64,000 nucleotides of DNA from a virus. The translations under genes were made by a program, and so were the position numbers. The stretch covers positions 62,001 to 126,000 of IMG/VR virus record IMGVR_UViG_3300027770_001980. One strand, 5' to 3'. Positions 1 to 64,000 of the stretch are shown here, in pieces; the first letter of the stretch is position 1; every line of letters begins with the position of its first letter. Below the pieces are notes generated by a model, which was given only the letters and a program-made list of their open reading frames with translations, was not told the DNA's origin and did no database searches.

Positions 1-1
1 G

Positions 2-586
2 CGTTTGGGTCTAAACTACAACAAAATTGATACTACTCTTACAGGGTCTGATAGCAAGACCAAACAAGATAAACAGGCAGTGGGTCTATACAGCATCTAC
101 AAAACTGACGGCGATATTGTAATGGTGAATAATTTTAACTATGGACAAAATGACATCAGCAATAGTCGTAGCGTAGGCGGATTGTTCAACAATGCCTATA
201 CAACAACGGGAAGTGATTTATGGGTTAACCACAGAGTTTATGCTCCTGAAATTGACAATGCAATTCGTCCTTTTGCTGGATATTCTGTAATACATTCAGA
301 AACAAATGGTTACAAAGAGTCCGGTAGTGTACAAAGTGCAAGAACAGTGGGCAGCACCAGCAGCGATACTGGATATGCAGAAGCAGGCGTTCGTGTTAGC
401 AAAAGAATCAACGATTTTGCTGTAACAGGCGAATTTGCTATGAATTCTGATACAAAAGTTACTGCTGAAGCAGGTATTACATATTCTCCATACAAAGATA
501 TGAGTGTTGGTTTATATGGAACTACCCAACAAGGGCTTGAAAATAAGACAGATACGTGGGCTTTAAAAGGTGTAATGAGATTTTAA
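2..586 (+). CDS. Autotransporter-like outer-membrane beta-barrel domain, C-terminal part (5' end outside window)
   Basis: The frame is open from the left edge, so the true start lies upstream; the TTG at position 5 is only the first possible start codon. The visible 194 residues alternate polar and hydrophobic residues in beta-hairpin fashion and carry glycine/aromatic strand signatures (VGLYSIYKTDGD, VGLYGTTQQGLE). They end in the strand WALKGVMRF; a terminal Phe is the usual recognition signal of BAM-assembled outer-membrane barrels. This resembles the autotransporter beta-domain family. In a phage it could be a host-surface-modifying protein or a fibre or adhesin borrowed from a bacterial autotransporter. 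It is followed within 45 bases by the putative holin gene. The barrel fold is moderately sure; the role is unknown. Confidence 0.6.
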   Translation, partial: RLGLNYNKIDTTLTGSDSKTKQDKQAVGLYSIYKTDGDIVMVNNFNYGQNDISNSRSVGGLFNNAYTTTGSDLWVNHRVYAPEIDNAIRPFAGYSVIHSETNGYKESGSVQSARTVGSTSSDTGYAEAGVRVSKRINDFAVTGEFAMNSDTKVTAEAGITYSPYKDMSVGLYGTTQQGLENKTDTWALKGVMRF

Positions 587-596
587 TCCAAAAGAT

Positions 597-604
597 AATA
601 AATA
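597..604 (+). promoter_or_regulatory. Putative T4-type late promoter (AATAAATA)
   Basis: AATAAATA differs from the T4 late consensus TATAAATA at one position. It lies 25 bases before the ATG at 630, leaving room for a GGAG ribosome site at 620-623. Confidence 0.4.
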
Positions 605-629
605 TCAGTACACTTAACTGGAGTACACT

Positions 630-1196
630 ATGGCCGACGAAGAAGTCAAAATGAGCGCAAGCGAGAAGAAAAAAGAAGATTGGATGAATTCAAAATGGCG
701 TCCAATGATGGGCTGGATGTACATGTCCGTATGTACTTTTGATTTTGTACTTGCACCTGTTATGTGGAGTCTATTACAAAGTCTAAGCCACGGATCTGTG
801 CAAACACAATGGCAACCATTGACGTTACAAGGTGCTGGTTTATTCCACATCGCAATGGGTGCTGTTCTTGGTATTGCTGCACACGGTCGTACACAGGAAA
901 AACTAAATGGTGCTAACAACGGTGGAATGCAACTCCCTTCTAATGCAGGAACTACATATGTTCCACCGGGAGCAACACCACAAGCAGGAGGTATGAACAA
1001 TGGCGGATTCAATGTACAAACAAGCAGTCCGTCAGCATTTGGCTCTCAGGCAGCAGGAGGAGTTAGCAACTCCGGTGGATTTGGCGCATCAGCACCAACA
1101 GGCTTTAATAGCAATCCAGGCTTTGGACCGCCTGCGGTTACTACAGGATTTGGAGGAAAACCAGCACCTGTACAACCACCACAACCTTTACTATAA
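630..1196 (+). CDS. Putative holin (3-TM type) with Gly/Pro-rich tail
   Basis: A protein of 188 residues. A charged N-terminus (1-25) is followed by KWRPMMGWMYMSVCTFDFVLAPVMW and, after a polar loop, a second hydrophobic segment LFHIAMGAVLGIAAHGRTQ (about 73-91). The WRP start, the aromatic membrane segment and the late AHGRTQEK motif match the family of three-TM holins known from gene-transfer agents and many T4-like aquatic phages. Such proteins permeabilise the inner membrane so that lytic enzymes escape. The last 95 residues are unusual: low-complexity Gly, Asn, Pro and Ala, probably disordered. A GGAG ribosome site stands 7 bases before the ATG. No endolysin lies beside it; the only muralytic domain seen is in the gp5-like hub. 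The family call is from pattern recognition, not a search. Confidence 0.6.
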   Translation: MADEEVKMSASEKKKEDWMNSKWRPMMGWMYMSVCTFDFVLAPVMWSLLQSLSHGSVQTQWQPLTLQGAGLFHIAMGAVLGIAAHGRTQEKLNGANNGGMQLPSNAGTTYVPPGATPQAGGMNNGGFNVQTSSPSAFGSQAAGGVSNSGGFGASAPTGFNSNPGFGPPAVTTGFGGKPAPVQPPQPLL

Positions 1197-1205
1197 GGAG
1201 TAGGT

Positions 1206-1328
1206 ATGTTAGAAACATTATTTTGGATCATCGTTGGAGCATTTATAGGATGGAATTTTCCACAACCTGCTTATGCTAAAATGCTACAAGAAAAATACTT
1301 ACAAAAGTATATAGATAAATTTAAATAG
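1206..1328 (+). CDS. Small single-span membrane protein (40 aa)
   Basis: This short gene starts at ATG 1206 behind a strong AAGGAG site (1195-1200) and encodes 40 residues. Residues 2-16 (LETLFWIIVGAFIGW) form one hydrophobic segment; the rest is a lysine/tyrosine-rich tail (KMLQEKYLQKYIDKFK) that could form an amphipathic helix. It sits between the putative holin and a small exported protein, so a lysis-related or membrane role is possible but unproven. The ribosome site and tight packing are the main reasons to call it a gene. Confidence 0.6.
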   Translation: MLETLFWIIVGAFIGWNFPQPAYAKMLQEKYLQKYIDKFK

Positions 1329-1336
1329 GAGTTGGT

Positions 1337-1546
1337 ATGAATAAACTATTAGAAATATTGTTATTAAGCATGGTAGTCAGCACAGCATATGCTGGTGGCG
1401 AGATGAAAGAAGTATGCCACGATAAAATGGACAAGGCCGGCAAGCCTGTAATGAAGAACGGTCAGCCCGTTCAAGAGTGTAAGAAAATCAAAGTGCATAA
1501 GAAATTAGAAGGCACCGCGGTTCCAGAGGATAAGAAAAAGAAATAA
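1337..1546 (+). CDS. Small exported protein with signal peptide
   Basis: A protein of 69 residues with a clear Sec signal peptide: positively charged start, hydrophobic core LLEILLLSMVV, and an AYA cleavage motif at about residue 19. There is no lipobox cysteine. The mature part (about 50 residues) has two cysteines (CHDK and ECKK) that could form a periplasmic disulfide, and it is very lysine-rich with a KKKK end. Its place after the holin-like gene would suit a periplasmic lysis helper, but nothing shows spanin features such as a coiled coil or a lipid anchor. The function is unknown. A terminator hairpin follows 20 bases downstream. Confidence 0.6.
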   Translation: MNKLLEILLLSMVVSTAYAGGEMKEVCHDKMDKAGKPVMKNGQPVQECKKIKVHKKLEGTAVPEDKKKK

Positions 1547-1552
1547 AAGTTC

Positions 1553-1581
1553 TTGACATCACTCGGAAGGTATAGTATAAT
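1553..1581 (+). promoter_or_regulatory. Sigma70-type promoter for dnaJ-def-clpA
   Basis: A TTGACA box (1553-1558) and a TATAAT box (1576-1581) are separated by exactly 17 bases, a full match to the bacterial sigma70 consensus. Transcription would begin near 1588, giving a leader under 20 bases before ATG 1605. The -10 box lies inside the terminator hairpin described at 1567-1599. Confidence 0.8.
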
Positions 1582-1599
1582 TACTACTATACCTTTTTT
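1567..1599 (+). terminator. Intrinsic terminator overlapping the dnaJ promoter
   Basis: AAGGTATAGTA (1567-1577) pairs perfectly with TACTATACCTT (1585-1595) across a 7-base loop, and the T-run continues to 1599. This is an 11-bp, AT-rich stem with a U-tract, positioned to stop transcripts from the holin region. The loop side contains the -10 box of the next promoter. Confidence 0.65.
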
Positions 1600-1604
1600 C
1601 TATT

Positions 1605-2426
1605 ATGGATCATTATACAACTTTAGGCGTTGACAGAAACGCAGGACCAGAAGACATCAAGCAGGCCTATCGAAAATTGGCCATGAAACATCACCCTGAC
1701 CGAAATGGCGGAGATGATAGCAAATTCAAACAACTACAGGAAGCATACGATACCTTGAGTGATCCGGGCAAACGTCAACAATACGACAACCCAATGCCAC
1801 AAGGTTTCCACGGTGGACCTCCTCCGGGATTTGAAGACATGTTCTCACATATGTTTGGAGGAAATCATCCATTTGGCGACATATTTGGACGTAGGCCACA
1901 ACCTGTGAGAAACAGGAATTTGAATATGCAAACAGATATTACCTTTGAAGAGTCATTCTTTGGTAAGAATCTCATTGCCACTATCCAACTACCGTCGGGT
2001 AGAGATCAAGTATTAGAAGTCAAAATACCAGCAGGTGTTGCCGACGGAACTACTTTACGTTTAGCAGGTATGGGTGACGATAGCATAGGAAATATGCCAA
2101 GAGGTGACATTCATCTAACAGTACGTGTGGCTCCGCATCCTGAATATCAAAGACAAGGTGACGATCTGGTTCGATCACTATCTATCAATTGTTTAGATGC
2201 GATACTTGGTAAAACAGTAACATTCGAAACTATCGATCGTCGTAGATTAGAGATCAACATAACACCAGGTACGCAACATGGTCAAACATTAGCAGTACAA
2301 GGTTATGGTATGCCGAATATGTCTAACAGTTATATGAAAGGACGATTGCTATTAAATATCAATATCACCATTCCGACTAATTTAAATCAGAGACAAAAAG
2401 ATCTCATTAGACAGGCCTTAGTATGA
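1605..2426 (+). CDS. DnaJ/CbpA-like J-domain co-chaperone
   Basis: A protein of 273 residues. Residues 1-62 are a J domain (DHYTTLGVDRNAGPEDIKQAYRKLAMKHHPDRNGG) with the HPD tripeptide needed to stimulate Hsp70 ATPase. A short Gly/Phe/Pro region (about 64-105) follows, then a DnaJ C-terminal substrate-binding domain (about 108-270). The cysteine zinc-finger domain is absent, so this is the CbpA or type II form. It would recruit host DnaK to phage proteins. It overlaps def by 4 bases (ATGA) and is co-transcribed with def and clpA from the promoter at 1553. A phage carrying its own J-protein together with an unfoldase and a deformylase is uncommon. Confidence 0.88.
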   Translation: MDHYTTLGVDRNAGPEDIKQAYRKLAMKHHPDRNGGDDSKFKQLQEAYDTLSDPGKRQQYDNPMPQGFHGGPPPGFEDMFSHMFGGNHPFGDIFGRRPQPVRNRNLNMQTDITFEESFFGKNLIATIQLPSGRDQVLEVKIPAGVADGTTLRLAGMGDDSIGNMPRGDIHLTVRVAPHPEYQRQGDDLVRSLSINCLDAILGKTVTFETIDRRRLEINITPGTQHGQTLAVQGYGMPNMSNSYMKGRLLLNINITIPTNLNQRQKDLIRQALV

Positions 2427-2923
2427 AGATAGTTAAATTTCCCGACGCTATACTACGTAAGAGTATGCCAGCATTTGATTTCAATAATCCCGTCATGGAT
2501 CCAGTCAAACTTGAAACAGACATGATTGACGCTATGCTGGCATTAGATGGTATAGGTCTTGCTGCTAATCAAGTGGGTATTGAAACCCGTGTGTTTGTTA
2601 TGGGACACAGAGATAATCCAGACGCAGCACAGGCATTCTTCAATCCGGTTGTTACTGATAATACAGAAGATATTGCCGATATGGAGGAAGGCTGCTTGAG
2701 TTTTCCTGGAATCTATGTTAAAGTTAAGAGACCTACAAAAATCAAAGCACGTTGGCAGAACAGCCAGGGTGAATTTGAGGAAGGTGAGTTTGATGGATAT
2801 AACTGTAAGTGCTTCTTACACGAATACGACCATCTTGAAGGAATCGTGTTCCAAGATAGAGTTAGCACTCTGAAATGGGCCATGGCAGTAAAGAAAACTA
2901 AACAAAAGAGAAAACACAAATAA
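2423..2923 (+). CDS. def: Peptide deformylase
   Basis: A protein of 166 residues containing the three deformylase motifs in order: GIGLAANQVG (about 43-52), EGCLSFPG (about 89-96) and HEYDHLEG (about 133-140). The cysteine of motif 2 and the two histidines of motif 3 are the metal ligands, and the Glu of HEYDH is catalytic, so the enzyme looks intact. It removes the formyl group from nascent protein N-termini. Phage deformylases are known from aquatic T4-like phages, where they are thought to speed maturation of short-lived proteins. The C-terminal tail is lysine-rich (KKTKQKRKHK). The gene overlaps dnaJ by 4 bases and its stop abuts the clpA start (TAATG). Confidence 0.93.
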   Translation: MKIVKFPDAILRKSMPAFDFNNPVMDPVKLETDMIDAMLALDGIGLAANQVGIETRVFVMGHRDNPDAAQAFFNPVVTDNTEDIADMEEGCLSFPGIYVKVKRPTKIKARWQNSQGEFEEGEFDGYNCKCFLHEYDHLEGIVFQDRVSTLKWAMAVKKTKQKRKHK

Positions 2924-5205
2924 TGCTACAACCAAATAAAGACCTCGAAGATATTTTTGAATCAGCCGTTGGATATGCTAACGAGCATCGTCATGAATAC
3001 CTTACATTGGAACACTTCTTATATGGTATGGTGAAGAACGAACAGTTTGCAAAACTATTGACAAACTTTGGTGCTAAAGTAGATACGATAATCTCCGATC
3101 TTGAAACATTCATTAATGAAAATTTAAAAGAAATCGTCAACGATAGCGTAGATCGTCCTAAGAAAACTGCCACTGTTGATCGTATGCTACATCGTGCATA
3201 CAATACAGCATTATTCTCCGGAAGAAAAATAATTGAACCTGTGGACTGCTTTATCAGCATTTTCGCAGAGAAGAAAAGTCATGCATGTTACTTCGTAAGA
3301 AAAGCCAATATTGATAAAGACAAATTTATTAGTTATGTGCAGAAAGAGCAAGTAGAAGATGTTGAGGAAGAAGGTGAAAAACCGGTCAATCCTCAAGTTG
3401 AACGTATGCTTAATCAATTCTGTGTCAATCTATCTGCTCGTGCTAAAGGTAAGAAGATTGATCCTGTTATTGGGCGCGAGAAAGAACTCGAAGAAGTTGA
3501 ATTAGTATTGGCCCGTAGAAATAAATCTAACGTGATGCTGATTGGTGATCCGGGTGTGGGTAAGACTGCTATTGCTGAAGGACTTGCACGTAAGATACAC
3601 GAAGGTGCTGTTCCTAAATTCATCCAAGAACATACTGTTTACAGTCTCGATATTAGTGCATTGTTAGCAGGCAGCAAGTATCGTGGAGACTTTGAAGAAC
3701 GTCTTAAAATGGTAATTGGTGCTCTCGAGAAGAAAAAGAACTGTATCTTGTTCATTGATGAGGCACATATGATGAGTGGTGCTGGTGCCAGTAGTGGTGG
3801 CAGTAATGATATGGCCAATATGCTTAAACCAGCATTGAGCAAGGGCACTATCAAAGTGGTAGCCAGCACAACATGGGAAGAATATCGCAAGCACTTTGAA
3901 AAGGATCGTGCTCTAATGCGTAGATTCCAACGTGTTACTGTTGATGAGCCAAATGAAGCAACCTGTATTAAGATCCTTAAAGGACTTAAGAAGTATTACG
4001 AGAAACATCACGGTGTTAAGATCACCAACCAAGCAATCACCGATGCTGTAACTTACTCTGTCAAGTATATGACTGATAAGAAACTGCCGGACAAGGCCAT
4101 CGATCTTATCGATTGTGCCAGTGCTCGCTTCAAGATCAAAGATGAGGAAAACGGTGTAGTGGATCACGATGAGATCATGTTTGAAGTGGCTAAGATCGCT
4201 AATCTTCCACTGGAACAGATCAATGCCAAAGAAGGTAGCAATCTTGCAGGACTCGAAAAAGGCATGCGTGGTAAAGTGTTCGGACAAGAGAAAGCGATCG
4301 AAACATTGCTGGACAAGATCTTTATTGCACAGGCAGGACTAAAAGCATTCAATAAACCCGTTGGTAGTTTCTTGTTTGTTGGCCCAACTGGTGTAGGTAA
4401 GACAGAAGTTGCTAAACAACTGGCTTCTAACATGGGAATCAAACTAATACGCTTTGATATGAGTGAATTCCAAGAGAAACACAGCGTGGCCAAGTTCATC
4501 GGTGCACCTCCTGGATATGTAGGCTTTGAAGATAACGCAGGACAACTGATCACTAACCTACAAGAAACACCAAACTGTGTGCTATTGTTAGATGAAGTTG
4601 AAAAAGCACATCCTGATGTTCTAACAGTCATGCTACAGTTGATGGACAATGGCTTTATCACCGGCAGCAATGGCAAGAAAGCAGACGGACGCAACGCTAT
4701 TATCATCATGACCAGTAACTTGGGTGCTGCTGATGCTGAAAAGAACGGTGTTGGATTTGGTAGTTTAGATCGCGATAGTGATCCTAAGGATGCTGTCAAC
4801 AAGTTCTTTGCACCTGAATTCCGCAATCGTTTAGATGGTATCATCAAGTTTGGTAAGTTGGATCAAACCAGCATGACTAAAGTGGTTAAGAAGTTTGTTG
4901 ATGATCTGAACGCATTGATCAAAGATAAGAATGTCAGTATTAAACCCAATGCAGAGGCTATTGAGTATCTGATCAAGAAAGGATTTGATAGCAAGATGGG
5001 TGCAAGACCACTACAGCGTACCATTGATGAATACATCAAGAAGCCATTGAGCAAGGAAATCTTGTTTGGCAAGTTGACTAACGGTGGAGTAGTTGAGATA
5101 TCTGTTGAGAAAGATCAACTAAAACTCAATGTGATTGAAGTATTGCCAGTTGAACGAGTTAAGGTAGTGGACAAAGATGCAGATACAGAAACTATCGTCC
5201 AGTAA
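2923..5205 (+). CDS. clpA: ClpA-type AAA+ protein unfoldase
   Basis: A protein of 760 residues, full ClpA length. It has an N-terminal Clp repeat domain (about 1-145, with the HRHEYLTLEHFLYGM motif), a first AAA module with Walker A GDPGVGKT (208-215) and Walker B ILFIDEAH, and a second module with Walker A GPTGVGKT (487-494) and VLLLDEVEKAHPDV. No ClpB-type middle coiled coil is present. At 610-612 a VGF tripeptide sits where ClpA carries the IGL loop that docks onto ClpP, so it may use host ClpP for proteolysis. It lies directly after def and dnaJ. Its phage role could be destruction of host proteins or remodelling of virion assembly intermediates; neither is shown. Confidence 0.9.
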   Translation: MLQPNKDLEDIFESAVGYANEHRHEYLTLEHFLYGMVKNEQFAKLLTNFGAKVDTIISDLETFINENLKEIVNDSVDRPKKTATVDRMLHRAYNTALFSGRKIIEPVDCFISIFAEKKSHACYFVRKANIDKDKFISYVQKEQVEDVEEEGEKPVNPQVERMLNQFCVNLSARAKGKKIDPVIGREKELEEVELVLARRNKSNVMLIGDPGVGKTAIAEGLARKIHEGAVPKFIQEHTVYSLDISALLAGSKYRGDFEERLKMVIGALEKKKNCILFIDEAHMMSGAGASSGGSNDMANMLKPALSKGTIKVVASTTWEEYRKHFEKDRALMRRFQRVTVDEPNEATCIKILKGLKKYYEKHHGVKITNQAITDAVTYSVKYMTDKKLPDKAIDLIDCASARFKIKDEENGVVDHDEIMFEVAKIANLPLEQINAKEGSNLAGLEKGMRGKVFGQEKAIETLLDKIFIAQAGLKAFNKPVGSFLFVGPTGVGKTEVAKQLASNMGIKLIRFDMSEFQEKHSVAKFIGAPPGYVGFEDNAGQLITNLQETPNCVLLLDEVEKAHPDVLTVMLQLMDNGFITGSNGKKADGRNAIIIMTSNLGAADAEKNGVGFGSLDRDSDPKDAVNKFFAPEFRNRLDGIIKFGKLDQTSMTKVVKKFVDDLNALIKDKNVSIKPNAEAIEYLIKKGFDSKMGARPLQRTIDEYIKKPLSKEILFGKLTNGGVVEISVEKDQLKLNVIEVLPVERVKVVDKDADTETIVQ

Positions 5206-5869
5206 GTTATTCTATAACAAATGGCCCTATAAGATCGAATGCGTGGTCAAAGGAGCCAGTAGGATTAGCCTTACCGGCATAGAAGAAACCAGATCTCTCT
5301 GTCTCGGACTGCGCCAGAATGCGACTCCCTATTGGAGTCTCAGTGCCCTGAACAAAGAGGAAATGTCTGATCTATTGGCGTTTACTTACGCGGTGGAACC
5401 ATTTGTGGGTCTCAAAGATCAGTTACAGATCAGATGCGAAAATAGTCACTACAATATTTTTTGTAAAGATCTGGTATTTCTGGAAACCATCCATAACGCT
5501 TTAGAACCCTGGGTTTATCGAGTAGTAGGTCCTACCACAGAAGAAGAGCGTGAATTCATGTTAGACAATGGATATAAGAAGATCCTGCGTGATACATTGC
5601 CCTATGGTGATTATCAATACAAAGTCTATTTCGAACCACTGTGGAATACGGCTGATCGACGGGATTTTTTTAAATGGGCTACACAGCGTCCGGACCTTTT
5701 CATCATAAAAACCGGTACTGAAAAATGGTTGCAGGGTTCGAGATGGGTGCATGACCCACATATGTATGTAAAAGATGCAAAAACCATGACCATGTTAGGG
5801 TTGAAGATCAGCGGTTATGTTAGACGAGTAGACGAATTCATACTACGGGAGAACTTAATGACGGCATAA
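5177..5869 (+). CDS. Conserved phage protein of unknown function
   Basis: A protein of 230 residues that starts at an ATG 29 bases inside the clpA end in another frame, a common arrangement in this genome. It is rich in aromatic and charged residues (KLFYNKWPYKIECVVKGA near the start, GSRWVHDPHMYVKDAKTMTMLG near the end) with no signal peptide, membrane span or motif I can assign. Base composition and codon use match the neighbours. Its stop codon overlaps the ATAAATA late-promoter motif for the next gene, which suggests it ends the early clpA unit. I do not recognise the family. Confidence 0.7.
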   Translation: MQIQKLSSSKLFYNKWPYKIECVVKGASRISLTGIEETRSLCLGLRQNATPYWSLSALNKEEMSDLLAFTYAVEPFVGLKDQLQIRCENSHYNIFCKDLVFLETIHNALEPWVYRVVGPTTEEEREFMLDNGYKKILRDTLPYGDYQYKVYFEPLWNTADRRDFFKWATQRPDLFIIKTGTEKWLQGSRWVHDPHMYVKDAKTMTMLGLKISGYVRRVDEFILRENLMTA

Positions 5870-5872
5870 ATA
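5866..5872 (+). promoter_or_regulatory. Putative late promoter (cATAAATA) for the fibre/cargo operon
   Basis: ATAAATA follows a C, so one base differs from TATAAATA. The motif ends 8 bases before ATG 5880. With T4 spacing, transcription would begin within about 3 bases of the start codon, so this mRNA would be nearly leaderless. No Shine-Dalgarno sequence is present. Confidence 0.45.
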
Positions 5873-5879
5873 CTTTATT

Positions 5880-6320
5880 ATGCCAGCATTAAGTCAATCC
5901 CTAACATTTAAAATCAATAACAGTGACACCGTATCTGTAAGTTATCCGAATACGGGTACCACAGCACTAATTTACACCAGCGAACGCATCAAGGGGGATG
6001 GGTATTTCGGTGGTAGCGACGGTGTTCATACCGTATTCTGGAGCGTGGCCGAGTTTGTAGGTACCATTGAAATACAAGGTACCTTAGCATCCGAGCCGGG
6101 TGATTCTGACTGGACCAGTGTAAGACTCACCGAACCTGGCACTAAATTCTATATTGACACCACTGGGTTAGTTACAGATGCAGGTGTTGATAGCACTCGA
6201 TATGTGTTTGAGACCACCGCTAACAAATCTTATAATTTCACTGGAAATTTTGTCTGGCTACGCGGTCGTATCAGTGAATTTGAGCAAGGTGTGATGAATG
6301 GCATCAGTATAAACAGGTAA
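5880..6320 (+). CDS. Putative virion structural protein
   Basis: A protein of 146 residues, predicted all-beta: alternating Ser/Thr/Gly-rich strands with no charged clusters. It ends in FVWLRGRISEFEQGVMNGISINR, an ending I associate with small decoration or fibre-linked proteins of aquatic T4-like phages. There is no ribosome site before the ATG, and the gene stands directly after a late-promoter motif. The fibre-like gene follows after 10 bases. A head-decoration role is as possible as a tail role. Confidence 0.6.
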   Translation: MPALSQSLTFKINNSDTVSVSYPNTGTTALIYTSERIKGDGYFGGSDGVHTVFWSVAEFVGTIEIQGTLASEPGDSDWTSVRLTEPGTKFYIDTTGLVTDAGVDSTRYVFETTANKSYNFTGNFVWLRGRISEFEQGVMNGISINR

Positions 6321-6330
6321 TGGAATCACT

Positions 6331-7875
6331 ATGGCAAAACAAACAATAAATGTAGGAAGTGGAGAATATGCAGGTGATGGTGAAAGCCTGCGTTCAGCAT
6401 TGGTTAAGACCAATGAAAATTTCGACGAAGTTTACACAAATATTGATATTATCAATACTGCTGGTTATATAACTATTGATTCAGTACCAACCAATGTAGG
6501 TGATTTTAACAATGATGTTGGTTACCTAACCACAGAAACATTACCTGCATATCCTACAGTACCAACCAATGTAGGTGATTTTAACAATGATGTCGGTTAC
6601 CTAACCACAGACACATTACCTGCAACACCAACTGATCGATTAACAGCAGGGACAACTGCTACATTAGTATTGCTTGATGACGGAACACTCAAACTTACAC
6701 ATCCCACCGAATGGTGGAGTGGTGCTTATTCTTTAGAGATACAAAAAGACGCAGGTAACTATCATACTTTTAAGAGTTCCTATGGGTTAAGTCTACAGGC
6801 AACACCTGTTCCTAATGGCTATGGACTTAATACAAACACTAACTTTGTAGATATTTTCCACGATGGCGTCAGTGTTAATGTAAATGATAACACTTGGGGA
6901 TTTGGAACAGATGGTAGTTTAGCATTTCCAACAGCGGGGGCAGAATGGCCTATAACAGAATATTATGTTCCTACTCTTATCGGTAAAGATCAAATATCTT
7001 TTGCTACATATAATGCTGAAAATAGCACAAGTTCATATGCCGTATCAACTCAGGATAACAAAAGTTGGGAAGTATTTGCTGAAGATGATGTGGTCGGTTA
7101 TGGTTCTGGATGGGCATATCTAAGGGTAGAATTACCCACAATAGATACCCCTCAAGTTAATATTGAAACCAGGAAAGGTATTGATGGTGTTGACTATACT
7201 TGGACATTTGACGCAGATGGCAAATTAACCACACCTGGACATATTATCCCTAATGCTGATCTCGCATACGATTTAGGCAGCACCTCCAGTCAATGGAGAA
7301 ACCTATACGTTGGAACAGGTTTAGTATTTGTTGCTAACACACTGACCGATATCGGCATCACATTTGCCGATGGTTCTAGACTTACTTCAAGCAATGGTAT
7401 TGGAAGAACATCAATCGGTGATACCTATGTATCAGGTGCTTTCCAACAATTAACAATAGCAGATGATGAAGGAACATTGATTACAATTGCTGGAGGAAAC
7501 AGCCTCTTTAGATTACCACAACTAACCGCAGACATGTTAGGTGCTGAATTTGAATTTTATTTCTCTGATGTTGCTGGACAAGTTTATATACAGAGTTATT
7601 ATACAGGTGTTAGAGAAACCACCGATGTCTTTAGAGGTTCGATATATGTTGGAGTAGACAACGCAACTACTGGTAAGCTGCACACAGCCACTGCAACAAC
7701 TTCAACTGCCTGTGTTTTATTCCTTGGACAACATCATGCCAAGGAAGGCAGTTATATTAAAGTTAAAGCTATTGCGTTTGACACAGTAGGTACTTGGATG
7801 TTTCAAGGCATGTGCGTAGGTGATACCGGACAAACTCCTAATAGTTCAGACCATCCTTTCCAAGATTATAACTAA
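6331..7875 (+). CDS. Tail-fibre-like structural protein
   Basis: A protein of 514 residues. The N-terminus (AKQTINVGSGEYAGDGESLRSALVKTNENFDEVY, about 2-35) is typical of attachment regions of phage fibre proteins. Two copies of a 25-residue repeat follow (VPTNVGDFNNDVGYLTT, about 52-98). A mid-region motif, AYDLGSTSSQWRNLYVG (about 311-327), is common in trimeric fibres. The C-terminal part is beta-rich with a final Cys-containing section, possibly the receptor-binding tip. It lies in the late plus-strand operon, away from the main tail block on the minus strand, so it may form a capsid fibre rather than a tail fibre. Confidence 0.7.
   Translation: MAKQTINVGSGEYAGDGESLRSALVKTNENFDEVYTNIDIINTAGYITIDSVPTNVGDFNNDVGYLTTETLPAYPTVPTNVGDFNNDVGYLTTDTLPATPTDRLTAGTTATLVLLDDGTLKLTHPTEWWSGAYSLEIQKDAGNYHTFKSSYGLSLQATPVPNGYGLNTNTNFVDIFHDGVSVNVNDNTWGFGTDGSLAFPTAGAEWPITEYYVPTLIGKDQISFATYNAENSTSSYAVSTQDNKSWEVFAEDDVVGYGSGWAYLRVELPTIDTPQVNIETRKGIDGVDYTWTFDADGKLTTPGHIIPNADLAYDLGSTSSQWRNLYVGTGLVFVANTLTDIGITFADGSRLTSSNGIGRTSIGDTYVSGAFQQLTIADDEGTLITIAGGNSLFRLPQLTADMLGAEFEFYFSDVAGQVYIQSYYTGVRETTDVFRGSIYVGVDNATTGKLHTATATTSTACVLFLGQHHAKEGSYIKVKAIAFDTVGTWMFQGMCVGDTGQTPNSSDHPFQDYN
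6482..6624 (+). repeat. Tandem 75-bp direct repeat inside the fibre gene
   Basis: Two 68-base copies (6482-6549 and 6557-6624), 75 bases apart, are nearly identical in sequence and keep the reading frame. They encode the VPTNVGDFNNDVGYLTT unit and indicate a recent in-frame duplication. Confidence 0.85.
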
Positions 7876-7881
7876 AATATC

Positions 7882-8241
7882 ATGAAACTTACAGAATTCT
7901 TTAATCAGCCTATACAAATAAGCAAACGCGGTCAAGACACCGAGGATGACAAGCGTGCCGACGAACTCTTCTGGTACATCATCGACCACGATAAACTACA
8001 CAAAGATTACTTCCACTCTATCGCTCGCAAAGTAAAAAAGATGAAAGAATTCACTCCCGAGCAAGTGTCGGAAATGTATATGCCTATGGTGATCAAAGGT
8101 TGTAAAGAATACTATCACGAAAAAGAATTAAAAGGCAAGTTAGGTAAGGAATTTCCTCAAGAAATGAGAGATGACATGTGCCATAGACTGCATGATCACT
8201 ATCGCGAAGATATTGAAAAAGATATATACAAGTTAGGATAA
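7882..8241 (+). CDS. Small acidic/basic helical protein with cargo-type N-terminus
   Basis: A protein of 119 residues starting MKLTEFFNQP, one of a set of similar starts in this operon. The rest is strongly charged and helical (KRADELFWYIIDHDKLHKDYFHSIARKVKKMKEF and EMRDDMCHRLHDHYREDIEKD), rich in His, Asp and Lys. No enzyme motif is visible. It sits between the fibre-like gene and the multi-enzyme giant, 4 bases before the latter. I infer a virion-internal or scaffold-like protein; the family is not recognised. Confidence 0.65.
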   Translation: MKLTEFFNQPIQISKRGQDTEDDKRADELFWYIIDHDKLHKDYFHSIARKVKKMKEFTPEQVSEMYMPMVIKGCKEYYHEKELKGKLGKEFPQEMRDDMCHRLHDHYREDIEKDIYKLG

Positions 8242-8245
8242 CGCT

Positions 8246-11200
8246 GTGAACTTAACCGAACTATTTAGAAATCCTAAATTAGCCATCAACGAAGGTGGCA
8301 ATGTATCTAATCAAAGTCCAGGGTGGCAAGGAGTTCCGGGAGATCATCAGGCACAGGAACTTGATCTGCATGTCCATGATCGCGCCTATGTGCAAGATGT
8401 AGTAAGCCAACTATTACATACTATTAACGATGTATATGCTCAACAGCATCAAGAACCATTATGGCATGAGAATTCCGTAAAAACTCAAAAGTTCTTGAGT
8501 GGTAGCACTTTACAATTCATGGATAAGAATATTCCAGATGAAGAATTCATTCGTGTTAAACCTAAAGTAGGCGATATTGATACACAGGCGTCTGACCAAC
8601 ATGCTGATACAATCAAACAGTTCTTACAAAGCAATACAGGCAAGGCGTTTGGCAATGCCGTATTGTTAGGATTCACCCCGGGTAATAGTCAATGGGTTAG
8701 TCTATGGGAGATCAAATTAAAAGATCTACCTGTCAAGATACAGATCGACTTTGAATATGGAGCACATGAGAAGGAAACAGGATTACCTACAGAGTGGCAA
8801 TCATATAGTCATAGTAGTGCATGGGATGATATATCTCAAAACATCAAAGGTGTATTCCACAAATATTTAGATCGTGCATTGCCATACGCACAGGCCAGTA
8901 CCAAGTATGTGGCCCGTGTATTAAAGAAAAGCACCAAGATCTCCGATGCACCTGTTACAGATAGTGATTATAGTTTCGCTGTCAGTGGACCAGGCGGCGG
9001 TGGTGTTAGTCAGAAGTATGTGCCTTACAATGATCCTGCCACTGGGCAACCTATGGAGAAAGATGGAATTCCTGTCATGCAATTACTGGAACCCAGTGCA
9101 AGACAGTATGTTCAAAATCTCTCCCAACAATTTGAAATCTTCTTTGGACGCAAACCCAAAGGTAATGACCAAGAACTTAAAAACAGTTTCATTGGAACCA
9201 TACAACTAATCGCAAAATATTTAGATGAACAGAAGAAAGAAGAAATAGCAAGACGCTTCTTCAGCATATGTTTTGAACCAGGTAGTCAAATGATTACTCG
9301 TGGTGATCCGGCAAGAGATCGTGATATAAAATTTGCGGCTATCGATTGGATGTTGGAAAATATGAAGTTGGCTAATGCTGCTGGTTTGAGAAAAGAAGCA
9401 ATCGATATGGCCACTGCTTATGCTGCCGCTTTCCAAAATAAGGCCGCTAAACCAGTTAATGAAGAAGCACAGGTAAAAGCACAATTCCGTAAAGGTATGC
9501 CACACTTGCACGATCTTAAGCCTGCTGACTTGTTAGATCTATTAGACGAAATTCATGACGGAAACGGCAGATTTAAACTACAAAACATTCCTTTAAACGT
9601 CAAAGTAGACGGATTTGGTGGCAGATTTGGTAAGAATTCCGACGGTAAGCCTTTCATGGGCACCAGTAGAACAGAACCCAGATATGAACCAGGCTTCGTA
9701 GCGTATCATCAAAAGAAAGGCACCGTTGATCCGGAAATTTTAAACCGTGCTCAATTGTTTGATGACCTATTTGAGGAAATGATGAACGCTGTCCAATTAG
9801 TTGATAGCAAGTTAGGACCTGGATTTTTGGTCAACAAACAAGTCACATGTGAAGTATTGTATCTACCATTTGCTACAGAAACTCCAGAAGGTAAACTAAA
9901 GTTTGTTGGTATACATTATGACAAATTACCATCAGGTGTCAATCTTGCATTAGTTCCATTCCGTATCACAGATGCTACCACAGGTGAAGATTTACCTAAC
10001 TCAAACAAAATCGTCCAAGAATTAACCAGCGTAGGGCAGTCAGGTAGTGTCATGTTTATTGACAACAGCCTAACACAGAATGAAGCATTAGATGTTACAG
10101 CATTAGTTCCACCATTGGAAAACATTGAACAACTCAAAGGCATGTTGGCCAGCAACAAGTTAGAAGCCCGACGTCAAGTCAAGGCAGCATTGGAGCCAGT
10201 GGCAGCGGCATTAGAGAAGGCCATCATCGAAGATCCTAACATCATCGGTAAAGATTTATTAGGACAAGACTATGAAGGTATCGTTATCAACAGCCGCCTT
10301 GGTCCTATCAAAGTAACCAGTCAAGAACAGCGTGATGTTATCACTGCTAAAAATGCTGCTAAGACTAATGCAAGAACAGAGCGTCCAAGAGGCGAGGCTA
10401 AAACCGCAGTAGTTGCCATTGGTAGTTTCGTTGGACACATCGGCCACGAACAACTTTGGGACTATACAACTAAGAAAGCAGCAGCAGTAGGAGGTGATCC
10501 ATATTTGTTTATTGGCAATGCACAGGGCAAGGATGATCCTATTCCACCATCAGTTAAAGTTCAAACATGGCACAAACTGTATCCAGAATATGCTAAAAAT
10601 ATATCCACGGTGAATCAAGATGGCGGATCACTGCTACAAAAGATCAAACACGAATTAATCAATCCACTACCAGGCAAGCCTCCACGCTATGATAATGTCA
10701 TCATCATGGTAGGTGAAGATCAAGCAGGTCTCACTATGCCTCAAGCATTGATGAAGGCTGTTAACAAGTTCCAGGGTTACGAACATGTAAAAGTTACATT
10801 AGAACCGACACCGCGTGGTACAGGCATGAGTTTCACTCGACTACGCAACATCTTAAAAGATCCCAAGGCAACTCCAGATCAACAATTTGCTGAATGGTCT
10901 AAAGGGTTTGATGTGAGCAAATTAGGTGCAGACTGGATCTTACACCTTATGGATATAACAAGGAAAGGTATGGGAATACAACAACCACAGGCACCTGTTC
11001 CGCAGGCACAACCTACACCGTTAGCAGAACGCAGAGTATTAAATGCTCTAATCGAAGGTACCAGTATTGACAGCACACTACGAGCCATCATCAATGATGT
11101 TGGTGAACCTATTACCAATGTCTATGGCACGATGAAATTCCAAGCCAAGAAGTATATGGAAAATCACGGCGAACTCGGCCGTGGCTTTAGAATGGTAGCA

Positions 11201-13219
11201 GCAGGTGTTGGTGGTCGTTGGGTTCAAAATATGTATGTAGGTAGACTACAGAATGAACTATACGATCTATGCAAATACAATACTCGTAGAACTGTAGATC
11301 TACAAGAATTCCTACGCGGAGTCGAAACTGACGGTGAGTTAGAAATGAAGAGATCATTTGGCAACATCGCTAATAATCTACCTCCAATATTGGCCAAGTT
11401 AGGCGAACAAATCAACGCACCACAACTAACAAGAAATGCTCAGCGTTGGATGCAGAACAAAGCAGAATACGAACGATATCTAATGGATCTGGAAGCAGCA
11501 GGCGATGAGCCGGATGATATTCCTGTTAGAAGCAAGCCTCCAAAGAGTAATGCTGTCGGGCAACAGAATGCACAGGTTGATTCAATCATCAACAATGTGT
11601 TAGGTAAAGTTCCTAAAAGTATAGCAGGTGATATCCGTAATGCTATCGCTCGTGCTCCAAACAAATTGGCAGCATTGAAAGCGGAGTTAGATCGTCACAA
11701 TATCAATATGGCAGAAGACAATGATGTTATGTCACGCATGGCTCGAGATCTAACTGGTCCAGGTGCTCCTGATGCGAAACGCAGAGCCCAACGCGATCAA
11801 CAGCGTCAGCAGGATCGTGCTCAAAGTGATGGCAGAGATCATGGCCCTAAATGGGATGTAGAGGAAGGCGAACAAGATCCACAGTCAGAATTAAAACTGA
11901 TTAACCAAAAACTCAAAGATGCGTATAAACAAGTTCGTAACAATTCTTCTGTGTCAATAGGTTGGTACATGTCAGAGGTAAAAGCATTAAAAGCACGCCG
12001 CGAAGAATTGATTAAACAATTAAGACAAGGTGTGGCGGAGGCCGGTAGTCCTGCTCAACAGGCAGCAATAGCCATTTCTATGAAGAAAGCAGGAAAGAAA
12101 CCAAAAAGTGAAGATATCTCATTAAACGAACTATCAGGATACGGCGGTGATAAAAAATATGAGCACTTAGGCACTCATAAAAGATATGAGGTTTATGTCA
12201 CTAAACAAAAATTTAATAATTTATACTTTATTGCAATTGCCGAGAATACAAGAACGTTAGAGTCAAAATTTAAAGCAAAAGGTAACACTCCACAAGAAGC
12301 AGTGAATAATTTAAAATTAGAAATTGATAAAGAAATCGATGTTGCTACCAAAGTCAGTGGACAGGCTATATTAGATTTTAATGTTGATTTTGTAAAAGAT
12401 ATATTAGAAATGAGTTCCGATACATTCTACGCTAAAATAGTAGCGGGGCCAAGATTAGTTATAGCAGGACCTGAAATGATGGAATATCCTGAAATAATGC
12501 GTGATGAAGGATTTAAGCCAAGTGCTATTAGAACATATAAGGGTGGCGAGGGGACTACAAAACTTCCAGGAGTTCCGCTAAGTTCTAAATCAGCAGCGTC
12601 CGCAAATCTTATTGCCAATGGTAGATATGTGTTAGGAAATGAAGAACTCGATAAAGACGGCAATAGAGTATTTGAGTTAAACTTTGATAGTGTGGTACAG
12701 GCGTCAAACGATAAAATGAGACTAAGGGCACCTGCTCTTACTGTAGGAACCAATAGATCTCAAGGTGTGTCAGAGGCTCCTAAAAGTGCTGCGGTTAGAT
12801 TAGGCAATGCTATCAAGCGTGTGCAAGGTACAACAGCAGCAAGCCAAGCAAGATCTGTTATCCCTTCAAGTATCCCTAAACCAGAACCCAAGAAGGATGA
12901 GAAAACTAATGAGAGAATGATGCCAGCCAGTATGTTCGCAGGCAGCAAAAAGAACAAACTCGGACCAGCAGGACAATGGAAGAACACCGGACCTAAAAAG
13001 AACAAACCAGCACAGGCCGGTGATTTAGTTGGCGGTATGGAGGAAAGTTTAAAAGATTCCAACCCTTGCTGGAAAGGCTATCACCCTGTGGGTACCAAGA
13101 AAAAGTCAGGTAAAACTGTTCCAAACTGTGTACCAGTGAGCGAGAATGTTGAAAACATTATGGATGCTCTGATTAACAAGATCGTAGTAAATGAAGCAAT
13201 TCAGAATAACCGTAAATGA
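8246..13219 (+). CDS. 1657-aa multi-domain protein: NTase-like, nucleic-acid-ligase-like and HIGH adenylyl/cytidylyltransferase domains
   Basis: It begins at GTG after an AGGA site, with the N-terminus MNLTELFRNP. Domains seen: (1) residues about 60-230 look like a nucleotidyltransferase fold, with GS (86-87), DID (110-112) and a third carboxylate in IQIDFEYG. (2) Residues about 410-700 carry covalent-nucleotidyl (DNA/RNA ligase) motifs: KVDG (453-456, adenylated Lys), RFG, CEVLY, EGIVIN (677-682) and IKV (688-690). (3) Residues about 720-905 are an NMNAT/cytidylyltransferase-like domain with HIGH (731-734) and SFTRLR (862-867). (4) Residues 930-1260 are helical and charged. (5) An AT-richer module (about 1275-1500) is bounded by QGVAEA (1261-1266) and QGVSEA (1506-1511). 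(6) The C-terminus holds a two-Cys CWKGYHPVG...VPNC motif. Motifs are read by eye. The fusion and late-operon position suggest a cargo polyprotein. Confidence 0.75.
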   Translation: MNLTELFRNPKLAINEGGNVSNQSPGWQGVPGDHQAQELDLHVHDRAYVQDVVSQLLHTINDVYAQQHQEPLWHENSVKTQKFLSGSTLQFMDKNIPDEEFIRVKPKVGDIDTQASDQHADTIKQFLQSNTGKAFGNAVLLGFTPGNSQWVSLWEIKLKDLPVKIQIDFEYGAHEKETGLPTEWQSYSHSSAWDDISQNIKGVFHKYLDRALPYAQASTKYVARVLKKSTKISDAPVTDSDYSFAVSGPGGGGVSQKYVPYNDPATGQPMEKDGIPVMQLLEPSARQYVQNLSQQFEIFFGRKPKGNDQELKNSFIGTIQLIAKYLDEQKKEEIARRFFSICFEPGSQMITRGDPARDRDIKFAAIDWMLENMKLANAAGLRKEAIDMATAYAAAFQNKAAKPVNEEAQVKAQFRKGMPHLHDLKPADLLDLLDEIHDGNGRFKLQNIPLNVKVDGFGGRFGKNSDGKPFMGTSRTEPRYEPGFVAYHQKKGTVDPEILNRAQLFDDLFEEMMNAVQLVDSKLGPGFLVNKQVTCEVLYLPFATETPEGKLKFVGIHYDKLPSGVNLALVPFRITDATTGEDLPNSNKIVQELTSVGQSGSVMFIDNSLTQNEALDVTALVPPLENIEQLKGMLASNKLEARRQVKAALEPVAAALEKAIIEDPNIIGKDLLGQDYEGIVINSRLGPIKVTSQEQRDVITAKNAAKTNARTERPRGEAKTAVVAIGSFVGHIGHEQLWDYTTKKAAAVGGDPYLFIGNAQGKDDPIPPSVKVQTWHKLYPEYAKNISTVNQDGGSLLQKIKHELINPLPGKPPRYDNVIIMVGEDQAGLTMPQALMKAVNKFQGYEHVKVTLEPTPRGTGMSFTRLRNILKDPKATPDQQFAEWSKGFDVSKLGADWILHLMDITRKGMGIQQPQAPVPQAQPTPLAERRVLNALIEGTSIDSTLRAIINDVGEPITNVYGTMKFQAKKYMENHGELGRGFRMVAAGVGGRWVQNMYVGRLQNELYDLCKYNTRRTVDLQEFLRGVETDGELEMKRSFGNIANNLPPILAKLGEQINAPQLTRNAQRWMQNKAEYERYLMDLEAAGDEPDDIPVRSKPPKSNAVGQQNAQVDSIINNVLGKVPKSIAGDIRNAIARAPNKLAALKAELDRHNINMAEDNDVMSRMARDLTGPGAPDAKRRAQRDQQRQQDRAQSDGRDHGPKWDVEEGEQDPQSELKLINQKLKDAYKQVRNNSSVSIGWYMSEVKALKARREELIKQLRQGVAEAGSPAQQAAIAISMKKAGKKPKSEDISLNELSGYGGDKKYEHLGTHKRYEVYVTKQKFNNLYFIAIAENTRTLESKFKAKGNTPQEAVNNLKLEIDKEIDVATKVSGQAILDFNVDFVKDILEMSSDTFYAKIVAGPRLVIAGPEMMEYPEIMRDEGFKPSAIRTYKGGEGTTKLPGVPLSSKSAASANLIANGRYVLGNEELDKDGNRVFELNFDSVVQASNDKMRLRAPALTVGTNRSQGVSEAPKSAAVRLGNAIKRVQGTTAASQARSVIPSSIPKPEPKKDEKTNERMMPASMFAGSKKNKLGPAGQWKNTGPKKNKPAQAGDLVGGMEESLKDSNPCWKGYHPVGTKKKSGKTVPNCVPVSENVENIMDALINKIVVNEAIQNNRK
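12026..12043 (+). repeat. QGVAE-type repeat, copy 1 (possible processing site)
   Basis: It encodes QGVAEA. The DNA itself (AAGGTGTGGCGGA) recurs almost base for base at 14839, with close relatives at 12761 and 15148, and more loosely as amino acids at 14626. All copies are in frame and stand between distinct domains. Confidence 0.7.
12761..12778 (+). repeat. QGVAE-type repeat, copy 2
   Basis: It encodes QGVSEA (residues 1506-1511 of the giant cargo protein) and closes the AT-rich module opened by copy 1. Confidence 0.6.
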
Positions 13220-13451
13220 TATTCCGCAAAGTAGTGAAGATGACTGCTACTTGTCTCCAGAAGATCCTATACACGAACTAAAAGCCACATCTATCATGGG
13301 TGGATTGGGTGGGCAAGAACGGCTGGCAGCATACAAGGCCACATTGAGACAGCCTGTTGTAGGCAGCAATAAAGGGCAGATACAACGAGAGCAGAACATC
13401 AAACCCGGAACTGAGGAATGGTTCGAACTTTGGTTTGGTCGTAATAAATAA
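13191..13451 (+). CDS. Small conserved protein, possibly virion-associated
   Basis: A protein of 86 residues that starts at an ATG 29 bases inside the end of the multi-domain gene, in another frame. It is hydrophilic and has no cysteine pair or membrane span. The C-terminus IKPGTEEWFELWFGRNK resembles short endings seen in other aquatic T4-like phage proteins. No good ribosome site is visible, so translational coupling to the upstream gene is likely. Its stop lies against the late-promoter motif for dps. Function unknown. Confidence 0.6.
   Translation: MKQFRITVNDIPQSSEDDCYLSPEDPIHELKATSIMGGLGGQERLAAYKATLRQPVVGSNKGQIQREQNIKPGTEEWFELWFGRNK
13443..13450 (+). promoter_or_regulatory. Putative late promoter (AATAAATA) for dps
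   Basis: AATAAATA ends 8 bases before ATG 13458, the same spacing as at 5866-5880. A transcript starting at T4 spacing would again have only about 2 leader bases, and there is no Shine-Dalgarno sequence. Confidence 0.4.
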
Positions 13452-13457
13452 CATATC

Positions 13458-13898
13458 ATGGAACAATTAACACAAATCGCCAAGGTTGCTTTTGCCAGTG
13501 AATTCAGTTTCGCACTAAAAGCACAGAATTTCCACTGGAATGTAGAAGGTAGTGACTTCTTGGAATATCATCAATTGTTTGAAATGATATACAGCGAAGT
13601 ATACGGCAGCATTGATGACTTTGCTGAAAATCTACGCAAGTTAGGAACTTATGCTCCTGCCAGTTTATCACGATTCAACATGTTAACACAGGTTGGCGAT
13701 GAAACTGAAATACTACCATTAGAGGCCATGGTGAAAGAATTATTGATGGATAATGAGAAGATGATACTTATCCTGAAGAAAACATATGCTGCCAGTGAAG
13801 CAGCAGGTGAGCCTGGATTTAGTAACTTCTTGGCAGATCGCATTGATGGTCATCGCAAGCATGGTTGGATGTTGCGTGCCAGTAGCCGAGGTCAATAA
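13458..13898 (+). CDS. dps: Dps-family ferritin-like DNA-protection protein
   Basis: A protein of 146 residues with the Dps four-helix pattern. FHWNVEGSDFLEYHQLFEMIY (from residue 25) and SIDDFAENLRKLG carry the inter-subunit ferroxidase ligands H26, H38, D53 and E57 at Dps spacing. A Glu stands at position 42, where E. coli Dps has Asp67. The C-terminal helix NFLADRIDGHRKHGWMLRASS is also typical. Dps dodecamers oxidise and store iron using peroxide and bind DNA. It is shorter than E. coli Dps (167) and lacks its lysine-rich N-terminal extension, so direct DNA binding is less certain. It stands in the late cargo operon, upstream of a superoxide dismutase. It might protect packaged DNA or the infected host from oxidative damage. 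Confidence 0.88.
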   Translation: MEQLTQIAKVAFASEFSFALKAQNFHWNVEGSDFLEYHQLFEMIYSEVYGSIDDFAENLRKLGTYAPASLSRFNMLTQVGDETEILPLEAMVKELLMDNEKMILILKKTYAASEAAGEPGFSNFLADRIDGHRKHGWMLRASSRGQ

Positions 13899-14263
13899 TG
13901 CGGGCACTTGAATTTATTACCGAAAAGAAAAATGGTAAACTTTCCAAGAGACAACAGCAACCCACAAGAGGTGCTAATGTCTACAGCGACGGTGAACAAG
14001 TAAGTGGTGATTATACCTCTTACAGGTTAGGTATGGCAGTAGCAGGGGCAGACGGCAAGACTCCGGTGAAAATAGATTCAAAAAGTTGGGTTGGCAAAAA
14101 GAAAACTACACATCCTTATTCAGAGGTAGAACAAGATATGTTAAAAGATGCCTACAAAGCAGTAGGTGCAAAATATACCGACCTTAACCACGGCGATATG
14201 ACCAGCAAAGAGTTAGAAGGAACAAACACAGTAAGTCCTGTAGCAAATTGGAATAAACAATGA
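13898..14263 (+). CDS. Small basic protein with capsid-targeting-like start
   Basis: A protein of 121 residues starting MRALEFITEKKNGKLSKRQQ, which closely recalls the N-terminal capsid-targeting peptides of T4 internal proteins. The body is hydrophilic and basic, with a WVGKKKTTHPYSEVEQDMLKDAYKAVGA segment that appears to be a small conserved helical module. It ends SPVANWNKQ. It is tightly packed (TAATG with dps, ATGA with the next gene). No catalytic motif is seen. A virion-internal, DNA-associated protein is the best guess. Confidence 0.65.
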   Translation: MRALEFITEKKNGKLSKRQQQPTRGANVYSDGEQVSGDYTSYRLGMAVAGADGKTPVKIDSKSWVGKKKTTHPYSEVEQDMLKDAYKAVGAKYTDLNHGDMTSKELEGTNTVSPVANWNKQ

Positions 14264-16017
14264 ACAACGAATTTAAACAAATATCAAAAGGCGATATAAC
14301 TCGTTATGTATTAGAAAGTGGCAGCAGCGGTGGCACCAGTTCGGGAAGTGTTGCCAGTGTCAGTATGCCCATAGGCGGTACACGCAAGCGAGGTGCTAAT
14401 CTAATCGCACAAGAAGCAGATAAGAAAACAGTTCCAGCAACTACTCCAAGAAACTTCGTTGCCAAAAATGCCAAATCAAGTGGTGCCGGTGCTCACAAAG
14501 ATAAAAAGAAAGCAGCCAAGCAAGGTCAAGAAAAACATAAGAAACCTTTTATGGAAGACCATAGTACCGCCTCAGGCGGATGGGGTAAAGGCAGCTACGA
14601 TACATATACCGCAGGCAATCATGGACGCGGAGTTGCTGAAGATGAAAGAGACCACCCTGATCATGAAATACAAATGGCCAGTAGTGAACTACTAAGTATT
14701 GCCAAGAATGCTGAAGAATTGTTAGGCTTAGTACGTCGCTATAGCGAACAGGAAGGGCTTGATGCTTGGCAACAAAGTAAAATTACCAAAGCAGCCGACT
14801 ATTTGAATAGTGTGCTACAAAGCGTCAACGGTGAACAGCAAGGTGTGGCGGAAGGCTCTGAAACATCACAACAGCAACAAGTTCGTGCTGCAATTACTAA
14901 AGGCATGGAAAAATGGGATAGTAATAATAAGTCTACATATCAGAGTCAACCAACTAAAACTAATTATATGCCACCCAGCGGTTACGCTAGCGATTCATTG
15001 ACAGGAGTAGATTCCATTGATCCTGATGGTACCGTGGTCATATCTCTTGGAAATACTGGTGCCGAAGCCACAATTAAAAAATTAGCAACATTAGGTGGTA
15101 TGCCCGGCATTAAAACTAGACAACTGCAATCACCAACCGTTTCATCTAGAGGTGTGGAGGAAGGTGAGGGAAAACGCTGTATGCAATGTGGCATGACTAA
15201 CTGTACATGCCCACCGGGTAAATGCAAATGCAAACCCGTTGCAGGATGGATCCCAAACAAGGGATTTAAGAAAGATGTAGACGAAAGTTGGGATGATATT
15301 AAAAAGTTTGGCAAGAAGGCCGCAGTTGCAGGTGCTATAGGACTCGGCATTGGTGCCGCACATGCCGGCGGATGGTCACCCTCCGATGTTCCAGCAGGCG
15401 GACATAATCAACTGCCGGACATCGTTGCCCATGTTAAGTTTAAAGTGGGTGACAAGGAAGTTAGCAAAGAGATCAATTTAGGATCACACTATCGCTCACC
15501 AGGTGAGGCAGGTAAAGAACTTGAGAACTTTTTAAAGTCTAAAGGGATAAAATTCTACGAATATAGTCTTGAAAGAGTTAAACCAAAGGACGACGATAAG
15601 ATGGATAGTTCCCCTGCTACCGGCGATATGAAAGGTAGCATGGATACTAAAGAACCTGCTGCTACTGGCCCATCTACAGACAACTATATGGCCAAAGATA
15701 ACGATCCAGAACACGGACCGTCAATGGGCGGAAAGTTTGTTAAAGAAGGTGCAAAGGTCGATCGTCAGGCCAAGCATATTACTGCCAGTATGATGAAGAA
15801 AGGCAAGAGCAAGAAAGATGCAGAATCTATTGCTTGGGCACATATCAAACATCCTAAGAACGAAAGCGCAGATCCATACTTTGAATCACTACAATCTATG
15901 GTTGAGAGACAACTGGAACCTAACATGGAATTAGATACATGGATTGATAATTTCCAACATGCTGATCCAAATAAGTATCACCAATTTAAAAATAAGACCC
16001 CAGAAAAAAAAAAGTAA
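14260..16017 (+). CDS. Modular 585-aa cargo protein with three GV(A/E)E repeats and a Cys-rich knuckle
   Basis: The N-terminus is Ser/Gly-rich, then very basic (residues 60-97). RGVAED (123-128), QGVAEG (194-199) and RGVEEG (297-302) cut the protein into blocks: a helical block (130-193); a block with DGTVVISLGNTGAEATIKKLATLGGMPG (about 256-283); and a block that opens with six cysteines (C307, C310, C315, C317, C322, C324), possibly metal-binding. A Gly/Ala hydrophobic stretch (352-369) and a beta/alpha domain (385-440) follow. A C-terminal module, QAKHITASMMKKGKSKKDAESIAWAHI, is of a kind seen in several aquatic phage proteins. No enzyme can be named. The block structure suggests a polyprotein or a linker-rich internal head protein. 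Confidence 0.65.
   Translation: MNNEFKQISKGDITRYVLESGSSGGTSSGSVASVSMPIGGTRKRGANLIAQEADKKTVPATTPRNFVAKNAKSSGAGAHKDKKKAAKQGQEKHKKPFMEDHSTASGGWGKGSYDTYTAGNHGRGVAEDERDHPDHEIQMASSELLSIAKNAEELLGLVRRYSEQEGLDAWQQSKITKAADYLNSVLQSVNGEQQGVAEGSETSQQQQVRAAITKGMEKWDSNNKSTYQSQPTKTNYMPPSGYASDSLTGVDSIDPDGTVVISLGNTGAEATIKKLATLGGMPGIKTRQLQSPTVSSRGVEEGEGKRCMQCGMTNCTCPPGKCKCKPVAGWIPNKGFKKDVDESWDDIKKFGKKAAVAGAIGLGIGAAHAGGWSPSDVPAGGHNQLPDIVAHVKFKVGDKEVSKEINLGSHYRSPGEAGKELENFLKSKGIKFYEYSLERVKPKDDDKMDSSPATGDMKGSMDTKEPAATGPSTDNYMAKDNDPEHGPSMGGKFVKEGAKVDRQAKHITASMMKKGKSKKDAESIAWAHIKHPKNESADPYFESLQSMVERQLEPNMELDTWIDNFQHADPNKYHQFKNKTPEKKK
14626..14643 (+). repeat. QGVAE-type repeat, copy 3 (divergent)
   Basis: It encodes RGVAED. 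The amino acids match the other copies, but the codons differ, so it is an older copy or a convergent one. Confidence 0.5.
14839..14856 (+). repeat. QGVAE-type repeat, copy 4
   Basis: It encodes QGVAEG with the same GTG GCG codons as copy 1; a further CAACAG codon pair is shared 12-18 bases downstream of both. Confidence 0.7.
15148..15165 (+). repeat. QGVAE-type repeat, copy 5
   Basis: It encodes RGVEEG immediately before the cysteine-rich knuckle, with GGTGTGGAGGAAGG in the DNA. Confidence 0.6.
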
Positions 16018-16066
16018 TGGCCACAGCGGCCTTGTATAAAGCAAGACAGCCCAAGGTGAAGAAACA

Positions 16067-16849
16067 ATGAGACTAGATGAGTTTGATCAAGAAGACTACG
16101 AGATACGCAATCTAAAGAAGTTAGATGGTATCTTGGTCACACTCTGCAAATTGGTCATTGAAGGCCAAAAGAGAGATAAAGAACGCTATGGTATGGTCGC
16201 TGCCGCTGTATTAGATCCTGACAATAATTTGGTCATGGGATTAAATTATATGCAAGGCGATTTACATGTCCACGCTGAAAAAGCGGCCATGGAAGCCTAC
16301 GATAGAAAATACGGAGATATTCCAGAAGGCAGTATTCTTCTTACTACATTGAGTCCTTGCAGTGAATTCAGTGACGAAACTGCACAAGAAAGACACGGGG
16401 ATAGTTGTACCGATCTAATTAATAATTCCATCATACGAAAAGTCTATTGCGGGTTTATGGATCCAAGCCAAGGTGATGACGAGCACGAAGAAAGAGAATT
16501 CACTCTACAAGAAACTAACAATACCAATATTAGAACATTATGTGAAAAGTTTGCTGATACATTCTTGGAAGATGAGTTGAATGAATCTGCTGCTTGGCAT
16601 CGTAAGGCAGGTAAGAATAAAACAGGTGGGCTCAATCGTAAAGGCGTTATGAGTTATCGTAGAGAGCACCCTGGCAGTAAACTACAAACCGCAGTAACCA
16701 CTAAACCCAGTAAATTGAAACCGGGTAGCAAGGCTGCTAAACGCCGTAAATCATTCTGTGCTAGAATGGGCGGCGTTGATGGTCCTATGAAAAAAGATAA
16801 CGGTGAGCCCACACGGAAAGCATTGGCACTAAGAAAGTGGAACTGCTAA
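16067..16849 (+). CDS. CDA-fold deaminase fused to a DUF6321-like tail
   Basis: A protein of 260 residues beginning MRLDEFDQED, behind an AAGGTGA site. Residues about 20-165 form a cytidine-deaminase-superfamily domain: HAE (HVHAEKAAM, zinc His and proton-shuttle Glu) and TLSPCSEFSDETAQERHGDSC (the PC...C zinc ligands), with an unusually long insert between the last two cysteines. This could act on (deoxy)cytidylate, riboflavin precursors or a modified base. Residues about 183-260 (AAWHRKAGKNKTGGLNRKGVMSY ... KSFCARMGGVDGP ... ALALRKWNC) match a basic domain found in many phage structural or internal proteins (DUF6321 type). The peptide LNESAAW separates the two parts. The substrate is not determined. 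Confidence 0.75.
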   Translation: MRLDEFDQEDYEIRNLKKLDGILVTLCKLVIEGQKRDKERYGMVAAAVLDPDNNLVMGLNYMQGDLHVHAEKAAMEAYDRKYGDIPEGSILLTTLSPCSEFSDETAQERHGDSCTDLINNSIIRKVYCGFMDPSQGDDEHEEREFTLQETNNTNIRTLCEKFADTFLEDELNESAAWHRKAGKNKTGGLNRKGVMSYRREHPGSKLQTAVTTKPSKLKPGSKAAKRRKSFCARMGGVDGPMKKDNGEPTRKALALRKWNC

Positions 16850-17457
16850 TGCGTATCAATGAACTACTTGAAAGTGCAGGTGATTTACCAAGCGATCCCG
16901 GTCCTAGAGAATTTATTAGTAATAAATTTCATGTTAAATTTACCAACGATGCTCTTTTAGTTTACGATGGCGGTGAACTTGTTTATAAAAGGCCAGGAAA
17001 TTTCTCAAACCCAACTAGGCAAAATGCGTCAAATGCAAAAGGTGTCACTAATACCCTGTGGAGGGCTAAACACGATCCAGCATATAAAAATCTAGCCAGT
17101 TCTCCTTACTTGGTTATAAAACCAAGTGACGTTCATAAAGCAGCCGACAAAAAAGGTATACCGTGGGATAAAGATAGGAAATTTTTTAATTTATCAAAAA
17201 AACTAACAGGTAAAGGTCATTTAGATAACATGACCCCAGAAGAACTTAGAATAATGTTTGATTACTTAACTAAGATAAAAGTTAGAGAAAACTTTGCTGA
17301 CGGTCGGCATCCTGAGGATAAGGGCGACTCAAAGCGTTATCATGTTCCTACCAAAGGTAGTGTCAGTAGTTTGAGAAAGTTTGCTAAAAATCATTCAGGT
17401 CGGGCAGCACAATTGGCACACTGGGCTGCCAATATGAAAGCAGGTAAAAAGAAATAA
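16849..17457 (+). CDS. Putative virion-internal protein
   Basis: The preferred start is ATG 16849, which overlaps the upstream stop (TAATG); an in-frame GTG 12 bases earlier lies inside the previous gene. The protein has 202 residues and begins MRINELLESAGDLPSDPG. The middle is unremarkable. The C-terminus is highly basic, with the stretch KGDSKRYHVPTKGSVSSLRKFAKNHSGRAAQLAHWAANMKAGKKK, which looks DNA-binding and resembles endings of other aquatic T4-like phage proteins. It lies between the deaminase and superoxide dismutase genes. No enzymatic motif was found. Confidence 0.65.
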   Translation: MRINELLESAGDLPSDPGPREFISNKFHVKFTNDALLVYDGGELVYKRPGNFSNPTRQNASNAKGVTNTLWRAKHDPAYKNLASSPYLVIKPSDVHKAADKKGIPWDKDRKFFNLSKKLTGKGHLDNMTPEELRIMFDYLTKIKVRENFADGRHPEDKGDSKRYHVPTKGSVSSLRKFAKNHSGRAAQLAHWAANMKAGKKK

Positions 17458-17999
17458 TGTTTAATTTTATAAAATATGTAGTTGAAGGCAAAGAGATCAA
17501 AACACTCGAACAAGTGAAGTTATCCTATGCCCGTGATGCTCTGGAACCTGTACTAAGTGAAGATGCTATAGATTATCATTATGGCAAACTATATAAAACT
17601 TATGTTAATCGCTACAACAATGGCGAAGGTGATCCAGACTTCAACGAAGCCGGTGCATTCTTACACAGTATGTATTTTCCACAATTACAAGTTCCAGACG
17701 AAACCAATGATCCATTCGGTGCATCTAAAGAGTTTATTGATCAACATTGGAAATCATTTGAAAACTTTAAAGAAGAATTTACCAAAGTTGCTATGGCCAT
17801 ACAAGGTAGCGGATGGGTCTATCTTGCTCGTAATGGTGAGATCAAAACCATTGTCAATCACCAAATCAAGAATGATATCATACTGCTGATAGATTGGTGG
17901 GAGCATGCCTTTAATATCGATTATCTTGCAGACAAGAAAGGTTATCTAACTAACCATTGGAAAATCATCAACTGGAATTTAATTAACGAGAGATTATAA
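17457..17999 (+). CDS. Fe/Mn superoxide dismutase
   Basis: A protein of 180 residues that aligns along its length with bacterial Fe/Mn-SOD: YARDALEPVLSEDAIDYHYGKLYKTYV, AGAFLHSMYF, GSGWVYLARNGEIKTIV and IDWWEHAFNIDYL. All four metal ligands are present: H41, H70, D146 and H150. The gatekeeper Tyr (Y49) is conserved, but the second-shell His of E. coli SOD is Leu (L45). Gly66 together with Q136 is more like the Mn-type than the Fe-type signature (inference). The loop before the DWWEH motif is about 10 residues shorter than usual. There is no signal peptide; the start MFNFIKYVVEGKE is an extension that recalls the other cargo N-termini. It ends the late operon that also holds dps. Phage SODs are rare. 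Confidence 0.9.
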   Translation: MFNFIKYVVEGKEIKTLEQVKLSYARDALEPVLSEDAIDYHYGKLYKTYVNRYNNGEGDPDFNEAGAFLHSMYFPQLQVPDETNDPFGASKEFIDQHWKSFENFKEEFTKVAMAIQGSGWVYLARNGEIKTIVNHQIKNDIILLIDWWEHAFNIDYLADKKGYLTNHWKIINWNLINERL

Positions 18000-18007
18000 A
18001 ATAACCA

Positions 18008-18036
18008 TTGACACCGCTCCTTGTTTAGTATATACT
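18008..18036 (+). promoter_or_regulatory. Sigma70-type promoter before the DsbA-like gene
   Basis: TTGACA (18008-18013), a 17-base spacer, then TATACT (18031-18036). Transcription would start near 18043, just ahead of the AAGGAGA ribosome site (18044-18050). Confidence 0.75.
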
Positions 18037-18056
18037 TACTTACAAGGAGATTTTTT

Positions 18057-18329
18057 ATGGGCAAAGCATTTGGAGAGCCTGAACAGGCTAAAATTAAACA
18101 GATAGTAGCAGAAGGAATTACAGTTCTGCAGGAAATTCAGGATCTTACAGAAGGATTAAAGGAAACTATTGCCGCAGTAGCAGAGGAACTCGAGGTTAAG
18201 CCCAGTGTAATCAAAAAAGCAATACGCATTGCACAAAAAGATCAATGGGATCAAGTTTGGAAAGAGTTTGATGATTTAGAAACAATCGTGGATATCTCCG
18301 GACATTCACATCGCCGCACTGATGAATGA
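18057..18329 (+). CDS. T4 DsbA-like dsDNA-binding protein
   Basis: The start is ATG 18057, behind AAGGAGA; the frame stays open upstream to a TTG at 18021, but that lies inside the promoter. The 90-residue product is helical: KQIVAEGITVLQEIQDLTEGLKETIAAVAEELEVKPSVIKKAIRIAQKDQW. The layout (helix, IK-hinge, EELxVxxxxxxKA helix) resembles T4 DsbA and its cyanophage relatives, small proteins that bind DNA near late promoters. It overlaps the next gene by 8 bases. The assignment rests on length and pattern only. Confidence 0.55.
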   Translation: MGKAFGEPEQAKIKQIVAEGITVLQEIQDLTEGLKETIAAVAEELEVKPSVIKKAIRIAQKDQWDQVWKEFDDLETIVDISGHSHRRTDE

Positions 18330-18615
18330 GATCTTCAAAAATGTCGCTGAATGGATCAGGAAAGATTATAAAGTTTACCCTTTACGTTTTATCCTGGAGA
18401 CTACGGCTTGGGCGATTAGCATCGGATGTAGTGTTACTATGGCACTCACTGTACCTACACCGCCTCTTATTATCCTGTATCCTATTTTTATTAGCCAGTG
18501 CTGTATATACGCTTGGGCTGCTCACAGCCGTCGATCTTTTGGTATGCTGGCTAACTACGCATTGTTAGTCACTATCGATAGCGTGGGCTTGTTCAGGATG
18601 CTAAATAATTTATGA
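18322..18615 (+). CDS. Small multi-span membrane protein
   Basis: A protein of 97 residues with three hydrophobic segments: about 22-43 (FILETTAWAISIGCSVTMALTV), 45-66 (PPLIILYPIFISQCCIYAWAAH) and 73-90 (FGMLANYALLVTIDSVGL). The amphipathic N-terminus contains RKDYKVYPLRF. Similar small proteins accompany the replication genes of some aquatic T4-like phages, but I know of no function. It overlaps the DsbA-like gene and precedes polymerase by 71 bases. Confidence 0.65.
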   Translation: MNEIFKNVAEWIRKDYKVYPLRFILETTAWAISIGCSVTMALTVPTPPLIILYPIFISQCCIYAWAAHSRRSFGMLANYALLVTIDSVGLFRMLNNL

Positions 18616-18624
18616 GTAAGGTCG

Positions 18625-18642
18625 GATCAGCCATAATTGATC
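18625..18642 (+). promoter_or_regulatory. Hairpin upstream of DNA polymerase, possible translational operator
   Basis: GATCA (18625-18629) pairs with TGATC (18638-18642) around an 8-base loop, GCCATAAT. T4 gp43 represses its own mRNA by binding an 18-nucleotide hairpin of the same geometry (5-bp stem, 8-base loop). Here the hairpin ends 30 bases before the GAGGAGG ribosome site, farther than in T4, and the loop sequence differs. Confidence 0.3.
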
Positions 18643-18686
18643 ACAAAGACGGTCAGTGAGCCATAAAATCACGAGGAGGAAAATAT

Positions 18687-21356
18687 ATGTCATATGTTGA
18701 CGCAATGTGGGATCGCGACAAAGATGTCGTTAAAGTCGTTGAACGCGATCCAAAAAAAGGAAGAATATTTCAGGAATATCCTGCCAAATATATCTTTTAT
18801 TATCTTGACCCCAAGGGCAAGTATAAATCAATCCACGGTGAAAGTCTTAGTAAAGTCACTTGTAGAAATAACAAGGACTTCCAGAAAGAACTCCGTATCC
18901 ATGGCGATCGTAAACTTTACGAAAGCGATATCAAACCAGCATTCCGCTGTTTAGAAGATAACTATCTCGGTGCAGATGCACCCAAACTTCATGTGGCGTT
19001 TTTCGACATTGAGGTGGACTTTGATCCCGAGCGTGGCTATAGCACCCCAGAAGATGCTTTCATGCCAATCACTGCGATCGCTGTTCACCTACAATGGTTA
19101 GACACACTGGTATGTTTTGCTGTTCCACCGAAGACGCTGACAATGGAACAAGCCAAGGAACAAGTCAAAGACTTTCCTAATACTATATTGTTTGAAACAG
19201 AAGCGGAAATGTTAGATGCATTTCTAAATCTAATTGAAGATGCTGATGTATTAAGCGGATGGAATAGTGAAGGATTTGATATTCCTTACACAGTTAATCG
19301 TGTTACCAAAGTATTAAGCAAAGAAGATACACGCAGATTTTGCTTGTGGGATCAATTTCCAAAGAAGAGAGAATATGAGAAATATGGGAAACAGGCTATT
19401 ACTTATGATCTTATTGGTCGCGTTCATTTGGACAGTCTCGAACTGTACCGGAAATATACATACGAGGAACGCCACACCTATAGGCTCGATGCCATCGGAG
19501 AGATGGAGATAGGTGAGAGCAAGACTGTATACGAAGGCACACTTGATCAACTATACAACAAAGACTTCCGCAAGTTTATCGAATACAATAGGCAAGATAC
19601 TGCTCTATTGGACAAGTTAGATAAGAAACTAAAATTCCTGGATCTTGCCAACACACTGGCACATGAATGTACCGTGTTGCTACAGACTACAATGGGTGCT
19701 GTGGCCGTGACGGAACAGGCTATCGTTAATGAAGCACATCACCGTGGACTTATCGTTCCGAGCCGTTTAAAGCGTGATGAAAATGATAACAATCAAGCGG
19801 CAGGTGCTTATGTAGCATATCCTAAAAAAGGTCTACATGACTGGATTGGTAGTATAGATATTAACAGTCTATATCCCAGTGCTATTCGTGCGTTGAATAT
19901 GGGTCCGGAAACAATTGTCGGACAATTAAAACAAACCAACACCGATCAGTTTATCCATGAGCAAATGGTATTGCATAAGAAATCATTTGCGGCTGCGTGG
20001 GAGAACAAATTTGGTAGTGAAGAATACGAAGCAGTGATGCGACAGGATCGTGCTTATGAAGTCACAATTGATTGGGAAAACGGTGAACAGGATATCCTAA
20101 GTGCAGCGGAAGCATATAGACTAATTTATGAAAGTCATAAGCCCTGGATGTTGAGTGCTAATGGTACTATCTTTACACACGAAACAGAAGGTATTATTCC
20201 GGGTTTGCTGGCTCGCTGGTATAGTGAGCGTAAGGATATGCAGAAGAAACTTAAAGCGGCAATTGATGCTGGCAATAAGGTCGAAGAGGAATATTGGGAT
20301 AAACGACAACTGGTCAAGAAGATTAACTTGAACAGTCTGTATGGTGCTATCTTGAATCCGGGTTGCAGATTCTTTGACAAGCGTATCGGACAATCAACTA
20401 CATTAGTAGGTAGACAGATCGCCCGTCATATGGCAGGTAAAGTAAATGAGATCATCACAGGTGAGTTTGACCATGTTGGAAAAGCCATCATCTACGGTGA
20501 CACTGATAGTTGTTATTTTTCCGCATATAACTCTTTGAAGGTTGATATCCAAAAGAAACTTATTCCTTGGGATAAGGATGTGGTGATACAACTGTACGAT
20601 AACATTGCAGATACTGTCAATGATACTTTTCCACAGTTCATGTTAGATGCTTTCCACTGTCCAAAGAGTCGTGGTGCTGTTATCAAAGGTGGGCGTGAAA
20701 TTGTTGCCAGCAAAGGACTGTTCATTACCAAGAAGCGTTATGCTGTATTGTACTATGACAAGGATGGCAAGAGATACGATAGCGAAACTAAACCCGGTAA
20801 GATCAAGGCCATGGGCTTGGATTTGAAGCGTAGCGATACCCCGGAATTTATGCAGAACTTCTTGAGTGAGGTTTTGAATAAAGTGCTGAACGGTTCAGAG
20901 GAAGCAGAGATTTTAGATATGATCAATGAGTTCCGAATCGAATTCAAAGCAAGACCAGGGTGGGAGAAGGGTAGTCCAAAAAGAGCAAATAACATTGCCG
21001 AATACGACGCTGAAGAAAAGAAGAAAGGCAAAACTAATATGCCTGGACATGTCCGTGCCAGTATCAATTGGAATACTCTTAAACGCATGAACGGTGACAA
21101 ATACAGCACCAACATCGTTGATGGTATGAAAGTTATCGTATGTAAGATGAAGGAAAATCCACTTGGGTATACCAGCGTAGCGTATCCGGTCGATGAACTT
21201 CGTTTACCTAAGTGGTTCCAAGAACTACCATTTGATCATGCTGAAATGGAACATGTTATCATCAATAACAAACTGGATAACCTTATCGGTGTTCTGGAAT
21301 GGGATCTCGAATCCACTACACAAACAAATACATTTAATTCGTTATTCAGTTTTTGA
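18687..21356 (+). CDS. 43: Family B DNA polymerase (T4 gp43 type)
   Basis: A protein of 889 residues, close to T4 gp43 (898). The 3'-5' exonuclease motifs are intact: FFDIEVDF (Exo I, D107/E109), GWNSEGFDIPY (Exo II, 191-201) and EYNRQDTALL (Exo III, about 299-308). The polymerase motifs are intact too: SIDINSLYPS (motif A, 389-398), KKINLNSLYGA (motif B, about 544-554), IYGDTDSCYF (motif C, 602-611) and a KKRY near 700. The C-terminus TFNSLFSF matches the clamp-binding tail of T4-type polymerases. It is the phage replicase, a proofreading enzyme without strand displacement of its own. A strong GAGGAGG site lies at 18673-18679. The clamp gene follows immediately. Confidence 0.96.
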   Translation: MSYVDAMWDRDKDVVKVVERDPKKGRIFQEYPAKYIFYYLDPKGKYKSIHGESLSKVTCRNNKDFQKELRIHGDRKLYESDIKPAFRCLEDNYLGADAPKLHVAFFDIEVDFDPERGYSTPEDAFMPITAIAVHLQWLDTLVCFAVPPKTLTMEQAKEQVKDFPNTILFETEAEMLDAFLNLIEDADVLSGWNSEGFDIPYTVNRVTKVLSKEDTRRFCLWDQFPKKREYEKYGKQAITYDLIGRVHLDSLELYRKYTYEERHTYRLDAIGEMEIGESKTVYEGTLDQLYNKDFRKFIEYNRQDTALLDKLDKKLKFLDLANTLAHECTVLLQTTMGAVAVTEQAIVNEAHHRGLIVPSRLKRDENDNNQAAGAYVAYPKKGLHDWIGSIDINSLYPSAIRALNMGPETIVGQLKQTNTDQFIHEQMVLHKKSFAAAWENKFGSEEYEAVMRQDRAYEVTIDWENGEQDILSAAEAYRLIYESHKPWMLSANGTIFTHETEGIIPGLLARWYSERKDMQKKLKAAIDAGNKVEEEYWDKRQLVKKINLNSLYGAILNPGCRFFDKRIGQSTTLVGRQIARHMAGKVNEIITGEFDHVGKAIIYGDTDSCYFSAYNSLKVDIQKKLIPWDKDVVIQLYDNIADTVNDTFPQFMLDAFHCPKSRGAVIKGGREIVASKGLFITKKRYAVLYYDKDGKRYDSETKPGKIKAMGLDLKRSDTPEFMQNFLSEVLNKVLNGSEEAEILDMINEFRIEFKARPGWEKGSPKRANNIAEYDAEEKKKGKTNMPGHVRASINWNTLKRMNGDKYSTNIVDGMKVIVCKMKENPLGYTSVAYPVDELRLPKWFQELPFDHAEMEHVIINNKLDNLIGVLEWDLESTTQTNTFNSLFSF

Positions 21357-21368
21357 ATAAAATATTTG

Positions 21369-21397
21369 TTGACTTTTTCTCTAAATCTAAATAAACT
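21369..21397 (+). promoter_or_regulatory. Sigma70-like promoter for the sliding clamp gene
   Basis: TTGACT (21369-21374), a 17-base spacer, and TAAACT (21392-21397). It begins 12 bases after the polymerase stop and gives the clamp its own transcript, which would fit the higher copy number a clamp needs. Confidence 0.55.
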
Positions 21398-21415
21398 AAC
21401 ACAAAGGAAATTATT

Positions 21416-22150
21416 ATGAAATCTATTCTACAAGACATCGTTGCACACACAAACAAATTGGGCTTTCTTAACATCGTTAAAGTCACAGGCACAGATGAAA
21501 AAACTCTAATCGACAGCATGGCAGATGACCGTAGCGTTATCATGTATGCAGAAACTGCTAACCCACACGCAGACATGATCGGTACATATGGCATGCCGCA
21601 ACTTGAAAAACTACGCTATCTTTTAGATGGTAAGGAATATCAAGATGGTGCTAAGATCGAAGTAGTCACTGCTGAACGCAATGGCGAAACTGTTCCAGTT
21701 GGTCTCCACTTTGAAAACAAAGACGGCGACTTCAAGAATGACTATCGCTTTATGAATCAAGACATTATCAATGAGAAATTGAAAACTGTCAAGTTCCGTG
21801 GCGTCAAGTGGGATGTTGAAGTTGAGCCCACAGTAAATGCTATCCAGCGTTTCCAATTCCAAGCAGGTGCCAACACTGAACATACAACTTTCTTAGCCAA
21901 GACAGATGGCGGCAATTTGAAGTTTACATTTGGCGATGTCAGCAGTCACGGTGGTGAATTTATTTTCTCAACTGGTGTCACAGGAAATCTAAATAAAGGA
22001 TGGACTTGGCCAGTAAACAATGTGTTGAGTATTTTGAAAATCGCAGATGCCAATAACGCAAAGATCAGTTTCAGCAACGAAGGTGCTATGCAGATCACTT
22101 TAGACAGCGGCATTGCCACTTACAAGTATATCATTCCAGCACAAGCATGA
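21416..22150 (+). CDS. 45: DNA polymerase sliding clamp (T4 gp45-like)
   Basis: A protein of 244 residues with a good AAAGGAAA ribosome site. T4 gp45 is 228 residues and is encoded near the polymerase gene. The sequence has the two-domain alternating beta pattern of a processivity clamp: VKVTGTDEKTLIDSMADDRSVIMYAETANPH, FRGVKWDVEVEPTVNAIQRF and a C-terminal half ending ITLDSGIATYKYIIPAQA. Trimeric clamps of this type tether polymerase and, in T4, also activate late transcription with gp55 and gp33. That role would fit the TATAAATA-like motifs in this window. The call rests on length, context and fold pattern rather than on a short motif. Confidence 0.75.
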   Translation: MKSILQDIVAHTNKLGFLNIVKVTGTDEKTLIDSMADDRSVIMYAETANPHADMIGTYGMPQLEKLRYLLDGKEYQDGAKIEVVTAERNGETVPVGLHFENKDGDFKNDYRFMNQDIINEKLKTVKFRGVKWDVEVEPTVNAIQRFQFQAGANTEHTTFLAKTDGGNLKFTFGDVSSHGGEFIFSTGVTGNLNKGWTWPVNNVLSILKIADANNAKISFSNEGAMQITLDSGIATYKYIIPAQA

Positions 22151-22521
22151 TAAAGAATGTGTATAGTAGTGGACCATATTTGACGGCTCACAATAACAAT
22201 GCCAGCAACTATGTGAACAACTTTAGCGGAGCACAGGGGCTGGGTAACATGCGATTCAACACCACAACTCAAAGCATAGAAGTGTATGATGGACAGATGT
22301 GGCAACCTTTCCGAATGAGTGATATCGATGTGAGTCTAACACCAGATGCTGTAGATGCCATTGGTTGGGTAAATCAAAAGCGTGTAGAAGAACTTGCAAT
22401 GGAGGCATTAGCATCAACCAATACCGCCGTGAAAATCGCTTTGGACAATTTAAAGAAAGCAAAAGAACAATTAGATGTTACAATAATACTAAGCAAAGAA
22501 CACAATGAATCCACCAGTTAA
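22147..22521 (+). CDS. Small protein with fibre-like N-terminal part
   Basis: A protein of 124 residues. The first 60 (LGNMRFNTTTQSIEVYDGQMWQPF) look like the short beta motif seen in phage fibre and virion proteins, where a label-and-value pattern ends in a tryptophan. The rest (VNQKRVEELAMEALASTNTAVKIALDNLKKAKEQLDV) is a helix or coiled coil. It overlaps the clamp stop (ATGA) and runs 17 bases into dpdA, so it is translated with them. Whether it is a structural part or a clamp or dpdA partner is open. Confidence 0.6.
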   Translation: MIKNVYSSGPYLTAHNNNASNYVNNFSGAQGLGNMRFNTTTQSIEVYDGQMWQPFRMSDIDVSLTPDAVDAIGWVNQKRVEELAMEALASTNTAVKIALDNLKKAKEQLDVTIILSKEHNESTS

Positions 22522-24058
22522 CCTGTCACCATTTCAAAGAGACTATGCTGTCTATTTGCCAGCAATCAGCAGTTTCTACAGCACATACATCGCTAAACAA
22601 AGATTAGATGATTTCGTTCCTAAGGATCGTATCCCTAAAGGATTTGATCGTGGTATCGAAGGTATGAACTTCTTAAACGAAGAACAAGGATACTTTACCT
22701 ACAAGTATGGTCTATACTCTGCAGGTCATGCACAGTTAGATATCCAAAAGAGTCTGATACAGGAAAGTATGATACACGGTCGTGATCATGCCAACACTAT
22801 GATATTAGGTGATTCAGGTGGATACCAAATTGGTAAGGGTATTCTCAAATTTGATTGGTTAGACTTTGAAGGCAAGGCAGCAAACAAAACTCGTGATGAT
22901 ATTATCGCTTGGTTAGAACTAACTGCCGATTGGTCAATGATGTTGGATGTGCCTATCTGGGCCTGTGATAAGAACAATCAAGCAAGAACTGGTTTAACAA
23001 GCCCAGAAGATTGTTTACAGAAAACTCGTTTCAATAACGAATACTTCTTGAAGAATCGAATGGGTAAGACCAAGTGGTTGAATGTGTTACAAGGCAGTGA
23101 TTGGCATAGCGCACAGTCTTGGTATGAAGGTGTTAAAGAATTTAGTGACCCTGCTGTATGGGGAGATAAGGCAGCAGAGGGTTGGGCAATGGGTGGTGTT
23201 AATATGAGTAAGATGGACATCACTTTAAAGCGTTTGATGATCATGCGGGAGGAAGGCATGCTCACAGGCAAGAACTGGATCCACTTCTTGGGTACAGCAC
23301 AGTTAGATTGGGCTTGCTATCTAACTTCAATTCAACGACAAATCAGGAAACATATTAATGAAGAAATTACCATATCTTTTGACTGCGCCTCACCGTTTGT
23401 CGCAACAGCACACGGACTCGTTTACACAAACGCAATCCACACATCGAAAAAGTTCAGTGTTGTTATGGAAAAAGCCCCAGACAACAAAGCACTTGCAGGA
23501 AGCGACATCCCATTCCCATTCGAATCAGAAATTGGCCGCAGACTTGTAATGGGTGATATCTGTCACTATGCTCCAGGCATGTTGAACAAGATCAAGAAAG
23601 AAGGCAAGACATCGTGGGATAGTTTCGCCTACTCATTGTATATGGCACATAATGTCCAATGTCATATTGAAGCTGTACAGAGAGCCAATCACTATGCTGA
23701 CATTGAAAGCACACGATTCAAACCAGACTGGCGTTCGTGGAAGAAACTCAACGCTAAAGAACTATCAAGCGATCAGTTTAGCGAATGGGTTCCACGCAAT
23801 GTATTGTATTTCGATCGCTTTGTTGAAGAATTGTTCGATACTAAAACATTAACAGAAGCAATGGACATGTTAGAGCATCCGACTGCCAAAGCATTCTTGA
23901 TCAGTATCGCAGGTGCTCGTAATACAACCAATGGACAGAACGACAACATGTTTGGCGGGTTGTTTGATGTTGAAGAAGTTACACGAGCAGATGAAGTGGA
24001 TCTGTCCGATGCCAATGACTCTGCATTACAGAAATTAAGTGACGATCTTGGAGAGTAA
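22505..24058 (+). CDS. dpdA: DpdA-type 7-deazaguanine DNA transglycosylase
   Basis: A protein of 517 residues of the tRNA-guanine-transglycosylase superfamily. ILGDSGGYQIGKG holds D103, equal to the first active-site Asp of TGT. LNVLQGSDWHSAQSWYEGV and GWAMGGV match the TGT substrate-binding turns. SFDCASPF holds D293, at the nucleophile position (FDC.xP in TGT). The CxCxxC...H zinc site of tRNA enzymes is not seen, as expected for DNA-acting DpdA proteins. It exchanges guanine in phage DNA for a 7-deazaguanine such as preQ0, which blocks host restriction enzymes. QueE, needed to make the precursor, lies 5 kb downstream. The acidic C-terminal tail (about 485-517) is extra. Confidence 0.85.
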   Translation: MNPPVNLSPFQRDYAVYLPAISSFYSTYIAKQRLDDFVPKDRIPKGFDRGIEGMNFLNEEQGYFTYKYGLYSAGHAQLDIQKSLIQESMIHGRDHANTMILGDSGGYQIGKGILKFDWLDFEGKAANKTRDDIIAWLELTADWSMMLDVPIWACDKNNQARTGLTSPEDCLQKTRFNNEYFLKNRMGKTKWLNVLQGSDWHSAQSWYEGVKEFSDPAVWGDKAAEGWAMGGVNMSKMDITLKRLMIMREEGMLTGKNWIHFLGTAQLDWACYLTSIQRQIRKHINEEITISFDCASPFVATAHGLVYTNAIHTSKKFSVVMEKAPDNKALAGSDIPFPFESEIGRRLVMGDICHYAPGMLNKIKKEGKTSWDSFAYSLYMAHNVQCHIEAVQRANHYADIESTRFKPDWRSWKKLNAKELSSDQFSEWVPRNVLYFDRFVEELFDTKTLTEAMDMLEHPTAKAFLISIAGARNTTNGQNDNMFGGLFDVEEVTRADEVDLSDANDSALQKLSDDLGE

Positions 24059-24059
24059 T

Positions 24060-24566
24060 ATGAATAGAGAAGGACACGAAAACGCAGAATTTTTCTACGG
24101 TACAGAAGTAGAACATACACCAGCATTTGGAATGCCCACATTGTTTGTGGTTGGCGTTCAAAAAGAAGAACGGATCGGGCATCGCATAAATGGACGGCGT
24201 CATATCTATTTTGGTGCCAATCAAAGTTTTCCCAATCCAAATATAAATGATGCTGAGGCATGGAAACCCTGGGAAGACATGATTCGATGCTTTCTCGATC
24301 GAGACTATCTATGTACCCTGGATATAGATGTCAAATGCGCTGAAGGATTGTTGGAAAGTGGACTTTGTGAATATCATAATTTCATTCCAATGATTTCGGT
24401 GAAATTGCCCTATTTACAACAGTTGGGATATAATGCTATAATTAAACTTGACGACAAAGACTTCAAGTCAACTAACCCCGGTGTGTGGTGTCACAACCTA
24501 CACAATTTATTAACTCGTGAGACCTTTACAGATTGGTCTAAATATACGAAAGATGAAGTATTATAA
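24060..24566 (+). CDS. Conserved companion of dpdA, function unknown
   Basis: The start ATG 24060 directly follows the dpdA stop; an earlier in-frame start would lie inside dpdA. The protein has 168 residues. It opens AEFFYGTEVEHTPAFGMPTLFVVG and contains RRHIYFGANQSFPNP, a CTLDIDVKCAEGLLESGL stretch, FIPMISVKLPYL and a final GVWCHNLHNLL. The compact alpha/beta pattern and the fixed histidines and acids suggest an enzyme, but I cannot place it in a named family. Its immediate coupling to dpdA suggests a role in the 7-deazaguanine pathway or in recognising the modified base. Confidence 0.65.
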   Translation: MNREGHENAEFFYGTEVEHTPAFGMPTLFVVGVQKEERIGHRINGRRHIYFGANQSFPNPNINDAEAWKPWEDMIRCFLDRDYLCTLDIDVKCAEGLLESGLCEYHNFIPMISVKLPYLQQLGYNAIIKLDDKDFKSTNPGVWCHNLHNLLTRETFTDWSKYTKDEVL

Positions 24567-25120
24567 TGGTAAAAAGAATTTCAGTTGGAACACAGTTACC
24601 AGAAAAAAGACATGACAATGATCATGGATTTATAGTAGAAGATATAATGGAAGCTCTCGGTAACAAAGTCGATCGAGTTGGGACGGTGGATCTTCCAAAA
24701 TACGACAGAGATATAAAAACTCACGATATTTTTAGTGATGCATCTTGGACTGTAGGATCAATAACTATAGAAAATATGGATCGTCAAAAATGGAAAAATA
24801 CTTCTATATTTAAAAAAGTTCAGGTTCAAGAACAAGTTGAAATTAACACAGTTTTTAATCATGTACAAAAAGCCCGCAAAATAGATATGCGTGATGAAGA
24901 GGTACAAAGAAAATTTAAAGAAGATTATAAACATATTCGAAAAGAAATTCAGGACGGATCATCGTCTAAAAATATAACAGGACCAAACGGATACTTTGTA
25001 GGTGATAGATACGGACATGAAAATTCTGTTAAAATTAGAATACCACATTCTACAATGAAGAAAATTATTAGTATATCTAATACTAAAAAACAACGTAAAA
25101 AATTATTTGAAGAGGTATAA
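24566..25120 (+). CDS. Unrecognised AT-rich gene
   Basis: A protein of 184 residues, markedly richer in Lys, Ile and Asn, and AT-richer in DNA, than its neighbours, which hints at later acquisition. The N-terminus ISVGTQLPEKRHDNDHGFIVEDIMEALG is followed by a charged helical middle (EEVQRKFKEDYKHIRKEIQDG) and a basic end (IPHSTMKKIISISNTKKQRKKLFEEV). It overlaps the stop of the previous gene. No nuclease or methylase motif is visible. Its position inside the modification cluster is the only clue. Confidence 0.55.
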   Translation: MVKRISVGTQLPEKRHDNDHGFIVEDIMEALGNKVDRVGTVDLPKYDRDIKTHDIFSDASWTVGSITIENMDRQKWKNTSIFKKVQVQEQVEINTVFNHVQKARKIDMRDEEVQRKFKEDYKHIRKEIQDGSSSKNITGPNGYFVGDRYGHENSVKIRIPHSTMKKIISISNTKKQRKKLFEEV

Positions 25121-25123
25121 CTA

Positions 25124-25510
25124 ATGAACAATGATTTATCAATGATATGGGTGAGATTTCAGAAGGAAGGAATCCATTGCTACCCTGCTGCCGCAACTGA
25201 TCCTATGTTAGCCACAGGCGACGAATATGATGTCAGTTTCCTCGCAACACCACATAGACACATTTTCCATTTTCAAGTCAATATTCAAGTATTTGATGAT
25301 GATCGTGACATTGAATTTATCCAGTTTAAGCGTTGGCTCGAAAAGTGCTATAGCAATGGTACTCTTGAACTCAACCATAAATCTTGTGAAATGATTGCTC
25401 GTGAACTTAATACGACAATCACTGCAAGGTATCCGGGTCGACAGACCCTTATCAGTGTAAGCGAAGACGACGAAAACGGCGCTTCAATTATATTCCGTAA
25501 TCAACCCTAA
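25124..25510 (+). CDS. Possible T-fold (QueD/PTPS-like) protein
   Basis: A protein of 128 residues. The pattern GIHCYPAA ... TPHRHIFHFQVNIQVF ... IEFIQFKRWLEKCY ... NHKSCEMIARELNTTITARYPGRQTLISVSEDDENGA recalls 6-pyruvoyl-tetrahydropterin synthase/QueD: a histidine cluster before a strand, an acidic FxxFKxWL helix, and a late ISVSEDxENGA strand where QueD has its conserved Glu. The spacing of the histidines is not exact, so this is a hypothesis. QueD makes carboxy-tetrahydropterin, the substrate of QueE, and the gene sits between dpdA and queE. Alternatively it may be a conserved phage protein with an unrelated role. Confidence 0.5.
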   Translation: MNNDLSMIWVRFQKEGIHCYPAAATDPMLATGDEYDVSFLATPHRHIFHFQVNIQVFDDDRDIEFIQFKRWLEKCYSNGTLELNHKSCEMIARELNTTITARYPGRQTLISVSEDDENGASIIFRNQP

Positions 25511-25526
25511 TATTAGGAAACACAAA

Positions 25527-25763
25527 ATGGCACAGCCAAACTATATTCAAAAAACCCTTAAAATGAAACCCGAGGTATCTAAGATCTTTGATGATCTTGA
25601 TGCTTGGATAGATCATTGCCGGTTTAATCTTCTTCCCTACAATGAGAAGGATCTTTATCGATCCAATGACTATCGTAGGTTCCAGCAAGAGCAAGAATAT
25701 CTACAACGCAAAGCTCGTCGTGAAGCATCGGGTAAACCCCAACGTGAATATCAGGACCAATAA
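25527..25763 (+). CDS. Small conserved helical protein
   Basis: A protein of 78 residues; highly charged, with no hydrophobic core segment. The second half (YRSNDYRRFQQEQEYLQRKARREASGKPQREYQ) is a strongly basic single helix. It is tightly packed against the glycosyltransferase (TAATG). Small proteins of this kind are frequent in early regions of T4-like phages, where some act as host-interaction factors. No function can be assigned. Confidence 0.6.
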   Translation: MAQPNYIQKTLKMKPEVSKIFDDLDAWIDHCRFNLLPYNEKDLYRSNDYRRFQQEQEYLQRKARREASGKPQREYQDQ

Positions 25764-26938
25764 TGCGTAAACTATATTACATGGGGCTTGAACCCTACAA
25801 AGCAAGGTACACTCTGCAATTGCAAGAGTGGAATACTAGTGTGTTTGATAAAAGAGGCATCGATTATGTTGTTGTGCCCGGGGAAACACTTAGTAATGAC
25901 CAAGCAATTGTAACAGGTCAAGTATTAGATGCACATGGTCGTACATACTACGGTATGAGCCAACTGATGAACTTGATCCGCATGATGAAAGCAGGAGAAC
26001 TAAACCATGAAGATGTTATCTATTTTGAGGACATGTTTCAGCCCGGCATCGAGAGCCTGCCTTATATTATGGATCAAATTGATCCTGGCCTTCGTCCCCG
26101 TATTTTTGTGCGGTGTCTTGCTCAGTCCATTGATCCTGATGATTTCGTTCATGTGTGGGGAATGGCGGGATGGATGGGACACTACGAGAAAATGGTGGAT
26201 AGCTTTGTTAGCGGTGTTTTGGCCACCAATGAGGAAATGGTAGCACACATGAAGATTGCAGGTTGGAAGGCTCCGATCTACAATATCTCAGGCTTGGCAT
26301 TTGGCAAAGCAGAAGTTCAGAGTCGTGTGGCCAGTATCCGACCATTCCATTCACGCAAACATCGTGTGGTGTTCTCGGCACGATGGGATCAGGAGAAACA
26401 ACCTGACTTCTACATGGACTTGATTGAAGCATGGAATGACCAACCAGGATTGGAACCGGTTGAGTTCTGTGTGTGCAGTGGTGGTAAACTAAAATCAAAT
26501 AGTGATAGCTATATGCAACGCACTCGTGACTTGGTTGCACGAGGATTGCTAACAATCTACGAGGATTTAGAAAAGAATGAATACTACAACATTGTTAATG
26601 ATAGTCGGGTTGTATTTAACTGTGCGTTACAAGATTGGGTTTCAAACACAGTCAGTGAGGCTGATGCACTCGGATGCAATGTGCTATACCCTGCTTATCG
26701 TAGCTTCCCTGAAACTTTTGCCAATGACCATACTCGTCTGTATGTGCCTTGGAGCATCGGCGATGCTATGGATAAGTTGGAATCGTTATTGGACACACCA
26801 CATCCAAACATGGGCGCAATCAGCGACTACAACGACGGAACAATCGACCGAATCATTGACATCTTGCAAGGCGACGGAGAAGACCTGTTGCGTATGAGCA
26901 CTGACTACAGAAAATACACCCGTGAATCAAAATACTAA
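25763..26938 (+). CDS. GT-B fold glycosyltransferase (GT4-like)
   Basis: A protein of 391 residues. The C-terminal half carries the usual GT-B donor-site layout: HRVVFSARWDQEKQPDFYMDLIEAW (strand and phosphate-binding helix), LTIYEDLEKNEYYNIVNDSRVVFNCALQDWVSNTVSEADALGCNVLYPAYRSFPE (the E-x7-E-like loop). The N-terminal half contains VIYFEDMFQPGIESLPYI. There is no membrane span. It would transfer a sugar from a nucleotide-sugar; the acceptor may be modified DNA, a virion protein or a host glycan. The overlapping downstream gene encodes a sugar epimerase, so the donor may be supplied by the same operon. In T4, glucosylation of modified bases protects DNA. Confidence 0.75.
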   Translation: MRKLYYMGLEPYKARYTLQLQEWNTSVFDKRGIDYVVVPGETLSNDQAIVTGQVLDAHGRTYYGMSQLMNLIRMMKAGELNHEDVIYFEDMFQPGIESLPYIMDQIDPGLRPRIFVRCLAQSIDPDDFVHVWGMAGWMGHYEKMVDSFVSGVLATNEEMVAHMKIAGWKAPIYNISGLAFGKAEVQSRVASIRPFHSRKHRVVFSARWDQEKQPDFYMDLIEAWNDQPGLEPVEFCVCSGGKLKSNSDSYMQRTRDLVARGLLTIYEDLEKNEYYNIVNDSRVVFNCALQDWVSNTVSEADALGCNVLYPAYRSFPETFANDHTRLYVPWSIGDAMDKLESLLDTPHPNMGAISDYNDGTIDRIIDILQGDGEDLLRMSTDYRKYTRESKY

Positions 26939-27932
26939 ACGAGTAATCATAACAGGTGCGATGGGCTTTATCGGTAGTCATACCGCTAAGGCCTTTCAGC
27001 GAGCTGGCTATTATGTAATTGGCATTGACCGTGCATTGACTATTCCAGACGCCGCAAGATTTCTCAATGAAATGATCATAGATGATTTTGTTGACATTGC
27101 TGCAAAAGTTGCCAAAATAAACAACATCAACACTATCATACATATTGCAGGAACCAGTTTAGTTGGTCCCAGCATTGATAATCCTGGTGAATACTACAAT
27201 AATAATGTTGCCAAGACTAATCTTATGTTAGATGAACTGTCTCAACAGGGGTGGAAAGGCACTATTATATTCAGCAGCAGTGCAGCGACATATGGTAATG
27301 AATGTAGTGTTCCTATCGTTGAAGAGGCACAGGGTATTCCAGTCAGTCCATATGGGCACAGTAAGAAAATGTGTGAATATGTTATTGAAAGTCATTCACA
27401 TGCATACGGACACAAAGGCATCGCATTGAGATATTTCAATGCATGTGGATGTGACCCAGATAATGAACTTGGTAACAATTGGGATGATACACATTTAATT
27501 CCCAGAGTAGTTCAAAGTGCATTAGAGAGAACTACATTGACTATCAATGGTAATGATTTTCCAACCAATGATGGAACCTGTATAAGAGATTATCTACATG
27601 TATCAGACATAGCAGATGCTCATGTTAAGGCTGTAGAACTTGCTAATAAACTCGACAGTGGCATATTTAAAGCATATAATTTAGGAACAGGTGTAGGCAT
27701 AAGCAATCTTGAAATAGTACAGGCTGTATCTAATGCAGGACTTAAAGTTGATTATAAATTTGGTCCAAAGAGATTCGGTGATCCAGCTGAGTTGATTGCC
27801 AATCCAACACAGTTTATGTCTAATACAGGATGGGATCCTAAATATAGTAAATTAGAAACTATTGTATCCACTACTGTTAAATGGATGGAAAATTTAGATA
27901 TTCAAATTATAAAAGCAGAATTTATTGCTTAG
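26922..27932 (+). CDS. NAD-dependent nucleotide-sugar epimerase (GalE-like)
   Basis: A protein of 336 residues that starts at GTG 26922, inside the end of the glycosyltransferase gene. The Rossmann dinucleotide site is GAMGFIG (12-18). The catalytic Ser/Tyr/Lys set of extended SDR enzymes is visible in FSSSAATYGN and SPYGHSKKMCEYVI (YxxxK). ALRYFNACGCDPDNELG, GTCIRDYLHVSDIADAHVKAVE and a C-terminal PAELIANPTQ follow the UDP-glucose 4-epimerase pattern closely. It would provide UDP-galactose or a related sugar to the neighbouring glycosyltransferase. Its 3' end overlaps the convergent radical SAM gene by 11 bases. Confidence 0.88.
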   Translation: MNQNTKRVIITGAMGFIGSHTAKAFQRAGYYVIGIDRALTIPDAARFLNEMIIDDFVDIAAKVAKINNINTIIHIAGTSLVGPSIDNPGEYYNNNVAKTNLMLDELSQQGWKGTIIFSSSAATYGNECSVPIVEEAQGIPVSPYGHSKKMCEYVIESHSHAYGHKGIALRYFNACGCDPDNELGNNWDDTHLIPRVVQSALERTTLTINGNDFPTNDGTCIRDYLHVSDIADAHVKAVELANKLDSGIFKAYNLGTGVGISNLEIVQAVSNAGLKVDYKFGPKRFGDPAELIANPTQFMSNTGWDPKYSKLETIVSTTVKWMENLDIQIIKAEFIA

Positions 27933-28827
27933 TGAATTTCATTATCTTTTGATCTCTTTTTGAAACACAGGATATCATTGTACATTGATCAGGTTCAGTT
28001 GGCAATTTCAATCTGTTAAGATTGCTTTGTTGTTTTTCAGCATCTGAAAATAATTCTTTGATATTTGTCCATATATTTCCCAAAGGTTTATTGTTACAAT
28101 CACTGCCTGATACCCAACCCAAGTGAGAAATATTTAAAGACTCAATTCCAGTATTGCATAAAATTCCTGTATAACTAGGATTTGAACTATAGGTATCTTT
28201 ATATCGTTGATCATGTGTTGTTGATTTAAAGTATTTTTGTTCACTAACTAACTCTTCTCCGCGAATTATTCTTAATTGTTTTTCTGTATAAGGAAACATT
28301 CCACCAACAGTCGATGCATGATTATACAAGATACATTTGCTCACAGATATTCCAAATTCATTTTCTACCTCTAATGCGCGAGCCATGTCATCATCAAAGA
28401 AATCAGGACGAATTGGAACCATAACATTTATTTCTTTTTCTTTTTTTTGAAATAATTGTATAATAAACCTGATAAGAGGGTATTGTTGCCAATAATGATA
28501 TGTTAAATGCAATACTGTTACTCGAGTTTCCATTGCCCACCAATCAACCCAAAGTTTTCCACCATTTGTGTGTAACTCGATTCTTCCATCATTTTCATTG
28601 CACACTCTGAGTAAGACAGGAAAATCAATGAGATCCAACGGTTCACCCCCGTTGAAAGTCCAATGTACTGTTCTCCCTAAAGACCGATAATGAGAAATAA
28701 TCTCCAAAGCAACTGCCGTGTATTCTCCAATGCTATGTTCTAAAAGCCCTCCTCTAATTTGCGAGGGACAATAGGAACATTCAGAAGTACAATGGTTGTG
28801 TAAATTCCATACTACATCGGTGATCAT
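27922..28827 (-). CDS. Radical SAM protein with SPASM-like C-terminus
   Basis: A protein of 301 residues and the only minus-strand gene before position 39331. CTSECSYC (C13, C17, C20) is the CX3CX2C cluster motif, and TFNGGEP (57-63) is the SAM-binding GGE motif. The C-terminus has further cysteines (ILCNTGIESLNISHLGWVSGSDC, then C..ISC near the end), a SPASM-like arrangement that binds extra clusters in peptide- or carbohydrate-modifying enzymes. It is AT-richer than its neighbours. It is divergent from queE, with 61 bases between the start codons, and convergent with the epimerase. The substrate is unknown: peptide maturation, sugar dehydrogenation or modification of the deazaguanine are all possible. 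Confidence 0.8.
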   Translation of the reverse strand: MITDVVWNLHNHCTSECSYCPSQIRGGLLEHSIGEYTAVALEIISHYRSLGRTVHWTFNGGEPLDLIDFPVLLRVCNENDGRIELHTNGGKLWVDWWAMETRVTVLHLTYHYWQQYPLIRFIIQLFQKKEKEINVMVPIRPDFFDDDMARALEVENEFGISVSKCILYNHASTVGGMFPYTEKQLRIIRGEELVSEQKYFKSTTHDQRYKDTYSSNPSYTGILCNTGIESLNISHLGWVSGSDCNNKPLGNIWTNIKELFSDAEKQQSNLNRLKLPTEPDQCTMISCVSKRDQKIMKFTKQ

Positions 28828-28842
28828 TTTTTCTAAATAGTG

Positions 28843-28870
28843 TTGACTTTTCTAAATACAAGTGTATAAT
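28843..28870 (+). promoter_or_regulatory. Sigma70-type promoter for queE
   Basis: TTGACT (28843-28848), a 16-base spacer, TATAAT (28865-28870). It lies in the 61-base divergent space between the radical SAM gene and queE. The leader carries a CGAGGA site before ATG 28889. Confidence 0.7.
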
Positions 28871-28888
28871 TACTTATCGAGGATTAAT

Positions 28889-29734
28889 ATGTCAAAGATT
28901 AAGATAGCAGAACTTTTCTACTCTATACAGGGCGAGGGTAGATATATGGGGGTGCCCAGTGTGTTCCTTAGAACTTTTGGATGTAATTTCCGCTGTGCAG
29001 GCTTCGGTATGCCGCGGGGAGAACTAAGTGAAGAAGCCAATAATATCAATCCGATAGAATTTAAAACATATAACGAACTCCCGCTTGTTAGCACAGGATG
29101 TGATAGTTATGCCAGTTGGGATCCACGTTTTAAAGATCTCAGTCCACTACTTACTACAGATGCTATTGCCGACGCCATTGTGGATACACTACCGTACAAA
29201 GAATGGCGTGACGAACATCTTGTAATCACAGGTGGCGAGCCTTTGTTGGGTTGGCAACGTGCTTATCCAGATTTGCTCGATCATCCCAAGATGGCAGGAC
29301 TTAAAGAAATTACATTTGAAACAAATGGCACTCAGAAACTTGACCCCAGATTCTATGAGTTTCTAAAAGCATGGCGTAACGATTCTCCTATTGAAAGAGA
29401 AATCACATTCTCGGTAAGTGCTAAACTTCCTTGCTCAGGTGAGAAGTGGGATGAAGCAATCTTACCCAAGGTTGTTTGTGAATACGAAGAAGTTGGCACA
29501 GCATATCTAAAGTTTGTTATTGCTAACGAACAAGACTTTGCAGATGCAGAATGTGCTATTGCCGCGTATCGTCGTCCAGGATTTAAAGGACATGTTTATC
29601 TAATGCCAGTAGGCGGTGTGGAAAGTGTCTATACGATGAACAATCGTAATGTAGCATTGTTGGCAATGAAACACGGACTACGCTACAGTGATCGACTCCA
29701 AGTGCCACTGTTTAAGAACGAGTGGGGAACTTAA
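28889..29734 (+). CDS. queE: QueE, 7-carboxy-7-deazaguanine synthase (radical SAM)
   Basis: ATG 28889 follows a GAGGA site; earlier in-frame GTG codons lie inside the promoter. The protein has 281 residues. It starts with the QueE signature IAELFYSIQGEGRYMGVPSVFLR and has GGEPLLGWQ (SAM binding, 115-123) and ITFETNGTQKL. The cluster cysteines are C32, C36 and C71: the third is displaced by a 34-residue insert, as in a subgroup of QueE proteins that I recall from phages. The enzyme converts carboxy-tetrahydropterin to CDG, the precursor of preQ0 that DpdA places in DNA. FolE, QueD and QueC are not evident in the window (see 25124 for a QueD candidate). Confidence 0.88.
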   Translation: MSKIKIAELFYSIQGEGRYMGVPSVFLRTFGCNFRCAGFGMPRGELSEEANNINPIEFKTYNELPLVSTGCDSYASWDPRFKDLSPLLTTDAIADAIVDTLPYKEWRDEHLVITGGEPLLGWQRAYPDLLDHPKMAGLKEITFETNGTQKLDPRFYEFLKAWRNDSPIEREITFSVSAKLPCSGEKWDEAILPKVVCEYEEVGTAYLKFVIANEQDFADAECAIAAYRRPGFKGHVYLMPVGGVESVYTMNNRNVALLAMKHGLRYSDRLQVPLFKNEWGT

Positions 29735-29737
29735 ATA

Positions 29738-29830
29738 ATGTTCTTCTGGGGATTTTTACTTGGATATATAACAGCAGTATTCTATATGGCACATCGCGCT
29801 AATGTAAATGCCAGAGTGGACAGAGAATAA
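29738..29830 (+). CDS. Very small single-span membrane protein (30 aa)
   Basis: ATG 29738, three bases after the queE stop, encodes 30 residues: a hydrophobic segment FFWGFLLGYITAVFYMA, then a basic tail HRANVNARVDRE. It ends one base before the start of the next gene. It resembles the 40-residue membrane protein at 1206. The tight packing supports it; there is no clear ribosome site. Confidence 0.45.
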   Translation: MFFWGFLLGYITAVFYMAHRANVNARVDRE

Positions 29831-29831
29831 T

Positions 29832-30092
29832 ATGCCCATGGATGATTTAACAGATGTAGTATCGCAATCACATCGATCTACAGATTGGGGGATACATTTT
29901 GTTAATAATTGGCATCTACATTTCTGCTTATTGCCAAGAAGGTGCCTCTTTACTGACAAGACAATCTGGTTTGAGAAATGTTATAAAGGCAGTAGATCAA
30001 TTGAAGGGTTAGCCGGAGAGAAACCTCTCGTTGTAGAATACTACATAGACAAGTTTGAATTTATAAAATGGAATTTAAAGGGAAAACCATGA
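29832..30092 (+). CDS. Small conserved protein of unknown function
   Basis: The start ATG 29832 leaves one base after the upstream stop; the open frame reaches further back into the previous gene. The product has 86 residues, rich in aromatic residues and histidine (DWGIHFVNNWHLHFCLLPRRCLF), and reads like a compact beta-rich domain. It overlaps the oxygenase gene by 4 bases (ATGA). No family is recognised. Confidence 0.55.
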   Translation: MPMDDLTDVVSQSHRSTDWGIHFVNNWHLHFCLLPRRCLFTDKTIWFEKCYKGSRSIEGLAGEKPLVVEYYIDKFEFIKWNLKGKP

Positions 30093-30685
30093 ATATTACA
30101 CCGTTGTTTGCCATACCCGTTGGTATTTCTAATATCGGAAGAGCGTGGACTGAAGAAGAAATATCATTTTTTAAAAATTTAGAACTACATGGAAATGTAG
30201 GAAATAAGGTTTCTGTTAATAAAAAAGTATTAGAACACTTAGAAGATATAAAAGGTTTTATATTAAATTCCGTTAAGCGTTATGTAGAAACAACTGATCC
30301 ATTACCAGATGATATAGAAATATATATAACACAATCGTGGATAAATCTTACAGAGGAAAAAGAATATCATCACGCTCATACTCATCCTAACAGCATAATA
30401 AGTGGAGTACTTTATATAAACGCCGATAGAGAGGTTGATAAAATAGTGGTTCATAATGAAAGAAGAAAAAGAATTCTTAAATATAAACCAGTCAGTTGGA
30501 ATCCATTTAATAGTGAAGTATGGCGTTTTAATGTTGGTACTGGAGACCTAATAATGTTTCCTTCGGAACTTAAACATGAAGTTGAAAATAAAGTTGGAAG
30601 TAATTTCCGAGTGAGTTTATCCTTTAACACATTTTTAAAAGGTAAGATTGGAGATGAACACGAATTGACAGAATTAATATTATAA
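30089..30685 (+). CDS. Putative 2OG-Fe(II) oxygenase
   Basis: The start ATG 30089 overlaps the previous stop. The protein has 198 residues. It fits the small phage/bacterial 2-oxoglutarate oxygenase family: SWINLTEEKEYHHAHTHPNSIISGVLYI supplies the first iron ligand(s) (H97/H99), GDLIMFPSELKHEVEN the distal His (H163), and FRVSLSFN the 2OG-binding Arg (R174). Such proteins are common in aquatic T4-like phages, with unproven substrates (proteins, nucleic-acid bases or small molecules). The DNA is AT-rich compared with the genes around it. It follows queE in the same direction, so a role in base modification can be considered. Confidence 0.7.
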   Translation: MNITPLFAIPVGISNIGRAWTEEEISFFKNLELHGNVGNKVSVNKKVLEHLEDIKGFILNSVKRYVETTDPLPDDIEIYITQSWINLTEEKEYHHAHTHPNSIISGVLYINADREVDKIVVHNERRKRILKYKPVSWNPFNSEVWRFNVGTGDLIMFPSELKHEVENKVGSNFRVSLSFNTFLKGKIGDEHELTELIL

Positions 30686-30695
30686 AGAGAATACC

Positions 30696-31130
30696 ATGAT
30701 TGAATTTATTAAAAAAATGTTTAGTGGCAACAATAAAGAAGCAGTATTCGCGGCTCCCAAGTTGTCCGAACCAACGGTAAATCCGGAAATACCAAAAGAG
30801 AAGAAACCACGCAAACCAAAAAAAGTAGTCGAATTATCTCCAAAAGAAGCAGCAACCAAACGTGGTGAACCCTGGGTAGCGGTTTTGGATACTCATGTAA
30901 ACAAAGATAATATTCGTAATGGCTTCTTTGAACTTGACTGGAATGAGTTTTTTGTGCTACAATTACGAAGCAATGGGTTTCAAGGTGAAACCGAAGAAGC
31001 CGTTGTTGACCAATGGTTCCAGGAACTATGTAGAAATATCGGAAGTGAAGCGGATATTAATATGGACCGAAGAGGTAGCGGTTTTATTAATGTCAATAAT
31101 TTAGGTAATGGAAAATCGGAGATTTCATAA
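30696..31130 (+). CDS. Conserved phage protein with basic linker
   Basis: A protein of 144 residues. The N-terminus IEFIKKMFSGNNKE is an amphipathic helix; residues about 25-60 are a Lys/Pro/Glu-rich disordered linker (PKEKKPRKPKKVVELSPKEAATKRGEPWVAVLDTHVN). The C-terminal half (about 60-144: NGFFELDWNEFFVLQLRSNGFQGETEEAVVDQWFQELCRNI) looks like a small folded domain. The linker resembles protein-interaction tails. No catalytic motif. Its stop abuts the next gene (TAATG). Confidence 0.6.
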   Translation: MIEFIKKMFSGNNKEAVFAAPKLSEPTVNPEIPKEKKPRKPKKVVELSPKEAATKRGEPWVAVLDTHVNKDNIRNGFFELDWNEFFVLQLRSNGFQGETEEAVVDQWFQELCRNIGSEADINMDRRGSGFINVNNLGNGKSEIS

Positions 31131-31741
31131 TGAATTTGTCAACTGATAGTTCTGATTATGATGTGTTATATCGTGCTGCGGCTTCTATTAAAGATATAGA
31201 TGGCGCTATTTGCGAGATTGGTACACGCCTCGGTGGGAGTTTGCAATATATTGTTGAAGGTCTATTGGCAGCAAATGATCTAAATCGCAATGTTGTTTGT
31301 TTAGATCCATATGGAAATATTGATTTCTACGATAGCGAATATAGTAAATCCAAATCTGATTACACTAATGATATGCGTAATACTGCGATGGCAAATATTT
31401 ACGAATATCTAAAAGATAAACCCGTTAATGTAGTATTATTGTGTTTAGAAGATAAGGAATACTTTAATAGATTCCAAGACGGATTTCCTTTCTATCAAGA
31501 GCATAAACAAATCGTCAATCAATATAGTCTTGTTTTCTTCGACGGCCCCCACGTGAGTAATTCAGTTCTTGAAGAAATTCAATTTTTCTATCCAAGATCT
31601 GTAGTAGGTACAAAATTTGTATTTGACGATATCAACAAATATAATCATCAACCCATACACGACAATTTAATCAGTAATGATTTCCAACTTATCAATTTTG
31701 GTAACAATCAAGTCAAATCCTGCTATATTAAAATCAAATGA
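31130..31741 (+). CDS. Class I methyltransferase-like protein
   Basis: A protein of 203 residues. The early motif DGAICEIGTRLGGSLQYIVEGLL corresponds to the SAM-binding motif I of the TylF/Methyltransf_24 group; NVVCLDPYGNIDFYDS matches motif II (acidic residue after a strand), and YSLVFFDGPHVSNSVLEEIQFFYPRSVVGTKFVFDD matches motifs IV-V. The usual GxGxG is replaced by GTRLGG, as in that group. Substrates in this family are often sugars or small molecules. It overlaps the RNase H gene by 4 bases. Confidence 0.65.
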   Translation: MNLSTDSSDYDVLYRAAASIKDIDGAICEIGTRLGGSLQYIVEGLLAANDLNRNVVCLDPYGNIDFYDSEYSKSKSDYTNDMRNTAMANIYEYLKDKPVNVVLLCLEDKEYFNRFQDGFPFYQEHKQIVNQYSLVFFDGPHVSNSVLEEIQFFYPRSVVGTKFVFDDINKYNHQPIHDNLISNDFQLINFGNNQVKSCYIKIK

Positions 31742-32730
31742 ACAAAACATATATTCTCGTAGATACAGCAAATACTTTCTTCCGTGCGAGACACGCTACT
31801 CGCGGGGATCTCAATGATAAGATTGGAATGAGCCTTGCGACTGTATTAGGTAGTGTTCGCAAGGCATGGCGTGACTTTAAAGGTGATCACGTTATCTTCT
31901 TTTTAGAAGGTCGCAGTTGGCGAAAGGATGTATATGCTCCTTATAAACGTCAACGAACTGAAGCCCGTGCTGCTCAAAGCCCGCGTGAAGCTGAAGAAGA
32001 CCGTGTATTTTGGGAAACATTTGATCAGTTTAAAGATTACATTACTAACAAGACTAATTGCACAGTACTGCAACATGAACGTTTAGAAGCAGATGATTTA
32101 ATCGCAGGATGGATTCAAGGTCACCCAACTGATAACCATATTATTATTTCAACAGATGGCGACTTTGCACAATTGATCGCACCCAACGTCAAGCAATATA
32201 ATGGTGTCATGCAGATCACAACCACACATCTTGGATACTTCGATGAAAAAGGTAAGTATGTCATTGATAAAAAGACTAAACTGCCAAAAGGCATCCCGGA
32301 TCCAGAATGGCTACTATTCGAGAAATGTATGCGTGGCGACACCTCCGACAACATCTTTAGTGCTTATCCGGGAGTACGTGAGAAGGGGACAAAGAATAAG
32401 GTTGGTCTCCGTGAGGCCTTTGCCGATCGAGCAAGCCGCGGATATAATTGGAACAACATGATGTTGCAGCGTTGGACCGACCACGAAGGTGTTGAACATC
32501 GTGTGTTAGACGACTATCAACGTAATGTTGTTCTTTGCGATTTGACAGCACAGCCTGAAGATGTTAAAGTTATTATGAAAGAAACAATCGAAACTGCTAC
32601 TCGAGCAGAAAAGAGTATTCCACAAGTTGGAGTAAGATTGCTCAAATTATGCTCCGAATATGATCTAAACAAGATCAGCGAACAGGTTCAAAGTTATGCA
32701 GAACCATTAAATGCAAGGTATATAGCATGA
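31738..32730 (+). CDS. rnh: RNase H / 5'-3' exonuclease (FEN family, T4 Rnh-like)
   Basis: A protein of 330 residues, about the size of T4 RNase H (305). ILVDTANTFFRA holds the first metal-binding Asp, EADDLIAGW and STDGDFAQL the middle acidic cluster, and MRGDTSDNIFSAYPGV the helix-hairpin-helix-associated acids of FEN/5'-nucleases. It removes RNA primers and adjacent DNA on the lagging strand during T4-type replication. There is a Lys/Arg-rich patch after SWRKDVYAPYKRQR for DNA binding. The neighbour downstream overlaps by 4 bases. Confidence 0.88.
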   Translation: MNKTYILVDTANTFFRARHATRGDLNDKIGMSLATVLGSVRKAWRDFKGDHVIFFLEGRSWRKDVYAPYKRQRTEARAAQSPREAEEDRVFWETFDQFKDYITNKTNCTVLQHERLEADDLIAGWIQGHPTDNHIIISTDGDFAQLIAPNVKQYNGVMQITTTHLGYFDEKGKYVIDKKTKLPKGIPDPEWLLFEKCMRGDTSDNIFSAYPGVREKGTKNKVGLREAFADRASRGYNWNNMMLQRWTDHEGVEHRVLDDYQRNVVLCDLTAQPEDVKVIMKETIETATRAEKSIPQVGVRLLKLCSEYDLNKISEQVQSYAEPLNARYIA

Positions 32731-33209
32731 ATGCAACAATTTCAAAAGTATTGATTCCTAATAAAGAATGGATCATTGAGAATTCAGGTAAGAAGATCGG
32801 ATCTATTGCTAAGAATAAGAAAGGGTATGTATTCTTACGTAACGGAAAAATGGCAGAACTCAAGAGTTACAAGGATGTAGTCGATACTTTGGCCACTGTT
32901 GATAAGAAGAAGTTCCAAACATTTGAAATTGAACCACTTACCCATACAATCTATAACTATCCATGTAGATGCAAACCATATAATCCTTTGTATGATGTTA
33001 AGAATAAGTTGCCCTTATATACAAAGAACTTGAAAAGCAAGAGTAGATACTGTGCAGGTTACTATGTTATACAGTTTCAGAAGGGTTGGCTACGTAGTTT
33101 CTGCCCTAAATTGATCACACTTGAACGCAATCCGTATCAAGGTCCGTTTAAAACTTCACAGGAAATGAAGAATGTATTAAACACGTTAAATAAAACATGC
33201 GACAATTAA
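32727..33209 (+). CDS. Conserved phage protein, unknown
   Basis: A protein of 160 residues, very basic. It contains KKIGSIAKNKKGYVFLRNGK, and PCRCKPYNPLYDVKNKLPLYTKNLKSKSRYCAGYYVIQFQKGWLRSFCPKL, with four cysteines (two in CRC) that could hold a metal. The C-terminus NPYQGPFKTSQEMKNVLNTLNK is helical. It may bind nucleic acid, given its charge and its position after the RNase H gene. It is not assigned to a family. Confidence 0.6.
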   Translation: MNATISKVLIPNKEWIIENSGKKIGSIAKNKKGYVFLRNGKMAELKSYKDVVDTLATVDKKKFQTFEIEPLTHTIYNYPCRCKPYNPLYDVKNKLPLYTKNLKSKSRYCAGYYVIQFQKGWLRSFCPKLITLERNPYQGPFKTSQEMKNVLNTLNKTCDN

Positions 33210-33403
33210 ACACAATTCCTATAGAAGATTTTCTTGATAAGGCAAGAATAGCCATCAAAACCAATCAAAAATCATTGAATTTAACCATAAAAGAAGTAAC
33301 TGATCTACAGAATAGTTTATCAGTAGTAATGACAAGGTTAGCAGGCAAGGTAGATCAGTCTGTTTCCAGTGTTGAAGTTAAAATGGACGGTGGTAGGTTT
33401 TAG
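33197..33403 (+). CDS. Small helical protein
   Basis: A protein of 68 residues overlapping the previous gene by 13 bases. Heptad-like leucines and isoleucines (IEDFLDKARIAIKTNQKSLNLTIKEVTDLQNSLSVVMTRLAGKV) suggest a coiled coil. It ends in DGGRF with a TAG stop. No role is known. Confidence 0.5.
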   Translation: MRQLNTIPIEDFLDKARIAIKTNQKSLNLTIKEVTDLQNSLSVVMTRLAGKVDQSVSSVEVKMDGGRF

Positions 33404-33411
33404 GTAAATCC

Positions 33412-33419
33412 GATAAATA
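33412..33419 (+). promoter_or_regulatory. Putative late promoter (GATAAATA)
   Basis: GATAAATA has one mismatch to TATAAATA. It is followed by a 20-odd-base leader with a TTGGAG site (33431-33436) before GTG 33447. Confidence 0.35.
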
Positions 33420-33446
33420 TATACGCATATTTGGAGTGTATATATC

Positions 33447-33746
33447 GTGAGCAGACCTAAACCTAATGTATTATTGGAAATAACAAATAAGAAGTCATAC
33501 AAGACCGATCAGGTATTAGAGTCTGATGCTGTTTGGTCTGTATTCTATCAAGATAAACCAATCAATCTAAAGACCAGTAGCGTAGTAGCACAAGAAATGG
33601 GACCAAAGTATAAGAAAGTATCATTTGCCAATAGTGGACACGCATTTAATCTTGCGGAAAAACTAAACAAAATGTTTACCACAACTGAATTTTCCGTCTA
33701 CAAACTAACAACTGGTGAGAAAATCACCGATGAACCAAAAACTTAA
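33447..33746 (+). CDS. Small conserved protein, unknown
   Basis: A protein of 99 residues with a GTG start (GTGAGCAGACC) behind GGAG. It is basic and beta-rich: VWSVFYQDKPINLKTSSVV and HAFNLAEKLNKMFTTTEFSVYKLTTGEKI. There are no cysteines and no membrane span. It overlaps the following gene by 17 bases. Confidence 0.55.
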   Translation: MSRPKPNVLLEITNKKSYKTDQVLESDAVWSVFYQDKPINLKTSSVVAQEMGPKYKKVSFANSGHAFNLAEKLNKMFTTTEFSVYKLTTGEKITDEPKT

Positions 33747-34110
33747 AATCACCAAAATAGTAGCAGAACAATTAGCACTGCCTACTGACGATGAATATTT
33801 GGATAGGCTTCGCCATGTATTTTGGACAAACCCCAGACTCAAGAAAAAAGGCGGTCTCGGCCTAACCGAACAGGGGTTTGAAAGCCTACAGAAAGCCGAT
33901 ATTAAATCACATAGAGTGGTATTTGAAGAAACAATGTTTCTTACAAACTCTTTGTTGATATGGATGGACAACAACATCGACTGTCCGTTTTACTTGACCC
34001 ACAAAGAGATCTATCTTTTTGGAGAAAGGATGGCTATACAACTTATACTGTTCTCCGGAAATCTCCAAAAACTACAAAGAGCACAGAAAAGATACGCTGA
34101 AATCACTTGA
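33730..34110 (+). CDS. Conserved phage protein, unknown
   Basis: The preferred start is ATG 33730; another in-frame start 15 bases upstream lies deeper in the previous gene. The protein has 126 residues and is predicted helical: QLALPTDDEYLDRLRHVFWTNPRLKKKGGLGLTEQGFESLQKADIKSHRVVFEE. The segment GLTEQGFESLQ resembles a small DNA- or protein-binding helix pair found in T4-like phages. Its stop codon overlaps the -35 box of the promoter for the MoxR gene. Confidence 0.6.
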   Translation: MNQKLKITKIVAEQLALPTDDEYLDRLRHVFWTNPRLKKKGGLGLTEQGFESLQKADIKSHRVVFEETMFLTNSLLIWMDNNIDCPFYLTHKEIYLFGERMAIQLILFSGNLQKLQRAQKRYAEIT

Positions 34111-34135
34111 CAGCGACCGTAGATCTGTGTATAAT
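34107..34135 (+). promoter_or_regulatory. Sigma70-type promoter for the MoxR ATPase
   Basis: TTGACA (34107-34112), a 17-base spacer and TATAAT (34130-34135), a complete consensus match. The leader to ATG 34198 is about 55 bases, long for this genome, and contains no obvious hairpin. Confidence 0.8.
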
Positions 34136-34197
34136 TAACGTATTGAAGCAAACAAGACCGCTACAATATCTAATTAACTTTTTAGAAAGACTACACT

Positions 34198-35280
34198 ATG
34201 GCAGAAGCAATCAGCACTAACCGTACAGTTACTCCTAACCAAGCAAAACGAAGTATCCGCAAGTGCGTTAAAATCCAACGTCCTGTGTTCATGTGGGGCC
34301 CTCCCGGTATTGGCAAATCCGATATCGTTAAACAAATTGGCGACGAGCAAGGCCGCGATGTTATTGACGTTCGTTTGAGCCTGTGGGAACCCACTGACAT
34401 CAAAGGTATCCCGTATTACAACAGTACCGAAAACACCATGACTTGGGCACCCCCTGCAGAACTGCCCACTGATCCCGAGTCTACTGCTATCCTGTTCTTG
34501 GATGAGTTGAATTCTGCTGCTCCTGCAACCCAAGCGGCTGCATTCCAATTGGTGCTGAACCGCCGCGTTGGTACTTATGTGCTACCTAAAGGTGTTAGCA
34601 TTGTGGCTGCTGGTAACCGCGAGGGCGATAAAGGTGTTACTTACCGCATGCCTGCTCCGTTGGCGAACCGTTTCGTTCACGTTGAACTCAAGTCCGACTA
34701 CGAAGATTGGCAAGAATGGGCTGTTAAGAACAAGATTCACGAGCAAGTTGTTGGTTATGTTGGCTTTGCTAAACAAGACTTGTATGACTTTGATCCAAAG
34801 TCCGCAAGCCGTGCGTTCGCTACTCCACGTTCGTGGTCTTTTGTTAGCGAATTGCTACACGATGACGACTTGGATGACAGCACTTTGACCGATTTGGTTG
34901 CAGGTGCAATTGGTGAAGGATTGGCAATTAAGTTTATGGCACACCGTCGTGTTGCTAAACAGATGCCTAACCCAACACATATTTTGAACGGTACTGTTAC
35001 TACTTGCAAGATCAAAGAAATCTCTGCGATGTATTCTTTGAGCATTAGCCTGTGCTATGAATTGCAGGATGCATATGAGAAGAAAGCCAAAGATTGGGAT
35101 GCCCAGGCAGATCGTTTCTTTGCGTTCATTATGGATAACTTCCCAACTGAACTGACTGTTATGGCATCTAAAGTGGCATTGACTACTTACAAACTGCCGT
35201 TTGATGCATCCAAGTTGAAACACTTCGATCGCTTCCATGACAAATACGGCAAGTATATTTTGGTCGCAATGGAAAGTTAA
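34198..35280 (+). CDS. MoxR-family AAA+ ATPase
   Basis: A protein of 360 residues. Walker A is GPPGIGKS (34-41) and Walker B is ILFLDELN (about 98-105); VLPKGVSIVAAGNREGDKGVTYRMPAPLANRFVHVEL carries sensor 1 and the arginine finger. The C-terminal helical domain is larger than in minimal MoxR. MoxR ATPases act as chaperones that load metals or remodel complexes together with a VWA-domain partner, and the partner is the next gene (35362). The DNA is GC-richer and uses more TTG/CTG leucine and GGC glycine codons than its neighbours. A strong terminator starts at its stop codon. Confidence 0.88.
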   Translation: MAEAISTNRTVTPNQAKRSIRKCVKIQRPVFMWGPPGIGKSDIVKQIGDEQGRDVIDVRLSLWEPTDIKGIPYYNSTENTMTWAPPAELPTDPESTAILFLDELNSAAPATQAAAFQLVLNRRVGTYVLPKGVSIVAAGNREGDKGVTYRMPAPLANRFVHVELKSDYEDWQEWAVKNKIHEQVVGYVGFAKQDLYDFDPKSASRAFATPRSWSFVSELLHDDDLDDSTLTDLVAGAIGEGLAIKFMAHRRVAKQMPNPTHILNGTVTTCKIKEISAMYSLSISLCYELQDAYEKKAKDWDAQADRFFAFIMDNFPTELTVMASKVALTTYKLPFDASKLKHFDRFHDKYGKYILVAMES

Positions 35281-35302
35281 AAAAGGCCCGCAAGGGCCTT
35301 TT
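35281..35302 (+). terminator. Intrinsic terminator after the MoxR gene
   Basis: AAAAGGCCC (35281-35289) pairs perfectly with GGGCCTTTT (35294-35302) around a GCAA tetraloop. The strong stem and closing U-run mark a rho-independent terminator immediately after the stop codon, separating the two MoxR-system genes. Confidence 0.8.
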
Positions 35303-35306
35303 CTAC

Positions 35307-35335
35307 TTGCTCTTTTGATAAATTTAGTGTATAAT
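35307..35335 (+). promoter_or_regulatory. Promoter for the VWA/HExxH gene
   Basis: TATAAT (35330-35335) is a perfect -10 box; the -35 region TTGCTC (35307-35312), 17 bases upstream, is weak. The partner gene is therefore separately transcribed, perhaps at a lower level than moxR. Confidence 0.5.
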
Positions 35336-35361
35336 ATACACTTACACTGAAAGGATATGCT

Positions 35362-36627
35362 ATGTCTAAAGTAATGAAACAAGAACGCACTAAGAAAGAT
35401 TGGACTGATCGCCAATTTACTGAATCTGAAAAAAATAAAATTATTGAAAAACTGATCACCGCCCGTGTGGGCTTGCTGTTGAAGCATCCGTTCTTTGGTA
35501 ATCTTGCTACACGCATGAAGTTGGTTGATGCCAGCGATTGGTGTAGCACATTGGCTACAGATGGCCGCACCTTCTATTACAATAACGGCTTCGTGCATAA
35601 GTTGACTCCTAAAGAAGCAGAGTTTGGCTTTGCTCACGAAGTATTGCACAATGTATTTGATCACATGGGTCGTCGTGATCATCGTGATCCCCAACTGTCA
35701 AACATTGCCGCAGACTATGCTGCTAACCAAATTCTTAAAGACGAACATATTGGTATGGTGCCTAACTTCATTAAAATCTTCCAAGATGACAAATATCGTG
35801 GTTTGAGTTATGAAGAAATCTATGCCCTGCTTGAAGAAAAAGCCATCAAGATTGACTTAAGCCAACTTGGTGAACTATTGGACGATCACTTAGATGGCGA
35901 CGACGAAGGCGAAGGCGGTGGTGACAAGGATGGGGAAGATGTTGACGGAAGTGGTAAAGGTCGTCCTCGTCTAACCGCAGAAGAAAAGCGTCAGATCCGT
36001 GAGGAAATGAAAGAGGCTGTATTAGCGGCTGCACAATCTGCAGGTGCTGGACGAGTGCCAGCAGGTATCCGTCGTATGATCAGTGACTTCACTGAGCCTA
36101 AAATGGACTGGCGTCAAATCCTGCGTATGAATATCCAAAGTATCTTCAAGAGCAATTTTAGTTTCGCTCGACCTAATCGTAAGAGCCAACATTGCGGTGC
36201 TATACTGCCCGGAATGATGAATGAAGAAACTATCGATGTGTCAGTTGCTATTGACATGAGTGGTAGTATTTCAGATGCTATGGCTAAAGACTTCATCAGC
36301 GAAGTCAAAGGCATCATGGACGAATACAAGGACTTCCGTTTGGATCTGTGGTGCTTTGATACCCAAGTTTACAACTATGCTCGATTCACACCGGATGCTG
36401 CTGATGACATTTTGAGTTACGAAGTCAAAGGTGGTGGCGGTACTGACTTTGATGTTAACTTTGAATTCATGAAGAACGAAGATATCGTTCCTAAGAAGTT
36501 CATCATGTTTACAGATGGATATCCTTGCGGTAGTTGGGGTGACGAGGATTACTGTGATTCATTGTTTGTTATTCACGGTAATGAATCCATAATTTCACCC
36601 TTCGGCCAGACTGCTTATTATAAATAA
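35362..36627 (+). CDS. MoxR-partner VWA protein with HExxH (DUF2201-like putative metallopeptidase)
   Basis: A protein of 421 residues. The N-terminal half carries FAHEVLHNVFDHMGRRDHRD with an HExxH zinc-peptidase motif (HEVLH, about 92-96), as in the DUF2201 family. An acidic, Gly-rich linker (DDHLDGDDEGEGGGDKDGEDVDGSGKGR, about 173-200) follows. The C-terminal half is a von Willebrand A domain with the MIDAS motif in DVSVAIDMSGSISDAM (DxSxS, about 297-305) and GGGGTDFD (about 354-361). It would work with the MoxR ATPase upstream. Such pairs occur in T4-like phages without a known function. The last codons overlap a perfect TATAAATA. Confidence 0.85.
   Translation: MSKVMKQERTKKDWTDRQFTESEKNKIIEKLITARVGLLLKHPFFGNLATRMKLVDASDWCSTLATDGRTFYYNNGFVHKLTPKEAEFGFAHEVLHNVFDHMGRRDHRDPQLSNIAADYAANQILKDEHIGMVPNFIKIFQDDKYRGLSYEEIYALLEEKAIKIDLSQLGELLDDHLDGDDEGEGGGDKDGEDVDGSGKGRPRLTAEEKRQIREEMKEAVLAAAQSAGAGRVPAGIRRMISDFTEPKMDWRQILRMNIQSIFKSNFSFARPNRKSQHCGAILPGMMNEETIDVSVAIDMSGSISDAMAKDFISEVKGIMDEYKDFRLDLWCFDTQVYNYARFTPDAADDILSYEVKGGGGTDFDVNFEFMKNEDIVPKKFIMFTDGYPCGSWGDEDYCDSLFVIHGNESIISPFGQTAYYK
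36619..36626 (+). promoter_or_regulatory. Perfect late-promoter match (TATAAATA)
   Basis: This is the only full T4 consensus match among the sites listed. It sits across the end of the VWA gene and, at T4 spacing, would start transcription near 36632, 8 bases before ATG 36640. Confidence 0.45.
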
Positions 36628-36639
36628 AGTAGGTAGATA

Positions 36640-36930
36640 ATGTCTCTAAGTAGAGGAACGGTAAATGCTTTGTCGGTATTAGGATTAAGGAAACTATCCT
36701 TCATACCCGAGCATTTTACCAAACTTAAAATAGAACACCGATTTGATGTTAAAGACATTGAGCATTGGATCGAATACCACTTGGATGGTAGATATGCTAT
36801 CCGAGACAGTTATGGGTTGGACGATAACAGGAAACTCGTTACTATTACAGAAATAGGAATGGAAGACCCGAAAGAACTAACCATGCTGGCATTAGGATGT
36901 CAATTTTTAATTAAAAATAAGGAATTTTAA
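36640..36930 (+). CDS. Small conserved protein, unknown
   Basis: A protein of 96 residues. It opens SLSRGTVNALSVLGLRKLSFIPEHFTKLKIEHRFD and has DIEHWIEYHLDGRYAIRDSYGL and a final helix ELTMLALGCQFLIKN. The composition is even, with no membrane span. It stands behind the late-promoter match, so it may be a late or structural protein. No family is recognised. Confidence 0.55.
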   Translation: MSLSRGTVNALSVLGLRKLSFIPEHFTKLKIEHRFDVKDIEHWIEYHLDGRYAIRDSYGLDDNRKLVTITEIGMEDPKELTMLALGCQFLIKNKEF

Positions 36931-36931
36931 A

Positions 36932-37168
36932 ATGGAAGAACAAACACAAGTAGGCGCACAAGATGGCGCACCCGTTGCTCCAACTCCACCGGAACTAACT
37001 CTCACTGATCTCGCAAATCTGCGTTCAGTTGTTGAAGTAGCAGTTCGCCGTGGTGCATTCGCAGCAAATGAAGTATCAGCAGTTGGTGCAACATATGACA
37101 AAATCAATGCATTCTTAAATGCAGCGATGCCTCCGAAAACTGAAGAACAACCTGCAGCCACAGAATAA
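36932..37168 (+). CDS. Small Ala/Pro/Glu-rich protein
   Basis: A protein of 78 residues. A disordered start (MEEQTQVGAQDGAPVAPTPPE) and end (PPKTEEQPAATE) flank a helical core, LTDLANLRSVVEVAVRRGAFAANEVSAVGATYDKINAFLNAAM. Proteins of this layout (short helix pair, acidic tails) are frequent next to MoxR or gp-like genes in aquatic T4-like phages. The function is not known. Confidence 0.6.
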   Translation: MEEQTQVGAQDGAPVAPTPPELTLTDLANLRSVVEVAVRRGAFAANEVSAVGATYDKINAFLNAAMPPKTEEQPAATE

Positions 37169-37181
37169 AAAGGAGATTAGC

Positions 37182-37838
37182 ATGGCAAGAGAAATAAAGC
37201 ATATAGGGAAGATGAAAAACAATTCTGCAAGGGTTGCAGTTGTTTATAGAACTCTACCCGACGAGCATACTAATGCATTGGTTATAGGAACAAACGGTCT
37301 TACCGATTCCTATCATGATGCATTTATGAGTTTGCTCGAAAGTGATTCGGGACAACAAGCCAACGAATTAGCTGATGTATTAGCAGTACGCCGATTCCCC
37401 GATGGAACCGCCATGCTACAATATTTGCATGTCAATGGTCACTTGAAAAAAGTTCCAACCGATATGGTAATCATGACGCCCAACACACAGGCATCTATTC
37501 CTTTAGATAAACTCAATCAGATGATTGCTGATCAGAAGGGTGTAAGTATCGAAGATCTTGCAGTATCTGATGAATCGTCGAAAAAAGATAAGAAGACTAA
37601 GCCTATTAAAGAGGAAATCATTGTACCGGACGAAGTAATTATTCAGGATACAAAGAAATCTGTAATAGTTGAATCCTCTGATGAGATTTCCGATCCAGAA
37701 GTCATTGCTAAACAGTATCGTGCCAAGGCTGACAAGTTAGCCAAGGATGCTGCTAATTTCCGTAGAATGGCAGATGCGATTGATCCACCTAAGGTTAAAG
37801 CACCGGCTAAGTCCAAGAAAGCAGTTGAAACTGTCTAA
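37182..37838 (+). CDS. Conserved phage protein with basic coiled tail
   Basis: ATG 37182 follows an AAAAGGAG site; the open frame extends 63 bases upstream without one. The protein has 218 residues. The N-terminal domain (1-125: IKHIGKMKNNSARVAVVYRTLPDEHTNALVI) is alpha/beta with a DAFMSLLESDSGQQANELADVL helix. The C-terminal part is a charged linker followed by a helix, VIAKQYRAKADKLAKDAANFRRMADAI, and an end rich in Lys and Ala. It is coupled to thyA (TAATG). No enzymatic motif was recognised. Confidence 0.6.
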   Translation: MAREIKHIGKMKNNSARVAVVYRTLPDEHTNALVIGTNGLTDSYHDAFMSLLESDSGQQANELADVLAVRRFPDGTAMLQYLHVNGHLKKVPTDMVIMTPNTQASIPLDKLNQMIADQKGVSIEDLAVSDESSKKDKKTKPIKEEIIVPDEVIIQDTKKSVIVESSDEISDPEVIAKQYRAKADKLAKDAANFRRMADAIDPPKVKAPAKSKKAVETV

Positions 37839-38716
37839 TGACAAATCCAGAAACTGCTTATCTCAATGCTCTACAAGACATATTAGAGACAGGTGAACAT
37901 CGTCCCGATCGCACAGGCGTAGGGACCATCAGTAAGTTTGGACTACAGTTAAAGTTTGATCTACAACAAGGATTTCCAGCCATTACCACAAAACGGTTGG
38001 CTTGGAAATCTGTTGTTAGTGAATTACTTTGGTTTATAGAAGGCAGCGGTGATGAGAATCGTCTAAAAGAAATTCTACACGGTAGCCGCAATACTAAAGA
38101 AAACACGATCTGGACAGGTAATGCCAATGCAGACTATTGGCAACCGAAGGCTCGATTCAAAGGTGACCTTGGTAGAGTATATGGAGTGCAATGGCGTTCA
38201 TGGCGTGCTCCAGTGTTTGGTGCCAATCGTATGGGTGTCAAACATATCGATCAACTACAACAGTTGATAAACGGTATCAATAAAGATCCATATGGACGCA
38301 GACATATCATCAGTGCATGGAACCCAGGTGAATTAGATCTAATGGCATTACCACCATGTCACATGATGGCCCAATTCTATGTCAGCAATGGCCGATTGAG
38401 TTGCCACATGTATCAGCGTAGTGCAGATTTTGGATTAGGTGTGCCGTTTAACATTGCGAGTTATGCATTGTTTACGCATATGATTGCACAGAATTGTAAT
38501 TTAAGAGTAGGTGAACTTATTATTTCGTTTGGAGATGCTCATATCTATGAGAATCATATTGACCAGGTAAAAGAGCAACTAACTAGAGTACCGTTGTTAT
38601 TTCCGACTCTCAAACTAAATCCAGCAATTGATCATATTACAAAGTTCACAATGAATGATATTGAACTTCTTAACTATCAGTGTCATTCAACTATAAAAAT
38701 GCCAATGGCAGTTTAA
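37838..38716 (+). CDS. thyA: Thymidylate synthase
   Basis: A protein of 292 residues with all main ThyA motifs: EHRPDRTGVGTISKFG, GRVYGVQWRSWRAP, DPYGRRHIISAWNPGELDLMALPPCHMMAQFYV (the catalytic Cys in PPCH) and CHMYQRSADFGLGVPFNIASYALF. It is about 28 residues longer than E. coli ThyA; the extra length lies mainly near residues 105-140. It makes dTMP from dUMP with methylene-tetrahydrofolate for phage DNA synthesis. There is no intron sign: the reading frame is continuous. A homing-type endonuclease gene follows 43 bases later. Confidence 0.95.
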   Translation: MTNPETAYLNALQDILETGEHRPDRTGVGTISKFGLQLKFDLQQGFPAITTKRLAWKSVVSELLWFIEGSGDENRLKEILHGSRNTKENTIWTGNANADYWQPKARFKGDLGRVYGVQWRSWRAPVFGANRMGVKHIDQLQQLINGINKDPYGRRHIISAWNPGELDLMALPPCHMMAQFYVSNGRLSCHMYQRSADFGLGVPFNIASYALFTHMIAQNCNLRVGELIISFGDAHIYENHIDQVKEQLTRVPLLFPTLKLNPAIDHITKFTMNDIELLNYQCHSTIKMPMAV

Positions 38717-38758
38717 TATATTAAAAGGTACTCCTAGTATGCGTATGCTAAATAATAT

Positions 38759-39334
38759 GTGGACAATAAAACAATATATCATATACATCATATAATTCCA
38801 AAACATATGGGCGGCACAGATGAGCCGTCTAATTTAATACGGCTCACTATAGAAGAGCATGCCGAGGCGCATCGATTACTGTTCGAGCAATATAAAAGCA
38901 AATTTGATTATATTGCCTATATGGTATTATCTAAACAAATCGGGCACGAGGAAGCAAACTATATAAAACTATTAGGTCCAAAAAACTGGACCAAAGAAGG
39001 TAAACAAAAACTTTCCGATATAGGAAAAACTCGAATAGGAGAGAAAAATGCGTTCTATGGTAAACGGCACACAGAAGAGACAAAGCAGCGACAACGAGAA
39101 AACTGCAATAAGTGGATTAAAGGAATAGATCCAGTATTACTTCCTTATACGAAACACTATCAAATAATCTATCCAAATGGTACAATTAAACAAGTTGCAG
39201 GATTAAAAATTATTTCAGAAGAGTTTAACGTTAGTATTCCTAACATTTATGCCACTATAAAAAGAATTGCAAAAGGAAAAATACCAAATAAAGGTGTATT
39301 TTCCGGAATCGTAATTCAAGAAATAGTAGTTTAA
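38759..39334 (+). CDS. HNH homing-type endonuclease with NUMOD3 and HTH-like modules
   Basis: The start is GTG 38759, the first start codon after an in-frame stop; no good ribosome site is seen. The protein has 191 residues. IYHIHHIIPKHMGGTDEPSNLIRLTIEEHAEAHRLL is the HNH fold with the HH catalytic start and a distal His. GEKNAFYGKRHTEETKQRQREN is a NUMOD3 DNA-binding module. YPNGTIKQVAGLKIISEEFNVSIPNIYATIKRI resembles the NUMOD1/HTH ending of T4-like free-standing homing enzymes. It stands right after thyA, the classic target neighbourhood of such elements (compare the td intron of T4). Its stop overlaps the convergent fibre gene. Confidence 0.85.
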   Translation: MDNKTIYHIHHIIPKHMGGTDEPSNLIRLTIEEHAEAHRLLFEQYKSKFDYIAYMVLSKQIGHEEANYIKLLGPKNWTKEGKQKLSDIGKTRIGEKNAFYGKRHTEETKQRQRENCNKWIKGIDPVLLPYTKHYQIIYPNGTIKQVAGLKIISEEFNVSIPNIYATIKRIAKGKIPNKGVFSGIVIQEIVV

Positions 39335-39341
39335 ACTACTA
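39324..39341. repeat. 18-bp perfect palindrome at the convergent gene ends
   Basis: TAGTAGTTTAAACTACTA is a perfect palindrome covering the stop codons of both the HNH gene (plus) and the last fibre gene (minus). Both proteins end in Val-Val-stop, so the palindrome is partly a coding coincidence. It lacks a loop and a T-tract, so it is a poor terminator. Confidence 0.6.
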
Positions 39342-40614
39342 ATACTTCAATAACCGCAAAGCCTTCGAAGTTATCTTCGAGGGCTTTTGCTATTACAGCA
39401 TTTGGACTATCGCCTTCCTTGAATGCCTCAGCGTGACCACACCGTGTGCTACTAACTAACAAATCACCCTTTAGTATAGTGCCCACAACCTGGCAAGGAA
39501 CGCGGCCTTTTAAGGCAATATAGGGGTGAGTTTCGTCGGATCCTGCCTCGGAATTCATCATATAACCTGGGTTTTTAGACACAATTCCTGCCACTGCGGT
39601 GTTAGCACGAGTTTCAGTAACTGTAACTTCTTTATCGCCACCTATTACTAAAACGGTTCCGGGTGAATATATATCATCTGCCGCATATCTTTCAGCAAGA
39701 TCTGCATATAACGCACTGGTAGCGACACCCTCGAATCTGGTTGCCTTGACAAAGTTGGTAGAAGGATTATATGTAAATCCATAATCAACACTTACCGTTG
39801 CATTAGAGTTGGAAGTAGTATTTAGGAATGCCACTGGTTTATATAAATTAGCAGAAGAAACTGAATAATCCAATGTGCCAGACTTAGTTGCAAAGTTTGC
39901 ATTTATAGAATGGGCGGCTGTTCCCCACATTATTATTCCATCGGAATACGCATTAGATCCATCTACTGTAGCAGAAACCCCAGTAGTAGGATGAGCCCCA
40001 ATTAGATTAATACCTTTGTATAATTTAAGAGCAGGAGATTGAGCAACATAGATAGGATAAGTACCTGATGCATCTGCATATACTTCATATTCTTGATTAG
40101 AGACAACCGATACCACATCGGCGCCTATAACAGCCTTGATATTGTAAATAGGAGTTGATGGATCAGCAACATCTTTTTCAAAATCTCCTCTCCATCCTGC
40201 TTGCTTATCTGCACCAGTAGGTGGTCCGATTAAAACATAGTCAGTACCATTATATGCAAATAGTTGTTCGCCGGCGGTATAGTACCATAGATCCCCCAAT
40301 GAAGGTGTTTTTCCACCATCTAAATACGGGTTCACCTCGGTGATTTCTAAGTTAGCAATACCTTTCCAGTTTGACGAATTATAAACATTCAATTTTTTAT
40401 TAGCGGAATCATACCAAATTTGACCTTCAATTGGTTTAGATGGTTCTGTTGTATTAGCAAAGTTTTCTAATAATCTTATAAAATTCTCATTTTGAAACTC
40501 GCCGTATCCAGCATAGTTACGACCTAAAAACTTTAAATCTGTGGTTTGATCTATAGAGGCATCTTGTACTGTTACCAATATAGATCCGTTAGTTTTGTTT
40601 AAAATATATGCCAT
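39331..40614 (-). CDS. Tail fibre/baseplate protein, paralogue 3 of a tandem family
   Basis: A protein of 427 residues. The N-terminus (DASIDQTTDLKFLGRNYAGYGEFQNENFIRLLENFANTTEPSKPIEGQLWYD...) is the module shared with the two upstream genes. A central beta-rich part follows, then a C-terminal domain, YSPGTVLVIGGDKEVTVTETRANTAVAGIVSKNPGYMMNS...ALKGRVPCQVVGTILKGDLLVSSTRCGHAEAF, found on many aquatic phage fibre proteins, where it may act as a capping or self-processing domain. It is the last gene of the minus-strand tail block and probably encodes a distal fibre part. Confidence 0.75.
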   Translation of the reverse strand: MAYILNKTNGSILVTVQDASIDQTTDLKFLGRNYAGYGEFQNENFIRLLENFANTTEPSKPIEGQIWYDSANKKLNVYNSSNWKGIANLEITEVNPYLDGGKTPSLGDLWYYTAGEQLFAYNGTDYVLIGPPTGADKQAGWRGDFEKDVADPSTPIYNIKAVIGADVVSVVSNQEYEVYADASGTYPIYVAQSPALKLYKGINLIGAHPTTGVSATVDGSNAYSDGIIMWGTAAHSINANFATKSGTLDYSVSSANLYKPVAFLNTTSNSNATVSVDYGFTYNPSTNFVKATRFEGVATSALYADLAERYAADDIYSPGTVLVIGGDKEVTVTETRANTAVAGIVSKNPGYMMNSEAGSDETHPYIALKGRVPCQVVGTILKGDLLVSSTRCGHAEAFKEGDSPNAVIAKALEDNFEGFAVIEVLVV

Positions 40615-40625
40615 TTAAATTTACC

Positions 40626-41606
40626 TTAAATTTTTACAACATTGGTATATTCACCAATACCAGAATCATAATATAAATCATATGATTTCCAAGCATTCAT
40701 AGTTGGATGTATAGGATCTACTATAAGATGAAATCTTCTTACCGTGATAGCATAACCAGTATGATAACATGTAACTTTTGCATCGGATCCAATTGGATAT
40801 CCTACCTCGTCGGTTAATGCATTAGTGGATGTACTAAAAACCTTAGCAAGAAAACTACCAATAGCAACATTTGCGGTTGTAATGTTTCCAGGTAAGGCCG
40901 GGTTACCATAAGAAGTTATATCATAAAATGCCGTCAATGTTTGAACAGGAGGTAATTGCCTAACACCATTAATATAAAGATCGCCTTTAACATCAAAATC
41001 ATTAATGACAGTAACACCCGATACTACAGTAGTAGTAGATGCCACATTAAAATAAGTATCAGAGTCTGATGATTTCATTGTAAACGGAGAAGTGGTTATC
41101 AACCCTACAGCATTACCATATGAATACAGTACCCCAACTGTTTGTGGATAATTTGTATCATCCTCTCTAATAGTTGAGCTCGGTGGTTCTACTCCAAACT
41201 TTCCAGATAATCCTGATACAGCAGGACCGACTAATTTGTAATCATTATCATAATAAACATTCAATTGACTGTTTATTGTATCATACCATAAATCACCTTC
41301 TGCAGATACTGTTGGAATTGTTCCACTTACTTCTACACCATAAGGTGAACTAAAATATTCACCATTATAAACTTTTAATTGGCCTGTATCAGAATTGTAC
41401 CAAAGTTGTCCAGCTTGCGGACTTCTCGGTTCTTCATTGTATGAAAAATTTGTTAAGAGTCTAACGAAGTTTTGAGATACATATTGCCCGTAGTCATTGA
41501 CATTTTTTCCAATCAGATCTAAACTGGTTGTACTACTATCAACATCGCCTGTGGCTATTGTTGTTAATATAGTTGTACCGTCGTTATTATATATAATGTA
41601 TGCCAT
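40626..41606 (-). CDS. Tail fibre/baseplate protein, paralogue 2
   Basis: A protein of 326 residues. It shares with its neighbours the module TSLDLIGKNVNDYGQYVSQNFVRLLTNFSYNEEPRSPQAGQLWYNSDTGQLKVYNG (about 26-85), followed by a second GDLWYD unit. The remainder is a beta-rich spike-like region ending in FHLIVDPIHPTMNAWKSYDLYYD. No enzymatic motif. It is one gene of three tandem copies that have diverged at their C-termini. Confidence 0.7.
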   Translation of the reverse strand: MAYIIYNNDGTTILTTIATGDVDSSTTSLDLIGKNVNDYGQYVSQNFVRLLTNFSYNEEPRSPQAGQLWYNSDTGQLKVYNGEYFSSPYGVEVSGTIPTVSAEGDLWYDTINSQLNVYYDNDYKLVGPAVSGLSGKFGVEPPSSTIREDDTNYPQTVGVLYSYGNAVGLITTSPFTMKSSDSDTYFNVASTTTVVSGVTVINDFDVKGDLYINGVRQLPPVQTLTAFYDITSYGNPALPGNITTANVAIGSFLAKVFSTSTNALTDEVGYPIGSDAKVTCYHTGYAITVRRFHLIVDPIHPTMNAWKSYDLYYDSGIGEYTNVVKI

Positions 41607-41610
41607 GATT

Positions 41611-42588
41611 TTATGTCTTTATGATATATGTTAAATAGATGCTCGATGTAATCCTTGTAGATGTTGTCATATCTGGAGTTTTAAAAGTTCCAGAGCCGGC
41701 AGTACCATATGTAGTTCCTATCACATTATAAAGATCAGGATATGCTGTTGTCGAGACAGTACTATGATCGCACCTTAAATATCCAGACGGAATTGAAGAT
41801 GAATTTCCATAACCAATAATCATTCCAGTTACAACTAAATTTGGAGATATGTCTGTAGAAACTTTAGTAGTGGTAATAACATCAGATGCTTGTATAAGAA
41901 CACCCGGAGATAATTCTAAAGCAGATGCTTTTTCTGCTAATCCATTATATTTTGAAACTACTTTATTTGTTAGATTTGTGCCAATTTTTATTGTCGCAAA
42001 TCCATCAATTACAGTTCTTGGAGTAAATGCATTATAGGAAATAATTTCAACAACACTACCATTAGCCCAATTTTTAATAATAGGATAACTAACGCCGGTG
42101 GTACTGGTAGCAGAAGTTACTTCACTACCGGTTTTATTGATCCCACTTAAAAAATGAGGGCCAACAATAGTCCAACTATTATTATTTCTAATTTTTAATT
42201 GATTACTGGCGGTATCAACCCATATATCGCCATTTGAAATATCAGAATTTTCATTATTCAAAGTCGGGTCGTCGCTTTGTTTATATATTCCGCTTGTTGA
42301 TGGCCATATATTGGCCTTTCCGTTATAAACTCTTAAAACAGGTTTTGTTACATCACTTGTATCATACCATAATTGCCCTTTAACCGGGTTTGAAGGTTTG
42401 GATGCACCTGAAAAATTTTCTAATAGTTTTAAAAAATTTTGTGCTATAGGACGTCCAAAATTTTTATAACCGGCTCCTACTAATTCTAAACTGGTTGAAT
42501 AATTATTAAGTCCAGTGCCCTCAGCCGTTGAATAAACTATTACCTTAGAGCTGGTACTTGTATCTGAAAAGTTTAATGTATATGACAT
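41611..42588 (-). CDS. Tail fibre protein with collar domain, paralogue 1
   Basis: A protein of 325 residues. The shared N-terminal module (about 30-100) contains ELVGAGYKNFGRPIAQNFLKLLENFSGASKPSNPVKGQLWYD. The C-terminus is a phage tail-collar domain: MIIGYGNSSSIPSGYLRCDHSTVSTTAYPDLYNVIGTTYGTAGSGTFKTPDM. Such collar domains form the trimeric neck of short tail fibres (T4 gp12 family) and adhesion tips. It starts the set of three paralogues. Confidence 0.8.
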   Translation of the reverse strand: MSYTLNFSDTSTSSKVIVYSTAEGTGLNNYSTSLELVGAGYKNFGRPIAQNFLKLLENFSGASKPSNPVKGQLWYDTSDVTKPVLRVYNGKANIWPSTSGIYKQSDDPTLNNENSDISNGDIWVDTASNQLKIRNNNSWTIVGPHFLSGINKTGSEVTSATSTTGVSYPIIKNWANGSVVEIISYNAFTPRTVIDGFATIKIGTNLTNKVVSKYNGLAEKASALELSPGVLIQASDVITTTKVSTDISPNLVVTGMIIGYGNSSSIPSGYLRCDHSTVSTTAYPDLYNVIGTTYGTAGSGTFKTPDMTTSTRITSSIYLTYIIKT

Positions 42589-42590
42589 GA

Positions 42591-43277
42591 TTAAATTCCA
42601 GTACTAATACTTTGTATTCTTATAGTATAATCAATTTGAATCATCCTGTTCAAGGATTTCTGAACAGGGTGAAATATAACATGAGTCAATAAAATACCCA
42701 TATTTGGACCATCTACCGAATAGGATCTTAATCCTAATTCATCAAATATATAATCTGTGGTACTTGATGTACCTGTGTCAAACGCCGATTGATCATTTGG
42801 CTCACCAAAATCTAATAAACAACTTACAAGAACATCGGTGTAGGCGGTTCCCGTAAGATGTCTTGTTTCCATAAAATTTCTGGCAGGATCTATAGAAGAA
42901 TTTCTTTTAGAATCAACTGTTTTGTAATAAGTTTGATTATATAAAGCTGCATCACTACCTACTGTATTAGGGGTAAGATATGTGATAATTCCTGTGGGGT
43001 CAACACGAGAGCCTCCGTTACCAAACATCATTTCAGCAATCGGTCCATTATCTTGATTTGAAATACTTTGTGCTAATGCTATTGAAAAGTTTTCATAATG
43101 AATAGCATTTCTCTTGTCAACAAATACTTCTTTTGTGGTAGGATCAAATATTTTGATGTGTCCTTGAACACTGACTCCACCTTTTTCAGTAGGCTTTATA
43201 TCTTTAGGTATATTATTCATGTTTTTATTATCCATAACGGTATTTATCTTTGTATCTTCTGGCAACTTATCCACCAT
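42591..43277 (-). CDS. Virion structural protein (baseplate or fibre attachment)
   Basis: The preferred start is ATG 43277 (MVDKLPEDTK), which overlaps the giant gene's stop by 11 bases; an in-frame start lies at 43313, and a later ATG (43235) stands 6 bases after an ATAAATA motif. The product has 228 residues, with SVQGHIKIFDPTTKEVFVDKRNAIHYENFSIALAQSI, AEMMFGNGG and a C-terminal IQIDYTIRIQ. These motifs recur in structural proteins of aquatic T4-like phages at this position of the tail block. The beta-rich fold suits a small fibre-linker. Confidence 0.65.
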   Translation of the reverse strand: MVDKLPEDTKINTVMDNKNMNNIPKDIKPTEKGGVSVQGHIKIFDPTTKEVFVDKRNAIHYENFSIALAQSISNQDNGPIAEMMFGNGGSRVDPTGIITYLTPNTVGSDAALYNQTYYKTVDSKRNSSIDPARNFMETRHLTGTAYTDVLVSCLLDFGEPNDQSAFDTGTSSTTDYIFDELGLRSYSVDGPNMGILLTHVIFHPVQKSLNRMIQIDYTIRIQSISTGI

Positions 43278-46200
43278 AATAGTATCTATCAGGTAGTACA
43301 GCTTCTTTTTCACGCATAAAGATTGCCTGTGTAGCAGTACTATTAATTAGTGAAACTTGCTTGGTGCCTGACCAAATTGAACCTTTTTTCTGTACAATAG
43401 TAATATCTGTATTAATTCCATTGGTGTCTGAAATATTTAACACTAATGTTCTCGTAGAGGTATTAATTGTAAATTCAGGTGGTAATGTTACTAAACTGGT
43501 ATCAGAAGGATCATAAGAGATAGATGTATCATGATATACCAATGAGCTCTTACGCAATTGTCTTCCTCCATAATATACAGTGACTTGATCAACTGCATTA
43601 ATTCCGCTGGTAAGAACAATACCGTCTCCAATAATGCTATTGGTCACAGTGCTAATAATATATGTTGTAGCTGTTGTAGAAGTAGTTTGTACTAATGTTG
43701 TTTCAGAAGAATACGGTAATATCTGTAATCTACTTTGATCAATTACCTTTGTTCCTACATCGGAGTAAGATGTAGCTCCAGTACCCATTGTACTTCTTCT
43801 TAGTTGACGTAGAACATTTCCATCTTTACGGAAATATTCAATACGCTCTCCATCAATTAACACTACTCCAGGATCATTTGTTAACGGATCCGGCGAATAT
43901 AAACCTGTAGGGTCAACAACATGTATTTCTGTAGATGTATCATCAAATGATTCTGATAAAGTAGTTGAATAAAATTCAGATAGTCTATGGAAATCCAGTG
44001 TACCTGACATATCTTCGAACATTCTGAATCCAAGTATCTGAGATCCATAATTCAAAGGATTAATAGTTGTGATAATTACTGTATCTCCAGTACCAACAGA
44101 AATATCGTTGCTAATTTTTATAGTTTTAGAATCTTCCAATATTTCATAGTCAAATCTTGCTGTTAAAGGAACACCATTAACATATACCCAAACATAATTG
44201 TCATTTAATGCCGGTAGAGACAATGTAAATCTTCTAAGTGGAGTTCCATCAAACTCTTCGGTTCGTATCATCATGTTATCGTGATCTGTAAAAGATAGAA
44301 CACGTATGTTATTATTCTCAATAGCATTTGCAAATATTAATGTATCTCCTTCAATGGTAAAATCATATTCGCCATCAATTAATCCTACTATTGCAACTAC
44401 ATCACCGTTTCTTAATAATCCATCTACAATTGTTATTGTGTTATTAGCTGAATTGAAAGAATACTCAAATCCAGAACGCAACATCACACCGTTGGCATAT
44501 ACAAATACAGTATCAGTGATATAACTATCAGGATCTCTGTTATGTTTGTTATCAATCTTGAATGTGCGTTGATTTCTTTGTATCTGATAATAACTGGTAG
44601 AAGGAGGTCTTAATCTTGTTACAGTAGTTGTACCTAATTCAACAATCACTTGTTCGCTAACAGGTTCCGCGGTTCCGGGTGCAATAGACATTGTAAATAC
44701 CGATTGTGGTGCTGGTAGATAAAATGTGATGTATTCCACAACATTGAAGTATAAAGCAGGATCCGACGGATATATGACTATCCATGGAGAATATGTTACT
44801 GTATCTATAGATTCAATTGAGTAATAGTTTCCATTTTTATAGATTTTCCAATCAGTTGTTAAATCAAAATCCAGATAATTATTTCCATTAATGATAAGAA
44901 CGTTCCATGGACTGTTTCCAAATCCTAAAGATGAAGCAATCAGTGGATTTGATATTTGCGCCAAATAATTCTCACCATTCCCAGGCGTGAACACTTCTTC
45001 ATGTATTCTATTAAACTTTGTATATTCAGATTCAAAGAACCATGCTTGGATGGTATGAGAATAACCAGTATCTGGTAAAAGATATACTTTCACACAGGCT
45101 CGTTTATTAGTAGGACTAACTTGTTCTATCATATAACCATATTGAGAAGATGTAGCGACTTCACTAATTTCTTGTCCATCTACCAATACATATGCACTAC
45201 GGACATCATTTATGCTGGCTAAACTTTCTACGGTTGCCGACGGCCCGGTTGCTGTAACCATCTTATGATCAAGAACAGAATAGTCGCCTCCTACTGTTAT
45301 TATTGTATATCCTGCTCTTCCTGTTACAGATTGGATGTTACAATAAATGGTGTTTCCTTCCATATAGTATTGATTAAGGCCGGTGAAAGAATTTCCATCA
45401 GCGACACGATCAAATATACTTCCATTAAAATGTACAGTTACGAATGCAGATCCATCAATTGGCATAGTTAATGTATAATAATTATAGGAAACAGTATTTG
45501 ATATTGGGAATGATCCAGAATACACCATAGCATAAGAGTTTGATGCTTTAGTGTAAACATTAATTCCCAATGTATCCAATACAGTTCCTGCTACACATTC
45601 CTCTGGTGCATAACCGTTTTGGATATTCAAGAATGCATCTCCATCTATAGTGTAATCGACTGGATTTACTTCAAATGTGCTTGAAATTTCTCGACTGGTG
45701 GCATCTGTGTAAAATACAGTAGGCAAATAATCTGTTTTCCAGAATTCAACTATTGGATCAGAATATAGCTTGATATCCATATAATAACTTGGATCAGTTA
45801 AATTATAAAATTCAATAATAATATTACCATTGACATTCTCCATCGGCCACCAGTACTCCTGTGCAGGAATAGGTCCATTAACAGGATCGCCTATTGGCAT
45901 AAACGTGCCTTCGTTATTTTTACGAATTTCGATTTTACTCACTTCTTTAAATAGAATTAAAATTTCAAAGAAATAAGTAGATGTGTCTGTTACAAAAGTT
46001 TCTTTTATATTATCTAATAAACTTGTTCCTGTTGTTACATTTTTTAATACCGAAGAAATAATCAACGTGGCGGTTGACGAAGGATACGAAGTTACTGTAG
46101 AAAGAACTGTAGTTGCAGTTACAATAAATTTGTCTGTATCAATTACTGACCTAACTGTGTATATTCCATTAAATCCAGCATCATCTATACCACTTATCGT

Positions 46201-49200
46201 GATCCTATCTCCTATCACAATTGCACCATTGAATTCTTCTCTGGTTTTAAAAGTGATATTCGTTCCTGTATTAGTAGATGTTGATTTCGCGTATCCAATA
46301 TCGTATGTTGGTTTACTTATTGTTACAGATTTTTCTATTTCATCTATAGAAACTACTACAGTTGTATCTCTAATACGTTTATCTGATGAATTTAGAATAG
46401 TAATTTCACTACCGGTAACAATTCCATCAACTGTATCTAAATATAAAACAGATGAGTCAGGAGTTATTGATCTAATTAGTTTAGTAGCGACATAGTCGCC
46501 AATTATATCACTCCACGCAGTATCTGTATCATATTGCCCATATCCACTAACTGTATCCCAAGCTGGAGAATAGTTAAAAGGAAGACCTTGTACAACAGAT
46601 CCAGGATATTCAATACCGGACATTAAAGACGATAGAGCAAATGTTCCAGTATGGAACTTTTCAATCATATCAACTGCATTATATAAATTAAAACTCTTAT
46701 TGTATGTGATCTTAAATTCTTGATCACGGTTAGGAACATAATTTAAAAATACAAATCTGGAATACTTTTTAGTGTATCCGCTGTCTGTTATAGCATAATA
46801 CTCAATAGTATAATCAGATGAAAGTACTAATCTTCCATCTAAAAGAGGAATAATATTTAACTTATCAGTATCTGCCAACCAAGACAACACATACTTATTT
46901 TCATTACCCGAACATATAAATGTATCAGAAACAGTTTCTACTATCATAGATGGTAAAGAAGTAGTTCTGTTAAATCGTAACCCAATCTTATTTTTTCTAA
47001 TAGGAGACTCATCAAATACCGCAACCGCAGTAGCGGAAGTAGTAACATTTGGGCCGCCGCCTGAGATAGTTATAGTTGGAGTTGAAGTATAACCACTACC
47101 TGGATCTGTTACCAATATTTGATATATAGACCCTGCTCGTATATATGCCTCAGCAGTAGCACCCGACCCATTGCCGCCGTTAATAGTTACTGTTGGACGT
47201 TGTGTATATCCGACACCTTTATTACCCACACGTACGGATCCAATAATATATTGGTAATTATCTTTCCAATATTTCCATGGAGTTTCATTTATCTTATCAT
47301 TGTCTACAGTAACTATTTCATAACTTTGTGTTAATGTATTATAAAAGGAAGGCATATCAAAATCTATAGAAGAAGCAGTAAACTGATCATCAAGATAGGT
47401 ATATCTTGATTTATAACTTCTTATATGCGAATGATATGGTTTAACTTCTTTAACATATTCTTCAAAGTAGTTTTCATTATCCAATTTGTAAACAGGTCGT
47501 TGATCTAACGATCCTATGGTATTAGTGATATCAATGAATGACGTTTTAAATGTCCAATCAAGCAATTTTTGTTCGGTTAATGCATATCTAACCGCAGTGA
47601 AGAATAATAGATTCCAATTAACTTTTAAATCATTTATAAAGATATCTTTTTTCAATGCTGTTAATATGTAAAAAACTTCAAGGTCAGGAATTTGATCATA
47701 TAGTGTTTCATCTAATGTTGCAACATCGTATGAGTATCGTGAATCTTTATAATTCCATAGACTTTCAGAAATCTGAATGGTTCCATTTTCTCTATATACT
47801 ATATCAAACTCCGGAGCAAAATTGCCCACCTTATCCGAAGATATTTTTTCAAGTATTGCATAATATCCATCGCCGATATTATTAATCTTAACATAATCGC
47901 CAACATTAGCTTCGTACAACAATGACAACGAAGATGCAGATGCAATAACATAACTATAATCTTTAAACTTATTAAATGTGTCACTTGCCCAATCTGCTTT
48001 ATTCCAGTATAAAGGAGTATTGTAAGTTTGATTCTTGATTCTGGTCCAGTTATTATCAACATCGTTATTATAATTGAACGCATGTTTTGTCCAACGTCCA
48101 CCATAATCCGCGTTATAGGAAACAATAACAGTATGAGGTCTTACTACCAATACCGGCGCTGATGTGAACCCTGACCCTGGATTTTCAATTGATACATCTA
48201 CAACTTTACCATCGCTGTTAATTGTGGTTACTAATTTAGCACCAGATTGATCAGCAAGAACAGTTACTGATGGGGCTAACATATATGCAAATCCACCATT
48301 CAATATACTAACAGAAACTATTTTTCCATTTTCAATATTACATTCTAAAAATGCACGCTGTAATAGATTTGTATCCACAGAATCGAGAGAATTTATATCA
48401 GAAACGATTTCGTCGTACTCACCATCTAATATATTAGGTATAGGTTCTTTTTCATTTAAATTATCAAAACTAAAGTATTTTTCAAGTATTAAATTTTTTA
48501 TCAATACAGAATTTGCAAAATCTACTATGTTTCTTAAAGCAATCAATCTGTCTTTAAATAAAGTTTGTTGTGGACGTATTCCAATACCATATCTATTTCT
48601 TGATGTTAAAGATAAGTCAGGAACATTGTTTCCTAAGAAATCATGTCCAAGCAAACTATCAAATAACTTTTTCTCTAAGAACGGTGTAGGCGATGCTTTA
48701 TCATCTCCCTCGGCAATTAATAACCATTCTGTGTGTCTTGGTATATCGTTGTCAATACGATCAATTGCTATATTAACACTAATGCGCTCTCCAACTAATG
48801 AAGGCTGGATATTAGCAAATGCTACGCTATCTGCGGATAGTATTTCTGCAAACTTTAACCCATTAGATAATGGATCTGCAATTAGCCTCGATACCTGATA
48901 GCTGCTTATTCTTCTATTTTTAACGGAAGGTACAGTTACCTTATTTTTTACCCAGAAATAATAAACATTTTCAAAAGAATTAGTGACTTTATTAAACACC
49001 TGTTTTACAGAAATACTGCTATTAGCAGGATATTTAGGTTGCCCACTTATTCCCTTAGTTAATCCATCGTTACTATCTGCCTTTGCAGCCCATTCGCTTG
49101 GCATAAGATCAGATTTTACCCATTCATATACATCGATAGTGGATCCAGGAAATGTTCGACTCCAATTATTTTTTCTGAATAAATCATCTCCCTGCTCATA

Positions 49201-52200
49201 CCACATATATTTTACTGTACTGAGATCCCACCAAAGTTCTCCAACATGATCATCAATCCAACTGGTTGTAGAATCAACAATATTGTTCGCAAGTCCAATT
49301 GAATAAACCGCAGGATCAAATGCCGATCTATATTTTAATTCTTGCTCTGCTATACCTGCTATTTTTCCCTTTACTGGGTCTATGATTTCGAGATAATCAA
49401 TTACTTCTTCTGTCTGAAGATCTATCGTAGATATTTTCTTGATTGTAGATATATCTACTAAATCTTCTTGTTCTCTTGATAAATTCCAACTGTTAATTGT
49501 CTTGTCAATTTTATCAAATTGATACACTGTGGAATCGTCGTCGCCCGATATTGCAGTCGAAGGTGCTCCGATTAATATTCTATCATTTGTAACAGCAATA
49601 GAGGATCCGTATTTACTACTGGTTAAAATTGACGAATCACTTAACTCATCTGCAGGAATAAAATAACCTTCAAGATTATTATAAATGTATACCACTCCAG
49701 AATCTGGTATTGTATCAATAAACTGTGTCGTACCACCATCAAAGGTAGTCTCACCAGATTTCTGATCAAAATCAAATCTTGAGATATTGGCATTATTAAT
49801 ACCCAAGGAACTTATGGCCAATATTTTATTATCTTCACTAATTGAAATTGTAAAACCAAATTTTAAATTATAACTATTCACTGGATTACCAATGATCTGA
49901 TACAATGTAGCAATCGTGCCATTAAATTTATAAACAGCAACCTTACCATAGGACTCATCCGGTGATTTAGAATTTACTGAAGATATAAAAATAAATGTTC
50001 CATCTGGAGAAACTGTAACCTCTTCGCCGAACACAGCACTTGTTCCAAACGGTGATGATATAGTCTGTATCCAATCCAAGTCTTTATTAAATAATTGTAC
50101 AACACCAATAGTAGATGTATTAATCACGTGGTAAGGAGCACTTACGGCAAAAATATTACCTACTTTATCACCTGATATTTTGTATCCAAATTGACTTCCG
50201 TTGCTAAGTGATCCATGAGGAGAAAGAGTAATACCATGTGAATGTGCTGAGATACTTATTGATAAATTATTATCGATAAAATATGCATAAACCTTACCAG
50301 TAGTATTAGATGGTCCTGGGGTTCCAACTAATAGAACAGTTGAAGTTGATGCTTTTGATGCCACATAGACAGAATGTCCAAATCTACTATTATTAGTTGG
50401 GTATGGATTTAATAGTACTGCTTCGGTAGAAGCCTGACTAAGGATTACTTTATTTGTACCTGTTCCTACTGTTCTTCTACTACCTATCTTAACTAATCCC
50501 TCAGATGTATATCCTCTTACATTGCCTGTACCCGAACTGGTGGTTACTACTCCTGTTGGAGAATTAGGACCACGTACACTGCTGGCAGCAGGTGCTCCTG
50601 TAATATAAAATCCTTTGTTATAATCATATGTTAAAGAATACCCGAACTCGCAAGACGTATCCATAGTACAATAAGTATGGATAGAATCATTTAAGGTATA
50701 TTCGAATTGTTTAGAAAGAATACCTGTGATATTGTTTTTTGTGAATACCCAAGTTGAAGTGGTTCCGGGAGAAGATATAAGAACAGTATTATCATCATCA
50801 GATGCATAAATTGCTGTTCCTAATTTTTGTCCCAATGGTTGTTTCACCGTATCAAAAGAATTTGCTACCTTCTGATAATTGTTTAATTTTTCATAAACTT
50901 TCCATTTTCCATCTTCGCCGCTGTCTATCCAAATTTTTTCATCATACCGAACTCTTAGTACATCTCTAATACCGGCCAATTTTGCCGAGTTAGAATATCT
51001 TGCTTCTTCAAATTTAAATAGAGCACCATAACTTAATAAAGCAGCATCTGTTATTGTTGTTAATACAGATGCTACAGTAATCTGATCCAATCTTGGAATA
51101 TCTTTTACTATATATATTCCATCTACCTGAACATTAAATCTTACAATAGAAATTATATCGCCTATTGATAGATTATGATTGATATCAGTAGTGAAAGTAA
51201 TATCTGCGCCTGGTGAACTTACATATACACCTGCTACCTTGGCAGGTTGTTTGGAATATCTATAAACAGTCCATCCACCATTTTCTAAAAATCCTAACCA
51301 TACCGTGTTACCTTCTTGAATTAAAGAATTATTAGCAATATCTAATAAACTATTTTTGTTATATGCGGTAACGGTAACATCATCCTGCCTTACATAACCT
51401 GCAATCGGTAACTCCATATTAGTATCAGAGTATGTACCATTATACAAATTAAAAGTTGATGTAGTAATATAATTAGAAGGTTTTAATAATAAAGATGACG
51501 ATAGTACATAATTAATTAAAGGATTTGAACTTGAGGGAATAGTATCTATTAGTTTAGTTACATATGGATTTTCTGTAGAAATACCTTCTACCAATACAAA
51601 TTCAATTTCATTATAAGAACTGAATCCACCGTATTCTCCCACCCTAAATGCCCAGTCTTCCTTAAAGGAGATTTCGCCATTGCGAGTAAATTTACCGGCT
51701 TTTGATAATTTATCTATAGCGTTCTTGGTTCCTTTTTCCTTGATAAACCCTTGATAGAATTTATATTGGCTAACAGGATTTGTAAAAATATTATTCAAAT
51801 AAGTACGCGGGGTGTATCCTATTAGGTGTTGAGCCAACTGCTGTTGTGTGGAATCAAAATTATCAATGTCTAAACTGTAGAAATCTTCAAATTGATTAAT
51901 AGTATAGTCAAAATTAGGAAGTAAATTAGATTCAGGCTTGCTATTTAATTTGTCCCATTTAGCAAAATCAAATGTGGCATCATTACGAATTTTCTGATTA
52001 GACTCGTAATATGCACTATTGTATCTTACTAAATCGCCTGGCAAATAAGTGTGATAGGATTTCCAGTCAGTAATAGAAACCTTATCATAAACAAAACCAG
52101 GACTTGACAAATCGCCATTCCACCCTTTAGTTCTAAACCCAGAGATTTTCATCCTACGTTGCTTATATCCTGTTTCTATATCATATATAGTATCATTAAA

Positions 52201-55200
52201 AATAGTGTGATTATTAAACACCATTCCGTGTTCTTTTTGTACTGAATTTAATTTGGCAAAAAATATACCTTCGTAGGTATCAATTGTGCTAATGATACAA
52301 ACACCGTCTTCTCGAGATAATCTAAATTTATCAGATGGAAAAGATTTTCCATCTGCTTTTAATAAACTATACTCATATTTTCCGTTAGAAATATCATCTA
52401 CAACAGAATCAGGGAATGAATATTTTAAATAATCAGCAAATGGACTCAATGTAATAAGATGTCCGTCTGCCCAATTTTGAGTGCTCCAATATAAGAATTC
52501 TTTGGCGGTATATCTCCAATCCATTATTTCATTTAATTCAGGATTGAATTCATCAAATATAAAACCTTGTTGTTCAAGTCGAGCACCATACCCCACTAAT
52601 ACATCATACACTTCTTGTACAGTAGAATAACTGCTACCATATGGAACCCTGGTAACTGTTGATTCAAATCTCGAAGATAATTCTACGGTTGCTCCTCCCT
52701 TTGATGGCAAGGAAGGTAATTGATAAAATAAAGTAGTATCAAATGTTGATTGTGCTGTGTGTCCAACCTTTACTCGATAAAATCTTCCATTGTATCTTAA
52801 GAGTTGTCCTTGCTTATAATATCTCGAGTTATTAGATTCTGTAGAAGTGAGAGCATCCTCCAATAATCCATTATTTGAATTATTAACTGTATTATTCCAT
52901 TCAGTAAATGTTTCAGACTTTCCACCCACTGTTAATGCACCCGAAGTTCCTTGAAGAATGGGTTTTAGTATTTCAAAATAAGAGTTGAATTTATCGTAAC
53001 CCTTGATTATAAATTTGCCTTCGTATTTCTGTAATATAACGCCGGATATGCTGGCAGATACAATTGGATTGCTAACATTTAATAACAATGTATAATCTTC
53101 AGGCGGAAGCAATGCACCTTGTGCTTGTGATAACGGATCAACAGAATCTATTAATATCTGTAATTTATCTTTACTGGCAAACCCGCCGAGTTTATGGAAT
53201 AGATTAAAATTCAAATATGTTAAATCTTCTTTCAAGGAATTTATGTAATTAGAATCTTTCTGTAATCCTTTTTCAACAACATACACTCCAAATCCTGAAG
53301 TTTGTACATCACCTTCGACTAATAATTTTTTAGGACTTAGATATAAATCATCTTGTAAATAGGTCAATTGTTTTAAAATATTCAATTGAGTTCTACTGGT
53401 GTCATACATAGACGTTGTATACTCAGTTGGATTTAATAATGCTGCAAGAGCATTTAAAGCAAATGGCCAATAACTACTTCTGCGCCATGCGGTTTCCGCA
53501 GGACTGTAATCACCAAACTTCCAATTAGATTGCTTATCTAAATCTCCCAATAGAGTATCAAGTGTTGGAGTTAATAAATTTCCATAACGATCAACTGGAA
53601 TATAAGATGAGAAGGATGGGCGGGCATGGTCAATATCTACAACAGGATCAAGATATGGTTCGTTGGTATATCCATTGATAATAGCCGATATTAATGCAGC
53701 TCTCTTATCGAGATCAATCCAACTATAATAATCATCCCACCATAATGGCTTAACTGAATATCCTAATATCTCCCAAGGATGTGTGTGAGGGCGATCGGTG
53801 TCGTAGAAATATTTGTATATTCCTCTCCAATAACCGGTAACATATTCACCTGATAATTTAACAGGTGCTGTACCAAATGGTATATTATCCAATGATATAA
53901 CAGGATTTCCAATTGGTGTAACCGTATGTGAATATATAGAGTTATCTACCAATGTTCGATCTTGTAATACTAAAAGTACAGTTGCATAAGGATCATTAAT
54001 AGCCGCAGATGGAAAACCATTTTCATTTTCAGCCTGTACTGCTGTAAACTTATATTTAGGTGGGGTAAAATCTTGTGTGTATACTGCGATGCCTTTTACC
54101 ACACGTAGATTGCTCATGTATCCCCAGAAATTTCCAAAACCGGCGCTGGTCGATTCTACAAGACTTCCAATAATGGCCTTAGAACCGTTGGCACACAATG
54201 ACATAGACTCTGGTTTATTTGCTGTGGCAACTAATGTTCCATCCATGAATAATCCAATAATAGAACCACTACGGACCATCGCTGCATGGTACCATGTTTC
54301 ATTTTGAATATCTACATCAACATGCCATATAACATTACTTGGATCAATAAATTCTTCTTCTGCTCCGTTATAGTAACCTAACCCAAATTCCAATCCTCCG
54401 GTATTAAACACCGATCCAATAATAACTCTAACTCCTGGAATTTCTGCAGTATATATGTACACCCATGCTTCTATCGTGAAATCACCTGTACCAAAATTTA
54501 AAGCTGATGTAGAAGGAATAGTTAGATATGAAGATCCATCTAAGTATATACTTGAATTTCTATCATCGCCTTCTGGTGATACAAAAGGAGATATATAACC
54601 GCCTAAAGGATAAGGAAAAACAATATGATCGTAATCTGAATTATCTACAAATTGATTATCTTGTAATGTTAAAAGAACTGTATTAGCAGCATTAGTAATT
54701 GCTGCCGATGGAAAACCATTCTCGTTAGATTTTTGTGTAATTGCTAATGGATTAGTTGGTACTGAAAAATCGTCAATGTATAATGCTATACCCTTAACGA
54801 CACGGACATCTTTTATCCTGCCCCAGAAGTTGGCACCCCATGCAGTATCGCCTATCCATGTTTGATCATTATCTCCACTTAGACTTAAAGAAGAATCATC
54901 AATCGAATATCCAACAAGAATACCGTCTAAGAAAATCTGAACCATGGATCCATGACGTGATAATGCAACATGATACCATTTATTATCTTGTATAGCGGTT
55001 TCATTAGTAGTGTGTACTGTCAATCCATTTACATAAAACAAAGTGTTTCCTGTTGCGCCACCAATTCCAAATACTAATCCGTCAAATACCGGAGAACCTA
55101 TAATGCATCGATATCCTGGTATATTCGAAGTGTATACATAAATCTTTGCTTCTATAGTAAAATCTCCTGTACCAAAATTTAATTCAGTAGAGGAGGTGGT

Positions 55201-58176
55201 GGCGGTTGGAATTAATACAAGTGATTCACCATACCCGCCACTAAACAATATAGATGATTCGCTGGCAGGAATATCAATATCCATTTCTCCTTTATAATTC
55301 CAAGTAAATGGATTTCCTTCGTTAAATGTATTATTGGTTACAGCATCAATACTGTATGCGCCTGTCCAATTAATAAAATCTTTATTCAACAAATCTATCG
55401 CATCGGAAGGAAGATATTTGTCAGTTCTAAATGCTCCAGGGACAACATGCGTTACATCAAATACCGATGAATCATATTTGACCTTGATATTGTTATAAAT
55501 TCTTTTCTCATATTCAAGAATAATAGCATCTCTAAAATCACCATACGATTTTATCACACTGCCGTCATGACCAACAATAAATGTTACAGGATCTCCTACA
55601 TAAGAAGTATCACTATACATCATTGGCTCATATGCAGGATATAATCCTAATTTAGTCGGTGTTGCTGGTATGAAACATCCAAGTGTGTTATGATAGTAAT
55701 GTATTGCAATAGTATCGCCTGTAGTAAGTGGTACATCTGGGTCAATTAATATGCGCTGATCTATCGAATTGATATAATAATCTTTATCTAATAGTAATTG
55801 TACATTATTATGATAGACCAGAATAGATTGAAAACTTAACTTGGTTATATCAAACTCTGTGCCTATAGGAAATATATCATATACATTTGTGATTGTGTAT
55901 TCTCTTATGATCCTATCGTATCCATAACCTAACATATCAGATCTATAATAAGGGGATCTAGAATCCTTACTGACATTCATTTCAATCAAGGCCATGTCAA
56001 GTGCATCTACAGCAGGTATACTACCATCAATATTAGAGATAACCCTAATAAGATTCATTTTAAATTGATTGTATTGATCAGATGCTAACCGTATAGCATC
56101 AACTACATTATGTTCTTTCTTTCCAAGGAATGTTTGAGCAAATGCAATAGGATTTCGATTAATAATTAATCTGGTTCCATACTTGGTGTAATCATCCAAA
56201 TCTCTTAAATTGCCGGTTCCTGGAAAATTTCCAACAAAATTGGAATTCTTTTCAACCATAGACTTTAAATGATCTTCAAGTTCACTTAGGGTCATATGTG
56301 TTATAGGACCGTTTAATGGATTGTTGGTAAGGCTTAATGGTGTTTTATAAAACCCATTGCTATTAGGCTTGGTATCAGATGTTATTTCTAATGTAACAGT
56401 ATCATTAACCGTTAATGGTTGGTTAAAATTCACAGTTAATGTAGATGTATTAACTGTTGATATCCTAAATTTATCATTAACAAGTGCTGTAACTGATATA
56501 GTATTTGCTCGGTTAAATGATCTAATTGTTAATGTAGATGTACTCTCATTAACCGTTTGAATTTCAACCACAGGTATTTTATAATCCTCAGCAGTTGTCC
56601 ATAAATTGACTGGAACACTACCCGTTTCATCATTTATCTTGATATATGTAATTCCGGTAGTACTGGTAGTAGTTACATTATTAGAATTAGTAGTTGCTAA
56701 AATGTCTGTCATGAAATAGTTTTTAAAGACAAAACTTCCAATGCCAACACTATTTTGATACTTTACAGAAAATCCTAAAACATTATCATATACTGTACCA
56801 ATTTCATATCCAAATATCTTAGAGCCGATAAGATCGGTATTATAATAATTTTTATCACTATAGCTGTTCAGATCTTCGTCAAACAAATCAAACAGAGGTG
56901 CTTGATTTAGAGTAGTATGCTGCTGAGACTTTTCCCATTTATAAGTAAGGTCGCTCTGAACTTTATAGTTCCAGCTGGTACCGGAATTATTATTTCCAAA
57001 ATTAACCTCAACTGATTCAAACTCTGAAGAGGTGTGTACTAATTCTAAATGAAGAGTTGGGCTATTGGTTGTGGTATCAAAATATACACTATATACATTT
57101 CCTCTAACAGAAAGATCTTGAGCAGCATTAAATACTACCCGTTGACCTTTCTCCAGCAATACTCCATCAATATAATAACCGACTGTTCCATCAACTTCGA
57201 CTAATGGATTTGTTGTAACTGTATCCAGAAGATCGATGTTTTTAATTCCAGTAACACCAAAGTTATATAATTGTAAATTAGGTTTAAATTCTACAATTGG
57301 TCGTTTGGCTCGTGAATCTAACGGATATATTACCGATGCTTCATTATTAATTTCAGCGGCGAGACGAATTATCTCTCCGTGAAACCATCTGTTATATCTT
57401 GTCCAAGGATTTAAATCACGGCTTGAACGATTGATTGTTACATACTCCGGAGTTACTGGTAATCTACCATTGCCATCAAATGGATACGCATCAAATAAAT
57501 CGCCATCAAATGTTTCATTATATACTAATGCCACTGATTCGTTTACAACTAAATTATCCGCAAGAATTAGATATATACTTTTTCCAACACCTTCAACATA
57601 ATATTCTTTATCTTGATATGTAGTATCAGTGACTTGTAGAGAAAATTTAATTTTCATGCCGTTGGATAAATCGTACCCATTAGGCATATTATATGATGCC
57701 ATACCAATAATTTCATTTTCTACATCAACTGCGGCATCGATGATAACAGTATCAGGTCCGTTGGGTAACCAATAATATTGTGTATAGTTTATTAGTTTAT
57801 CCCAATCTATATATGGATCATAGGAATAGAATTTTGTTCTGAAAAGTCTGTCAATGTCACCAACTTTACCACCTTGTATACTAATCTCATTAATGATATC
57901 ATCAAATGCTACAACATCTGTGATGCTTCCTGCAGAATCTTTAAAGACTAATGCAGGGTCTAAAGAATAATTTGTTCTTAGAGATGAGTCTTCTGGAAGA
58001 TAATAATCTTTAGTAGAATCATAATTAGGAGTTGTTTTTGAACCTATGAACCCGTCAATGCGTTCAATCTCTGGTGTTTGGATTAATGGATCAAACGTTG
58101 ATGATAGAAATTTTGAATTTTTATCTGACTGAAGGTTATCCGGTAGAAATTTAACTGATTTTTTATTTGATGCCAT
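43267..58176 (-). CDS. 4969-aa giant baseplate/tail-fibre protein with LamG-like domains
   Basis: One open frame of almost 15 kb, at the T4 gene 7 position (after gp6). The N-terminus KFLPDNLQSDKNSKFLSSTFDPLIQTPEIERIDGFIG resembles the largest baseplate-associated proteins of aquatic T4-like phages, with YDPYIDWDKLINYTQYYWLPNGPD. Around residues 980-1180 and 1200-1400 lie two similar LamG/concanavalin-like domains (LNFGTGDFTIEA...VVKGIAVY). About 2440-2880 is an FG-GAP/propeller-like region (GTAIYASDDDNTVLISSPG). Glycine-rich GSGYTSTPTITISGGG repeats lie near 3270-3350 and 3650-3720. The C-terminus (about 4500-4969) is a beta-spike with VYANGVMLRSGFEY repeats. LamG and propeller domains suggest glycan binding. 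There is no protease or hydrolase motif. Confidence 0.8.
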   Translation of the reverse strand: MASNKKSVKFLPDNLQSDKNSKFLSSTFDPLIQTPEIERIDGFIGSKTTPNYDSTKDYYLPEDSSLRTNYSLDPALVFKDSAGSITDVVAFDDIINEISIQGGKVGDIDRLFRTKFYSYDPYIDWDKLINYTQYYWLPNGPDTVIIDAAVDVENEIIGMASYNMPNGYDLSNGMKIKFSLQVTDTTYQDKEYYVEGVGKSIYLILADNLVVNESVALVYNETFDGDLFDAYPFDGNGRLPVTPEYVTINRSSRDLNPWTRYNRWFHGEIIRLAAEINNEASVIYPLDSRAKRPIVEFKPNLQLYNFGVTGIKNIDLLDTVTTNPLVEVDGTVGYYIDGVLLEKGQRVVFNAAQDLSVRGNVYSVYFDTTTNSPTLHLELVHTSSEFESVEVNFGNNNSGTSWNYKVQSDLTYKWEKSQQHTTLNQAPLFDLFDEDLNSYSDKNYYNTDLIGSKIFGYEIGTVYDNVLGFSVKYQNSVGIGSFVFKNYFMTDILATTNSNNVTTTSTTGITYIKINDETGSVPVNLWTTAEDYKIPVVEIQTVNESTSTLTIRSFNRANTISVTALVNDKFRISTVNTSTLTVNFNQPLTVNDTVTLEITSDTKPNSNGFYKTPLSLTNNPLNGPITHMTLSELEDHLKSMVEKNSNFVGNFPGTGNLRDLDDYTKYGTRLIINRNPIAFAQTFLGKKEHNVVDAIRLASDQYNQFKMNLIRVISNIDGSIPAVDALDMALIEMNVSKDSRSPYYRSDMLGYGYDRIIREYTITNVYDIFPIGTEFDITKLSFQSILVYHNNVQLLLDKDYYINSIDQRILIDPDVPLTTGDTIAIHYYHNTLGCFIPATPTKLGLYPAYEPMMYSDTSYVGDPVTFIVGHDGSVIKSYGDFRDAIILEYEKRIYNNIKVKYDSSVFDVTHVVPGAFRTDKYLPSDAIDLLNKDFINWTGAYSIDAVTNNTFNEGNPFTWNYKGEMDIDIPASESSILFSGGYGESLVLIPTATTSSTELNFGTGDFTIEAKIYVYTSNIPGYRCIIGSPVFDGLVFGIGGATGNTLFYVNGLTVHTTNETAIQDNKWYHVALSRHGSMVQIFLDGILVGYSIDDSSLSLSGDNDQTWIGDTAWGANFWGRIKDVRVVKGIALYIDDFSVPTNPLAITQKSNENGFPSAAITNAANTVLLTLQDNQFVDNSDYDHIVFPYPLGGYISPFVSPEGDDRNSSIYLDGSSYLTIPSTSALNFGTGDFTIEAWVYIYTAEIPGVRVIIGSVFNTGGLEFGLGYYNGAEEEFIDPSNVIWHVDVDIQNETWYHAAMVRSGSIIGLFMDGTLVATANKPESMSLCANGSKAIIGSLVESTSAGFGNFWGYMSNLRVVKGIAVYTQDFTPPKYKFTAVQAENENGFPSAAINDPYATVLLVLQDRTLVDNSIYSHTVTPIGNPVISLDNIPFGTAPVKLSGEYVTGYWRGIYKYFYDTDRPHTHPWEILGYSVKPLWWDDYYSWIDLDKRAALISAIINGYTNEPYLDPVVDIDHARPSFSSYIPVDRYGNLLTPTLDTLLGDLDKQSNWKFGDYSPAETAWRRSSYWPFALNALAALLNPTEYTTSMYDTSRTQLNILKQLTYLQDDLYLSPKKLLVEGDVQTSGFGVYVVEKGLQKDSNYINSLKEDLTYLNFNLFHKLGGFASKDKLQILIDSVDPLSQAQGALLPPEDYTLLLNVSNPIVSASISGVILQKYEGKFIIKGYDKFNSYFEILKPILQGTSGALTVGGKSETFTEWNNTVNNSNNGLLEDALTSTESNNSRYYKQGQLLRYNGRFYRVKVGHTAQSTFDTTLFYQLPSLPSKGGATVELSSRFESTVTRVPYGSSYSTVQEVYDVLVGYGARLEQQGFIFDEFNPELNEIMDWRYTAKEFLYWSTQNWADGHLITLSPFADYLKYSFPDSVVDDISNGKYEYSLLKADGKSFPSDKFRLSREDGVCIISTIDTYEGIFFAKLNSVQKEHGMVFNNHTIFNDTIYDIETGYKQRRMKISGFRTKGWNGDLSSPGFVYDKVSITDWKSYHTYLPGDLVRYNSAYYESNQKIRNDATFDFAKWDKLNSKPESNLLPNFDYTINQFEDFYSLDIDNFDSTQQQLAQHLIGYTPRTYLNNIFTNPVSQYKFYQGFIKEKGTKNAIDKLSKAGKFTRNGEISFKEDWAFRVGEYGGFSSYNEIEFVLVEGISTENPYVTKLIDTIPSSSNPLINYVLSSSLLLKPSNYITTSTFNLYNGTYSDTNMELPIAGYVRQDDVTVTAYNKNSLLDIANNSLIQEGNTVWLGFLENGGWTVYRYSKQPAKVAGVYVSSPGADITFTTDINHNLSIGDIISIVRFNVQVDGIYIVKDIPRLDQITVASVLTTITDAALLSYGALFKFEEARYSNSAKLAGIRDVLRVRYDEKIWIDSGEDGKWKVYEKLNNYQKVANSFDTVKQPLGQKLGTAIYASDDDNTVLISSPGTTSTWVFTKNNITGILSKQFEYTLNDSIHTYCTMDTSCEFGYSLTYDYNKGFYITGAPAASSVRGPNSPTGVVTTSSGTGNVRGYTSEGLVKIGSRRTVGTGTNKVILSQASTEAVLLNPYPTNNSRFGHSVYVASKASTSTVLLVGTPGPSNTTGKVYAYFIDNNLSISISAHSHGITLSPHGSLSNGSQFGYKISGDKVGNIFAVSAPYHVINTSTIGVVQLFNKDLDWIQTISSPFGTSAVFGEEVTVSPDGTFIFISSVNSKSPDESYGKVAVYKFNGTIATLYQIIGNPVNSYNLKFGFTISISEDNKILAISSLGINNANISRFDFDQKSGETTFDGGTTQFIDTIPDSGVVYIYNNLEGYFIPADELSDSSILTSSKYGSSIAVTNDRILIGAPSTAISGDDDSTVYQFDKIDKTINSWNLSREQEDLVDISTIKKISTIDLQTEEVIDYLEIIDPVKGKIAGIAEQELKYRSAFDPAVYSIGLANNIVDSTTSWIDDHVGELWWDLSTVKYMWYEQGDDLFRKNNWSRTFPGSTIDVYEWVKSDLMPSEWAAKADSNDGLTKGISGQPKYPANSSISVKQVFNKVTNSFENVYYFWVKNKVTVPSVKNRRISSYQVSRLIADPLSNGLKFAEILSADSVAFANIQPSLVGERISVNIAIDRIDNDIPRHTEWLLIAEGDDKASPTPFLEKKLFDSLLGHDFLGNNVPDLSLTSRNRYGIGIRPQQTLFKDRLIALRNIVDFANSVLIKNLILEKYFSFDNLNEKEPIPNILDGEYDEIVSDINSLDSVDTNLLQRAFLECNIENGKIVSVSILNGGFAYMLAPSVTVLADQSGAKLVTTINSDGKVVDVSIENPGSGFTSAPVLVVRPHTVIVSYNADYGGRWTKHAFNYNNDVDNNWTRIKNQTYNTPLYWNKADWASDTFNKFKDYSYVIASASSLSLLYEANVGDYVKINNIGDGYYAILEKISSDKVGNFAPEFDIVYRENGTIQISESLWNYKDSRYSYDVATLDETLYDQIPDLEVFYILTALKKDIFINDLKVNWNLLFFTAVRYALTEQKLLDWTFKTSFIDITNTIGSLDQRPVYKLDNENYFEEYVKEVKPYHSHIRSYKSRYTYLDDQFTASSIDFDMPSFYNTLTQSYEIVTVDNDKINETPWKYWKDNYQYIIGSVRVGNKGVGYTQRPTVTINGGNGSGATAEAYIRAGSIYQILVTDPGSGYTSTPTITISGGGPNVTTSATAVAVFDESPIRKNKIGLRFNRTTSLPSMIVETVSDTFICSGNENKYVLSWLADTDKLNIIPLLDGRLVLSSDYTIEYYAITDSGYTKKYSRFVFLNYVPNRDQEFKITYNKSFNLYNAVDMIEKFHTGTFALSSLMSGIEYPGSVVQGLPFNYSPAWDTVSGYGQYDTDTAWSDIIGDYVATKLIRSITPDSSVLYLDTVDGIVTGSEITILNSSDKRIRDTTVVVSIDEIEKSVTISKPTYDIGYAKSTSTNTGTNITFKTREEFNGAIVIGDRITISGIDDAGFNGIYTVRSVIDTDKFIVTATTVLSTVTSYPSSTATLIISSVLKNVTTGTSLLDNIKETFVTDTSTYFFEILILFKEVSKIEIRKNNEGTFMPIGDPVNGPIPAQEYWWPMENVNGNIIIEFYNLTDPSYYMDIKLYSDPIVEFWKTDYLPTVFYTDATSREISSTFEVNPVDYTIDGDAFLNIQNGYAPEECVAGTVLDTLGINVYTKASNSYAMVYSGSFPISNTVSYNYYTLTMPIDGSAFVTVHFNGSIFDRVADGNSFTGLNQYYMEGNTIYCNIQSVTGRAGYTIITVGGDYSVLDHKMVTATGPSATVESLASINDVRSAYVLVDGQEISEVATSSQYGYMIEQVSPTNKRACVKVYLLPDTGYSHTIQAWFFESEYTKFNRIHEEVFTPGNGENYLAQISNPLIASSLGFGNSPWNVLIINGNNYLDFDLTTDWKIYKNGNYYSIESIDTVTYSPWIVIYPSDPALYFNVVEYITFYLPAPQSVFTMSIAPGTAEPVSEQVIVELGTTTVTRLRPPSTSYYQIQRNQRTFKIDNKHNRDPDSYITDTVFVYANGVMLRSGFEYSFNSANNTITIVDGLLRNGDVVAIVGLIDGEYDFTIEGDTLIFANAIENNNIRVLSFTDHDNMMIRTEEFDGTPLRRFTLSLPALNDNYVWVYVNGVPLTARFDYEILEDSKTIKISNDISVGTGDTVIITTINPLNYGSQILGFRMFEDMSGTLDFHRLSEFYSTTLSESFDDTSTEIHVVDPTGLYSPDPLTNDPGVVLIDGERIEYFRKDGNVLRQLRRSTMGTGATSYSDVGTKVIDQSRLQILPYSSETTLVQTTSTTATTYIISTVTNSIIGDGIVLTSGINAVDQVTVYYGGRQLRKSSLVYHDTSISYDPSDTSLVTLPPEFTINTSTRTLVLNISDTNGINTDITIVQKKGSIWSGTKQVSLINSTATQAIFMREKEAVLPDRYYYGG

Positions 58177-58177
58177 G

Positions 58178-61100
58178 TTAATTTCCGGTGGTTGTTATAA
58201 TTGAGGATGAAGATTTCAATTGCGATGCGGTGATAGAATCAATAATTTCAATATCAGATATCTTCGCACCACTGATAAACAATTCATTTGAAAGACATGC
58301 TACCTCATATAGACTTCCAAATCCATTATTGGCCACTGGAACAATAATTAAATTCAATATATAAGGTGTAAGATTATTCATAATATAAGTTGACAATTCA
58401 CTAAAGTGAAAACTCTGGCCAAACTCCCAATTTTCTAATGCAAAAAACTCATTAATGGACTGTAGTATTTGTGTTTTCAAATCGTTATCTGTGGTAATCT
58501 TTTCTGGATTTTTAACTGCTTTAAACTTAGCCTGAAGATTAACATCGGCACCTGAACCAAATAATAATTTATATGCTACTGGATGAAAAACTATTTCATC
58601 ACTGATAGATTTTATATTGTTTAGATTAGGAAGATAGTTTTGTCCTAACCCTTGACTTGTTGGTAACAATGGCTCCTTAGAACCGTTACCGCTCAACCAA
58701 CTTCTATAATCGTTGTCATATGAATTAGTTAAAACATATATATCAATAATATTTGACTTACCCGGGTCTAATCTTCTTTCATGCCCACTATTATGTTGGT
58801 ATTGGAATTTTATATTTGACCGACCGGATCTTCCAAAATATTGATCTGTATAAACTAATGAAGAAGTAAGTGAAGACCAATACTTGACAATATTTAACAA
58901 TGGATCATAGAAATAAAATAAATCGCCATTATTAACTGTATTACTATCTTTATATACCAAGAAGTCGGCTTCGGTTTGTAAAGGAATTATTTCAGTATAA
59001 GTTAATGAATAACTTGCTTTGTCAGAAGATTTTTCAAAATATACAAATTGAGATTCTGCAATAGCATTAAATGCATCCGGGTCAGATATTTGTCCGGTGT
59101 TGGTAGCATCGTAGAAACTAACCTTGATTTTTTTAGGCTCAACATATCCATCATATTCAATCACAGGACCATCAATTTGCCAAAGATAATCGTGTCCTAA
59201 ACCAACAACACTATTAGTAGATGTAGAATTTACAGAAAGAACAGTAATCTTATCTTTAATGACAGAGTTGGTGGTGAAGTCAAAATTTATAGTTGATTCA
59301 TCATTAAAGAATGCTGTCTGTTCTTCGCTTTCAAAGAAGTAATATAATGTTCTATATCGAACTTCATAATTTTTACCTGTCCATACAAATGCAACTAACC
59401 AGCTGGAATCCTTTCCTTGATCGATTGCATTAAATTGATTGGTTAGACTAAATGGATCCAATAAATTTAAATTCGAATTTAATATAAATTGCCAATCTCT
59501 GGTGACTTTATCAATAGTCAATCCAAAATTCCTTCTGTTCATACAGATATTGGTTATCTCGTTTTCAATTGAATAACTTAAGATACTATTATATTTGTAA
59601 ATAACTTCACTTGGTATTGCGCCTTGTGGTACCACTATTGAAAAAATCACAGGACCTGTACCGTCTGAAAGATTACCAACACCGTAATTAGATCCATCTC
59701 CGATTATTTGTTTAATTGTAGCCCATATATATGGACGGCCACCTGTTGGAATAACTCCAGAGTTTGGTAGTGTTTTTAATTTATTTTTCTGATCAAAGTA
59801 TTTTCCAGATGGTGGTAAAAACTTTATAATAGATCCGTTTACCAAATACATCAATACAGATTGAGAATATGTTCCTATTGGAAGAGGAATACCCAACTGA
59901 CTGAAGTATCCTCTACTTTCTTCAGAAATAACATTTGTTTGATTCCATGACAATCCAAAAGAAGATAAAGATATTCTAGGATAGTTTTCAAGATAGAAAG
60001 ATCTCAACGCAGTTAAAGAGATAATAGGGTCTAATTGATTTTTAATAACTGCAAGGACTTGATTCCTACTTGAGAATTCAAATTCAAATTTGCTGATATT
60101 TTCTTCTTTGTACAATATCCCATCATCTGCAAATATGTTTGTCTTGCTGTATTGTCCGCTGATATCGCTTAAATCAAAATACTTACTAAGTCCGCTGGTT
60201 ACCCTGGCGATGCTTTTTATCTTCAATATATCGGCACCGGCATTCAAAGGTGCGATATTATAATCTTCACCTGTAACCATTCTATTTTGTGTGTAATAGG
60301 TTTGAGGTGCTTTGGTCTGTATACTAAGATTAGATTCAGGGCCTGCACTATTGTTAACAGTATATTCAAGACTTAATGTAAGTTTCAATACATGATTTTG
60401 CCCTGAGGAATTTAGATAAGGAATATTAACTTGTATTCCACTCATTTGCTCGGGTTTGATAACGTAATTCAAACCATTACTTTGTCTGTAGAAAAATCTA
60501 AAATCACCTTTTGGAAGATCTCCAAACACACCGTCGGCAAAATTTAAATCAATTTGATCTTGATCACGTGTACTGACAGAATATAATGATCTTATGTTTT
60601 GATTGATACTATTGTATATAACATTATTTCCTACCAATGATGCTACCTGTGTCCATAGGGTTGAAAAATTACCATTCTTGTCTAATTGCCATAACCATAC
60701 ATCTGTATCATTGATGTTAGGTGTATTGACTCCTATTATTTCATTAGGAACTGGAGTGTCTACACTAAATCTGGAGACCGATAAAGTTCCTTGTTTAAAG
60801 TGTGCAAAAAATCCGGTATTAGCACTGCCGCTTCCTTGATTATCATTTTTATACATTAAACTGAAGAAATTTCCAGGACTTGGGGCCTCTTCGTATATAA
60901 CAGTGTTTCCTGCAAATGTTGAAGGTACTATTTCAAAACTCATCGGTGTACCATTGATATTTTTACTAAAATTAAAAATAGGAACATCAGCATTAGAACT
61001 ATGTATTCTATATTGTTCTGTAATGATAGAATCAATACTATCACGAGACTCAGGATTACCAAAATTAGTAATCATGGCAGAATTCATTATATTAATAAAT

Positions 61101-61561
61101 TGCTGATACCAATCTGTATTTGTTGGATCATTCCATCCTATTACAGTATTTGAAAGATTAGTACCATTGGAATCAAAAACGCTATCGGAAGTTGCAACTG
61201 CTGTGAGCTTTAGAAACCCATTGGCAGGAACATTTCTTTTTGGATTGTAACTGATTAATTGTGCAAGTCTTAATATACTATCCCGACGTTGTGCAGTTTC
61301 TAAAAAGTTTTCACGTGCATTTAAATCTATACGGAAACTTAGATTTTGACCCAAGTATGCGATAACATCAATTAAGGCAATGAATTCACTGCTATCAATA
61401 TAATCGTTAAATTCTTCAGGGTATTTTTCCCTAATGTAGGTAATCATTGTACGACGAAGAGTTTCAAAGTCGTAGCTCTTGAAGTCGGCATTCTTAAAAG
61501 ATTGATATACTTTTTTCCAATCTTCGCCAACCAGTAATTTTGTGTTTGTTGATGGTATCAT
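58178..61561 (-). CDS. 6: Baseplate wedge protein, T4 gp6-like (J-like)
   Basis: A protein of 1127 residues, larger than T4 gp6 (660) and in line with the long versions I associate with aquatic T4-like phages. The N-terminus (DWKKVYQSFKNADFKSYDFETLRRTMITYIREKYPEEFNDYIDSSEFIALIDVIAYLGQNLSFRIDLNARENFLETAQRRDSILRLAQLISY) is the characteristic gp6/baseplate-J start. The middle is beta-rich; the C-terminus contains ALENWEFGQSFHFSELSTYIMN, the usual closing region. It forms the inner wedge ring of the contractile-tail baseplate. The order gp25-gp6-giant supports this. Confidence 0.9.
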   Translation of the reverse strand: MIPSTNTKLLVGEDWKKVYQSFKNADFKSYDFETLRRTMITYIREKYPEEFNDYIDSSEFIALIDVIAYLGQNLSFRIDLNARENFLETAQRRDSILRLAQLISYNPKRNVPANGFLKLTAVATSDSVFDSNGTNLSNTVIGWNDPTNTDWYQQFINIMNSAMITNFGNPESRDSIDSIITEQYRIHSSNADVPIFNFSKNINGTPMSFEIVPSTFAGNTVIYEEAPSPGNFFSLMYKNDNQGSGSANTGFFAHFKQGTLSVSRFSVDTPVPNEIIGVNTPNINDTDVWLWQLDKNGNFSTLWTQVASLVGNNVIYNSINQNIRSLYSVSTRDQDQIDLNFADGVFGDLPKGDFRFFYRQSNGLNYVIKPEQMSGIQVNIPYLNSSGQNHVLKLTLSLEYTVNNSAGPESNLSIQTKAPQTYYTQNRMVTGEDYNIAPLNAGADILKIKSIARVTSGLSKYFDLSDISGQYSKTNIFADDGILYKEENISKFEFEFSSRNQVLAVIKNQLDPIISLTALRSFYLENYPRISLSSFGLSWNQTNVISEESRGYFSQLGIPLPIGTYSQSVLMYLVNGSIIKFLPPSGKYFDQKNKLKTLPNSGVIPTGGRPYIWATIKQIIGDGSNYGVGNLSDGTGPVIFSIVVPQGAIPSEVIYKYNSILSYSIENEITNICMNRRNFGLTIDKVTRDWQFILNSNLNLLDPFSLTNQFNAIDQGKDSSWLVAFVWTGKNYEVRYRTLYYFFESEEQTAFFNDESTINFDFTTNSVIKDKITVLSVNSTSTNSVVGLGHDYLWQIDGPVIEYDGYVEPKKIKVSFYDATNTGQISDPDAFNAIAESQFVYFEKSSDKASYSLTYTEIIPLQTEADFLVYKDSNTVNNGDLFYFYDPLLNIVKYWSSLTSSLVYTDQYFGRSGRSNIKFQYQHNSGHERRLDPGKSNIIDIYVLTNSYDNDYRSWLSGNGSKEPLLPTSQGLGQNYLPNLNNIKSISDEIVFHPVAYKLLFGSGADVNLQAKFKAVKNPEKITTDNDLKTQILQSINEFFALENWEFGQSFHFSELSTYIMNNLTPYILNLIIVPVANNGFGSLYEVACLSNELFISGAKISDIEIIDSITASQLKSSSSIITTTGN

Positions 61562-61575
61562 AATATTCTATACCG

Positions 61576-61583
61576 TATTTATT
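61576..61583 (-). promoter_or_regulatory. Putative late promoter (AATAAATA) for gp6
   Basis: On the minus strand AATAAATA lies 15 bases before the gp6 ATG (61561). The leader would be about 9 bases and has no Shine-Dalgarno sequence. Confidence 0.4.
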
Positions 61584-61603
61584 GTGCAGATTAAGTAGGT
61601 ATA

Positions 61604-62041
61604 TTATTGTACACTCAATCCAATTTCTTGATTAAATGATAATCTAAGTTGAGAAGTTTGATTAGTATTTTTCATTGCCAACGTAATTTCAATTAAGTAT
61701 CCTTGGGGATATTCATTGATTAAAATCTGTAATGGATGAACCCTGGGGTCTGACTTACATATAGCTGTTATATCTTTTGAAATAATTTCTCTCACCTTAG
61801 GTGTTAATGGTTCCATTAATAGATCCCATATAACACATCCAAATGAAGGATTCATCACACGCTGGCCCTTACGAGTATTAAAATGATTAATAATGTCTTG
61901 TTTAACCAAATCAAAATCATATAGTTTAGATGATCTATTAGCAGGATTCAAGGTACTGAAACCTTTATAATATTGGAATAAAGTATCAGGATGTTGTTCG
62001 CTATAGCTAACAGGATTTAGTTCGATGTTTTTGTAAGGCAT
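61604..62041 (-). CDS. 25: Baseplate wedge protein gp25 (GPW/gp25 family)
   Basis: A protein of 145 residues, near T4 gp25 (132). The family core DLVKQDIINHFNTRKGQRVMNPSFGCVIWDLLMEPLTPKVREIISKDITAICKSDPRV matches GPW_gp25 (F.T..G.R...P.FG..IWDLL.EPL). It bridges gp6 and the tail sheath/tube at the baseplate centre and belongs to the contractile-injection core. It lies between gp6 (downstream on the minus strand) and the gp5-like hub (upstream). Confidence 0.92.
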   Translation of the reverse strand: MPYKNIELNPVSYSEQHPDTLFQYYKGFSTLNPANRSSKLYDFDLVKQDIINHFNTRKGQRVMNPSFGCVIWDLLMEPLTPKVREIISKDITAICKSDPRVHPLQILINEYPQGYLIEITLAMKNTNQTSQLRLSFNQEIGLSVQ

Positions 62042-62045
62042 ATTA

Positions 62046-62053
62046 TATTTATT
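62046..62053 (-). promoter_or_regulatory. Putative late promoter (AATAAATA) for gp25
   Basis: AATAAATA ends only 5 bases before the ATG at 62041. If it is a T4-type promoter, transcription would start at the first codon, so the mRNA would lack any leader. Confidence 0.3.
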
Positions 62054-62071
62054 AGAGTAAAAAATGTCTAA

Positions 62072-64000
62072 TTAATCAATCGCAGGTTTACGTTTTCCAG
62101 GATTGTCTCCTCCTGTTTTAATAGGGTTACCATCTCGATCGGTAATGATACCACCGTTCCTATCTTTCCATACATTATCCGGCACAGGCTTGGCCGGGGT
62201 AGGGCCGTTGAGTTGCCCTAAGAAGCATTCGTAATATCCACGTTTCTTACGATGTATATCTTCGGTACAAAATCCCACTGCTTTATATCCTTCTTCAAAA
62301 TAATCCGATCCCGGATTAGTATTAAGTTTCTGTAAACGTGGATGAGATGTAAAATATAATACCGCAATTATTCCTGCATATTTAGGATCATTAACTGAAG
62401 TTGGATTATCAAGCAATTCTGTATCAACTGTTGAGTGTCCTCCCATATATAATAATTTACTAAATTTAGCGTAGTTACCCCTACCGGTCAATTGAATATA
62501 TCCACGCCCTATATATTTTCCACCATCTCCTGGTTGTGTATTTCCTAATCCTGCACCTTTCTTGGTATTATATCCATACAAAATTTCAGGTAGGCTATTA
62601 TTAGGATTTCCTGCATACTGTTGTGCCAATGCCTGATCACCTTTGAATACACTTGGGAATACAGCTAACAATCTATCTGCCTTATAACTAAATCCTTCAG
62701 TTACTGTTTTCCATCCGCTCTCTCCGCCGGCGATGGCTAATATAGTCGCCACCATATAAGGACTGGTTATGTTTAATTTTTTACAGGCTGCTTTGATATC
62801 GGCAATACCATCTTGTGAGGATTTAGCATTGATATCTTTACCATAAACAATATCACAGGTATTAGGAAGCACATCGGGCTTATTAGCAGGCTCCCCTGTC
62901 TGAGAAGCGGCAGAGGCTTCCGAAGGTGATACCCCAGCAGCAACACGGGGACTTGCAGGTACTTCCGGTGTAGCTGATTGTGCAGGTTGTGCAGGCACAG
63001 GTGGTGGACCCGGTTGTGCAGGTATTACCGGCCGAGCTGGTTTAGCTGGAATTGCTGGTGTATCTGCCGCAGTGACATCTGTAGCTGCTGGTGTAAATTG
63101 ATTAGGATTTATATTTTCATGCTGTGGCCAAGGTTCATGAGTTGGTACACGTTGCATAATGGATTTAATATCATCTGCTTTATAGAATACACCATTAGAC
63201 CATCCTTTACTAACCTGTCTGTTTGGTAGATTGAATATAGTTAACGGTGGTGGAATTTCAGCATTGTCAGCTACAGCTGGTGTACCTGCGATAGGTCCAT
63301 TTAGATGTATATTCGCACCTGTCGCTACAATATTTCCTGTTGCAGACAAATTGAGTTGAGAATTGGTACCAAGATTAACATTTTTTACTGCTGCAATATT
63401 TGTCGAGCCTTCTGAAGATAGTTTAGTATCTCTGTTGACATTTAAATTGTAATCGTTAGAAACTGATATCTTTACAGTATCACCTATTGTTTCATCGTGA
63501 GAACCCTTAACAACAATTTTTTGCTCTTTATCTACCAGCAAGAAATTATAGCCGTTTATGTTGGTTTCCATATTTTCGCCTGCCTTGACATGTATATGTC
63601 GACCTGCTTCAAAATTAATATCTCTATCAGCACGGAAATTAAAATCATTTTCAGAATGTATGCTGATACTATCTTTAGCATAGATATCAATTTTACCATT
63701 AGATGTTAGTTCTATCCATGCGGTGCCTTTACTATTTGCAATATATATTAAATCCTGACTATTGTGCATTAATATCTGATGACCTGTTCTGGTACGTATC
63801 CTAACCAATTCGTTCTGTCCATTAACATCTCCGTCATCCATGACAAATGTAGTTCCTCCCAATCTACTCACAGGGGCACTGGTTTTTCCTGGACTATCTT
63901 GATTACCTTCATTTGAGCTATATCCTATTTGACCACGTTTTGCACCAGAGCTGGTATCTAATGGGCCTGGTGTAGATATTCCAAATACCCCACTTGGAAC
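62072..64000 (-). CDS. 5: gp5-like baseplate hub/needle with C-terminal GH19 muralytic domain (N-terminus outside window)
   Basis: The frame continues past the right edge; the GTG at 63871 is not a start, because 43 more codons are open upstream (VPSGVFGISTPGP...). The first visible part (about 60-240 of 642) is the gp5/VgrG needle: RIRTRTGHQILMHNS, then beta-helix repeats such as SENDFNFRADRDINFEAGRHIHVKAGENM. A Pro/Ala-rich linker (about 310-375) follows. The C-terminal domain is GH19 (chitinase/endolysin type): AIAGGESGWKTVTEGFSYKADRLLAVFPSVF, with Glu in the catalytic position, and GRGYIQLTGRGNYAKF. It would pierce and digest peptidoglycan during entry. In T4 the lysozyme precedes the needle; here it follows it. 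Confidence 0.88.
   Translation of the reverse strand, partial: VPSGVFGISTPGPLDTSSGAKRGQIGYSSNEGNQDSPGKTSAPVSRLGGTTFVMDDGDVNGQNELVRIRTRTGHQILMHNSQDLIYIANSKGTAWIELTSNGKIDIYAKDSISIHSENDFNFRADRDINFEAGRHIHVKAGENMETNINGYNFLLVDKEQKIVVKGSHDETIGDTVKISVSNDYNLNVNRDTKLSSEGSTNIAAVKNVNLGTNSQLNLSATGNIVATGANIHLNGPIAGTPAVADNAEIPPPLTIFNLPNRQVSKGWSNGVFYKADDIKSIMQRVPTHEPWPQHENINPNQFTPAATDVTAADTPAIPAKPARPVIPAQPGPPPVPAQPAQSATPEVPASPRVAAGVSPSEASAASQTGEPANKPDVLPNTCDIVYGKDINAKSSQDGIADIKAACKKLNITSPYMVATILAIAGGESGWKTVTEGFSYKADRLLAVFPSVFKGDQALAQQYAGNPNNSLPEILYGYNTKKGAGLGNTQPGDGGKYIGRGYIQLTGRGNYAKFSKLLYMGGHSTVDTELLDNPTSVNDPKYAGIIAVLYFTSHPRLQKLNTNPGSDYFEEGYKAVGFCTEDIHRKKRGYYECFLGQLNGPTPAKPVPDNVWKDRNGGIITDRDGNPIKTGGDNPGKRKPAID

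Follow-up and report, generated by a model that had tools for sequence, protein, structure and literature searches.

The window analysed is a stretch of 64,000 nucleotides, comprising bases 62001-126000 of a virus record of 221,356 bases (G000). An open reading frame at 8246-13219 (+), with a GTG start codon, encodes a 1657-residue protein, P0001. This reading frame and all of the motifs named in a preliminary description of the DNA were verified at the same residues. They comprise the nucleotidyltransferase (NTase) motifs GS (86-87) and DID (110-112), the ligase motifs KVDG (453), GRFG (459), CEVLY (535), EGIVIN (677) and IKV (688), and the HIGH-domain motifs GHIGH (730) and SFTRLR (862). The assignment of the gene to a late operon was not confirmed. 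The T4 late promoter word TATAAATA is present once in the window, at 36619 and away from the P0001 gene, compared with approximately six copies expected per strand from the base composition, and late transcription thus cannot be argued from the promoter word.

Several neighbouring genes were noted (a slash marks a predicted or apparent cut). A small gene at 7882-8241, whose product starts MKLTEFF, ends 4 nt upstream of the P0001 gene; in two relatives (L239 and L246) a related gene is, by eye, apparently fused upstream of the NTase, with the sequence LME/GGN retained. A Dps/ferritin-like DNA-binding protein (phrog_3636) is encoded at 13458-13898, between P0001 and a second polyprotein. It is followed at 13898-14263 by a 121-residue protein with a T4 IPIII-like capsid-targeting start, MRALEFITE/KK. 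Further along, 16067-16849 encodes a deaminase-like protein (HVHAEKAAMEAY, weak dCMP deaminase match) with a basic C-terminal tag common to several phage protein families, and 16837-17457 encodes a 206-residue protein with the start MRINELLE/SAG and the tail SSLRKFAKNHSGRAAQLAHWAANMKAGKKK, likely another internal protein. A single open reading frame encoding 4969 residues occupies 43267-58176 (-).

Enzymatic domains of P0001

Relatives were gathered from IMG/VR using the whole protein and two domain alignments as queries. All three signatures were present, by simple patterns, in 95 of 129 relative open reading frames; many of these loci overlap, and they comprise 79 distinct sequences, 65 of which were aligned. 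The P0001 architecture, first described as being without precedent, is common to approximately 60 distinct relatives. Its components are also found apart: Xanthomonas phage X1 encodes the NTase, ligase and HIGH domains in three separate, closely neighbouring genes, and Vibrio phage phiKT1024 encodes the ligase and HIGH domains in one gene and the NTase in another. The three domain types themselves were borne out by structure prediction and by approximately 50 relatives each, with invariant catalytic residues (residue numbers were converted from alignment columns). The named motifs are not chance occurrences, since 46-47 divergent relatives show no or almost no variation at the catalytic positions.

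The NTase comprises residues 17-406 (8294..9463, +; 390 aa), with a predicted cut at PVNE406/E. Residues 52-381 match phrog_19290 (PHROGs, E = 4e-28), and G86, S87, D110, D112, D168 and E170 are invariant in 46 NTase sequences. AlphaFold2 modelling gave a pLDDT of 94 for this domain and of 88 for the ligase-HIGH unit. Foldseek analysis of the NTase model against the PDB returned weak matches (best E 0.03). Pol-beta-superfamily enzymes were prominent among the higher-probability weak matches (RelP, MenT4, Pol beta and Pol mu), and a Pol-beta-type fold is thus only weakly indicated by the model. Membership of the RlaP family was considered and rejected, as no Pfam RlaP match was found among 46 relatives at E <= 0.1. 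The NTase is genetically coupled to the ligase, being fused to it in P0001 and encoded near it in X1.

The ligase-HIGH unit comprises residues 407-928 (9464..11029, +; 522 aa), ends at PLAE928/R, and consists of a ligase (~410-705) fused to a HIGH-type nucleotidyltransferase (~718-912). Across 47 relatives, the ligase residues K453, D455, G456, R460, F461, G462, E536, E677, G678 and K689 are invariant, as are H731, H734 and R867 of the HIGH domain; G726 and S727 are invariant or nearly so, and S862 is nearly invariant. The ligase part was matched by Foldseek to the archaeal ATP-dependent RNA ligase 5d1o (probability 1.0), the tRNA ligase Trl1 and DNA ligases; it carries the KxDG lysine, the Glu, EG and K motifs, and the fold of covalent nucleotidyltransferase ligases. 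The HIGH part, with its GxxxGHxGH and S-x-T-x-x-R motifs and Rossmann-like fold, is of the HIGH type. Its Foldseek matches were PPAT (3pxu, TMt 0.70), FAD synthetase and NaMNAT; residues 697-916 match the cytidyltransferase family phrog_3041 (PHROGs, 9e-11), and Pfam FAD_syn touched 41 of the 47 relatives. Nothing was found in favour of the suggested NAD-consuming machine, the enzymes that the HIGH domain resembles being makers of cofactors. The P0001 sequence itself had no match among solved structures. Searching PDB sequences with P0001 or with profiles was useful only for the HIGH domain, which matched FAD synthetase; Pfam analysis of full-length P0001 returned DUF3671 only, below threshold. 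In the cyanophage Synechococcus phage S-H9-1 (L321), a KWDG ligase-like protein (QPB08184) is encoded directly before a cytidyltransferase (QPB08183), as an unfused pair.

Predicted cut sites and head genes

Residues 1-16 (8246..8293, +; MNLTELFRNPKLAINE) form a putative capsid-targeting propeptide with a predicted cut at E16/GGN. In phage T4, the gp21 protease cleaves after L/I-x-E, and the capsid-targeting propeptides of the internal proteins are 10-19 residues long (PMC9026906). The 16-residue leader of P0001, ending AINE/GGN, fits this pattern, and the T4 record gives MKTYQEFIAE as the start of IPIII. Among the aligned relatives, the residues preceding GGN differ in number and identity but close with hydrophobic-x-E, as in Campylobacter phage CP20 (MKLSELMFILE/GGN). 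The X1 and phiKT1024 proteins have no leader and start M-GGN, which is the exact predicted mature end.

The motif [ILVM]xE was present before the NTase in 55/55 propeptides (31 expected on shuffling), in the NTase/ligase linker of 58/58 distinct sequences (22 expected) and in the linker following the HIGH domain in 50/57 relatives (29 expected). The linker between the ligase and HIGH domains carried it in 1/56 relatives, compared with 12.9 expected on shuffling; this lack of a site matches the gene organisation of phiKT1024 (ligase and HIGH in one gene) and X1 (all three separate). Within the folded domains [LIV]xE is depleted (2.3 compared with 4.0, and 4.9 compared with 6.9, per sequence), but some LxE remain there and the motif alone is no proof of cutting. 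Two LxE sites, E928 and E937, flank a nine-residue peptide, RRVLNALIE (11030..11056, +), which in relatives reads QRLFNALIRPxLxE. As the NTase and the ligase-HIGH unit have conserved LxE sites between them, the chain is probably cut there, and the earlier picture of one working multi-enzyme protein is not favoured. The predicted products are a 390-residue NTase, a 522-residue ligase-HIGH enzyme and small modules.

The same genome encodes a Peptidase_S77 prohead protease (G000:147577-148005) close to a gp23 capsid protein (G000:149257-150438). The propeptide of this capsid protein closes with the same type of motif. The protease is also present in seven related records, and the gp23 capsid propeptide ends LxE/S or LxE/N in 7/7 records. 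Starts resembling capsid-targeting sequences (for example, MRAHEFIVE and MKTYQFITE) were found in 33/85 open reading frames bearing the joint word described below and in 64/530 other open reading frames of the same loci (odds ratio 4.6, p = 1.5e-8), the p-value being indicative because the regular expression was written after the starts had been seen. The suggestion that the protein is delivered in the capsid is thus supported, as putative delivery, by the N-terminus, the protease-type sites and the prohead protease gene.

The modular C-terminal half and its DNA joint

The most unusual part of P0001, absent from the preliminary description, is its modular C-terminal half together with a nearly invariant DNA joint. 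A fourth domain (11057..11716, +; residues 938-1157, ending NMAE1157/D) is conserved in four relatives (L002, L004, L005 and L008), and past residue ~1157 the relatives diverge. It is followed by a variable basic/helical module that differs among relatives (11717..12040, +; residues 1158-1265, ending QGVAE1265/A), and by one or more exchangeable modules (12041..12775, +; residues 1266-1510, ending QGVSE1510/A) that most relatives lack; L009 is a relative with a match, to residues 1283-1510. The joint word CAAGGTGTGGCGGAGG (Q-G-V-A-E; 12026..12041, +) lies between these modules as a swap joint and predicted cut site, with codon-level invariance and switches of homology. The C-terminal tail (12776..13219, +) comprises a basic linker, a NPCWKGYHPVGTKKKSGKTVPNCVP module and the sequence VSE1633/NVENIMDALINKIVVNE1650/AIQNNRK. 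It is common to L004, L005, L006 and L008 and to the second polyprotein of L004, and its short Cys/Lys module recurs in proteins of cyanophages, among them one with the annotation T4-like structural protein.

The same phage encodes a second modular polyprotein of 585 residues (14260..16017, +), whose gene carries the joint word twice, at 14842 and at 15151. Compared with L005, identity is 90% on one side of the joint at 14842 and 27% on the other. Each of 144 open reading frames carried 1-6 words, delimiting 111 internal modules with a median length of 80 residues in one small sample. Few modules have Pfam names: GNAT (L071), DUF6321 (L097 and L016), and phage lysozyme with LysM (L190). In L190, the lysozyme and LysM modules lie in the C-terminal part of the open reading frame at 4807-9621. 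By eye, ART-like starts were noted in L008 and L126, and an HExxH motif in L165.

The sequence (K/Q)QGVAEG sits between unrelated modules, and its DNA is almost always CAAGGTGTGGCGGAAGGC (QGVAE/G, 18 letters). The valine at P3 (GVAE) falls outside the strict T4 motif L/I-x-E. Viral contigs contained a 16-base form of the word in at least 120 stretches, compared with seven stretches, none in word arrays, for a synonymous 18-mer control; 120/120 occurrences, in 80 loci examined, were read in the QGVAE frame. Conservation extends over approximately 18 bp, the information content being at background just outside -6 to +14. Among 95 distinct GVAE sites, in loci that were identified solely through protein homology, 77 (81%) carried the exact 11-mer, compared with 0.5% expected from codon usage. 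Within G000, a 13-base form of the word, with up to one mismatch, is confined to the two polyproteins. A spread of the word into cellular genomes was considered and rejected; the 26 hits occurred one per stretch, were mostly GC-rich and often lay outside the longest frame. The record of one very large phage (L090; 524,565 bases) contains the joint word twice, together with a T4-type capsid protein and protease.

The pattern of joints suggests that modules are exchanged at the word. Among 284 distinct sites, 97 pairs showed likeness on one side only (~0.9, against ~0.28 for the unrelated side), the change falling at the edge of the word, and two pairs were alike on both sides; as the pairs were selected for one-sided likeness, the edge profile arises partly by construction and the informative comparison is 97 to 2. 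In an independent comparison, homology ends identified by blastn fell within 5 nt of the word in 15.8% of cases, compared with 3.0% expected, which marks the word as a hotspot for joining alongside other breakpoints. The stricter proposal that all breakpoints lie at the word was rejected, approximately 80% of the homology endpoints in word-bearing open reading frames lying away from it.

These observations bear on three other explanations. P0001 could be an uncut multi-enzyme protein that works inside the infected cell, the LxE and GVAEG sequences being flexible linkers with no role for a protease. The phiKT1024 ligase-HIGH fusion, encoded by a gene without a propeptide, is in keeping with this; however, every NTase/ligase linker retains a site despite varying length and sequence, and the ligase/HIGH linker, of similar length, does not. 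The natural M-GGN starts and the N-terminus resembling capsid-targeting sequences also argue against it, and the flexibility of a protein would not explain linker identity at the codon level. We therefore regard an uncut protein as quite improbable. The word could alternatively be an active, site-specific element that mobilises modules (a target for a recombinase, for homing or for transposition) and not a passive stretch on which general phage recombination acts, as its sharp conservation over only ~18 bp, its invariant codons across very different phages and the joining of modules at its edge might suggest. No palindrome was evident by eye, though, strand and frame are always the same, and many homology ends lie elsewhere; such an element appears unlikely. 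Least plausible, and very much so, is retention of the word for a reason at the RNA level (an internal translation start, a ribosome pause or mRNA processing). The word does contain a purine-rich GGAAGG with invariant codons, but Met is not enriched in the residues that follow it, and an RNA signal would not be required to coincide with a module boundary.

Proposed mechanism and relation to known systems

We consider it likely that P0001 is a head precursor polyprotein whose parts, those of the C-terminal half joined at the DNA word, are packaged and released by the prohead protease; its core may serve RNA repair. Placement of the sequences and the T4 precedent suggest that the 16-residue N-terminus would carry the precursor into the prohead core, in the manner of T4 capsid-targeting sequences, and that a T4-gp21-type S77 protease would cut after [L/I/V]xE during head maturation. 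This would release the Pol-beta-type NTase (17-406), the ligase-HIGH nucleotidyltransferase (407-928), the fourth domain and small basic modules, which would stay associated with the DNA and be injected into the next host. The C-terminal modules would be exchanged at CAAGGTGTGGCGGAAGGC by general phage recombination. Were the word both recombination joint and protease site, any in-frame cassette flanked by it would become a packaged and released protein. The evidence leans slightly towards a cassette system of this kind without a dedicated recombinase, in which one 18-bp word, shared by many T4-like phages, acts as an in-frame recombination patch and head-protease site, yields combinations of packaged effectors and has its identity kept by the exchange itself.

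RNA repair is put forward tentatively as the likeliest job of the core: the NTase and ligase may mend RNA, of the host or of the phage, that defence nucleases break as infection begins, and the HIGH enzyme may supply or transfer a nucleotide during that repair. Confidence is modest because the NTase lies outside Pfam RlaP, and for the same reason some weight, though less, is given to a packaged kit that restores NAD or other cofactors, with the HIGH domain as an NMN/NaMN adenylyltransferase. The matches to NaMNAT, PPAT and FAD synthetase are consistent with such a kit, but it would leave unexplained the ligase and the Pol-beta-type NTase, whose catalytic residues are all kept; we regard it as doubtful.

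If the head-precursor reading is correct, the head-carried proteins of large T4-like phages would follow a simple rule, with cuts at [LIV]xE and at the GVAEG word. Each piece would be a candidate effector or anti-defence protein, most of the scanned modules being without a Pfam name, and an NTase-ligase kit would be ready inside the virion before any phage gene is expressed. The word would be a natural standard linker, its DNA serving recombination and its peptide serving processing, and direct tests would become possible of how modularity evolves and of what phage heads contain.

Packaged internal proteins (PMC9026906) and polyvalent proteins (PMC5512222) are already known; the open-access literature yielded no description of the joint peptide or of a polyprotein cut at multiple sites by a prohead protease with modules exchanged at a codon-fixed word. 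Like P0001, the polyvalent proteins of Iyer et al. 2017 (PMC5512222) are large, multidomain phage proteins that are likely packaged and have mosaic domains, and relatives of P0001 carry GNAT (L071) and lysozyme (L190, with LysM) modules. None of the typical polyvalent domains (MPTase, PBECR, ART, DdrB-like ParB, lysozyme and GNAT) was found in P0001 by Pfam. The examples considered are either not cut at all or expected to process themselves through an MPTase domain, and the passages on them describe no universal prohead-protease joint or codon-fixed word (PMC5512222). Repair pairs of an RlaP NTase and an ATP-dependent RNA ligase have been described in jumbo phages (PMC7824862). They share with P0001 the association of a Pol-beta-type NTase with a KxDG ligase; in contrast, the NTase of P0001 is outside Pfam RlaP, its ligase is fused to a HIGH nucleotidyltransferase, and its packaging is predicted.

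The T4 internal head proteins (IPI-III and Alt) resemble P0001 in their short N-terminal peptide ending L/I-x-E and in their expected packaging and injection, and T4, like G000, has a gp21-type protease and a gp23 capsid protein in its genome. However, they are single proteins, whereas the P0001 precursor comprises several enzymes and modules with multiple internal predicted sites, and only the P0001 group swaps modules at a fixed DNA word. T4-type mobile regulatory cassettes, the CdiA VENN motif and Rhs toxin junctions likewise have a short conserved sequence bordering exchangeable modules, but they are found between genes or ahead of a single terminal toxin. The present word, by contrast, lies inside the reading frame, where one gene may contain as many as six copies, and it encodes a predicted protease site.
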